This document shows positions 1-39,162 of a DNA stretch of 39,162 nt, piece by piece; position 1 is the stretch's first letter; each line of letters starts with the position of its first letter. The stretch is from contig MGDH01000010.1 of assembly GCA_001790855.1 (NCBI GenBank), positions 1 through 39,162 on the forward strand, in the 5' to 3' direction. The notes under the pieces are model-generated. The model made no database searches. It had not been told where the DNA came from and worked only from the letters and a program-made list of their open reading frames with translations. This DNA is from Candidatus Schekmanbacteria bacterium RIFCSPLOWO2_02_FULL_38_14. Its GTDB lineage: Bacteria; Schekmanbacteria; GWA2-38-11. Both the position numbers and the translations under genes were made by a program.

Positions 1-1
1 T

Positions 2-733
2 GGTTACTTCAGTTTTGGGTTAGTCAAAAATTTTAACTGCCTTGGCGGTGGAATGGTTGTAACGGATAATCAGGAAATATACTCAAAAATCCGCAATGAG
101 GTTAATACTTTCTTACCACTTGCAAAATCATATCTTTTCAAAAGTGCGTTTACTGCATTCTTTGTATGGTTATTCACGCACCCATTAATATTTACATTCA
201 CTGTATATCCTGTCCTTTTATTAATCTCAGTTTTGAAATTTGACTTTATAGATAAAATGTTCAATGAAAATCCTGAAGAGATGTTAGCAACTGACTTGCC
301 TGAATACTATAAGAGAAAGCTTGCCAATATGCAGGCAGTTATAGGTCTTGAACAATTAAAAATTCTTGACTATAACAACAACAGACGAATGGAGAATGCA
401 ATATATTTGAATAATTTACTTAAGGATTTACCTAAAATCAAACTTCCTGAAACAATTGATGGAGTAAAAAACATATACCTTAATTTTTTTATACAGGTAG
501 AAAAAAGAGAAGAATTGCTGATGAATCTGCTAAAAAAAGGAGTTGATAGTACCAAAGGGTTCCTGCTTGCTTGCTCATATGAAAAATGGCTTTCTCAATA
601 TTTTAAAGATTGTCCGGTATCTTTAAATCTGACAACAAATGGTTTATATTTTCCTATTTATCCATCTCTCAACAAGAAAGATATTAATTATATTGCTCAT
701 TCCGTCAAAACCTGTCTTGAAAAATCTCAATGA
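2..733 (+). CDS. DegT/DnrJ/EryC1/StrS family PLP-dependent sugar aminotransferase, 3' part
   Basis: The reading frame is open from base 2, so the gene begins before the window and only the last 243 residues are seen. The first residues read GYFSFGLVKNFNCLGGGMVV, which matches the family signature around the PLP-binding lysine (usual form S-F-x-x-x-K-N-x-x-x-x-G-x-G-G); the Schiff-base lysine would be the ninth visible residue. The family transfers an amino group from glutamate to a keto-sugar nucleotide in the cytoplasm, for O-antigen, glycan or antibiotic sugars. An apparent ATG at 53 is internal to the motif and is not a start. The stop overlaps the next start by 4 bases (ATGA), so the two genes are translationally coupled. 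The middle of the fragment diverges from typical members, so the substrate is unknown. The family call is firm. Confidence 0.88.
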   Translation, partial: GYFSFGLVKNFNCLGGGMVVTDNQEIYSKIRNEVNTFLPLAKSYLFKSAFTAFFVWLFTHPLIFTFTVYPVLLLISVLKFDFIDKMFNENPEEMLATDLPEYYKRKLANMQAVIGLEQLKILDYNNNRRMENAIYLNNLLKDLPKIKLPETIDGVKNIYLNFFIQVEKREELLMNLLKKGVDSTKGFLLACSYEKWLSQYFKDCPVSLNLTTNGLYFPIYPSLNKKDINYIAHSVKTCLEKSQ

Positions 734-1758
734 AAACCCATGAATTAATAGATATCGGTTCCTCTGTTCTCAAAGCCCATCTTTTAAAGAGAAGCTATCC
801 GCTGAATGTAGTTCTCACAGTGACAACAAGGTGTAATTTCAGGTGTCAGTATTGCAAAATATGGGCTCGCAACGAAAAAGATATGAGTTTAGATGAAATT
901 ATTTCTCTAATTAATGAGCTTTCAATAAACGGAACGAAACGGTTGAGTTTTTACGGAGGAGAGCCTCTTTTGAGAGAGGATATTGGAGAAATTATAGATT
1001 ACGGTAAAAAGAAAGGATTGTTTCTGACTATAAATACAAACGGGTTCCTTTTGGAGCAGAATCTCGATAAAATCCGAAAAATTGACATTATTACTCTGTC
1101 CTTTGACGGATCACCCGAGATTCATGATTCACAGAAATATAAAGGAGCATATGAAAATTTAATGAGAGCTATAAAGGTTTCCCGCAAAGAAAAAATTCAG
1201 GTTTGGACTACAACCACTTTAACTAAAAACAATATTGACCAGATTGATTTCATATTAAATAAATCTCGTGAACTTGATTTTTTCACAAATTTCCAATTAG
1301 TTCACCATCCTCCTGCAGCATCAGGAGATGCAAACTGGCTTATCCCATCAGCAGAAGAATACAGAAAGGCAATTTTAAAACTCATAGAAAATAAGAGGTT
1401 GAATAAAACAAGAATTATAAATTCTCTGGAATACTTTAAAGCCCTCTATAACTGGCCTGATTATCATAAACCTTGTTATCCTTCAAAAGAGAACAATTTT
1501 ACAAAAAATGTAAAATGCTGGGCTGGAAAGTTATTCTGCCATATAGATTCAAACGGAGACCTTTACGCTTGTCATCAGCATTTAAAAAAAATAAAGACAT
1601 ATAATATACTGGATGGAGGGTTTTTAAAAGCATTTAAAAATATTCAAAAAATTGATTGTGAAATATGTCTGGCTGGTGATTATTTGGAGTACAATCTTCT
1701 TTTTTCTCTTCATTTGGGAGCTGTCTATAACACCCTGCGGTGGAGACTTAACCTCTGA
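730..1758 (+). CDS. Radical SAM protein with Cys-rich SPASM-like C-terminus
   Basis: This 342-residue protein has the CxxxCxxC cluster motif at residues 35-42 (C35, C39, C42) in the context TTRCNFRCQYC, which binds the 4Fe-4S cluster that cleaves S-adenosylmethionine. A GGEPLL motif follows, as is usual for the SAM amine contact. The C-terminal third has further cysteines (KCWAGKLFCHIDSNGDLYAC, then CEIC) arranged like a SPASM or twitch auxiliary-cluster domain. It overlaps the aminotransferase stop by 4 bases, so it belongs to the same transcript and probably modifies a sugar, lipid or peptide of the envelope locus. The substrate cannot be read from sequence. It ends only 10 bases before the convergent sulfatase gene. 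Confidence 0.88.
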   Translation: MKTHELIDIGSSVLKAHLLKRSYPLNVVLTVTTRCNFRCQYCKIWARNEKDMSLDEIISLINELSINGTKRLSFYGGEPLLREDIGEIIDYGKKKGLFLTINTNGFLLEQNLDKIRKIDIITLSFDGSPEIHDSQKYKGAYENLMRAIKVSRKEKIQVWTTTTLTKNNIDQIDFILNKSRELDFFTNFQLVHHPPAASGDANWLIPSAEEYRKAILKLIENKRLNKTRIINSLEYFKALYNWPDYHKPCYPSKENNFTKNVKCWAGKLFCHIDSNGDLYACHQHLKKIKTYNILDGGFLKAFKNIQKIDCEICLAGDYLEYNLLFSLHLGAVYNTLRWRLNL

Positions 1759-1768
1759 AGGCTATAAT

Positions 1769-3844
1769 CTATTCCTCAAAAACAGTTTTTTTTACTATTT
1801 CAACTATCAAAGGTCCCCAGTCGTGGTAAGTAGAGTATATTTTAAGATCAGACAACATAAATTGTCTTCCTTCTTTTTCATCTTCTTTTCCTAATATTAT
1901 TAACTTGGCTTTTCCTTTTTGTCGGATAGCCTTTACAGGTTCACCAGAAAATTCATCCCTTACACCATCAACATAGAGCTTTATTGCTTCAATGACTTGG
2001 CTTCCATCTGCTTTCCATGTAGCAACAATATGATGGGGGGTGTCATTTGATAAATTTTTAACATCACACACTGACTGATACCATCTCTCTGTGAAAATAC
2101 TAAAAACTATAAAAGGTCCAGTATAGCTTTTCCTTTTAGAATCATTTATCCTGTCAAGAATCTTTATTTCCATCAGATTCTTTTTTCCTCCACCAGATAT
2201 CGTTATAATATGATGACTCTTAGAATCATTCCATTTATAGGAAGGTTTTATCCAAAACTCAATAGTTCCCTCCTTCTCATTGATATTTCCATTTGCTTCA
2301 AAACTTAGACTTTTATTATCTCCGAGTAAAATCCCTTCTTTTTTTATCTCTAAAGGTGAGGGAGATTTAGCTCTTGGATTACCTTTTGCAGAATCTGCAT
2401 CTATTTTGCCATGAAAACCCGCATTAAAAATTTCTCCGGAAGGAGGAAATTTATCCATTTTAATTGTTCTATCAATTCCAGCATTTAGATACCCAAGGCT
2501 TTTAAGCTTTTCCTCTGTCTTATTATCAATTCTAACTGTTTTGGGGATAGGGTTATTCATGGTTACAATCCATTTTAATAGCTCTCTCTTCAAACTTTCA
2601 CCTCTATCAAAAGCCATCTGAAATAGATTTTCACTTTCACTTGGGTCCTCTTTTAAATTGAAAAACTCAGGTTTCCCCCTTACAGGAAGGGAAAGGATTA
2701 GTTTCCAATTACCCTTGCTCAATGACTTAAAATTGTGAACTTCGCTGTAACAGGCACGATCTTCAAAACTTCTATCATTAATAATAGATGAAATCAGGTC
2801 AGACCCGTAAAGCATAGCCTGTGGTTTTATTTTTAATACAGATAAAACAGTCGGCATTATATCTATCAATTGAACCCTGAGTTTAATCCTTTTCCCCTTT
2901 TCAATTCCTCCGTTATTAAATGGAAATTTGATTATAAGAGGAACTTTTATTTCAGGTTCATATAAGCTTTCTCCATGTTCAATAAGATGATGCTCTCCCA
3001 AAGATTCACCATGGTCAGATGTTAAGACTATTAAGCTTCTATCATAGAGACCTAATTTTTTAATCTTATTAATCAATTCACCAATAAATTCATCGATGTA
3101 ACTTACTTCTCCGCCATAAAGCGCTTTCAAGCGATTGAGATCCTTAATGTTTAGCTCTGCTTCTTTTCTGTTAAACTTTTCTTTAATCCATTCATGAGTA
3201 TAATCAAAATTCCCTTTTTCACCTTTATTAAAAAAAGACTCATATGAGCTAGTATAAGGTTCATGCTGTAGATAGGGATAATGTGGTTCAAAGTAATGCA
3301 TCCACAGAAAGGATTTATTCCCATAGTTTTTCTCAATCCATTGTAATGATTTGGCGTGAAATTTGGTAACAGGCCTCTGATAATCAGCGTCAAGGTCCTC
3401 ATTAAATGTATCAAATCCCTGATTAAACCCAAATTTTGAGCTGACAAGTGTTGTGCTTATAAAAGCACCAGTAATATATCCATTCTTTTTTAATGTTTCA
3501 GCCAAAGTTATTTCTGATTCATTAAGAGGATTATTATAACTTAAAGCTCCGTGCTGAATTGGATATTTAGAAGTCATTAAAGTTGCATGAGATGGTAATG
3601 TCCATGATGACTGAGAAATTACATTCTCAAACAAAACTCCGTCAGAAGCCAGCTTATCGATATTTGGAGATTTAACAAATCCATTGCCATAGCAGGAAAG
3701 GTAATCAGCCCTGAGCGTATCAACTACTATAAGAATGAGATTTGCAGGTTTTTCATAACTAGTTTTATAACATGCAGATATACTGAATACAAGCAGTGAA
3801 ATAAAAATAATCACAATACTTTTAAAGCAAATAAACGTTTTCAT
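1769..3844 (-). CDS. Sulfatase-superfamily lipoprotein with C-terminal LamG-like domain
   Basis: This 691-residue protein starts with a lipoprotein signal: a hydrophobic stretch at residues 9-24 and the lipobox S-I-S-A-C with lipidated Cys25. The alkaline-phosphatase/sulfatase fold follows, with the metal-site start IVVDTLRADYLSCYG (Asp42) and a second metal motif TSDHGESLGEH. Where true sulfatases have C/S-x-P-x-R, this protein reads T82-L-P-S-H86. It lacks the formylglycine precursor, and the threonine recalls the nucleophile of phosphoglycerol and phosphoethanolamine transferases (LtaS, EptA). From about residue 500 to the end there is a laminin-G/concanavalin-like domain (EFWIKPS, HHIVATWK, LYVDGV), probably glycan-binding. 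I infer a membrane-anchored envelope enzyme acting on a glycan or phosphate-linked group, not a classical sulfatase. Confidence 0.85.
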   Translation of the reverse strand: MKTFICFKSIVIIFISLLVFSISACYKTSYEKPANLILIVVDTLRADYLSCYGNGFVKSPNIDKLASDGVLFENVISQSSWTLPSHATLMTSKYPIQHGALSYNNPLNESEITLAETLKKNGYITGAFISTTLVSSKFGFNQGFDTFNEDLDADYQRPVTKFHAKSLQWIEKNYGNKSFLWMHYFEPHYPYLQHEPYTSSYESFFNKGEKGNFDYTHEWIKEKFNRKEAELNIKDLNRLKALYGGEVSYIDEFIGELINKIKKLGLYDRSLIVLTSDHGESLGEHHLIEHGESLYEPEIKVPLIIKFPFNNGGIEKGKRIKLRVQLIDIMPTVLSVLKIKPQAMLYGSDLISSIINDRSFEDRACYSEVHNFKSLSKGNWKLILSLPVRGKPEFFNLKEDPSESENLFQMAFDRGESLKRELLKWIVTMNNPIPKTVRIDNKTEEKLKSLGYLNAGIDRTIKMDKFPPSGEIFNAGFHGKIDADSAKGNPRAKSPSPLEIKKEGILLGDNKSLSFEANGNINEKEGTIEFWIKPSYKWNDSKSHHIITISGGGKKNLMEIKILDRINDSKRKSYTGPFIVFSIFTERWYQSVCDVKNLSNDTPHHIVATWKADGSQVIEAIKLYVDGVRDEFSGEPVKAIRQKGKAKLIILGKEDEKEGRQFMLSDLKIYSTYHDWGPLIVEIVKKTVFEE

Positions 3845-3891
3845 CTTTTAATGTTCAGTATTTTATACTGTCAAGAAACATCTCATTATTT

Positions 3892-6213
3892 TCAAGCTGG
3901 TTCTATTTCAAAAAATTCAAAGTTTATTGGAATATTCCCTGCGCTGTGAGAATCGGCTCTTAAAAACTCTATTCTATTTATCCCGTCTTTTTGAAAACTT
4001 TCAGGTAAGTTTATAGAATAGATATTCCATCCGGGTTTAATCAGAATCTCTTTAGCTTTATAATTATTTAGCTTTATAATTAATCTGAAATTCTTTCCTT
4101 TAAAAGGCTTTAAGGTGGAAGCCTTGAATTTGATTTTCCTCTCGTTTACATTATTGAAACGAACGAGAATCAAAGCTTTATCCTCAACAGCCTGTATGCC
4201 TGAGCTATTTTCAGATATCTCTGACCAACCCTTTGCAAGGTATAAATTTGAGATATTTTCTTTCGGATTAATCCTGACACTATCAAATCCCTTACTCTTT
4301 TCTACTTTGTACACCTTATAAGTTGTATCAAGAGCTGTAATTTCACTGAAAAAAGGGTCCTCACGTGGCGGAGATTTGCTTTCTAAATAATTTTTATATC
4401 TTCTAAAAGAACTCTCTATATTAATTCGATTCTGTCTGCTGTTCTCGAATATCAACTTAACAGGAAAAACTTCTCTTACATAATTATCTATGTTTGTCAG
4501 GGATTCTTTGCTCATATTAGTAAAAACCCTCTCATAGACTTCATCAAGAACTATATATCTTATATCTAAAAATTCTAAAAATTCTCTTACATTTTCTCTA
4601 TCTTTTTGCATAATCTCTGGAGAAACAGGATTACCATATTCCAAATCTATGAGAGATTTTATTACAGGCGCTCTCGCAAAGTAATCAGTATTATATCTTG
4701 ATGTTCTGGCAAGCATTCCGTCAAGTATTCTTTTCTCATGATAAGTCTGGTAGTACTGGAAGCGCGTTAAATTATACCCTAAATGATAAGTCCCTTTAGC
4801 TCTCCATCCAAGAGGTATGTGGAGAATTGTAAAATCCTCTGAGTTATTTTTAATTCCTTCATAAACACTTGGGATTTTCATATCAGATATTAAAGGAAAC
4901 GGTATGGAAAGGTACTCAAATATGATAAATGCAATAATAGCCATCTGCGATAAAAGAAGGTTTTTTGTTTTTCTTGTAAAAAGCATTTTTGATGAATAGC
5001 CTGCAAGAATGGCAAAAAATAACATTACCATTACCCCATAACGCCCTGGTATTCTAACAGCTTTCAAAAACGGAAGATAGTAAGTTATCAGGTATGGCAT
5101 CGGGATTGTTCTATGTGAGGAGAAAAAATGTTCTTTGCCGTTGATGTGAAGTATTGGGCCAAAAGTCAAAAGTATGCTTATCAAAAGCATTAAAATCCAG
5201 AATTTTAAGATACGGTAATCTTTAATTTTAAAAAGAGAAAGTAATGCAAGTAAAATAACTGTATAACCCGGAAAAATTGTAGTTTCCTGGAAAATACCTG
5301 AAAATTTTCTTGTCAAATTAAAAGAAAAATCTCCCCAGATTGGATGGATAGGATTGGGAATAATGTATGCTAATAAATCAACAGATTCAAATTTTGCATT
5401 TTCAAAAGTTGAAGATAAAATTTCTCCTCCCTCTTCCAAAAGGAATTTACCCATCGAATAGAGAACAGGAGAAAACAATAGAAGGAAAAGAAAGAATACC
5501 GCAGAACACCTTAAAATAACTCTTTTTCTCAAGGAGGAGTTCTTTTCTGTTATTAGACAGTATGCTAAATAAGACAGAGTAAAGATAACTGCAAATAGCC
5601 CATATATCTCACAAATAAGAGTATTGAATAAAAGGAACAGGCTGGCAAGAAAAATATTAAAATGCTTTGCTCTTTCCTCGTTAAAGGATTTCAACAAGAA
5701 AAGAATATAAAAAGGAATCCATTGAGTACTAAGATAGTTTATGAATGAAACTTTAACAAAATGGAAAGGACAAAAGGCAAAAATCAACCCTGATATAAAT
5801 GCTGCTATTTTATCCTTTACTAAATAGTCAACAAGAAGATAAGTCCCAAAACCGGATAATACAAAAGCAGAAAAAGTCAGAGTATTGAAGATAAGTACGA
5901 TATTTTTTGTGGCAAGGAAAAAGGGTAGTGCAAGAATACCATTAAGCAGTATAAGAGTATGAAATACAAGGCTCGTACCTATAGGATAGAATATGTAATC
6001 AGAAAACAGTAAGGAGTAACCTTGGAAACTGAATGCTTTTTTAATCCACCAGATATTCCATATAAGCATCGATCCATCAATATCATCACCAAGTTTATGA
6101 GTGTTAAATTTTGCTATCCATGGATAAGTGAGGACAATAGTTAATAAAACATAAATGCACAGAACTATTAGATTTGGCTTAAAAAAAATATTCTTTTTAT
6201 TATGTTTAAGCAT
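3892..6213 (-). CDS. Polytopic GT-C-like membrane protein with large C-terminal soluble domain
   Basis: This 773-residue protein has many hydrophobic helices over roughly residues 1-440, then a soluble C-terminal part of over 300 residues. The first extracytoplasmic loop carries an acidic motif (TYPWIAKFNTHKLGDDIDGS), the place where GT-C glycosyltransferases keep their catalytic Asp/Glu. A later loop reads LPFLKAVRIPGRYGVM, also common in this uncharacterised family. The topology suggests use of polyprenyl-phosphate sugars at the outer face of the inner membrane. The C-terminal domain has a beta-rich look (FKGKNFRLIIKLNN) that could be carbohydrate-binding; this is inference. The gene is 47 bases downstream of the sulfatase-like gene's start on the same strand, so the two may be co-transcribed. 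The exact activity is unknown. Confidence 0.75.
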   Translation of the reverse strand: MLKHNKKNIFFKPNLIVLCIYVLLTIVLTYPWIAKFNTHKLGDDIDGSMLIWNIWWIKKAFSFQGYSLLFSDYIFYPIGTSLVFHTLILLNGILALPFFLATKNIVLIFNTLTFSAFVLSGFGTYLLVDYLVKDKIAAFISGLIFAFCPFHFVKVSFINYLSTQWIPFYILFLLKSFNEERAKHFNIFLASLFLLFNTLICEIYGLFAVIFTLSYLAYCLITEKNSSLRKRVILRCSAVFFLFLLLFSPVLYSMGKFLLEEGGEILSSTFENAKFESVDLLAYIIPNPIHPIWGDFSFNLTRKFSGIFQETTIFPGYTVILLALLSLFKIKDYRILKFWILMLLISILLTFGPILHINGKEHFFSSHRTIPMPYLITYYLPFLKAVRIPGRYGVMVMLFFAILAGYSSKMLFTRKTKNLLLSQMAIIAFIIFEYLSIPFPLISDMKIPSVYEGIKNNSEDFTILHIPLGWRAKGTYHLGYNLTRFQYYQTYHEKRILDGMLARTSRYNTDYFARAPVIKSLIDLEYGNPVSPEIMQKDRENVREFLEFLDIRYIVLDEVYERVFTNMSKESLTNIDNYVREVFPVKLIFENSRQNRINIESSFRRYKNYLESKSPPREDPFFSEITALDTTYKVYKVEKSKGFDSVRINPKENISNLYLAKGWSEISENSSGIQAVEDKALILVRFNNVNERKIKFKASTLKPFKGKNFRLIIKLNNYKAKEILIKPGWNIYSINLPESFQKDGINRIEFLRADSHSAGNIPINFEFFEIEPA

Positions 6214-6222
6214 TGATAATGA

Positions 6223-6252
6223 ATTTTATCTGAAATTAATTTTAAAAGTAAA
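6223..6252 (-). promoter_or_regulatory. Possible promoter for the GT-C gene starting at 6213
   Basis: On the minus strand TTTACT (6247-6252) lies 18 bases before TAAAAT (6223-6228). The start codon would follow within about 10 bases of transcription start, giving an almost leaderless message, and no clear Shine-Dalgarno is visible. The same 152-base divergent gap must also hold the promoter of the plus-strand GT2 gene at 6366, where only weak matches (TTGCAT at 6327) were found. Confidence 0.28.
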
Positions 6253-6365
6253 CTTCATTTTCCAAAAAAGAAAGCAGATTAATAACGGTTATCGTGTTTA
6301 CATTGTTTCGTCTCATATTATTTTTATTGCATTTTGTTAAAATATTATATTATTAATAATTTATT

Positions 6366-7067
6366 ATGTCATTTAACAAAAAACTGAATATTTCTGCTTT
6401 TTTCCCTTGTTACAATGAGGAAAAGAATCTTGAAGCCTTAACAAGCTCAACTCTAAACTTTTTCCAGACAATTTCAGACCAATATGAAGTAATTATAGTA
6501 AACGACGGAAGTAAAGATAATACCAGAGAAATTGCTGAAACCATAGCAAATAAAGACCCGCACGTAAAAGTATACAATCATGAAACCAATTATGGATATG
6601 GGGCTGCTCTTAAAACTGGATTCAAAAATTCTATCTATGACTATATTTTCTTCACTGACGGAGATAACCAGTTTGATATAAAAGAGATTGGAGGATTGCT
6701 TCCATACGCTGAGGAGTTTGATATTGTAGCTGGTTACAGGATTAACAGAAGGGACAATTTCATGAGGAGATTAAATGCCTGGAGTTTTAACCTTTTTGTA
6801 AGAATACTTTTTGGATTGAAAATAAGGGACTTAAACTGCGCCTTCAAGCTCTTCAAAAAAAAGGTTATAGATTCTATTGATATAGACTCTACCGGAGCTT
6901 TCATAAACGCTGAAATTCTAATCAAGGCTAAGAAAAAGGGATTTACAATCAAAGAAGTTGGAGTAACACACTATCCAAGACAATGGGGAAGCCAGACAGG
7001 GGCAAACCCGAAAGTAATCTTCAAAGCATTTCAAGAGCTTTTTAAGCTGCGTGGGAAGCTTAAGTAG
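6366..7067 (+). CDS. GT2 glycosyltransferase, polyprenyl-phosphate sugar synthase type
   Basis: This 233-residue soluble GT-A enzyme opens with the nucleotide-sugar fold: FFPCYNEEKNL at residues 12-22, VNDGSKDNT at 45-53 and the metal-binding DxD within FTDGDNQFD (Asp98, Asp100). The later RDLNCAFKLF motif is typical of the DPM1 (dolichyl-phosphate mannose synthase)-like subfamily. It has no C-terminal membrane helices, unlike the ArnC/GtrB branch, so it probably works at the cytoplasmic membrane surface. Its expected product is a polyprenyl-phosphate-linked hexose that serves as donor for the GT-C proteins encoded directly downstream. The ATG at 6366 has no good Shine-Dalgarno, but the GT2 core starts only nine residues later, so little alternative remains. 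Confidence 0.85.
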   Translation: MSFNKKLNISAFFPCYNEEKNLEALTSSTLNFFQTISDQYEVIIVNDGSKDNTREIAETIANKDPHVKVYNHETNYGYGAALKTGFKNSIYDYIFFTDGDNQFDIKEIGGLLPYAEEFDIVAGYRINRRDNFMRRLNAWSFNLFVRILFGLKIRDLNCAFKLFKKKVIDSIDIDSTGAFINAEILIKAKKKGFTIKEVGVTHYPRQWGSQTGANPKVIFKAFQELFKLRGKLK

Positions 7068-7155
7068 CAGTTATTGAATCTTTATGCAGCAGGCTTGCGT
7101 GGAATCTTTAAATGTAAGGAATATTTTTTAATATATTTGCTCGCTAAACCCAACA

Positions 7156-7177
7156 GCCTGTCTACCATCAGGCAGGC
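7156..7177. repeat. Short hairpin of the GCCTG...CAGGC repeat type
   Basis: GCCTGTCT (7156-7163) pairs with AGGCAGGC (7170-7177) around a six-base loop, with one G-T wobble. Similar CAGGCAGGC palindromes are scattered between genes in many environmental bacterial genomes. It lies just upstream of the likely ATG (7200) of the next gene, so it could affect its translation or be a partial terminator after the GT2 gene. There is no following T-run, so a Rho-independent terminator is unlikely. Confidence 0.6.
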
Positions 7178-7199
7178 AAGCTGTGTGGATGTGCTCGCT

Positions 7200-9116
7200 A
7201 TGCATTTTCAGGTAAAAACAAAACTTCCAATATTTGCCATCATATTTATTGCCCATCTTATAGGAGTATTCGGGTTTTTATCTAATTGTGATTTTCTGAG
7301 TGAAACTTCTTTGCTCAACGATGACTATTCCATCCATTTTTCTCACATTGATCCGGTTAAAAAAATTTTTTCTGAAACAGGGAAACTTTGGGGGTACAGC
7401 CCGTTTTTTATGGCCGGATATCCAAAGTCAACAGTCTTTGATGCTGACGCAAAATCAGCAGAGATTATAGCTCTTGTTTTTTCATCAATCAATTCTGCCG
7501 TTGTTTACAAATTTTATATTCTCTTTAACTTCCTTCTGTCACCTTTAATATATCTATGGGCTTCAAAAAACCTAAACTTACAGGGCAATAAATTATTAAT
7601 AGCCTTTGCCATGGGAACAGCCTACTGGTGGAACTCTCCGGCTTTAAGATTTAATCTTGCAGGTCAGTTCGCATTTATCTTTGTCTCCTACATCGGATTA
7701 TTAATCTTTTCTTTATTTTATCGCTTTCTAAAAGAAGAAAAAACTGTGTTTATGCTATTGGCAATGATTATTGGGACATTTGCACTGAGTGTCCATATTC
7801 TTGCACCAATTAACATTGCAGTTCCCTGCCTTCTTCTTTATGCGGTTTTTTCAAGAAGAATGAGATTAAAAAGCCATATCTATGTAATATCATCCCTTGC
7901 TCTTATACTTTTTTTCAACAGCCCTTGGATTATACCTTTCATAAAATATTATTCTCTGAATAATCTCTCTGAAATAGAATGGTTTTTTGGCTCAAAAAAT
8001 CCTTTTTTCTTCGTTGATTCTTACTTCCCCGGAGGAAGCATTTTCCGTTATCTGAGGCTTGCGATTTTAATCTGTGCCATCGGAGGTTTTATTAAATGGA
8101 AGGCAAAAAGGAATGATTTGCTCATACCATTAGGAGGTGGCTCAATTGTTCTTTTTATTTTTGCCTATTTCGGGGCATATTTTACTTTTGAATTTTTGCA
8201 AAATCCCTGGAGATACGAATTTATTCTCAACCTGTTTCTCTTCATACCGGCTTCTGATTTCCTCTCAGAAATCTTTGAAAAACAGGGAAGAATATCATTT
8301 CAAAAAAGAATTATTGCTATTGTTGCTTGTATATTTCTTCTTATTACAATTTTTCCTAAAAATTTAGCTAAGGCAGCAAAAATGCTTTCCATCCCTTCAG
8401 GAAATGATAAGATTATGGTATATGACAGGCTAAATAAAACAACCAAAGGACATGATTATTTTTCCCATGAAGCTATTCCCACTTCTCATCTGCCTGCACC
8501 TGCTTCAGAATTAATAGACTGGATAAAGAAAAATACTTCAAAAAGCGGAAGAATACTTCTTGAAGATTCCTGCTGGCAGAGCGGACATGCCTACTGGGGA
8601 ACTCATCTCCCTGCTCTTTTCCCTTTATATACTGACCGAGAATTTATTGGTGGTCCCTTACCTCAATTCTTCATGAAACATCATTTTGCAGAATTCCATG
8701 ATGCAACCATTTTTGAAAAACCAATAAAAGAGCTATCTTCTGAAAAACTCAGGAGATACTTTGATCTTTACAATGTAAAATGGATAATATGCTTCATTTC
8801 AAATTCAAGGGAGTATTTTGACAGCCATCCGGAAATAGTAACACTGCTAACAAAAATAGATAAATTTTATATCTATGTGGTTAACAGAAACCCAAACTTT
8901 TTCCTGAAGGGCAATGGAGAAATCAGTTCCGATTATAACCACCTGTACCTAAAAAATGTTTCCCCCGGGAACATAACAATAAAATATCACTGGCATGATA
9001 CTCTTAAAACAAAACCTGAGCGGAAAATAGAAAAAGTTACAATAATGGATGATCCAATTGGGTTTATTGAAATCTATAACGCTCCTGAGAAAATAGAGAT
9101 ATATAATGCTTACTAA
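7200..9116 (+). CDS. Polytopic GT-C-like membrane protein
   Basis: The protein has 638 residues if started at the ATG at 7200, which places the first hydrophobic helix (LPIFAIIFIAHLIGVFGFL) close to the N-terminus. The frame is open upstream to a TTG at 7074, but that stretch runs through the hairpin at 7156-7177 and does not look like protein, so I chose 7200. About ten to twelve helices are followed by a soluble C-terminal region of about 200 residues. The first large loop contains acidic residues (LLNDDYSIHFSHIDP) as in GT-C enzymes, and a Trp- and Asn-rich stretch (AYWWNSPALRFNLAGQ) follows. Its 3' end overlaps the next gene by 11 bases, so it is co-translated with another GT39-like protein. 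It probably transfers sugars from a polyprenyl carrier; substrate unknown. Confidence 0.72.
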   Translation: MHFQVKTKLPIFAIIFIAHLIGVFGFLSNCDFLSETSLLNDDYSIHFSHIDPVKKIFSETGKLWGYSPFFMAGYPKSTVFDADAKSAEIIALVFSSINSAVVYKFYILFNFLLSPLIYLWASKNLNLQGNKLLIAFAMGTAYWWNSPALRFNLAGQFAFIFVSYIGLLIFSLFYRFLKEEKTVFMLLAMIIGTFALSVHILAPINIAVPCLLLYAVFSRRMRLKSHIYVISSLALILFFNSPWIIPFIKYYSLNNLSEIEWFFGSKNPFFFVDSYFPGGSIFRYLRLAILICAIGGFIKWKAKRNDLLIPLGGGSIVLFIFAYFGAYFTFEFLQNPWRYEFILNLFLFIPASDFLSEIFEKQGRISFQKRIIAIVACIFLLITIFPKNLAKAAKMLSIPSGNDKIMVYDRLNKTTKGHDYFSHEAIPTSHLPAPASELIDWIKKNTSKSGRILLEDSCWQSGHAYWGTHLPALFPLYTDREFIGGPLPQFFMKHHFAEFHDATIFEKPIKELSSEKLRRYFDLYNVKWIICFISNSREYFDSHPEIVTLLTKIDKFYIYVVNRNPNFFLKGNGEISSDYNHLYLKNVSPGNITIKYHWHDTLKTKPERKIEKVTIMDDPIGFIEIYNAPEKIEIYNAY

Positions 9117-10767
9117 AAACGGACTGTCATCTCATGCTGGCATTCTACCTATCTTGTCATTAGCTGTAATTTTTCTTTTTATTAACCTCGGAGATGTGAA
9201 ACTCTGGCAGGATGAGGCAGAGACTGCCATGCTTGCAAGGTCTGTTCTCAAAGGCGGAATCCCCAAAGCATGGGATGGGAAAAACCTTATATCCTCTTTA
9301 AACGGAGCAGACTTTAATGAGGATTTTATCTGGACATGGCATCCCTGGGCTCAGGCATATCTGACGGCTCTTTCTTTTTCCCTGCTCGGAGAGAGTAATT
9401 TTTCAGCCCGTTTCCCGTTTGCTTTGGCAGGATTTTTAACAATTTTTTTTCTATATCTATTAAGCCTTAAACTCACTAATGATAACAAAATTGCTCTCTT
9501 ATCTTCATTTTTTCTGACTATTTCCCTTCAATTTATTCTCTATAGCAGACAATGCAGATACTATTCATTACTTGCTCTTTCTGTTATTCTTATAATTTAT
9601 TCTTTTTACAAACTCCAAAGCAAGACAGGAAGGATTCTGTTTATACTTTCCTCAACCTTGCTTTTCCATAGCAATTTTCTTCCTTTTTTCCCAACTATTT
9701 TTGGGCTTTTTGTTTTTTTAATTATTACAAATAATCAAAGAAAAAATATAAAACATTTTTTGTTCTGCAGCGCAATTATTTTTCTTCTAACTATTCCGTG
9801 GTTAATTTATACAAAAGGCTTCTCACAAGGAGTTTCTCTATTGGGAAAAGGCGGAGAACCATCATTTATAGCCCAGGAATTTGATCTGTTAAAAATAGTT
9901 AATGAAAACGTATTTCCTCTTATTTTCATTCCAGTTGCAATATATTTTTTGTTTAAAAAGCGTACCGCCCACCGGGAAATTTATCAGCTACTGCTCATTA
10001 TAATTATTTTAAATCTCTTATTTCTTCCCTATATAAGCTATACTCAAAATATAATAGGAATGAGATATGCCGTAGGGTTAATACCTCTTTTCTCTTTTCT
10101 TTCAGCACTGATAGTAAAAACACTCGTTGATTACAAAAGATGGCTTGGATATTTTGTTTTCTTAATTTTAATCTCAACCAATATTTTAAACAGCTTCCCA
10201 AATATCATCTTTAATGCAGTAAGTATACCTTTAAAAGAAAACACAAAAACTGAAAATCTAAAATCTGAATTTAAGAATATGCTTTTGGGAAAGAAAATCT
10301 ATTTTGATTTTCTATATGAATTGACTCACAGCTACAAAGGCCCTGTTGACGGCATTGTTGGATTTCTGAATAAATACGGAAAAAGAGAAGATACTGTTTT
10401 AACCAACTATGAATCAGCCCCTATACTTTTCTATACAAACCTCAATATTGCCTATGTCATCTCAAATAAACCAGAGTTCTATAGCTCCATCCCGTCAAAT
10501 GAGTATAATCCAATCATTGAAAAAAAGCTTCCAGATTATGTTTATACCCTAAAAAAAGTTGACTGGATAATACCAAGAGCAAATTACAGGAACCGTCTTT
10601 TTAACCGGGATAAAATATTAAAAGAAATGGAGAAAGAAGGACACAGGATAAAAAGGTATGAAATTGATTCTCCTGACCTTCCGTGGAATAACAGAGCTGA
10701 TATCCGCTATCATAAATTTAGAAATGTGGAAAATTATCAAAAAGTAGTTATATACAAGGTAAACTGA
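9106..10767 (+). CDS. GT39/ArnT-like glycosyltransferase (PMT_2 type)
   Basis: This 553-residue membrane protein has the clearest GT39 signature in the locus. The first periplasmic loop has LWQDEAETAMLARSVL, with the catalytic-type Asp36-Glu37 pair followed by the usual A-R helix. Further on come the LSLKLTNDNKIALLSSFF and SRQCRYY segments, matching the ArnT/PMT_2 order of helices. About eleven helices end near residue 360, then a soluble periplasmic tail. ArnT-like enzymes move a sugar from undecaprenyl phosphate to lipid A, glycans or proteins at the outer face of the inner membrane; the acceptor here is unknown. It overlaps the preceding GT-C gene by 11 bases and ends 6 bases from the convergent gene at 10774, with no room for a terminator. 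Confidence 0.85.
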   Translation: MLTKNGLSSHAGILPILSLAVIFLFINLGDVKLWQDEAETAMLARSVLKGGIPKAWDGKNLISSLNGADFNEDFIWTWHPWAQAYLTALSFSLLGESNFSARFPFALAGFLTIFFLYLLSLKLTNDNKIALLSSFFLTISLQFILYSRQCRYYSLLALSVILIIYSFYKLQSKTGRILFILSSTLLFHSNFLPFFPTIFGLFVFLIITNNQRKNIKHFLFCSAIIFLLTIPWLIYTKGFSQGVSLLGKGGEPSFIAQEFDLLKIVNENVFPLIFIPVAIYFLFKKRTAHREIYQLLLIIIILNLLFLPYISYTQNIIGMRYAVGLIPLFSFLSALIVKTLVDYKRWLGYFVFLILISTNILNSFPNIIFNAVSIPLKENTKTENLKSEFKNMLLGKKIYFDFLYELTHSYKGPVDGIVGFLNKYGKREDTVLTNYESAPILFYTNLNIAYVISNKPEFYSSIPSNEYNPIIEKKLPDYVYTLKKVDWIIPRANYRNRLFNRDKILKEMEKEGHRIKRYEIDSPDLPWNNRADIRYHKFRNVENYQKVVIYKVN

Positions 10768-10773
10768 ATTCAC

Positions 10774-12960
10774 TCACAGAACTTTTCTTTCTTTTATCCT
10801 GTTAAGTATGAAATTTACAACTTTGCCATCCGTGAAATTCTCTTCTACAGCCATTTTGACCCCCTTATAGTAATATCTTTTATCATCTTCATTCAATGTT
10901 TTTTCTCCTTTAATGATTCTGCTAATTTCGTTTTCCAATGCTTCTGAATAGAATTTATTTTCTAATCCGTATCCTTGCTCAGGCTGAAAATATGACTGAA
11001 CAAAGAAATAACCCCAAACCTTTCTTCCATATTCTATGCCAATTCCCTGAAAACAAAATCCCTTATATTTATCTTCAATTTCTTTGATTGCTTTTCCTGA
11101 TTTCATAACCAAATCAGAAGAAAGATACATTCTGGATTCAGCATAGTAAAACTCGAAAGCCATTAATCCTCTCCCAAGTCCGAAATAACATGCAGGTTTA
11201 TACCTGTCATCTACCATATTTATTAAAGCAAGAACCACTGAAATATCCCATTCTGAAGATAACCCGTTATCTAATGAAGAATACCTGTGAAATTGCATGA
11301 GTGCTTCATAAGCCAATCCCTGATAGCAAAAAGCCCTGTAGGGTTCAGGAATCTTTTCAATAAACTCGCTACATCTACTGAGATCATCTTTAAAGAGCAT
11401 AACGCTTGCTCTCCCTATTCCTGAATATAGGTATTTCCTGTATTCAGGTTTGGCTCTATCAATAGCTTTCACTCCTTCGCTAATGTTTCCTCTGAAGATC
11501 TTTCCAAAATCAATCCCTATTAGCTCATAATATTCAGGAATATATTCCTTATCCATCCTTCCTATTAAATGGTTTATCCTTTCAAATTTATCCCCGCGGT
11601 TCTTTATATACCTTGGTAGAAGTTCATCGTAGTGATACCCTTTAAGAATAAAACCTTTCCCGATTTCATCAAATCTAATAAGCCTTAAATTGCTGTAAAG
11701 ACCTGCAGCTATCAAAAACACAAAAGTAAGCACGGATAATATTTTTAGGACAGTATTATTAAACTCTGACCAGATTGTTTTTAGTCCTAATGTAATCGTA
11801 AGAAATATGAATGGATAAAGGGGAGCATAATACCTGTATTTGGAAACATCAAACCATTCAAGCTCGACAATCTTCGGGTTATAGAATCCGCTGAATGTAA
11901 AAATGGATAAAAATATTATGATGTAGGTTACAGGGAGGAGTTTTTTCAGGCTTTCTTCACTGGGTTTCAGGTTGTTTCCAACAGGATGGGATTTATTTCT
12001 TAATTTTTTGTTTAACGGCATTAAATAAACAAAAAGAAAAACCAGAAAAGAAAAGATAAAAACGAAATAATATAAGTATGAAATAATATCTATGCTATCC
12101 CACCCGATACCGAATCCAAAAGACAAGGGGACATCTTTTAAAAATATCTGGTAAAATTTTTTAGTGAGGTAACTTATGTTATATTTGTAATCGACTTTTG
12201 CGAGGAATTCATCTGAGAATAACTTGAACCCGTTTACATCCCTTTGATACAGGTTATAGCCTATCCATGGAGAAAACCCTGCAAAAGAGCCTGCAAGATA
12301 GATAAAAAAAGATTTTTTCAGGAAAAAGCCTTTATCCCAAATGAACCATAACGCAAAAAGTGTAATTATGGTTATCAGGGATATATATGAAAAATATATT
12401 GAGAATCCGCTCAGCAGTCCAAAGAGCAAAAAATAGCTGTTTTTCACAGGGTTACTTTTTTTGTCTGCGTAAATGATTTTAAAAAACAGGATGATTGCAA
12501 TGATTGTAAAGAAATTAGATTCGCAGTGATTCCCCCAGGCTATTAAAGATACTTTTGAATAAAAAGGCGGCGCGAGGATAAAGAAAACAGAGAAAAGAAG
12601 CGCTATTGAGCGGGAGAAATATTCATCTAAAAACTTATACCAGAGAATAAGTGTTCCCAAAGAAAAAAGAAGTGATAAGAGCTTAAGGGAAATAAGGGAA
12701 GGCCCAAACAAAAAGAAAAACGGTGCTGTTAAAATTCCTGAAACGAGCGTGCCTCCTGAATGGGGATAAGCCTGGTAGTCATAGAGAGGCATTTTTACCT
12801 TTCCGCTGACTATATCTTTTGTTATACAGCCGTTGGTTCTTTCTTCATAGGCAAATATTTCATCTATATTTGTAAAGAGTAAAGAGAGGCGCAGGAATAA
12901 AAAGAGGGAAATAATACCTATTAAAAAAATATATTTCCTTTCTTTTCTTTCTAAGTTCAT
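10774..12960 (-). CDS. GT-C membrane protein with C-terminal YxGxG repeat array (paralog 1 of 3)
   Basis: The protein has 728 residues from the ATG at 12960, which has a good AGGGAAGAG ribosome site and lies 14 bases after the SGNH stop; the frame stays open to 13059, but that part lies inside the SGNH gene. Residues 1-430 are a GT-C core with an acidic YEER motif in the first outer loop (Glu39-Glu40), a PFFFLFGPSLISLK segment and the closing YYAPLYPFIF helix. Residues 469-728 hold about six divergent repeats of 34-60 residues starting near 469, 503, 537, 583, 628 and 689, each with a core such as YRKYLYSGIGRA or YKGFCFQGIG. I do not recognise this repeat as a named family; it looks alpha-helical, like TPR or Sel1. 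The same layout recurs in the genes at 16515 and 23249. Confidence 0.78.
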   Translation of the reverse strand: MNLERKERKYIFLIGIISLFLFLRLSLLFTNIDEIFAYEERTNGCITKDIVSGKVKMPLYDYQAYPHSGGTLVSGILTAPFFFLFGPSLISLKLLSLLFSLGTLILWYKFLDEYFSRSIALLFSVFFILAPPFYSKVSLIAWGNHCESNFFTIIAIILFFKIIYADKKSNPVKNSYFLLFGLLSGFSIYFSYISLITIITLFALWFIWDKGFFLKKSFFIYLAGSFAGFSPWIGYNLYQRDVNGFKLFSDEFLAKVDYKYNISYLTKKFYQIFLKDVPLSFGFGIGWDSIDIISYLYYFVFIFSFLVFLFVYLMPLNKKLRNKSHPVGNNLKPSEESLKKLLPVTYIIIFLSIFTFSGFYNPKIVELEWFDVSKYRYYAPLYPFIFLTITLGLKTIWSEFNNTVLKILSVLTFVFLIAAGLYSNLRLIRFDEIGKGFILKGYHYDELLPRYIKNRGDKFERINHLIGRMDKEYIPEYYELIGIDFGKIFRGNISEGVKAIDRAKPEYRKYLYSGIGRASVMLFKDDLSRCSEFIEKIPEPYRAFCYQGLAYEALMQFHRYSSLDNGLSSEWDISVVLALINMVDDRYKPACYFGLGRGLMAFEFYYAESRMYLSSDLVMKSGKAIKEIEDKYKGFCFQGIGIEYGRKVWGYFFVQSYFQPEQGYGLENKFYSEALENEISRIIKGEKTLNEDDKRYYYKGVKMAVEENFTDGKVVNFILNRIKERKVL

Positions 12961-12974
12961 TCTCTTCCCTTGAG

Positions 12975-14147
12975 TCAGAAAATAATCCGCGAAGCTTCCA
13001 TAAACCTGTAAATTTCCTCTGCTGCAATCCTGTGGGCTTTGGATCTCCAGTGGCCCCATGAGTAGAGACCATTGTCAGATTTTGCTTCCTGCCTGAGTTT
13101 CGGCAGAAGGTCAATGACCATTATCCCGTCTGAATTAAGCCTTTCCGCAAGCAGGGAATTTAAACTTTCCATATTATAATTTCTTTTATTAAGGTGATAT
13201 TCTGTCATGAGTCCATCAAAAGATGCTTCATAAACCTGAAAACCTGCCGGGATTAATACAACTACTACCCCTGCACCTAATTTTTCTGATTCTTTTTTTA
13301 TCTCTTTTATTATGCTCACAGTAAGTTCAAAACCCTTTTTATATTTTTCCGGCAGTGGATTTTCAAAATAGGGAAAATTTTCCATATCGAGTATTGCATA
13401 TTGGCTGTAAAATTCGCTTATTCCCCATTTCCACAGAAGATTTTCGATTCTTGATTTAATTAAGAAATAGGCAAGGCTTTTTTCTTTTAAATAGCGGTCA
13501 ATATGGCAGAAAAGAAGGGCAGGGAATTTTCTTTCAAGGTCTTCATCTATTTTATTTTCAATATAGATGTCATAGAGAAACCCGTTGTCCTTTACCCGTC
13601 TTCTTTTAACCCCGCCTATCTGGTTGTCCAGAAAATCGTTTCCTACGTAGAAACCTACGAGAACCAAATCTGGCTTGTAATATTTCCCATCCTTTTTTAA
13701 AACACGGAGTTCCTGGTCATTGCCATATCCCGGCACGCCGATATTTATAACCTCAATATTCTTCCCAGTATATTGTTCCTTAAGAATTCTCTCTAGGACT
13801 TTGGCGTAAGTCTCTTCCATTTCAACGCCCTCGCCAAAAGTGAAGGAGTCTCCCAAGGCAAGAATTTTTAAATCAGTTTTTTCATTGGCGTTATACTCCC
13901 TGTCCCTTAAACCTCTTGAGTTAGTAATCAGCCTGTGACCCTCAAAGATTGTAGAGAGATTTGGCTTCAGGCAATAGCCTGAAGCCTTATTGTTCTGGTA
14001 AACGTCCCTGTTAGCAAAATCTCCAAAAATATTTTGCAGTCTACCCTGAGGGATAAGCCTTAAGGAGATTTCTATCACCAAAAGAATAAAGAAAGCAGCA
14101 GCTATTGCCAGAGCAAAACTGCGGATTGTATTTTTTAATCTTTGCAT
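12975..14147 (-). CDS. Membrane-anchored SGNH/GDSL-like hydrolase or acyltransferase
   Basis: This 390-residue protein has an uncleaved-looking N-terminal hydrophobic helix (residues 10-30), then NSRGLRDREY and the block I motif ALGDSFTFGEG (residues 97-107, nucleophile Ser101). This arrangement is common in envelope-associated SGNH proteins that add or remove acyl groups on glycans. A block III-like LVGFYVGNDF segment follows. At the C-terminus the His motif reads WGHWRSKAHRIAAEEI (H366, H372), where relatives usually have an acidic residue just before G-H-W; here it is Trp364, so the catalytic triad may be altered. The gene is 71 bases after the PIG-L gene and 14 bases before the GT-C/repeat gene, so the three form a minus-strand operon. 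I infer O-acyl trimming of the same glycan. Confidence 0.82.
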   Translation of the reverse strand: MQRLKNTIRSFALAIAAAFFILLVIEISLRLIPQGRLQNIFGDFANRDVYQNNKASGYCLKPNLSTIFEGHRLITNSRGLRDREYNANEKTDLKILALGDSFTFGEGVEMEETYAKVLERILKEQYTGKNIEVINIGVPGYGNDQELRVLKKDGKYYKPDLVLVGFYVGNDFLDNQIGGVKRRRVKDNGFLYDIYIENKIDEDLERKFPALLFCHIDRYLKEKSLAYFLIKSRIENLLWKWGISEFYSQYAILDMENFPYFENPLPEKYKKGFELTVSIIKEIKKESEKLGAGVVVVLIPAGFQVYEASFDGLMTEYHLNKRNYNMESLNSLLAERLNSDGIMVIDLLPKLRQEAKSDNGLYSWGHWRSKAHRIAAEEIYRFMEASRIIF

Positions 14148-14218
14148 GTTATTTAATACTGAAAATGCTATTATATTTTTTTAATGCAAATTTTGAGATT
14201 ATATTGTGCCTCTATGTT

Positions 14219-15658
14219 TCATAGCCAGTCTGTAGGGGCAGAGCTTGTCTCTGCCCTTTGCGGGCAACCGCAAGGTTCGTCCCTGATATCTACCAATAAT
14301 TTCTGGTTAATCAGCCTTCCGGCTGCGAAAAAATTCCAATAGTTAAATGATAACACGCAGAAGCTTCCCATTTCTTTTATTTTAAATTTTCCCACTGTGT
14401 AAAAGCATTTTATCCAATGTTTAAACTTGAACCATAAATTCCCCTTGTCATAGTAATCAAAAGGTATTGGGTAATCTATTGGCCAATCCCACCATTCCTC
14501 CTTATCTTTTACAAATTGGTGAAGCCAGGAATGTTTGATTTCCTCTTTGCAGCTGCTTTGGAAATAGTCATCATAAAGCTGGGTTGCATAGCAATTGATT
14601 AGCCCGTGCTTAACTGTCTTAAAATCTTCATCAAGTGATATTGTGCCATTTGGGCCTGCGCCTAAAGTCGTTTCTTCCCATGGTATTTTTTTGCAGTTAT
14701 CCGTAAAATCTCTGACAGCTAATTCCGGGCTTTGAGGGTCCGGATATTCTTCTTCCTCGCGGGCTTTCTCAGGCAGGTCATAGTGAATCAGATATCTGTG
14801 TATCTTTATATGGTCAACATCAGGATTTCCTTCCCTTTTTAATTCCTTAACGGCCTTCCTTAAAAACAATAAGGATGCTTTATGGTCAGAATGAAAATCA
14901 AACTCATGGGTTACAAAAATATCTGTAGGTCTGAAATCTGACAAGATTTTTTTAAGGTCGCTAATTATATAATTTCTATTATAAAGCGGTTTTTCTCCAA
15001 GATAAATTTTATAATGATAGCTGTTTTTATAGGGAGAACTGTATCCACTTTTTGTATGCAGTACCATAGTAAAATTAAAACCCTCTTTCAGATAAATGTC
15101 ATTATAGTCACAGTTGTATATTCCCCAGAGTAATCCATCAGGATATCCTAAAAAGATTATATCTTTTGGTTTAAGTCCGAGTTTACCCATTGCAGTAAAG
15201 GTTTCATGCTGGCGTATATAGCCATAATCAACAAAATCAATATCGCCGTCTTTATCATAGTCATAAACCGTGTTGCCCTTGGGCCTGAAGAGGAGGTCTC
15301 CATTGGTAATCAGGACTATTTTAACCGGATTACCCTGTCTGATAGTTTCTGAAATCACCATCGCGCAGCCCAGGGTTTCATCATCCGGATGAGGGGCAAT
15401 TATTAAGATTCTGCTTTTAGAAAATTTCTTTGGTTGCTTTGTTTCATCTGAAAATCCCCCTGAATCCCCCTTTGACAAAGGGGGACTAAGGGGGATTATA
15501 CCTTTATCCTTTGTTCCTTGTTCAGACAGGTTTGTTACACCATAAGCTAAATTTCCATTGATAATTTTAGAAGAGATGCTTAACTGAAAAGGCATCAGGA
15601 TGGCTAAAGAAAATATTATGGTTCTAAGAATGGCAAACCTGTAAAACGAGAACTGCAT
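14219..15658 (-). CDS. Secreted PIG-L (LmbE-like) de-N-acetylase with inserted EF-hand-like loop
   Basis: This 479-residue protein has an N-terminal hydrophobic signal (about residues 8-30). The PIG-L core begins with ILIIAPHPDDE (residues 84-94; His90 and Asp93 as zinc ligands, Asp92 as likely base) and ends its active site with EFDFHSDH (His256, His259). The family removes the acetyl group from N-acetylglucosamine-type sugars. Just after TNGD (residues 118-121) there is a perfect calcium-loop pattern D133-x-D-x-D-G-x-I-D-x-x-D144. Residues 54-70 come from a palindromic DNA repeat inserted in frame, and the last 24 residues are encoded by another repeat, so the true ancestral end was probably near residue 455. 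About 390 residues match the C-terminus of the fusion gene at 16515. Signal and calcium loop fit an extracytoplasmic enzyme. Confidence 0.87.
   Translation of the reverse strand: MQFSFYRFAILRTIIFSLAILMPFQLSISSKIINGNLAYGVTNLSEQGTKDKGIIPLSPPLSKGDSGGFSDETKQPKKFSKSRILIIAPHPDDETLGCAMVISETIRQGNPVKIVLITNGDLLFRPKGNTVYDYDKDGDIDFVDYGYIRQHETFTAMGKLGLKPKDIIFLGYPDGLLWGIYNCDYNDIYLKEGFNFTMVLHTKSGYSSPYKNSYHYKIYLGEKPLYNRNYIISDLKKILSDFRPTDIFVTHEFDFHSDHKASLLFLRKAVKELKREGNPDVDHIKIHRYLIHYDLPEKAREEEEYPDPQSPELAVRDFTDNCKKIPWEETTLGAGPNGTISLDEDFKTVKHGLINCYATQLYDDYFQSSCKEEIKHSWLHQFVKDKEEWWDWPIDYPIPFDYYDKGNLWFKFKHWIKCFYTVGKFKIKEMGSFCVLSFNYWNFFAAGRLINQKLLVDIRDEPCGCPQRAETSSAPTDWL
14232..14292. repeat. Double-hairpin repeat forming the 3' end of the PIG-L gene
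   Basis: GGGCAGAG (14236-14243) pairs perfectly with CTCTGCCC (14249-14256), and a second stem brings together GGGCAACC and GGTTCGTCCC (14262-14283). The TAGGGGCAGAG...CGGGCAACCGCAAGG pattern resembles repeats found between genes in many environmental genomes. Here it encodes the final residues of the PIG-L protein, whose stop lies just beyond it. Confidence 0.7.
15453..15497. repeat. In-frame palindromic element, copy 1
   Basis: AATCCCCCTGAATCCCCCTT on the left mirrors AAGGGGGACTAAGGGGGATT on the right around a short centre, giving a 45-base near-perfect palindrome. It lies inside the PIG-L gene and encodes IPLSPPLSKGDSGGFS-like residues in the linker between signal and catalytic domain, without breaking the frame. 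Copy 2 is at 25166-25209. Confidence 0.9.
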
Positions 15659-15705
15659 TATTTGCTTTAGAAAAATATGTTTTTTGACATTTTATATTAT
15701 TACTC

Positions 15706-15737
15706 TTGACTTGTTTTTTATTAAAGCATGATATATT
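15706..15737 (+). promoter_or_regulatory. Candidate promoter for the GT2 gene at 15766
   Basis: TTGACT (15706-15711) is followed after 17-20 bases by overlapping -10-like sequence TGATATATT (15729-15737). A ribosome site AAAAGG (15755-15760) precedes the ATG at 15766. The 107-base gap to the divergent PIG-L gene must also contain that gene's promoter. Confidence 0.38.
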
Positions 15738-15765
15738 AATTTTAAAAAATTTGCAAAAGGATTAT

Positions 15766-16512
15766 ATGAAATCACTTTCAATAATTATTCCTGCTTATAA
15801 TGAAGAAAACAGAATCTTACCCACTCTCAAAGCCCTGGATGATTTTTTCAGAAAAAATAATTTTTCTTATGAGATAATAATAGTTAATGATGGCAGTCTT
15901 GATTCAACTGTGAAAGTTGTGGAAGAATGTAGGAAGAGCAATCCAAATCTGCATCTGAAATTAGCGAACCTTGAAAGAAATATGGGCAAAGGGATGGCTG
16001 TTAAAAAAGGAATTGAAGAAGCACAGCATGACATAATCATGTTTTTTGATGCTGACCTTTCCTGCGAACCCTCAAATATTAAAAGGGCATTTTCTTATTT
16101 TGAAAATCCTGACATTGATATTGTCATAGGCGACAGGAATCATAAAGATTCTGAAATAGTGAATCCTCCTTCTTTTTTACGAAGAATTTCGGGCAAGATT
16201 TATGCATGGATGGTAGGCAAATTTATCCTTAAAGGGATAACTGATTCCCAGTGCGGATTCAAAGTATTCAGGAAGGAAGCTGCAAAAAGAATTTTTAGAA
16301 AAACTACTATTCCGCGTTTTGGATTTGATGTAGAATTATTATATATTGCTAATAAGGCAAATTTCCGGATAATGAAAATGCCTGTAAGGTGCATAAACTC
16401 TCCTGGGTCAAGAGTTAAAGTCATCTCTGATTCTTTGGTTATGTTTAAGGATCTTTTTATCATCAAAGCCAATGACAGGAAAGGGCTTTACGATAATATA
16501 GGGAAATATTGA
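15766..16512 (+). CDS. GT2 glycosyltransferase, ALG5/DPM1-like polyprenyl-phosphate sugar synthase
   Basis: The protein has 248 residues from the ATG at 15766, six bases after AAAAGG; the frame is open back to a TTG at 15706, but that is part of the promoter-like region. GT-A motifs are IIIPAYNEENRI (residues 6-17), IVNDGSLDST (39-48), RNMGKGMAV (71-79) and the DxD in FFDADLSCEP (Asp95, Asp97). The ITDSQCGFKVFRKEA motif is typical of dolichyl-phosphate glucosyltransferase (ALG5)-like enzymes. It has no membrane helices of its own. It most likely loads glucose or a similar sugar onto polyprenyl phosphate for the surrounding GT-C proteins. It ends two bases before the stop of the convergent fusion gene at 16515. 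Confidence 0.86.
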   Translation: MKSLSIIIPAYNEENRILPTLKALDDFFRKNNFSYEIIIVNDGSLDSTVKVVEECRKSNPNLHLKLANLERNMGKGMAVKKGIEEAQHDIIMFFDADLSCEPSNIKRAFSYFENPDIDIVIGDRNHKDSEIVNPPSFLRRISGKIYAWMVGKFILKGITDSQCGFKVFRKEAAKRIFRKTTIPRFGFDVELLYIANKANFRIMKMPVRCINSPGSRVKVISDSLVMFKDLFIIKANDRKGLYDNIGKY

Positions 16513-16514
16513 GT

Positions 16515-19500
16515 TTAGGATGTTACAATTTGCGGATTTATACGCTCGTTGAAGAGAAATCTTTTCCCCTGTAGTTTTAAAGCTCTTAAAAAATTTTTAA
16601 TAGAAAATATAATTCTGTCCCTTTTACCCAACAGGTCGAGCTGGGAAAGGGGGACATTAAAATCTGTCGGAAGGTCCCACCACTCCTCTCTATCTTTTAC
16701 AAAGAGTTGCATCCATGAATATTTTGTTTCTTTAATGCAAGGATGTTGAACTTTTGATACAGTATTTGGGTTTTGAGTTAAATAACAACCTATTACTTCA
16801 TATTTAAGTTTTTTAAACTCAGAGCTTAATGGGATAAAACCATTAGGAGGATACTTTGTTATTGTATCTTCCCACTTTATGCGATTGCAATTTTTATCAT
16901 CTCTTACTCCAAGCCTTAGATTATCCGGATCGGGGTAATTGTTTTTGCCAGCAAGATGGATTAAGTACCTGTGGGTTTTAATTCGAAAAGCAAACTCCTT
17001 GTTCAAATTTTTGAGATCCTTCAGAGCATTTCTCACGAAAAGAGGAACTGCCTGATGGTCATGATGAGTATCAAACTCAGAAGTAACAAATATATCCGTA
17101 GGTCTAAAAGCTTCAAAAATTTCTTTTAAGTCATTTATAACATAATCCCTTGAATACAATGTTCGCTCGTCAGAATAAGCCAATGAGTGATAAGCGTTTC
17201 TGTAAGGGGAAAAACTTGTATTCCCGCAAGTTATCACAGGAGACATTTTAAAAGGCTTTTTTATGTCATAATAGACCCTGTCATATTCACAATTATAAAG
17301 CCTCCATAAATTACCATCTGGATAGCCTAAAAAAATGATATTATTACGTTCAAGACCTAGTTTCCCCATAGCTTTTATTGTCTCTTGTTGTCTTATATAA
17401 CCGTAATCTACATAATCAATATATCCATTATGGTCAAAGTCATACATTTTCTTTTTGTCAATAAAAAATAAGCGATCTCCGTTAGTCATGAGGAGAAGCT
17501 TGGCCGGATATCCTTTTTCTACTGCATCTGAAATTACCTTTGCACATCCCAGAGCTTCATCATCAGGATGTGGTGCAATTACAAGAATCCGTTTTTCTTT
17601 ATTTTGAATCAGAATATTTCCCTTTTTTAATCCTTCAAAATAAAAAGCTTCATATTCTCCGGGTATTCTGTTAGAAAGATAGTCCCCAATGGTACTGCTT
17701 TTAAATACTTCTCCAATTGCTTCTCCAAAACCCTTATAAGCACTGCCTCTGAATTCTTTTTCAAGCCCGCTCATCCAGTAAAATGATTTGTCCGCATAGT
17801 TATCAAGCTCTTTAAAATAATACTTTCTTAATTTTGGATTTATCTCTTCTAACTGAAACAAATTCAGTCTGACCCCGTTTAAAGAATCCCCGATTCCTTT
17901 GCCAATTCCTTCATAACAATATTTCCTGTGTTCAAGGGGAATATCTTTTATATATTCCTTTTTGACTCCATTTATCTGGTAATAGAATGGGTTTAAACTA
18001 ACAAGAGAGTATCCAAATCCAAAATAGAAATAAGTCTTGAAATCATCATCAATATTTTTCAGAAAAATGTCTGACAACTCTGTATTGCGCGGTTTGGACT
18101 TAATCCTTGCCATACATCCAAGAGCTTCATAGCAAAAAGGCTTGTACTCTTGCGGGACCTTGTTTATAAAGCTAAAAATCTTTTCAAGGCTTGCCCTATT
18201 TTTTGAAATATAAAAACTTGCTATCTCCCTGAAGGCTCCGTAATAAAAATATTTTCTGCAGTCCTTTTCAATTTTTTCTGCCACTTTATTAACTTGGAAA
18301 ATATTATTATGATTTACATCCAATACAGTCTTTATCCCAAAATCTTCTGCTCCCAATGGCTTATACTCTTCTTTAAAATTATTTAATTTTGCAGCGATTT
18401 TATCAAAGTCTTTATTTGGAAAAATAAATCTTCTAATATAAGGTTCAACCCAGTATCCTTTATGAACCAGTCCGCTTGCAAAGTTTTTATTTAAAGATAT
18501 AAAAGCAAGATTACTGTATAACCCAATAAGGCAAAGAAATACTATAACTGATACTCCTATAAAAGTTTGTATTTTTTTTCTATCTTTGAAAATAATTTTA
18601 TCGAACGCAACAGAAATAACAGCAAACAGGAAAGGAAACAAAGGAAGAAGATATCTGTAATAATTTAAAGATTTATATACCTGGTTTGTTCCTCGAACAA
18701 AATTAGGAGCTCCAAATTCGCTTACTGTAAGAATCAAGAGAAATACAATAGTAAATATTATCAAAATAATTTCTTTAGAAACAGATGATGGTTCAATTTT
18801 AAATTTTTTAAATGGCAAAAGAGCCAATAAGAATTTCTTAATAAATGCTTTATTTTTATAAACCAATACCAGAAAAGACAGTAAAGTTATTATATGGTAA
18901 ACAGCAGAGAAGATACTAATATCCTTTCTCAGCAGAATCCCCATGAATTGGAAAGACTCAGGAATACCTAATATTATCAACCTAATAAATTTCTTGATTA
19001 GAAATAAAAGTGTGTTAGCAGGTATATAAGGCTTGTTGTATAGATAAAGATTAACATGCTTTGCGGACAGAAGATAGAGAATCATTGGAAAAAGACCAAC
19101 AATAATGCCGGCAGAAAAAGCTACATACCCAAACTTAGGAAAACTATTTTTATCACTGACATGCCATATAATAAAACATGAGATTAAAGTAATAAGAGAG
19201 GTATAACCATAAAACATTCCAAATCCTAACAAAATGCCCAAAAAAGTAATTTTCACATATAAACGTGTAAGTGTCTTTTCTTCCATAGAGTTATTTCTCA
19301 ATAAAATTTTGTAAAAAAGAAAAATTGTACCAATAATAAATAGGTTAATCTCTATATGCAAAGCCCACGAAATCATATTGTTAAGGGTGAAATAAGGAGG
19401 AGATAAAATATATAAGCATGAAAAGCATACCGCTGCTTTTCTATTAAAATAAGTATCTAAAAAAAGAAACCATAGCATTAATGTTCCAAGTGAGAAAAAA

Positions 19501-19790
19501 CAAAGAGGAAGAAGCTTTAGCGAAATAAGAGAAGTTCCAAAAGTGTAAAAAAAAGGAACAGCCAGAATCGCTGATATTAAATGACCTCCATGATTTGAAG
19601 TATATAGATAGAAAAAGAAAGGAAGCTCAATTTCTTTATTAATAAGATTATAGGCAAGAAAGCCCATCGGGCGTTCTTCATACATATCGCTGATCTTGAT
19701 ATCTGAAAATAAAACGAGCAATCTGAATAAAAGGAAGGCTACAGCAATAACACATAAAGTTAAATACCTTGATTTTTTTTTATTTAACAT
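16515..19790 (-). CDS. GT-C + YxGxG repeats + PIG-L de-N-acetylase triple fusion (paralog 2 of 3)
   Basis: This 1091-residue protein has three parts. Residues 1-430 are a GT-C membrane core (MYEER at 36-40 in the first outer loop, FGTSLISLK at 84-92, YYRYLLPLFPF at 377-387). Residues 471-722 are about seven helical repeats with cores such as HRKYCYEGIGKGIG and FRGSAYKGFGEAIG. Residues 733-1091 are a complete PIG-L domain: RILVIAPHPDDE (734-745), an EF-hand-like loop D784-x-D-x-N-G-x-I-D-x-x-D795, IIFLGYPDG, and EFDTHHDH with catalytic-type histidines. The catalytic part is paralogous to the stand-alone PIG-L at 14219. Fusing a putative polyprenyl-sugar transferase to a deacetylase suggests the sugar is added and de-N-acetylated on the outer side by one polypeptide. 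It lies 30 bases downstream of the GT-C gene at 19821. Confidence 0.83.
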   Translation of the reverse strand: MLNKKKSRYLTLCVIAVAFLLFRLLVLFSDIKISDMYEERPMGFLAYNLINKEIELPFFFYLYTSNHGGHLISAILAVPFFYTFGTSLISLKLLPLCFFSLGTLMLWFLFLDTYFNRKAAVCFSCLYILSPPYFTLNNMISWALHIEINLFIIGTIFLFYKILLRNNSMEEKTLTRLYVKITFLGILLGFGMFYGYTSLITLISCFIIWHVSDKNSFPKFGYVAFSAGIIVGLFPMILYLLSAKHVNLYLYNKPYIPANTLLFLIKKFIRLIILGIPESFQFMGILLRKDISIFSAVYHIITLLSFLVLVYKNKAFIKKFLLALLPFKKFKIEPSSVSKEIILIIFTIVFLLILTVSEFGAPNFVRGTNQVYKSLNYYRYLLPLFPFLFAVISVAFDKIIFKDRKKIQTFIGVSVIVFLCLIGLYSNLAFISLNKNFASGLVHKGYWVEPYIRRFIFPNKDFDKIAAKLNNFKEEYKPLGAEDFGIKTVLDVNHNNIFQVNKVAEKIEKDCRKYFYYGAFREIASFYISKNRASLEKIFSFINKVPQEYKPFCYEALGCMARIKSKPRNTELSDIFLKNIDDDFKTYFYFGFGYSLVSLNPFYYQINGVKKEYIKDIPLEHRKYCYEGIGKGIGDSLNGVRLNLFQLEEINPKLRKYYFKELDNYADKSFYWMSGLEKEFRGSAYKGFGEAIGEVFKSSTIGDYLSNRIPGEYEAFYFEGLKKGNILIQNKEKRILVIAPHPDDEALGCAKVISDAVEKGYPAKLLLMTNGDRLFFIDKKKMYDFDHNGYIDYVDYGYIRQQETIKAMGKLGLERNNIIFLGYPDGNLWRLYNCEYDRVYYDIKKPFKMSPVITCGNTSFSPYRNAYHSLAYSDERTLYSRDYVINDLKEIFEAFRPTDIFVTSEFDTHHDHQAVPLFVRNALKDLKNLNKEFAFRIKTHRYLIHLAGKNNYPDPDNLRLGVRDDKNCNRIKWEDTITKYPPNGFIPLSSEFKKLKYEVIGCYLTQNPNTVSKVQHPCIKETKYSWMQLFVKDREEWWDLPTDFNVPLSQLDLLGKRDRIIFSIKNFLRALKLQGKRFLFNERINPQIVTS

Positions 19791-19820
19791 AACAAGTATC
19801 TGGTTAGCAAAAAGACCCTA

Positions 19821-21641
19821 CTATTTAAGATTACGATAAATCCAGAAATTCATTGGGTAACCACCGCCTTCACGGCTGTAACGATGGATTATTTTTTCAA
19901 TACCAGCAGGGTCTGAATTTTTTCTTCTTTCAATCACAATGTCGAAACCAAAAATATATTTCCCAATATTTTCTATAACCTTTCTCTCGCTGCTAGCAGT
20001 ATCAATAAGAATAAGTTCCCCAACTTCCGGAGAAGTCGTAACAATTATATCATAATCATTATCATTTAATTTTTCATTCGAACCAACCTCTTCTAATATT
20101 ACATTCTCATTAATAGGATACATAAGAAGAGGATAAGAACCGTAAGGTCTGCCATAAAGCTTAGAATCCAATGAATAAGCCTGCCAGTATTTAAATCCTA
20201 TTTTTTCACCAGGAATTGAAGCCTTTGAAAGCTTTTCAGCCATCAGGAAAAACCCGTTATCAGCGGCACGTATCTTGTTAAGGCTATAGACATACAGATA
20301 TTCCTTCACAAATAAAACTATAAACAGCAAAGATGCAGCTACATAAAAAAACATACTCAAAATCCTAAAACTATTCTTAAAATTATCAGCAATACTCTTC
20401 ACATAATCAAAAACATCACTCAGGAGTAAAGCACCTATAATGGAAAATAGCGGAAAAAGATGGAGCATATATCGCACATACCAGACCTTCCAGATTCCTA
20501 TGACAAGAAATCCAAATATGGCTGGAAGAGCTATAAAATCCCATGCTTTTTTATATTCAAGGAGTTCATTACTTTTAAAGGCTTTAAATGTAAAATAAAG
20601 TAGTCCCGGGAGTAATAAAATAACAAGATAATGAGATAAACCAAAACCGTATATCTCTTTTAGATAGTAAACATATCCGGATAATGGAAACATTTTAACT
20701 CCCGGTGAAAACTGAAGCACTCCTTCACCAAGTGTTTCCTTGGTTATTTCTATCATAAAAAATGTTTTTAAGAAGTTTTTAAAATGAAAAATAATATGCG
20801 GGAATATAATGATAAATGAAAATAGTGTGGAAAAAAAGAACACAGTGATATTTTTAATAATATCATTATCCTGAAAAATATTTTTAATATAATTTGAAAA
20901 ATCTTCCTTTCTTTTGATTAAATAAACAAACGACAGAATAATTAAAAGAATAGGTACAATCAAATAAATCCCTGTCTTTAAAAGCCTTACAGCAAGCCAG
21001 AAAAGATATGTCAGAAGAACTATATTAAGATAAAAATATCTAACTTCTCTTTTCATCGTTTTTTCACTGGCTGAAAGAACCAGGAAAAGAGGGAAATAAA
21101 TTAACATATAAAACTTTGATGCGATTGATAACGCATAAAATATGCCTGCACAGATTAGATATCTGCTCTTTCCGGACCTGGAGTTTTTTATTAAATAAAT
21201 TAATGATAAAAGGAAAGTAAGCAACACAGGGTTCTCTGAAAGTATTCTGTGAGAAGAAACATTAAAGTATGGAGATATAAGGAAAAAAAGAGAAGAAATA
21301 ATTGCAACTTTTAAAGGGAAAAACATCAATGCGAGATAAAATGTTGCAACAAGCGATATTGCTCCCATAATAAGCTGGCAATACCTTGCCACAAAAAAAC
21401 TCATCCCGCTCCCTGAAATACTTGCACAGATTTCTGTAATAATTGGATTTACAATTCCGTGGTTAAAAAAACTTTCAGAGAAATGTCCGTGCTTAAACAA
21501 TTTCATACCGCTCCCATACTCAAAAAATTCATCCATGAAAGCCTGATATCTTGCTGTGTGGCAAAGGGAAAAGTAGAGAGCAACAATAATAAATAATCCT
21601 AAATATTTTACTGATTGATTATTGATAGCACGTTTTGACAA
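19821..21641 (-). CDS. GT39-like GT-C membrane glycosyltransferase
   Basis: This 606-residue polytopic protein has the first outer-loop acidic pair in YQAFMDEFFEYGSG (Asp37-Glu38), followed by a GIVNPIITEI segment. About eleven to twelve helices reach residue 460, interrupted by a Lys-rich cytoplasmic loop near 245, then a 130-residue soluble tail (GFKYWQAYSLDSKLYGRPYG). The layout matches GT39/GT83-type enzymes using polyprenyl-phosphate sugars. It has no YxGxG array, unlike its neighbours at 16515 and 23249. It is probably transcribed with the fusion gene 30 bases downstream; the 147-base gap upstream of its start could hold a promoter. Acceptor unknown. Confidence 0.78.
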   Translation of the reverse strand: MSKRAINNQSVKYLGLFIIVALYFSLCHTARYQAFMDEFFEYGSGMKLFKHGHFSESFFNHGIVNPIITEICASISGSGMSFFVARYCQLIMGAISLVATFYLALMFFPLKVAIISSLFFLISPYFNVSSHRILSENPVLLTFLLSLIYLIKNSRSGKSRYLICAGIFYALSIASKFYMLIYFPLFLVLSASEKTMKREVRYFYLNIVLLTYLFWLAVRLLKTGIYLIVPILLIILSFVYLIKRKEDFSNYIKNIFQDNDIIKNITVFFFSTLFSFIIIFPHIIFHFKNFLKTFFMIEITKETLGEGVLQFSPGVKMFPLSGYVYYLKEIYGFGLSHYLVILLLPGLLYFTFKAFKSNELLEYKKAWDFIALPAIFGFLVIGIWKVWYVRYMLHLFPLFSIIGALLLSDVFDYVKSIADNFKNSFRILSMFFYVAASLLFIVLFVKEYLYVYSLNKIRAADNGFFLMAEKLSKASIPGEKIGFKYWQAYSLDSKLYGRPYGSYPLLMYPINENVILEEVGSNEKLNDNDYDIIVTTSPEVGELILIDTASSERKVIENIGKYIFGFDIVIERRKNSDPAGIEKIIHRYSREGGGYPMNFWIYRNLK

Positions 21642-21788
21642 ATTACAGCCTCTTTACTGTTTGCTCAAGTCCATTTAATAGTAAATTATTATTATATTAT
21701 TTTTATCACTCTGATTACAAAAAAAATTTCCTATATTGTATCTATTGCCTTGAAAAGATATAAATTAATTTATCCGGATAATCAGAAA

Positions 21789-23192
21789 TTACCATGTCGT
21801 ATAAAAAATTATTTCAAAAATAAAAGTCTGGATAAAGGTTAAGGATAATAACTGGATGTCAAAGTGATTTTGAGAGCTAATTTTAGAAAAATAATTAAGA
21901 AGTTCTATTACAGGTAAAATCATGAAAAGGGCGAGAAACATCCATACCCTGCCAGTCTCAAAGAAATATAATCCGCCAAGGTTCATTTCTAAAAGAGTTA
22001 TGATAAAGGCATAGATACAGTATCTAAGCATTTTATTACTATTACCTTTTGCTCCTTCTTTTTTAAAAAGATATTTGAACCAGAGCCATGAGGTAGCAAA
22101 TCCGCTGAAGAAAAAAAACCCAACAAAGTTTGAGGTCCTCGATAGGAGATAAATTCTCCATTCCCGCAGAGGTGAACCATAACTCATCATATCCTTGTCT
22201 CTTGCCCGGTCAAGGCAGTCTAATATATTATAGCCAGCAAGATAAAAGGCTAAGGCATAGATTGCACAGAAAATAAGGCCTGAGATAGTTATAAAAAATA
22301 GCACTCTCTTCCAGCTTTCGTCTTTCTTATATAGCAACGTGCCGGTCATTATGATGAAAAAAAGGCCCTGATAAGTTGCAGAGAAGGTCATAAACATTGC
22401 AATTGAAAGAGCGATCCCGTTTGCTATAGCCAATAAAAGCATGTTCTTATTCTGGATTAGAAATTTGAAAAAAAAATAAAATGGCCATAAAAGGAAAAAC
22501 ATTAAAACACCATCCATGCATGTAGCACTGTAGATAGCTATGTTAGGAGTCAATATCCACAACAAGACTGCTAATCGTGCGAGCAATCTATCCAGAAACA
22601 GTTTTGCCGTTAAATAAAAGGGGATTAAGCTTAAGTTAGTAACAAGTATTGATATCAATGATGCCCTGAGGACCCCTTTGCCAAAGGTCCGCTCGATTAC
22701 ATGCAGAAAAACATCTCCACCCGGAGGATGGGTATTTGCATGATGGGAAAGATTCGGCATCATATCGACATAATCTCTTATGAAGCTCCTAAGCCCATTG
22801 ATTTTTGGGAGATCTGCATAATATTCGTAGGGAGTGGAAAGGAAGGGGTGTGAAATGGCATATATAAAACCATTATTCGTTGAAGCAAGAAAGATATTGA
22901 AACAGAAAACTAAGCCCAAAGAAACCAGAAGAAAGGAGAAGTCATCAATCTTCCGGAAGTAATCTTTTTCCCATAGATAGAGGATAATTAAAAATGTTAA
23001 TATTGTGAGAAAAACATAGGCAGGACTCGCAGCAAATTGTGGCCATACAAGCAATGCAGTTTCATAGACCAGGCGTCTGAACTGGTCGCCCATCCATACC
23101 TGGAGAAAAGAAAAATAAGCGACTGTGATCAGAAAGACAACAACAGTTCCCTTTATAAACTCATACCATTTTATCTTTTGTGTTTCTGTCAT
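21789..23192 (-). CDS. GT-C-like membrane protein with THPPG motif
   Basis: This 467-residue protein is almost entirely hydrophobic, with about twelve helices and little tail. A conserved outer loop reads LSHHANTHPPGGDVFLHV, and THPPG is a recurring motif in uncharacterised GT-C glycosyltransferases of bacteria and archaea. The typical D-E pair near the N-terminus is not obvious, so the catalytic acid may lie elsewhere (for example in DYVDMMP). Its start is 56 bases downstream of the paralog 3 gene on the same strand, consistent with an operon 25762 to 16515. The perfect 12-base palindrome TTATCCGGATAA (21770-21781) lies just after its stop. Function beyond a probable lipid-linked sugar transfer is unknown. 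Confidence 0.7.
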   Translation of the reverse strand: MTETQKIKWYEFIKGTVVVFLITVAYFSFLQVWMGDQFRRLVYETALLVWPQFAASPAYVFLTILTFLIILYLWEKDYFRKIDDFSFLLVSLGLVFCFNIFLASTNNGFIYAISHPFLSTPYEYYADLPKINGLRSFIRDYVDMMPNLSHHANTHPPGGDVFLHVIERTFGKGVLRASLISILVTNLSLIPFYLTAKLFLDRLLARLAVLLWILTPNIAIYSATCMDGVLMFFLLWPFYFFFKFLIQNKNMLLLAIANGIALSIAMFMTFSATYQGLFFIIMTGTLLYKKDESWKRVLFFITISGLIFCAIYALAFYLAGYNILDCLDRARDKDMMSYGSPLREWRIYLLSRTSNFVGFFFFSGFATSWLWFKYLFKKEGAKGNSNKMLRYCIYAFIITLLEMNLGGLYFFETGRVWMFLALFMILPVIELLNYFSKISSQNHFDIQLLSLTFIQTFIFEIIFYTTW

Positions 23193-23248
23193 ATCTAAGC
23201 TTTAAAATAGGTTTGCTTTCTTGAATTTATTAAAAATTATTAATAGAT

Positions 23249-25762
23249 TTAGTACTTTATTTTTAAATGAAAATAATAATAATAATTTTGTTTTGAAAGA
23301 AGGAAATCTTCTTCAATCCGTTTTCTGATTCCTTCTTTACAAAAAACCTTATAAGTTTTTTCAATTTTATTTAATAATCCATCAATCCTTTCTGGGTCCC
23401 ACCATAGCATATACCCGATTCCGCTTCCAAGTCCTTCATAGCAATATCTTCTGCCTTCTTTATCAATGGATTCAATGCAACCAACTGCTTTATTAAAATT
23501 AGACCCGTATTTCCAAAATAAAGCTTCTCCCAGTGCATGATAAAGATAGAATCGATAAGTTATATCCAAGCTCTGAATAATTTTAATTGCTCTGTTTATA
23601 TCATTAATGAAAAAACTGCCGGCAAAAGTGCCAGCCCCTTCATATAAATAACTTCTGTATTTCTCAGGGATTATTTTAACTGTCGCTTCAAAACTACCCG
23701 CAGACTCCCATAAAAGCCAAGCCATACATTTCCCCAAAGCCTTATAGAAATCTCCTCTGTATTTTTCCGGGAGCTTATCTATCCGTTCAACTAAAGAATT
23801 AATATCTTTTCCTGAGTATTCAATTTCTAAATCCTCAAATTTTGGCTGATAATCATTGCTAAAGTGATTTAGCAATCTTAAAGATTTATTTATCTCATCA
23901 TCTGTTTTAAGTTTAACATATCTTCTTAAAAGACTTCCAAGTTCCATACAAAATAAATTTTTATATTTTTCATCTGCTTTTTCTATTAATCCTGATAACT
24001 CTACAATCTTACTATCCTCTCTTTGCAGAAGATTAAAATTTATTTCGTCAAGAGTTAAAGAATGGCGCATTCCATTAGCAGCTCCCTGATAAAGAGGAAG
24101 TTTCAATTTTTCATCTAAATTTTTAATTTTATCAAAAAACCAAGGTAATATGTCTATATCCCTTCCAAAATATGAACCAAACCCCCGCAAAGCAACGATT
24201 TTATACTGGTCATGAAGTCTCTCTATCAATTTAAAACCTTCCAAAGGCTCCTCCCTGTATCTTTCAGCAAATTTTTCTCCCATAATGAAATAGTCAGAAC
24301 CGCTGTAAAGAAAAACTTTCCCAAAATCTACAGGACTGACAAGTTTAAGATAGCTCAAACCACAAAGGGAAAGAGCTATTAACAAAATAAAAATACTTAA
24401 ACCTTTTTTGAGTACTTTCTGCCTTTCAGAACCCCAGAGGCTATCAAGAAACAAAGCTATAGTTGCAAAAACAAAGGGGAAGAGAGGCGTAAAATACCTG
24501 AAAGATAAATAAAAAAATTTGTCATAAAATGTAAGAATATAAGCCTCTGATAAAACCTTTTTAGAAACTTCAAATTCAGATACAGTAAAGAGTAAACAAT
24601 AGAAAATAGGGAAAACAAGCAAAACTACTTCATTTGAAATTTCCTGAGGAAAGGTTTTAAACCTTTTGAGCGGGAATATTCCGAAAAATAATTTTTTTAA
24701 ATATTTTCTATTTGCTTTTAGTATAAAAATAAATGAAACAAGAGCTATTAAGTAATAGAGATATGCATCAAATGTAGTCCCTTTAATACCCTCAAAACCA
24801 AATGAAAACGGTATTCCTGTCACTACCATCCTGAATAATTTGGTAGCAAAGGCTTCTCCACTCTCAATCAGATATATTGGCTTGCCATGAAAATCAAAAC
24901 TCCCGAGCTTAAAAGAGATTGTATTATAAATCCATGGGCTGAAACCAGTCAGGAACCCAACAACAAAAATTAAAAATGACTTTTTAAAAAAAAGCTTTTT
25001 ATCAAAGATAAACCAGAAGATGAAAATTGTTAAAAAGGTTGCAAAAAAAGTCAGAGCAAAATAGCAGGCAAACCCGCATATAAGTCCGAGAAAGAAAAAT
25101 TTCACTCCATCAGATTGTCCTTTGCTGTCATTGTGAGCAACCTCAGTAACCGAAGAATTCTCAAAAATCCCCCCATCCCCCCTTTTACAAAGGGGGGTAA
25201 TGGGGGATTGCTTTATAGCTTTATCCTTAGAAGAAATGTTATCAGAAAAGAAGATATTATAAAAGAGAAAGAGGCTTGCTATCGTAAAAAAATTTATCTC
25301 ATAGTGGTTCCCCAGAGAAAGAAGGGAAAATTTGAGATTATTTGGTGGTGTTATAATAAACAATAAAGAAGCGATTATGGCAATTCTTGAATTAAAAAAT
25401 TTATCAAGAAAAATATACCATAGGATAAAACCTCCAAATGAAAGAATCAAAGCTGTTATTTTCAGAGAGATGTAGGAGGAACCAAAGATTAAAAAAAAAG
25501 GAGTTGACAGCAAGCCAACAACCATTGCGCCAGGTGCATAAGGCTGGTGCTGATAATAAAAGAGTGGCATTTTTAGACCGTTCAGAACTTCAAGGGCTAT
25601 TGTGCCATTATACCTTTCCTCTTCCATTATGAACGGCTCAAAATTAAGGAATAAAGGAATCAGGCGGGAAAGTATAAAAAGGAGAGAAAGAGAAAAAATT
25701 AATATTCCTTTTCTCCCCTTATAGGGCTGTGAGACTTTTATTGATACAGTGTCAGATGCCAA
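23249..25762 (-). CDS. GT-C membrane protein with C-terminal YxGxG repeat array (paralog 3 of 3)
   Basis: The 837-residue protein aligns with the genes at 10774 and 16515. It has an EEER motif (residues 47-50) in the first outer loop, TPFFLIFGSSYISLK, SLGNHYEINFF and the closing RYFTPLFPFVFATIALFLD helix (about 422-440). Residues 505-825 are repeats such as YRSYLYEGAGTFAG and GRRYCYEGLGSGIG. Between helices, residues 173-220 form a loop about 30 residues longer than in both paralogs. The extra part is encoded by the palindrome at 25166-25209 and a flanking stretch resembling a CATTGTGAGC-type repeat, so mobile DNA enlarged a tolerant loop without breaking the frame. It is the first gene of the minus-strand run down to 16515. 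Function: putative polyprenyl-sugar transferase with a periplasmic helical-repeat domain. Confidence 0.77.
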   Translation of the reverse strand: MASDTVSIKVSQPYKGRKGILIFSLSLLFILSRLIPLFLNFEPFIMEEERYNGTIALEVLNGLKMPLFYYQHQPYAPGAMVVGLLSTPFFLIFGSSYISLKITALILSFGGFILWYIFLDKFFNSRIAIIASLLFIITPPNNLKFSLLSLGNHYEINFFTIASLFLFYNIFFSDNISSKDKAIKQSPITPLCKRGDGGIFENSSVTEVAHNDSKGQSDGVKFFFLGLICGFACYFALTFFATFLTIFIFWFIFDKKLFFKKSFLIFVVGFLTGFSPWIYNTISFKLGSFDFHGKPIYLIESGEAFATKLFRMVVTGIPFSFGFEGIKGTTFDAYLYYLIALVSFIFILKANRKYLKKLFFGIFPLKRFKTFPQEISNEVVLLVFPIFYCLLFTVSEFEVSKKVLSEAYILTFYDKFFYLSFRYFTPLFPFVFATIALFLDSLWGSERQKVLKKGLSIFILLIALSLCGLSYLKLVSPVDFGKVFLYSGSDYFIMGEKFAERYREEPLEGFKLIERLHDQYKIVALRGFGSYFGRDIDILPWFFDKIKNLDEKLKLPLYQGAANGMRHSLTLDEINFNLLQREDSKIVELSGLIEKADEKYKNLFCMELGSLLRRYVKLKTDDEINKSLRLLNHFSNDYQPKFEDLEIEYSGKDINSLVERIDKLPEKYRGDFYKALGKCMAWLLWESAGSFEATVKIIPEKYRSYLYEGAGTFAGSFFINDINRAIKIIQSLDITYRFYLYHALGEALFWKYGSNFNKAVGCIESIDKEGRRYCYEGLGSGIGYMLWWDPERIDGLLNKIEKTYKVFCKEGIRKRIEEDFLLSKQNYYYYFHLKIKY
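25166..25209. repeat. In-frame palindromic element, copy 2
   Basis: This 44-base near-palindrome has AATCCCCCCATCCCCCCTTT on the left and AAAGGGGGGTAATGGGGGAT on the right, the same family as 15453-15497. It encodes about 15 residues (SPITPLCKRGDGGIF) in a loop of the GT-C protein. The adjacent bases 25095-25160, including CATTGTGAGCAACCTCAG, resemble a second common intergenic repeat, so this may be a compound insertion. Confidence 0.9.
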
Positions 25763-25804
25763 ATTTAATTTTTAGAAGGAAGTGAATAGGGATTTTTCTA
25801 AAAG

Positions 25805-26272
25805 CTATATAATGTATTTCAACCTTTCCGTATATTTCCTTATCCTTTCATCTCCTTCCTTTTCTAATTCCTTTAAAAATGCCTCTCTTTTCTTAGTCAG
25901 ATTATAATGGTCTACAGCATTTTTAACCAATAGAATAAGCTCCTTATGATCAAAAGGCTTGCTTAAAAAACCGAATGGTCTCAGCTCATTTACAATCTGG
26001 TTTTCATCAGCATCTCCGGGATAGCCTGTCACAAAGATAAAAGGAATATTTCTTGTTTTTCTTGCCCTGCGAAGCACTGTCAGACCATCAATCCCCGGCA
26101 TCTTGATATCACAAACCACCGCTGCGTATTCATTTTTAGCTAATTTTTCTAATGCTTCGTGACCATCATTTGCTGTATCAATCCCATACGAGGTATCTTC
26201 AAGAGAATTGGATATTGTCTCCCTTGCAACCTCATCATCATCAACAACAAGAACTGTATTAATTTCTTTCAT
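25805..26272 (-). CDS. CheY-like single-domain response regulator
   Basis: This 155-residue protein has one receiver domain with the acidic pocket VVDDDE (Asp11-Asp12), phosphoacceptor Asp55 in VVCDIKMPGIDG, the switch Thr in FVTGYP and the conserved Lys105 in LSKPF. About 35 residues of charged helix follow, too short for a DNA-binding or enzymatic output domain. It likely passes phosphate or binds a partner, and the hybrid kinase at 28067 is the nearest candidate. The ribosome site AAGGAG lies 8 bases before the ATG, and a good sigma-70 type promoter lies upstream. Confidence 0.9.
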   Translation of the reverse strand: MKEINTVLVVDDDEVARETISNSLEDTSYGIDTANDGHEALEKLAKNEYAAVVCDIKMPGIDGLTVLRRARKTRNIPFIFVTGYPGDADENQIVNELRPFGFLSKPFDHKELILLVKNAVDHYNLTKKREAFLKELEKEGDERIRKYTERLKYII

Positions 26273-26317
26273 ATAAACTTCTCCTTGAAGTTAGATATTT
26301 TAAACATCCTACTTAAT

Positions 26318-26346
26318 TTATTATTTATTGCATTTAAAAAAGTCAA
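26318..26346 (-). promoter_or_regulatory. Sigma-70 type promoter of the receiver gene
   Basis: On the minus strand TTGACT (26341-26346) and TAATAA (26318-26323) are separated by exactly 17 bases. The start codon of the receiver gene follows 45 bases downstream with a good ribosome site. Confidence 0.5.
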
Positions 26347-26403
26347 TAGAAATCTCCTTGACATATTTTTGAAGACAATGTTAGGTAAAATTAAAAGATT
26401 TGC

Positions 26404-26452
26404 GGGACAGGAATGTCTCTCCCATTGATAGGCGGGGTTTCTTAACCCCGCC
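26404..26452. repeat. Double-hairpin repeat upstream of the C_GCAxxG gene
   Basis: GGCGGGGTT (26431-26439) pairs perfectly with AACCCCGCC (26444-26452) across a four-base loop. Before it, GGGACA and TGTCTC (26404-26419) form a weaker stem. It is markedly more GC-rich than its surroundings and resembles dispersed repeats rather than a gene-specific terminator: no T-run follows on either strand and it lies between two divergently transcribed genes. Confidence 0.65.
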
Positions 26453-26487
26453 AAAATAATTATTAGAAGAAAGAGGGAAAATTTCTT

Positions 26488-26913
26488 ATGAATAAATTAG
26501 ACCCAACAGCATTATCTGCTTTAACCTCTAAAAATTACCAGTCAGGTTATAACTGTGCAGAAGCCGTACTCTCAGCTTTTAATGATGCGCTGAAACTGAA
26601 TCTTGATGTAAAAGTTGCAACTGCCATGGGAGGAGGAATCGGGGCAGCAAAGAATCTGTGTGGTGCCTTAAATGGAGGGGTAATTGTGATTGGTGCCATT
26701 TTTGGAAGAAATACTCCAAATGAAAAAGTGGATAAAATATATCCCATCGCTAAAGCATTTCACGACAAATTCAGGGAAACATTTGCAACTACCTCATGCT
26801 TTGAAATTACAAAAGACATTGAATGGAAAAGCGCAGCCCACAAAGAACACTGCTCAAAAGTCGCTTCAAAAACAGCAGAAATCCTTGCAGAGACTATCAA
26901 TTCAGCAATATAG
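26488..26913 (+). CDS. C_GCAxxG_C_C family probable redox protein
   Basis: The 141-residue protein matches this small cysteine family: YNCAEAVLSAF (Cys23), a Gly-rich MGGGIGAAKNLCGALNGG segment (Cys58), then Cys104 and Cys122 in HCSKVASKTAEIL. The four spaced cysteines and the glycine loop are the family's defining pattern; members are thought to be redox-active or cofactor-binding and are common in anaerobes, but the biochemical role is not established. An AGAGGGAAA ribosome site precedes the ATG. It stands alone between signalling genes transcribed the other way, so context gives no partner. Confidence 0.85.
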   Translation: MNKLDPTALSALTSKNYQSGYNCAEAVLSAFNDALKLNLDVKVATAMGGGIGAAKNLCGALNGGVIVIGAIFGRNTPNEKVDKIYPIAKAFHDKFRETFATTSCFEITKDIEWKSAAHKEHCSKVASKTAEILAETINSAI

Positions 26914-27018
26914 ATAAGTTTAAGCAGCCTTGTCTCAGACCAGGGAATTAGATTTTAACATGCTGTATTGAACCTGCATTTCCAGAATTGAAGCTTTTTA
27001 AAGGGGGAGGGGTAAGCC

Positions 27019-28077
27019 TTAATAGTCCACTGCCAACAGAACAGATTCTCTCTCTTCCGTTATTACCATTTCAATTACTTTTTTGCACTTTAATACTACA
27101 TCAACGATTTGAGGGTCAAATTGAATCCCTTTATACTTTTCAAGCTCATCATATGCATATCCAAAAGAAATGGCATCCCTGTATGGCCTCGTTGATGTCA
27201 TTGCGTCAAATGCGTCAGCAACTGCTAAAATTCTTGCAAAAAAAGGAATCTCATCGCCCTTTAAGCCGTCAGGAAATCCCTTGCCATTATAAAACTCGTG
27301 ATGATGCTTTATTGTATTTATTATTTCTTTATCTTTTATCAGAAAATCTAAAATTCTTGCTCCGGTTTCAGGGTGTATCATTACGCTCTGATATTCCTCC
27401 TTTGTCAGTCTTGTTGGTTTATTAAGTATTGCTTCTTTTACTCCTATCTTTCCAATATCATGAAGAATACCGGAAAGCTTCAGTTTATCCAACTCTTTAT
27501 TGTCTATACCCATCTCCTTGCCTATTATAAGGGCAATACCTGTAACTCTCTTTGAATGACCTTTGGTATATGAATCCTTTACTTCAAGGGCTTGTGCCAG
27601 AGCTTCTATTGCATTCAGAAATATATTCCTTATCTCTCTTGTCTGCTCTTCTACTCTGAGTTCTAAATTGTGATGATACTCCCTGTTCTCTATTATCAAT
27701 CTTCTTCTTTCAAGCGCCCTTTCAACGCTTAAAAGCAAACTATCAAGATAAAACGGTTTTGTTATATAGTCATAAGCTCCTATTCTCATTGCTTCTATTG
27801 CAGAGTCTGTATCAAATGAAGAAGCCACCATAACTACTGCTATATCTCTGTATTCAGAGATAACCCGTTTTAGAAGCTCAATGCCGTCCACAACAGGCAT
27901 TTTAATATCAGAAAGTACCAGTTCAACGTTTTCATTTTCAAGTTTTTCCAGAGCCTCCTTCCCGTTTACAGCGGTTGAGCAGTAATACCCGTGGTGTTTC
28001 AAGTGTTCTGAAATCAGCTTCCTGATATTCTCTTCATCATCAACAACAAGAATTTTTTCTTTTTTATTAGTGGACAT
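27019..28077 (-). CDS. Response regulator with HD-GYP phosphodiesterase output
   Basis: This 352-residue protein has an N-terminal receiver (Asp13-Asp14, phosphoacceptor Asp57, Lys107 in ITKPF), a coiled linker (about 120-155), and an HD-GYP domain. Visible metal-site residues include His174 (GHSKRV), His206-Asp207 (LHDIGKIG), His235 (IHPETGA) and HHHE (258-261). The signature loop reads G-F-P instead of G-Y-P (267-269), a tolerated variant in active members. HD-GYP domains hydrolyse cyclic di-GMP, so the output is probably lower second-messenger level and changed motility or matrix production. The start overlaps the end of the hybrid kinase gene by 11 bases, making it the kinase's cognate regulator. 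Confidence 0.93.
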   Translation of the reverse strand: MSTNKKEKILVVDDEENIRKLISEHLKHHGYYCSTAVNGKEALEKLENENVELVLSDIKMPVVDGIELLKRVISEYRDIAVVMVASSFDTDSAIEAMRIGAYDYITKPFYLDSLLLSVERALERRRLIIENREYHHNLELRVEEQTREIRNIFLNAIEALAQALEVKDSYTKGHSKRVTGIALIIGKEMGIDNKELDKLKLSGILHDIGKIGVKEAILNKPTRLTKEEYQSVMIHPETGARILDFLIKDKEIINTIKHHHEFYNGKGFPDGLKGDEIPFFARILAVADAFDAMTSTRPYRDAISFGYAYDELEKYKGIQFDPQIVDVVLKCKKVIEMVITEERESVLLAVDY

Positions 28078-31000
28078 TTCTTGTTAGAACCTCCTCAACA
28101 GCTTTAATTAAATTTTTTGTCTGGAAGGGTTTTTCCAGAAAAATATTACCTGTCTTCTCTAAGAATGATATTGTATTGGGATTAACTGTGTCTCCGGTAA
28201 TAAAGATAATATTTTTTGCAATTAATGGGTTTTCAATTTTAACCAGATTGTACAGTTCCTTCCCGTCTAAAGAAGGCATCTTAATGTCTGAAACTATTAA
28301 ATCATAGCTTTTTCTCTTGATTTTATGAATTGCATCGTTTCCATTCCCTGCAAGGTCAACTTTGTGCCCGGCACTCTCCAGCGCCTCTTTAAGCAAAGCC
28401 CTTATCATCTCTTCATCATCAACAACAAGAATTTTTTTACATCCGGCTGAATTAGCTTTTTCTATTTTTTCAACAGCATCATGTTTATCTGCCCCTTGAA
28501 TTACAGGAAGCTCAATAAAAAATGTTACCCCTTTATCTTCATTGTTCTTTGCATAAATCTTTCCGGCATGTTCTTTAACTATTCCGTAGCTCAGACTCAA
28601 TCCAAGCCCTGTCCCTTTCCCAACAGGCTTGGTAGTAAAAAATGGGTCAAATACACTTTTTAAATTCTCCCTAGGTATCCCTGTTCCGTTATCTTTAAAA
28701 GATATACGGATAAATTTTTTCTCTGCGTCTGACTCTTGAGTTTTAATGACTTCTGTCTTCACAATAAGTCTTCCGCCATTATTAGCCTCAATCATTACCT
28801 GTTCTGAATTTATTACAATATTTAAAAATGCCTGTTGAAGCTGATTAAAATCAGCCATAGTTTTTGGAAGAGTGGGGTCAAGTTCCTCTATAACCGCTAT
28901 ATTTGATACCTTCATTTCATAGGCTCTCAGTCTCATGGTATTTTTATATGCTTCATTAATATCAACATAGGTTTTCTCGGGTTTTTTCTGTCTTGCAAAG
29001 GTTAACAGGTTCCCTACAATCTTTGCTGCACGGTTGGCTTCATTAAAAACCTTTTCAGCATCGCTCTTCAATGATTCTTCTTTTGCCTTTCTCATCAACA
29101 ACTGGGAATACCCTATTACACTTGTAAGAGGGTTATTTAGCTCGTGAGCAACACCTGAAACAAGCTGTCCCACTGCTGCCAATTTATCAGCCTGAAGGAG
29201 CTGTTCCTGAGTGATTTCCAGTCTCTGCAATGTATTTTTCAATGTTTCGTTTGATTCGATAATCTTTCTCTCGGCAGCCTTCTTCTGCGTAATATCCTTC
29301 ATAACATGGATGGAGCCTGTTATGTTGCCTCTAGAGTCAAAAAGCGGTGTAGTTGAAACAAAAAACAGATTCCCATCGAGAAAGCCCTTCCCTTCAATCT
29401 CTTTTTCACAATATCTCCCGGTGCTCATGCTTTCTGCATGTGGACAATTCTTCTGAAATTCAGCGCCACAGTTAAAAATCTCGTAACATTTCTTCCCAAT
29501 CAAATCTTTAGGCTTCATGTTTAGTTTAAATGCTAAGAACCTGTTTGCCCTCGATATATTAAACTCCTTGTCATGTATCGAAACCATATCAAACATCGAA
29601 TCAAAGGTATTTTCCCATTCGTTTTTTGCCCTGAGGATATTCTCAAAGAGTTTAGCATTGTGAATTGAAACACTGACCTCTCTGCTTATAATTTCAAAAA
29701 GTTCTGCATCTTCTTCTCTATACGAATTGGGTTCTTGTCTGCCTATTGAGATAAACCCAATAATCTCATCCTTTGAAGTTAAAGCGTTTGTCAGCATCGA
29801 CCTGACACCAAACCTTTCAAGCACTATCTTCTCTCCAAAAAACTGGGCTTCTTCTTTAAGGTCTTTGCGCAAGAGAGTCTTTCTTGTTGTTATACATTGC
29901 TCAAATGCAGTTCCTTCAATCGGAGCAATTACGGGTTTTTTTAAAATAACAAATTTATCTTTAAAGAAATATAAAATATCAACCTGTTTCTTTGAAATAT
30001 CAAACAAATGAATTCCTCCAAATTCTGAGGGAATTACTTCCGGAATTCTTTTAGCAATTATCTGCACAATTTCATCAATATTATGTGTTTCGCTGATAAA
30101 TTTTCCGAGTTTATTTGCCATCTCAATCTGTTTTGCTTTTTTCTTTGAATTTTCATAGAGCAATCCATTCTCAACACCAATTCCTATCAGTCTTCCGATT
30201 GAACCAAGAAGGGTAATTTCATCTTGTCTGAATTTTTTATGATATTTACTCCCAATAGCCATAACCCCTAATACTTTATCCTCCTTTGACTTCAAAGGAA
30301 TATAGGCGCCTGATTTTAACCCCTCGCTTTTTACTGCTTCAATGTTTAAACGGGGAATATTTCTTATTTCTTCAAGTGCTATTGTTTCCCCTGTGGTAAA
30401 GGCTTTCCCTACAAGCCCGTCATCAGCCTTGAGAGTTATAACCGCGTTTATAAATTCCTCTGAAAGACCACAGGAAGATTTAAGCACGAGGCTATATGTT
30501 GGTTCATCAAACAAAAAAATTCCGCCAGCATCAATTTCTAAAACCACTAAAACCTTCTTAAGGGATGTGTCTAATATTTCCTGAAGGTTCAAAGAAATGC
30601 TTACAACGCTTAATATTTCGGAAAGAGAAGTAACCATTTTATTATGTTTCAAAAGCTCACTTTCCCTCTGAGCAATATTTTCTGTCATTTCATTAAATGT
30701 ATGGCATAGGAACCCGAGTTCATCATTTTTCTTTACACATAAACGTTCAGATTTTTCTCCTTTCTCAAATATTTTAGCGGACTGAGTAAGTTTTCTGATA
30801 GGCTCTGTTATGATTTTCCTCAATGCTACAAAAAGGCATCCTCCTATAAAAGATGAGAGTAAAACAAAGCCTGCAATGGTTTCTAAAAAATTAATAAAGA
30901 GGTGTTGCTTAAGCCTTTTGAGGTCATTTGAAACAAACACTAAACCAGTAATATCTTTGTTTTCCTTATCTCTCTTGAATGGAACAATCACCTCATAACA

Positions 31001-31519
31001 TAAATCCTCATCATCTATTCCACTACTAAAGTTTCCATTGAGCATTGCCTTCTTAATTTTTCTAAAAACTTTTTCATGCTTCCATTTCTTATTCTGCAAA
31101 AAAGATTCTATTTTTTCCCCATTTAAATTATTCTGGGATGATGCAACTATTCTAAAATCCTCTGATATCACAAAAACTTCCAATAAGGATTCCGGGATAT
31201 CTTTGAAATTAGCAAGAAACTTGCTCTCATTCTTCATGACACTGTGGCAGGAGCTGCATCTCTCGTTCCTTGTTGTGTGTTCCACCATTGTTTGTAAAGA
31301 TGGAATTTTATTATTTATAATCAGAAAGCTTGCTGCGTTTGAAACACCCAGGGCAATTCTTTCAGTTTGTGTTATGTAGTCATTAAAAGAGTAATTTTTC
31401 TCTCTTTTATATTCAATATATGTCCCGATTGATGTGGCAAAAATCAGAATTGTTACAACAACTAAGGTAATCTTGAAAGAAATTGAGTAGTAAAATTTTA
31501 CAGAACCTTCTTTTTTCAT
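28067..31519 (-). CDS. Hybrid sensor histidine kinase with periplasmic CxxCH motif, HAMP, 2 GAF, PAS and receiver
   Basis: This is an 1150-residue inner-membrane kinase. Helix 1 spans about 17-35 and helix 2 about 210-233. The periplasmic domain between them holds RNERCSSCHS (residues 85-93), a heme-c attachment motif, suggesting redox, NO or oxygen-type sensing. Then come HAMP (about 234-286), two GAF domains (about 310-455 and 480-625), a Cys-containing PAS (about 635-745), HisKA with His792 in GVAHELNNP, HATPase (Asn904, DNGTGI 943-948, GKGTGLGLS 968-976) and a C-terminal receiver with Asp1078. The receiver makes it a hybrid kinase able to phosphorelay. An AAGGTG ribosome site precedes the ATG, and a sigma-54 promoter lies about 80 bases upstream. 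The next gene is the receiver-HD-GYP protein. Heme binding is inferred from the motif alone. Confidence 0.93.
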   Translation of the reverse strand: MKKEGSVKFYYSISFKITLVVVTILIFATSIGTYIEYKREKNYSFNDYITQTERIALGVSNAASFLIINNKIPSLQTMVEHTTRNERCSSCHSVMKNESKFLANFKDIPESLLEVFVISEDFRIVASSQNNLNGEKIESFLQNKKWKHEKVFRKIKKAMLNGNFSSGIDDEDLCYEVIVPFKRDKENKDITGLVFVSNDLKRLKQHLFINFLETIAGFVLLSSFIGGCLFVALRKIITEPIRKLTQSAKIFEKGEKSERLCVKKNDELGFLCHTFNEMTENIAQRESELLKHNKMVTSLSEILSVVSISLNLQEILDTSLKKVLVVLEIDAGGIFLFDEPTYSLVLKSSCGLSEEFINAVITLKADDGLVGKAFTTGETIALEEIRNIPRLNIEAVKSEGLKSGAYIPLKSKEDKVLGVMAIGSKYHKKFRQDEITLLGSIGRLIGIGVENGLLYENSKKKAKQIEMANKLGKFISETHNIDEIVQIIAKRIPEVIPSEFGGIHLFDISKKQVDILYFFKDKFVILKKPVIAPIEGTAFEQCITTRKTLLRKDLKEEAQFFGEKIVLERFGVRSMLTNALTSKDEIIGFISIGRQEPNSYREEDAELFEIISREVSVSIHNAKLFENILRAKNEWENTFDSMFDMVSIHDKEFNISRANRFLAFKLNMKPKDLIGKKCYEIFNCGAEFQKNCPHAESMSTGRYCEKEIEGKGFLDGNLFFVSTTPLFDSRGNITGSIHVMKDITQKKAAERKIIESNETLKNTLQRLEITQEQLLQADKLAAVGQLVSGVAHELNNPLTSVIGYSQLLMRKAKEESLKSDAEKVFNEANRAAKIVGNLLTFARQKKPEKTYVDINEAYKNTMRLRAYEMKVSNIAVIEELDPTLPKTMADFNQLQQAFLNIVINSEQVMIEANNGGRLIVKTEVIKTQESDAEKKFIRISFKDNGTGIPRENLKSVFDPFFTTKPVGKGTGLGLSLSYGIVKEHAGKIYAKNNEDKGVTFFIELPVIQGADKHDAVEKIEKANSAGCKKILVVDDEEMIRALLKEALESAGHKVDLAGNGNDAIHKIKRKSYDLIVSDIKMPSLDGKELYNLVKIENPLIAKNIIFITGDTVNPNTISFLEKTGNIFLEKPFQTKNLIKAVEEVLTRNVH

Positions 31520-31583
31520 CTAAAAACACCTTTCAAATTTTATCCACCTTTTTTGAATTATTTTTCTTTTGTTGGTCTAACAA

Positions 31584-31601
31584 CATAAACAATCGTTTAT
31601 G
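31584..31601. repeat. Inverted repeat at the kinase transcription start
   Basis: CATAAAC (31584-31590) and GTTTATG (31595-31601) form a perfect 7-base stem with loop AATC. It overlaps the start region predicted from the sigma-54 promoter, so it could be an operator or a 5' mRNA hairpin. Confidence 0.45.
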
Positions 31602-31616
31602 CAATTTTCGTGCCAG
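31600..31616 (-). promoter_or_regulatory. Sigma-54 promoter of the hybrid kinase operon
   Basis: On the minus strand CTGGCACG (31609-31616) is followed by TTGCA (31600-31604), with exactly five bases between TGGCAC and TTGC. This matches the -24/-12 consensus TGGCAC-N5-TTGCW at every fixed position. Transcription would start near 31589, leaving a leader of about 70 bases. Such promoters need an AAA+ activator, which is not encoded in the window. Confidence 0.8.
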
Positions 31617-31794
31617 AAAATTGTCTATTTTAAAATTCATTGAAGTTATTGTTTTTATTAATAATTATTTTAAAAAAGTTAATGGTTTTAAAGCAGTTTT
31701 TCTCTAAAAAGTGACAAATTTAAAAATTTAGCGTGATTTTATTGACAGCAGGAGTTGCTAATTTTTTAAATTCCTCAACAACTCTTCACTATGA

Positions 31795-31821
31795 TTGACA
31801 AACTATAATTTTTTTTATAAA
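31795..31821 (+). promoter_or_regulatory. Possible yacG promoter
   Basis: TTGACA (31795-31800) is followed by TATAAA (31816-31821), but with only 15 bases between. A second TTGACA lies at 31742 with a weaker downstream match. Confidence 0.33.
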
Positions 31822-31881
31822 AAATAAGATAGTTGGCTGATAACTGAATTTTTATTAACTTATTAAGCTGATAGCTTGAAT

Positions 31882-32082
31882 ATGAAATGCCCGACATGTG
31901 ACAAGCAGGTTAAATTCAAAAATAATCTTTTTCGTCCTTTTTGTTCAGAACGATGCAAGCTGGTTGACTTAGGACATTGGTTTGAAGAAAGGTACATTAT
32001 AAAAGGACAGGAAGATGAAAGCGGAGAAAAAAACAGTAAAGAACTTCCTGAAGAAAATCAATCTTCCAAAGAAAAAAAATAG
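31882..32082 (+). CDS. yacG: YacG-type zinc-binding DNA gyrase inhibitor
   Basis: The protein has 66 residues from the ATG at 31882; a TTG two codons earlier is a less likely start. The zinc ligands are Cys3 and Cys6 (CPTC) and Cys21 and Cys25 (FCSERC), and they are followed by the family-typical CKLVDLGHWFEERY. E. coli YacG binds GyrB and blocks DNA binding by gyrase. The tail is short and charged. No strong ribosome site is visible. In many bacteria yacG sits with coaE; here it stands alone, ending 8 bases from the convergent DtxR-FeoA gene. The length is normal for the family. Confidence 0.9.
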   Translation: MKCPTCDKQVKFKNNLFRPFCSERCKLVDLGHWFEERYIIKGQEDESGEKNSKELPEENQSSKEKK

Positions 32083-32090
32083 TCTTTAAT

Positions 32091-32747
32091 CTAAATTTTC
32101 TTTACATAAATATCCCTTGCAATCTCATAATCCATGGCAAGGGTTGTTTCTTCAAAAACTATAACAAAACTCGGCTGCCTCTGATGCACTTTTACAATCG
32201 TTCCCGGAAATAATCCCATTGATGTAAGCTTATCAAGGCGACCGTGCTCTGAGGTACACATATAAGAAATCTTCCCCTCCTCGCCTGCCTTTAAGGATTC
32301 CAGTGAAACGAAAACGCTTTCTAAACTATCTCTCTTTTCCCCGCAACACATTCCCGGAGGTATCGGCTTTCCGTCAGGACAAAACCTTGGATGACCAAGA
32401 AGGGTACAGATACTGTCTGCAACTTCGTTATTCAATATATGCTCAAAATCACATGCCTGCGATTCAGCTACTTCATTATCCTGCATATCAAGAACATCAA
32501 AAAGAAGCCTTTCAGCCAATCTGTGCCTTCTTATTACCAGCATTGCCTCTTTTTTCCCTTTATCTGTCAGGGTTATCCTGTTTTCAGAATCAACTGTAAT
32601 CATCTCGCTTTCAATAAGATTTGTAATTAAATCATGTATAATATCTTCTCCGAGAGATTTTTTAACCTTATCAACCTTAACCTCTCCCTCATCAGCAAGA
32701 ACACCTATCAACTGCAATGCCTCCTCACGGTTTTGGGATGTAATCAT
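32091..32747 (-). CDS. DtxR-family metal-dependent repressor fused to a FeoA domain
   Basis: The protein has 218 residues from the ATG at 32747, which has AAGGAG at ideal spacing; an in-frame TTG at 32765 overlaps that ribosome site. An N-terminal winged helix (about 8-65) is followed by the dimerisation and metal-binding domain with His75, Cys99, Glu102, His103 and the family hallmark GHPRFCPDGKPIPPG (118-132). Residues about 148-218 form an SH3-like FeoA domain (KLTSMGLFPGTIVKVHQRQP). DtxR proteins bind operators when Fe(II) or Mn(II) is abundant. The gene follows feoB on the same strand after 147 bases and no separate feoA exists nearby, so the fused FeoA may also serve FeoB. The palindrome at the feoB promoter is the probable target. 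Confidence 0.9.
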   Translation of the reverse strand: MITSQNREEALQLIGVLADEGEVKVDKVKKSLGEDIIHDLITNLIESEMITVDSENRITLTDKGKKEAMLVIRRHRLAERLLFDVLDMQDNEVAESQACDFEHILNNEVADSICTLLGHPRFCPDGKPIPPGMCCGEKRDSLESVFVSLESLKAGEEGKISYMCTSEHGRLDKLTSMGLFPGTIVKVHQRQPSFVIVFEETTLAMDYEIARDIYVKKI

Positions 32748-32894
32748 AATGTTTTCTCCTTGCAATATTCTACAGTAAGGTTCAGGAATTCAATGTTGTT
32801 ATTCAAAAATTTTAACTTTTAATCTGTGGTTTTGGTTTTTGACTTCTGAGTTTTGAATTTGGTTTATATTTAACTCCGGACTTCTTCAACAATC

Positions 32895-34886
32895 TCACAC
32901 AAGCGGTACATATTGTAAGAACAGATTGAGCAACCCTCCTATCAGGATTGCATAAGAAAAAATAAAAAGAGTCATAAGCATAGCTCTTTTCATACCCTGT
33001 TCTTTGATTATCACAAAGAAATTTGCAAGACAAGGAACAAAAAGTATCATCACAGCAATTGCAACTGTTACCTGATGAAGGTCAAGATATCCCTTTTCAG
33101 CAAGCTTGAAAAGCCCTGCAACCCCATAGTCCCTGCGCAGGAATCCAACAATAAAAGCCTCAGCAGACTTTTCTGGAAGCCCTAAAATCCCATGGACTAC
33201 AGGACTTATTCCCCGCTCTACTATCTTGAGAATTCCTAATTTGCTGAAAGAGAAAAGTACAAAAGTTCCGAGCAAAAAAAGAGGAACAGCCTCTTTCATA
33301 AACCACTTGACCCTGTAATACGTTTTTACCAGAATATTATAAATCTTTGGAACTCTCAGAGGAGGAATCTCGCTTAAAAAATCTGATGATTTCCCCGGAA
33401 GTACCTTTGCAGCCAGATACCCTACAATTAAAAGTTGCAGTAAAACTGTAACAATAACTATAAGCAGTGCCTTTGATGACATGCTTCCAAGCATCCCAAG
33501 TACTACACCAAGCTGTGCAGAGCAGGGAATTCCAAGGGCTAAAAGAAGGGTTGCAATTATCCTCTCTCTTCTTGTATCAAGAATTCTTGTTGTAAGAACA
33601 GCCATCGCACCACAGCCAAGCCCAAGAACCATTGGAAGCACTGCTCTTCCCTGAAGCCCTATTTTTTTAAAAATTTTATTTGACATTACTGTAAGCCTTG
33701 GCAAATAGCCTGAATCTTCCAGAATTCCAAAAAAGATAAAAAAGAATCCAACTATTGGAAACACGATTGCAACAGAATACTTAATCCCAACAGTTATCAG
33801 CCCGTATTCTCCGACAAGAAGCTCATTTATCAGCCCAAAAGGGATTGCTTTGTTTAATATCTTTATTACTGCTGGATTTATGTATTGCCCGAAAATAACC
33901 CCTTCGAGAAAATTAACCACAATACCTGCGCCAACTATTCCAACAAGTTCATACATTAAAAGCAATACCATCAACAGTATTGGAAATCCCCAGAAAGGAT
34001 GCATACATAAATTGCTGGCTTTTTCTTTCCATGCCTTTGGCTTCTTTCCCTCAACTTTAACGCATTTTTCAAATATCTCATTTATCTTCTGTTGTTTCTC
34101 CTTGAAAATTACAAAGTTTAACGGCTCTCTGAAATATGATTTCGTATTATCAACAATCCCTCTGATTAAATCTGTTGCCAAATTTGGTTTTATCTTTTTA
34201 AGATATTCAAAAAGATTCTCATCTTCAGCCACCAGCATAAGAGACAAAGACCTTTTTGAAACTGATATATCAGGAATGAATTTGCCTATCTGTTTAACTG
34301 CTTCTTCTATGCGTTCGTTATATGTAAAATTAAAAGATGGTTTCTTGAAATCATTGAGCCCTGCCTTCAGTTCAGGAATCCCCCTTCTTTCTGTTGCAAT
34401 TGCTGGAATTACTTTTATTCCCAAAATCTCTGAAAGTATTTTAGTGTCAATTTCTATTCCCCTATCTGTTGCCTCATCATAGATATTTAAAACTAATGTT
34501 AATGGAAACCCCATCTCAACAAGCTGAAAAGTAATTAAAAGTGACCTCTTCAGGTTCTTTGAATCAGCCACCTGAATTACACCAACAGGATTTTCAGTTA
34601 AAAGAAGGTCCCTTGTAACTCTTTCATCTTCTGAACGGGGCATCAGGCTATTTACTCCGGGGCTGTCAATTAGTCTGATTTTGGATGGATTCTTCCCGGG
34701 TTTTGGCAGAAATATCTCTAAAACTCCTTCTGTTACTTCTACCGTTGTACCCGGATAATTGGATACGGTTACATATTTTCCTGTCAAAAGTCCAAATATA
34801 ACGCTCTTGCCAACATTCGGATTGCCAACGAGTATTATAGCTGGTATCTCTTCACCATTTTTTGAAATAGCTTTTTTGTGTTCCAT
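32895..34886 (-). CDS. feoB: Ferrous iron transporter FeoB
   Basis: This 663-residue protein has an N-terminal GTPase with G1 GNPNVGKS (21-28), switch NYPGTT (G2 Thr47), G3 DSPG (74-77) and G4 NIYD (134-137), then a helical regulatory domain and a membrane channel with two gate-type motifs: GLGCGAMAVLTTR and GIPCSAQLG, each holding the conserved cysteine. It imports Fe(II) across the inner membrane. It is shorter than E. coli FeoB (773) and lacks its C-terminal extension. The G-x-G-C and P-C-S-A-Q variants fit a non-enterobacterial subfamily. Its promoter and a perfect inverted-repeat operator lie just upstream, and the DtxR-FeoA gene follows. Confidence 0.95.
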   Translation of the reverse strand: MEHKKAISKNGEEIPAIILVGNPNVGKSVIFGLLTGKYVTVSNYPGTTVEVTEGVLEIFLPKPGKNPSKIRLIDSPGVNSLMPRSEDERVTRDLLLTENPVGVIQVADSKNLKRSLLITFQLVEMGFPLTLVLNIYDEATDRGIEIDTKILSEILGIKVIPAIATERRGIPELKAGLNDFKKPSFNFTYNERIEEAVKQIGKFIPDISVSKRSLSLMLVAEDENLFEYLKKIKPNLATDLIRGIVDNTKSYFREPLNFVIFKEKQQKINEIFEKCVKVEGKKPKAWKEKASNLCMHPFWGFPILLMVLLLMYELVGIVGAGIVVNFLEGVIFGQYINPAVIKILNKAIPFGLINELLVGEYGLITVGIKYSVAIVFPIVGFFFIFFGILEDSGYLPRLTVMSNKIFKKIGLQGRAVLPMVLGLGCGAMAVLTTRILDTRRERIIATLLLALGIPCSAQLGVVLGMLGSMSSKALLIVIVTVLLQLLIVGYLAAKVLPGKSSDFLSEIPPLRVPKIYNILVKTYYRVKWFMKEAVPLFLLGTFVLFSFSKLGILKIVERGISPVVHGILGLPEKSAEAFIVGFLRRDYGVAGLFKLAEKGYLDLHQVTVAIAVMILFVPCLANFFVIIKEQGMKRAMLMTLFIFSYAILIGGLLNLFLQYVPLV

Positions 34887-34902
34887 TTGTTATAAATTAA
34901 AA

Positions 34903-34919
34903 TTGAGACTCAGTCTCAA
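34903..34919. promoter_or_regulatory. Palindromic operator at the feoB promoter
   Basis: TTGAGACT (34903-34910), one central base, then AGTCTCAA (34912-34919) form a perfect 8+1+8 inverted repeat. It overlaps the end of the feoB -10 element and the predicted transcription start, 17 bases before the start codon. Size and symmetry fit a DtxR-type (or Fur-like) dimer site; the DtxR-FeoA regulator downstream of feoB is the natural candidate. Confidence 0.75.
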
Positions 34920-34946
34920 AATAATTTATTTGTATTTTTTTGTCAA
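34918..34946 (-). promoter_or_regulatory. feoB: feoB promoter
   Basis: On the minus strand a consensus TTGACA (34941-34946) is separated by exactly 17 bases from TATTTT (34918-34923). The operator palindrome overlaps its downstream edge, so bound repressor would block RNA polymerase. Confidence 0.68.
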
Positions 34947-34982
34947 GTCATTTTTTTGATTTATTCCCCTAACTCTTTGAAG

Positions 34983-35011
34983 TTGACTAATTCTTGAAAA
35001 AATGTTTTAGA
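34983..35011 (+). promoter_or_regulatory. moeA: Candidate moeA promoter
   Basis: TTGACT (34983-34988), a 17-base spacer and TTTAGA (35006-35011) with an extended -10 TG (35003-35004) precede moeA. The leader would be about 27 bases. Confidence 0.42.
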
Positions 35012-35044
35012 AAGATTTATGTTTTTTAATTTTCTAACTTTACA

Positions 35045-36259
35045 ATGATACCTGTAGAAGAAGCACGCGATATCATATTAAGAAGCATAAATATTCTTGG
35101 TAAAGAAGAAGTAAACCTTCTAAACTCCTTAGGAAGAGTTATTGCTGAAAATGTTTATTCACACCTTACAATCCCTCCATGGGATAATTCAGCAATGGAT
35201 GGCTATGTAGTTATATCAAGCGATACCAGACCCGCATCAAAGAAAAATCCTGTAAGACTTAAAGTTCTGGAAGATTTGCCTGCAGGCAAAGTATCTGATA
35301 AACAAATAAAAAGCGGTGAAACAATAAGGATTATGACAGGCGCACCTATACCGCTTGGCGCTGATGCTGTGGTGATGGATGAAGAAACCCTGAGAGATGG
35401 TGAGTATGTCAGGATATTGAGCCCTGTTATTGGAAAAGAAAATGTAAGACCCCGTGGTGAAGATATAAATACAGGAGATTTACTTATTAAGGAAGGGAAA
35501 ATCTTAACTCCTGCAGATATAGGCATAATGGCAAGTATTCAGAAATCAAGAGTGCAGGTGTTTCAGAAACCGAGGGTTGCTGTTCTTTCAACCGGAGATG
35601 AACTTGTTGATATTGACGAGCCCATAACAAGAGGGAAAATCGTGAACAGCAACAGCTACTCTCTTGAAGCACAGGTTAAAGATGCAGGAGCAATACCGGT
35701 ACACCTCGGAATTGCAAAAGATACCAAAGATGACCTTCAGAAAAAACTTCTCTCATCTTTAAGTTCTGACATCATCATAACCTCAGGAGGAATTTCAGTT
35801 GGCGATTATGATTTTGTCAAAACTGTTCTTAATGACCTTGGAATGGAAATGAAGTTCTGGAAGGTTGCAATGAAACCTGGAAAACCATTAGCCTTTGGAA
35901 GTATTAAAGGAAAACTAGTTTTCGGACTGCCGGGCAATCCCGCTGCATCTATGCTCTGCTTTGAGCTTTTTGTAAGGCCTTCAATTTTTAAAATGCAGGG
36001 AAGAAGTGATTTATTCAGAAAGGAAGTGGTTGCAGAGTCTCTGGAGGATATAAAGAAAAAGCCCGGAAGAAGGCACTTTGTAAGGGCAATAGCTTCTTTT
36101 AAGGATGGGCAATATTTCTTCAAAACTACAGGACCTCAGGGCTCTGGAATGCTGACATCCATGATGCTTGCAAACAGTATTGCAATAATCCCGGAAGACT
36201 CAACAATTCTGAAAAAAGGAGAAAAGACTAAAGTTATATTGCTTGATGAAAGGATTTAA
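35045..36259 (+). CDS. moeA: Molybdopterin molybdenumtransferase MoeA
   Basis: This 404-residue protein has the normal MoeA length and motifs: PPWDNSAMDGYV near residue 40, IMTGAPIPLGADAVV, STGDEL in the MoCF-binding domain, TSGGISVGDYDFV and GLPGNPAASMLCFELFVRP, then a C-terminal beta-barrel domain. It inserts molybdate into adenylylated molybdopterin in the cytoplasm to form Mo-molybdopterin. mobB and mobA follow, so the product is converted to guanine-dinucleotide cofactor for DMSO-reductase family enzymes. The gene is divergent from feoB, sharing a 158-base promoter region. Confidence 0.96.
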   Translation: MIPVEEARDIILRSINILGKEEVNLLNSLGRVIAENVYSHLTIPPWDNSAMDGYVVISSDTRPASKKNPVRLKVLEDLPAGKVSDKQIKSGETIRIMTGAPIPLGADAVVMDEETLRDGEYVRILSPVIGKENVRPRGEDINTGDLLIKEGKILTPADIGIMASIQKSRVQVFQKPRVAVLSTGDELVDIDEPITRGKIVNSNSYSLEAQVKDAGAIPVHLGIAKDTKDDLQKKLLSSLSSDIIITSGGISVGDYDFVKTVLNDLGMEMKFWKVAMKPGKPLAFGSIKGKLVFGLPGNPAASMLCFELFVRPSIFKMQGRSDLFRKEVVAESLEDIKKKPGRRHFVRAIASFKDGQYFFKTTGPQGSGMLTSMMLANSIAIIPEDSTILKKGEKTKVILLDERI

Positions 36260-36305
36260 ACTATAAAATTCTAATTTCTAATTTCTAAACAATTTCAAAT
36301 GACCA

Positions 36306-36371
36306 AAATCCAAAATTCTAAACAGTATTACCAAAATAGTTTTGAACATTTAAATTTAGAATTTTGGATTT
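36306..36371. repeat. Intergenic inverted repeat between moeA and mobB
   Basis: A 17-base arm AAATCCAAAATTCTAAA (36306-36322) is perfectly complementary to TTTAGAATTTTGGATTT (36355-36371). The flanks extend the symmetry loosely (TTTCTAAACAA near 36285 and TTGTTTAGAATT near 36370). AT-rich repeats of this wording are common between genes of uncultured bacteria. No protein-coding potential was seen. Confidence 0.75.
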
Positions 36372-36424
36372 GTTTAGAATTTCGTGCTTAGTGCTTAGAA
36401 TTTTTCCTTATAAAGGAGAATTTA

Positions 36425-37090
36425 GTGTTGCCACCAATTATCTCAATAGTAGGAAAATCTGATTCAGGAAAAACTACATTAATAGAAAAACTCCTGCCGG
36501 AGATTTTAAGAAGGGGTTATAAAGTTGCAACTGTCAAGCACCATTCACACAATGATTTTGATATTGATGTGGAAGGAAAGGATAGCTGGCGCCACGCTAA
36601 AGCAGGCTCAGCAAAAGCAATAATCTCCTCGCCAACAAAGTTTGCAGTGATAGGTAAAACACAGGAAGAGACAAGCTTAAATGAAATCCGTGCAAAATAT
36701 TGTGACGGAATAGATTTGGTCCTCACTGAAGGATACAAAAGTCAGAATTATCCTAAAATTGAAATTTTCAGAAAAGGAATGCACAAGGAACTTCTCTGCA
36801 AGGATGATGATGCGCTTGCCGCAATAGTTTCAGATATGAAGTTTGACAGGAATGTTCCTCAGTTCTGGCTTGATGACGTGAAAGGGATTGTAGATTTTAT
36901 TGAAGATAAATTTTTAAAGCCAAGCACTAACACAGAGGAGGTTTTTTTAAAAATTGATGGCAAAGAAATTCCTCTAAAACCCTTTATTCAGGAGTTTTTC
37001 AAAGGGACTATCAGCGGAATGCTTAAAGGGCTTAAAGGAACCAGCAACGGAAAACATGTTAGCTTGGAAATAAGGTTTAAGGATAAGTAG
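36425..37090 (+). CDS. mobB: Molybdopterin-guanine dinucleotide biosynthesis protein MobB
   Basis: The protein has 221 residues from a GTG at 36425 that follows AAAGGAGAA; a TTG one codon later is equally possible. Walker A is GKSDSGKT (10-17), followed by TVKHHSHNDFDIDVEGKDSWRHAKAG and LTEGYK, all MobB hallmarks. MobB is a GTP-binding partner that stimulates MobA. The C-terminal 50 residues beyond the usual 170-residue core (DGKEIPLKPFIQEFFKGTISGMLKGLKG) are an extension seen in some environmental lineages. AT-rich inverted repeats flank the gene on both sides. Confidence 0.95.
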   Translation: MLPPIISIVGKSDSGKTTLIEKLLPEILRRGYKVATVKHHSHNDFDIDVEGKDSWRHAKAGSAKAIISSPTKFAVIGKTQEETSLNEIRAKYCDGIDLVLTEGYKSQNYPKIEIFRKGMHKELLCKDDDALAAIVSDMKFDRNVPQFWLDDVKGIVDFIEDKFLKPSTNTEEVFLKIDGKEIPLKPFIQEFFKGTISGMLKGLKGTSNGKHVSLEIRFKDK

Positions 37091-37100
37091 GTGTAAAAAT

Positions 37101-37209
37101 TTCAAATAACAAAGCTCAAAGTTCAAATTAAATAAAAAAATCCAAATAATTAAAACTTATATTATTCTGGTTTTGACATTCATTTGACATTTGAATTTTG
37201 TTATTTGAA
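37101..37209. repeat. Intergenic inverted repeat between mobB and mobA
   Basis: TTCAAATAACAAA (37101-37113) is perfectly complementary to TTTGTTATTTGAA (37197-37209), and an inner pair TTCAAAT (37122-37128) with ATTTGAA (37189-37195) nests inside. It fills nearly the whole gap and is similar in style, but not sequence, to the element before mobB. Confidence 0.75.
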
Positions 37210-37221
37210 CTTAGGTAATAA

Positions 37222-37821
37222 ATGTCAAAACATTCTCAAAACATTTCCTGTTTCCTCCTTGCTGGAGGACAGAGCAAGAGGTTCGGGCACAACAAGGCTC
37301 TTATAAAGATAGGAGGAGAAAGATTAATAGACATCATAATAAAAAAGCTGTCAGAAGTTTTTCCTGAAGTTTTTTTAATAACCACCCCTCGGAACAGCTA
37401 CCAGGATATTCAGATAAAAAAGCTATTTGATATCATACCAAACAAAGGCTCGCTTGGCGGTGTTTATACCGGACTTGTGGAGTCAAAAACAAGCCACAGC
37501 TTCTTTTTTGCCTGTGATATGCCTTTTATAAACGTGGAATTAATTAAATTCATGCTTGGAAAGAAACCGGATTACGACCTGTTAATCCCAAAAACTGAAA
37601 AAGGGCTGCAGCCCCTTCATGCAATCTATTCAAAAGCCTGCATTCCCCATATAAAAAAACTTATAGATGAGGATAATTTTAAAATCCTTGATTTCTTCGA
37701 TATGGTAAAAGTAGAATATATTTCTGAAAAGATATGCAGGAAATTTGACCCTGAAGGAAATATCTTTCTTAATATAAATACTCTTGAAGATTTAAAGATT
37801 GCAGAGAAAATGAATTTGTAA
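37222..37821 (+). CDS. mobA: Molybdenum cofactor guanylyltransferase MobA
   Basis: The 199-residue protein has the nucleotidyltransferase signature LAGGQSKRFGHNK (13-25) with catalytic-type Lys25, a middle GSLGGVYTGL and the metal-site motif ACDMPF. MobA joins GMP from GTP to Mo-molybdopterin, giving MGD. The length is typical. With moeA and mobB it shows that the organism builds bis-MGD enzymes such as nitrate, formate or DMSO-type reductases, none of which is in the window. Confidence 0.94.
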   Translation: MSKHSQNISCFLLAGGQSKRFGHNKALIKIGGERLIDIIIKKLSEVFPEVFLITTPRNSYQDIQIKKLFDIIPNKGSLGGVYTGLVESKTSHSFFFACDMPFINVELIKFMLGKKPDYDLLIPKTEKGLQPLHAIYSKACIPHIKKLIDEDNFKILDFFDMVKVEYISEKICRKFDPEGNIFLNINTLEDLKIAEKMNL

Positions 37822-37847
37822 AATAATCCCAAGGCTCAGAGGCTAAA

Positions 37848-38366
37848 TTGAATCTAATAGCAATCTGTAGAAACAGACCTTTAGGTCTGTTATTAACAGG
37901 TCTAAAGACCTCTTTCTACAGTTTCCCAAAAGCGTATAAAATTTTAGTAATATCTTTTTTCTTAAGCCTTATACCAATAGTTTCGTATTCTGCTCAGGAA
38001 CTTTTAAAAGAGCCCTGGGACAACACTGTATTCCCACAAAAGACAACAGGAATTGAATCTTCTGATGAAAGTAACTTTGTTAATTTTTTCAGAAGTCCTA
38101 TAAAATATTCTCTTGCTTCAGCTGTAAAATTTTATCAGTATGCCATATCTCCTGTTATTGGGAGCAGATGCTCTATGTATCCAAGTTGTTCGCAGTATAG
38201 CGTCCTTGCACTGAGAAAATACGGAGGACTGGTCGGTTTTGTAATGACTGCTGACCGGCTTATGCACGAAGCAGAAGAATTGCAGTCAGGACCAATTATA
38301 GAAAAAAAAGGAATTTACCTTGTTTATGACCCTGTTGAAAACAACGACTTCTGGTGGAACAAGTAG
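37848..38366 (+). CDS. yidD: Membrane protein insertion efficiency factor YidD with repeat-derived N-terminus
   Basis: The 172-residue frame holds the 70-residue YidD core at its C-terminal side: YQYAISPVIGSRCSMYPSCSQYS... with the conserved Cys pair, and TADRLMHEAEE. The part before it has a hydrophobic segment (ILVISFFLSLIPIVSYS) that looks like a signal or anchor. The first 25 residues are encoded by the palindrome at 37865-37921. The only plausible start is the TTG at 37848 after AGAGG, since no ATG or GTG precedes the hydrophobic segment. YidD assists YidC-dependent membrane insertion in E. coli. Standard YidD proteins lack this N-terminal extension. The TPR gene starts 10 bases after the stop. 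Confidence 0.82.
   Translation: MNLIAICRNRPLGLLLTGLKTSFYSFPKAYKILVISFFLSLIPIVSYSAQELLKEPWDNTVFPQKTTGIESSDESNFVNFFRSPIKYSLASAVKFYQYAISPVIGSRCSMYPSCSQYSVLALRKYGGLVGFVMTADRLMHEAEELQSGPIIEKKGIYLVYDPVENNDFWWNK
37865..37921. repeat. Cloverleaf-like palindromic element at the start of yidD
   Basis: Outer arms CTGTAGAAA (37865-37873) and TTTCTACAG (37913-37921) are perfectly complementary. Inside, CAGACCT/AGGTCTG (37874-37880, 37883-37889) and AGGTCT/AGACCT (37898-37903, 37906-37911) form two further hairpins. It would fold as a three-stem structure and is read through in frame by the yidD ORF. Confidence 0.88.
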
Positions 38367-38376
38367 AGACTCTTCA

Positions 38377-39162
38377 ATGACAGCTTTTACTCTTGCTCTT
38401 CTTGTAGTTTTTTTCTTCTCCACAGCCAACTGCTCTTTTAGTGAAACAGCAGAATTCCCTGAAAAACTTTTTCAGTTTGCAGAATCACTTTTCAGGGAAG
38501 CTGAATACTACCGCGCCATAACAGAATACAAGCGTTTCATATCATATTATCCTGAAAACCAGCTTGCAGAAACTGCAGTGTATCAGATAGGGAATTGCTA
38601 TTTTCAGGCTGAAAAATGGGATGAGGCAATAAAAAGCTTCGAGGATTTTAATGAAAAACACCCTGAATCGCCGCTTGTAAAAGATACGCTTCAAAAAATG
38701 GGCGAAGGTTATCTTAAAAAAGGTGATAAGGAAAATTCAAAAAAAATATTTGATTTAATCAATGAAAAATACCCGAAAGACGAAGCCGGCAATAAAGCAA
38801 AAATCAGTCTTGGGACGCTCTATCTTGAACACCATGAATGGAATAAAGCCTCAGAAGTTTTTAGCAGGGTTGAGGAAAGAAGCAGATACAAAACATTAGC
38901 TGACAGGCTGATTCAGGGCTCAAAAGAGGCAGAAAGGCTTCCAGGCAAATCCCCTGTTTTGGCAGGAACTCTTTCTGCTCTAATTCCGGGAGCCGGACAG
39001 CTTTACACAGGGAGAAGGCTTGACAGCCTTGTTGCTTTTTTGCTGAACGGAGTTTTTATATTGGGTGCAGTTGAATCCTTCAATAAAAATATTTATGTGG
39101 CTGGAGGGATTCTTTCTTTCTTTGAGCTTGGCTGGTACTCTGGAAATATCTATAATGCCATC
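38377..39162 (+). CDS. Exported TPR protein with C-terminal membrane domain, 5' part
   Basis: The frame opens at ATG 38377 and runs off the window end, giving 262 residues without a stop. A signal peptide (about 1-20) is followed by TPR-like helical repeats resembling BamD/YbgF (YRAITEYKRFISYYPENQLAETAVYQIG, then WDEAIKSFEDFNEKHPES; about residues 27-190). From about residue 200 there is a membrane segment of a recognisable type, ALIPGAGQLYTGRRLDS, seen in TM2-like and related small membrane domains. It sits 10 bases after yidD, a pairing seen in other bacteria, so a role in envelope protein assembly is likely but unproven. Confidence 0.85.
   Translation, partial: MTAFTLALLVVFFFSTANCSFSETAEFPEKLFQFAESLFREAEYYRAITEYKRFISYYPENQLAETAVYQIGNCYFQAEKWDEAIKSFEDFNEKHPESPLVKDTLQKMGEGYLKKGDKENSKKIFDLINEKYPKDEAGNKAKISLGTLYLEHHEWNKASEVFSRVEERSRYKTLADRLIQGSKEAERLPGKSPVLAGTLSALIPGAGQLYTGRRLDSLVAFLLNGVFILGAVESFNKNIYVAGGILSFFELGWYSGNIYNAI

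Follow-up and report, generated by a model that had tools for sequence, protein, structure and literature searches.

The window analysed here is a stretch of 39,162 nucleotides of Candidatus Schekmanbacteria bacterium RIFCSPLOWO2_02_FULL_38_14 (contig MGDH01000010.1). At positions 16515..19790, its minus strand carries a single ATG-started open reading frame (ORF) of 1091 amino acids, exactly where the first-pass annotation had placed one polypeptide; the plus strand across the same interval is stop-rich. The gene and its parts are laid out as follows:

16515..19790, minus strand: fused gene, GT-C domain, helical repeats and PIG-L domain, 1091 aa
18498..19790, minus strand: GT-C-like membrane domain (residues 1-431), 11 predicted transmembrane (TM) helices, N-in/C-out
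19674..19679, minus strand: Glu38-Glu39 in the first outer loop, candidate GT-C catalytic carboxylate by analogy with GT-C enzymes
17607..18497, minus strand: helical-repeat domain (about residues 432-728), YR.YCYEGLG-type repeats, common to the paralogues, predicted outside
16518..17591, minus strand: PIG-L domain and C-terminal extension (residues 734-1091)
17556..17570, minus strand: HPDDE motif (residues 741-745), putative zinc ligands H741 and D744 and catalytic D743 by analogy with MshB
17403..17441, minus strand: EF-hand-type loop DFDHNGYIDYVDY (residues 784-796), an insertion in the PIG-L domain
17055..17066, minus strand: HHDH motif (residues 909-912), H912 being the putative third zinc ligand by family analogy

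The following genes of the window are also considered below:

6366..7067, plus strand: second GT2 of the polyprenyl-phosphate-sugar synthase type (best NCBIfam model ArnC, 86 bits, below cut-off)
10774..13059, minus strand: GT-C and repeat paralogue without PIG-L
14219..15658, minus strand: secreted stand-alone PIG-L paralogue with a signal-like N-terminus
15706..16512, plus strand: GT2 of the polyprenyl-phosphate-sugar synthase kind, convergent neighbour of the fused gene
19821..21641, minus strand: GT-C gene (PMT_2), 30 bp upstream of the fused gene
21789..23192, minus strand: GT-C gene (PMT_2), on the strand of the fused gene
23249..25762, minus strand: GT-C and repeat paralogue without PIG-L

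The product of the gene at 14219..15658, previously described as a secreted stand-alone paralogue, indeed combines its signal-like N-terminus with a PIG-L domain (73 bits in Pfam) that is 50% identical to the fused one. The two GT2s of the locus are candidate makers of a polyprenyl-phosphate sugar donor. The GT2 encoded at 15706..16512 lies outside the operon of the fused gene; its best NCBIfam models include PgfS, ArnC, PgaC and PpgS, all below cut-off, with PpgS as the fifth-best family (61 bits for a cut-off of 370).

The Pfam PIG-L model (PF02585) matches residues 736-922 of the fused protein (E=9.6e-22, 78.3 bits for a cut-off of 28.2). The domain is complete in its motifs, as had been noted from the translation, with APHPDDE at residues 739-745 and EFDTHHDH at residues 905-912; the AHPDDE and HxDH signatures are intact (H741, D743, D744, H909, D911 and H912). 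A Foldseek search with the predicted structure of this region retrieved 42 chains at E 2.5e-6 to 4e-4, all with the PIG-L fold and most of them named deacetylases. They include diacetylchitobiose deacetylase (Dac), BC1534, BshB and MshB (E 2.5e-6 to 1e-4), as well as teicoplanin deacetylases and GalB (5cgz). The PIG-L domain of the fused protein is most likely a sugar deacetylase, whose catalysis and substrate we infer. It shares its fold and its metal and catalytic motifs with the PIG-L/LmbE zinc deacetylases Dac, MshB, BshB and teicoplanin Orf2, but differs from them in belonging to an exported subfamily, in a longer C-terminal extension, in the EF-hand-type insertion and in the fusion to a GT-C domain. 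The pattern defining this insertion (of the PROSITE PS00018 type) occurs in all four PIG-Ls of the host's order and is absent from 26 other relatives, and it matches at most 15 of 5000 shuffled sequences; the Pfam EF-hand_1 model gives the loop a non-significant E-value of 0.29. The insertion may be a calcium loop, which would fit a location outside the cell.

Pfam analysis of the N-terminal part of the fused protein alone detected no model at 0.01. Among 13 homologues of this half, seven match PMT_2 (E<=0.01), and the paralogue encoded at 10774..13059 passes the PMT_2 cut-off narrowly (26.4 versus 26.1). Residue E39, located in the first outer loop (residues 29-70, net charge -2.8), is invariant in 13 family members. 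The predicted topology follows the GT-C pattern (8-13 TM helices, N-terminus inside, large first outer loop with an acidic residue), with 11 helices predicted. The membrane domain is classified as GT-C by its family instead of by its own score; the earlier designation as a GT39-like GT-C stands at the family level, on the PMT_2 matches and E39, and does not stand on the fused protein's own Pfam score. The structure model has a mean pLDDT of 63 for the whole protein and 43 for the GT-C crop; the top six PDB matches of this low-confidence crop are GT-C oligosaccharyltransferases, at non-significant values (E>=0.1). A search of the sequences of solved structures with the GT-C profile yielded no match. 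The repeat array, already recognized in the first reading, also occurs in the paralogues, and its fold search returned solenoid matches only, at chance level.

Averaging the topology over 13 homologues gave 11 helices and an outside C-terminus, with a net loop charge of +11.5 for the inner and +2.5 for the outer loops. This charge bias and the number of helices place the repeats and the PIG-L domain outside. The close stand-alone PIG-L relatives are secreted, and together with the charge bias this disfavours a cytoplasmic PIG-L in the fused protein. The PIG-L domain is thus predicted to face the non-cytoplasmic side, in agreement with what had been assumed before a topology prediction was run.

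Two PIG-L genes were found in the 2.68 Mb assembly, the fused gene and the secreted paralogue, and the fusion is known from this single assembly. In another genome of the same order (G002), two tandem genes encode GT-C and repeat proteins of 707 residues, whose alignment ends at residue 708 of the query, and two stand-alone PIG-Ls have signal-like N-termini. Phylogenetic trees place the fused PIG-L with the stand-alone secreted PIG-L of G002 contig C2 (support 100/98) and join the GT-C half to the tandem pair of G002 contig C4 (support 98/99), so the sources of the two halves are unlinked in G002. In the family alignment, the final repeat of the fusion (about residues 700-725) corresponds to the natural C-terminal repeat of the paralogues, and the PIG-L core starts about 8 residues after it. 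No hydrophobic stretch or signal peptide was detected at the joint, and residues 673-768 contain no in-frame ATG, GTG or TTG.

One could suppose that an assembly chimera or a sequencing error united two genes, since the fusion appears in one assembly only, the two halves are separate in G002, and PIG-L is absent from a genome of the same family that is 70% complete (G001). Against such an error, the frame is continuous, the joint falls at a domain border after a natural last repeat, and base composition is even across the gene. Had two adjacent genes simply been joined, the signal peptide and the start codon would still be present; both are gone. Moreover, the paralogues within the genome are just 33% and 50% identical, too divergent to mislead an assembler. 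On these junction features and this divergence, we consider an error very improbable. With its last repeat kept, its signal peptide lost and no start codon at the junction, the gene looks like a true lineage-specific fusion, and the earlier reading as a single polypeptide, rather than as a pair of genes run together by a simple error, is borne out by the natural last repeat and by a separate orthologue for each half.

The subfamily PIG-L profile (E below 1e-60) matches 26 places in 386 genomes across Bacteria, among which only the fused PIG-L of the window lies in a frame of about 1100 residues. No PIG-L fused to a multi-helix transferase was detected in 80 GTDB loci. The subfamily is present in 94 of 285 Omnitrophota genomes, where the longest PIG-L frames correspond to PIG-L-GH3-PIG-L proteins (L201-L202, with the same layout by reading in L200 and L203). 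Other fusions associate PIG-L with GNAT (GNAT-PIG-L, L204) or with the unrelated membrane enzyme PEMT (L128). The long PIG-L frames of L119, L158 and L162 were discarded as spurious N-terminal extensions, judging from their translations.

Among 388 relatives of a Candidatus Udaeobacter genome, we identified a 917-aa ORF (L240, G755:C121) in which PIG-L (78.8 bits) is followed by a GT-C domain (PMT_2, 39.4 bits), each above the Pfam cut-off. As in the window protein, both domains are on one ORF. Unlike the window protein, L240 has its PIG-L first and without a signal peptide, so that this PIG-L is probably cytosolic; no repeat domain was noted in L240. By its domain arrangement, L240 is a separate fusion of opposite order. 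Our surveys revealed no second GT-C-then-PIG-L fusion, and a literature search, with most subscription journals outside its scope, returned no paper on a GT-C/PIG-L fusion. The first-pass annotation had regarded the architecture as undescribed. This holds for its domain order and outside PIG-L, which were not seen again; it does not hold for the combination alone, which recurs in L240 and in GT-C/PIG-L operons. What appears new here is the domain order and the outside placement, both domain families and other PIG-L fusions being already known.

A GT-C gene directly adjoins PIG-L on the same strand at four Omnitrophota loci (L041, L069, L203 and L209) and one Udaeobacter locus (L087), L041, L069 and L087 belonging to the set of 80 GTDB loci, assembled without regard to such adjacency. 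Such adjacency concerns about 5 of the 98 loci examined and is suggestive only, since Omnitrophota genomes contain 2-18 PMT_2 places each, so that, by our estimate, about one adjacency is expected by chance. A stronger case for the GT-C/PIG-L link, judging from gene order, is the Udaeobacter set, 20 loci taken regardless of their neighbours: in half of them (10/20), a PMT_2-matching gene is located immediately upstream of PIG-L on the same strand, with a gap of at most 50 bp or an overlap. Seven of these 10 genes score above the cut-off, some narrowly, and three below; an unscored multi-helix gene occupies the upstream position at two further loci of the set. The genomes of this set are probably related to each other, and the loci are therefore not independent events. 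Their operonic PIG-Ls, which come from a more distant PIG-L group and have no signal peptide, are probably cytosolic, on the opposite side from that proposed for the fused PIG-L of the window.

Links to GT2s were also observed. At L232 and L235, a multi-helix gene is followed by PIG-L and then, about 90 bp after PIG-L, by a GT2, and L012 (genome G024) encodes a PIG-L-GT2 fusion, with the GT2 after a GT-C relative (30% identity to the GT-Cs of the Udaeobacter set). The GT2s of L232, L235 and L012 all score best against PpgS (122, 126 and 80 bits, respectively, for a curated cut-off of 370).

We lean towards the view that the window protein is a fusion of a GT-C polyprenyl-phosphate-sugar transferase with an exported zinc PIG-L deacetylase, so that a hexosamine would be both made and transferred outside; we infer both activities, which sugar is donated and to which acceptor, the sequence of steps and the coupling. 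A GT2 of the locus would load an N-acetylhexosamine onto polyprenyl phosphate, and the resulting polyprenyl-P-N-acetylhexosamine would be flipped. The tethered PIG-L would then strip the N-acetyl group outside, with a slight preference on our part for the lipid-linked sugar before transfer over the just-transferred sugar as its target. The GT-C domain would pass the sugar on to an acceptor at the surface, which the repeats would hold, and a surface glycan would thereby gain an amino sugar with a positive charge. Deacetylation and transfer would thus take place on one chain, on the outer side.

Fusion alone is no proof of coupling, since PEMT, GNAT and GH3 are fusion partners of PIG-L as well. 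In the main rival explanation, PIG-L swapped its signal peptide for a ready-made exported anchor and trims N-acetyl groups from surface glycans at large, uncoupled from the sugar that the GT-C transfers. The secretion of the close stand-alone relatives, the single N-terminal TM helix of many distant ones and the PIG-L joined to PEMT in L128 agree with such tethering; on the other hand, PIG-L shares operons with GT-C in Omnitrophota and in Udaeobacter-related genomes, and the reverse-order GT-C fusion of L240 brings no export. We regard tethering alone as rather unlikely. More doubtful still is a scheme in which PIG-L deacetylates the acceptor polymer, e.g., a GlcNAc-rich glycan, creating a site for a neutral sugar from the GT-C. 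The closest solved folds do include a chito-oligosaccharide deacetylase, and the PIG-L-GH3-PIG-L fusions of Omnitrophota suggest N-acetylhexosamine oligomers as substrates for some relatives, but the association with PpgS-like lipid-sugar synthases favours a lipid-linked donor. Finally, the PIG-L fold family includes the hydratase GalB and amidases, and GalB itself is among the fold matches; with deacetylases ranking above GalB, motifs intact and sugar-transfer genes as company, we give hardly any credence to a function other than sugar deacetylation.

The fusion reading can be compared with known routes to surface amino sugars. In ArnC/ArnD/ArnT and FlmF2/NaxD/FlmK, a GT2, a deacylase and a GT-C act in series on a polyprenyl-P sugar. 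Their deacylases, the NodB-type deformylase ArnD and the YdjC-type deacetylase NaxD, are stand-alone proteins that probably work on the cytoplasmic face. These lipid A pathways follow the same logic with unrelated deacylases, whereas the PIG-L of the window is fused and predicted outside. Another GT-C enzyme is Rv3779. The published pathway closest to our proposal is the galactosamine route of mycobacterial and corynebacterial arabinogalactan, in which PpgS makes polyprenyl-P-GalNAc, which is flipped and deacetylated by factors reported as unidentified in 2022, and Rv3779 transfers GalN outside the membrane (PMC9671496). The GT2s that other genomes encode in an operon with PIG-L, or in fusion with it, score best against PpgS, though well below its cut-off. 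The window differs from it in that PIG-L is part of the transferase, which is a separate protein in the PpgS/Rv3779 pathway, and in that the GT2 encoded at 15706..16512 gives slightly better matches to PgfS and ArnC than to PpgS.

More tentatively, PIG-L may be the dedicated deacetylase of widespread, undescribed lipid-carried hexosamine pathways (PpgS-like GT2, PIG-L and GT-C), the window protein being a fused, outside-acting, single-chain deacetylating glycosyltransferase of a type that could fill the mycobacterial gap. If this is true, production and delivery of a charged amino sugar outside the membrane would be the work of one enzyme, and the fusion would serve as a Rosetta stone for a set of lipid-sugar synthase, deacetylase and transferase that occurs in operons or other fusions in unrelated bacteria. 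It would also designate an enzyme class to test for the unassigned galactosamine step of mycobacteria and corynebacteria (PMC9671496) and provide a natural scaffold to put amine handles on glycans. The AT3-SGNH acyltransferases (PMC7448272) are also two-domain membrane-bound modifiers of surface sugars; they differ in adding acetyl groups and in having domains unrelated to GT-C and PIG-L.

The whole 2.68 Mb source genome (G000) contains matches to PMT_2, a GT-C family, at 25 places, and at least eight of its genes share the layout of the fused gene in which a GT-C membrane domain is followed by helical repeats. One GT-C paralogue within the window (10774-13059) has a listed start that overlaps an upstream gene for an SGNH/GDSL-type hydrolase (12975-14147); its real start probably lies near 12960. 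The same surface-glycan region also includes:

1769-3844, sulfatase-family enzyme

In G002, a genome of the same order in which the two halves of the fused gene are encoded separately, the stand-alone orthologue of the fused PIG-L domain (L004:1495-2661, contig G002:C2) presents NSNH in place of the HxDH motif, and its function is possibly impaired.

PIG-L domains were also observed together with GT2 and GT-C transferases in other bacteria. At one locus (L012, identical to L152; G024:C15), PIG-L is fused to a GT2 resembling the polyprenyl-P-GalNAc synthase PpgS, and this fusion overlaps a gene related to the GT-Cs that adjoin PIG-L in relatives of Candidatus Udaeobacter. In L232 and L235, an apparent single operon combines a GT-C (or an unscored multi-helix gene), PIG-L and a PpgS-like GT2. 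An 877-residue ORF (L226:2520-5153, G685) carries an acyl-transferase domain (PF00698) ahead of the GT-C lying upstream of PIG-L.

PIG-L is also fused to other kinds of module. Four Omnitrophota loci (L200, G537; L201, G615; L202, G555; L203, G401) encode single ORFs of ~1050-1283 residues in which a GH3 glycosidase domain lies between two PIG-L domains, a layout checked with Pfam in L201 and L202 and by reading in L200 and L203. PIG-L is joined to a PEMT-type membrane methyltransferase in L128:1-1713 (G380:C135), and another genome from the same small phylum (L167, G388) has a long frame that looks similar. On a short contig, an exported-type PIG-L is preceded by a fused GNAT acetyltransferase domain (L204:2344-4362, G645), and in Geomonas sp. 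Red32 (L045, 7785-15752) a PIG-L domain opens a 2655-residue ORF.
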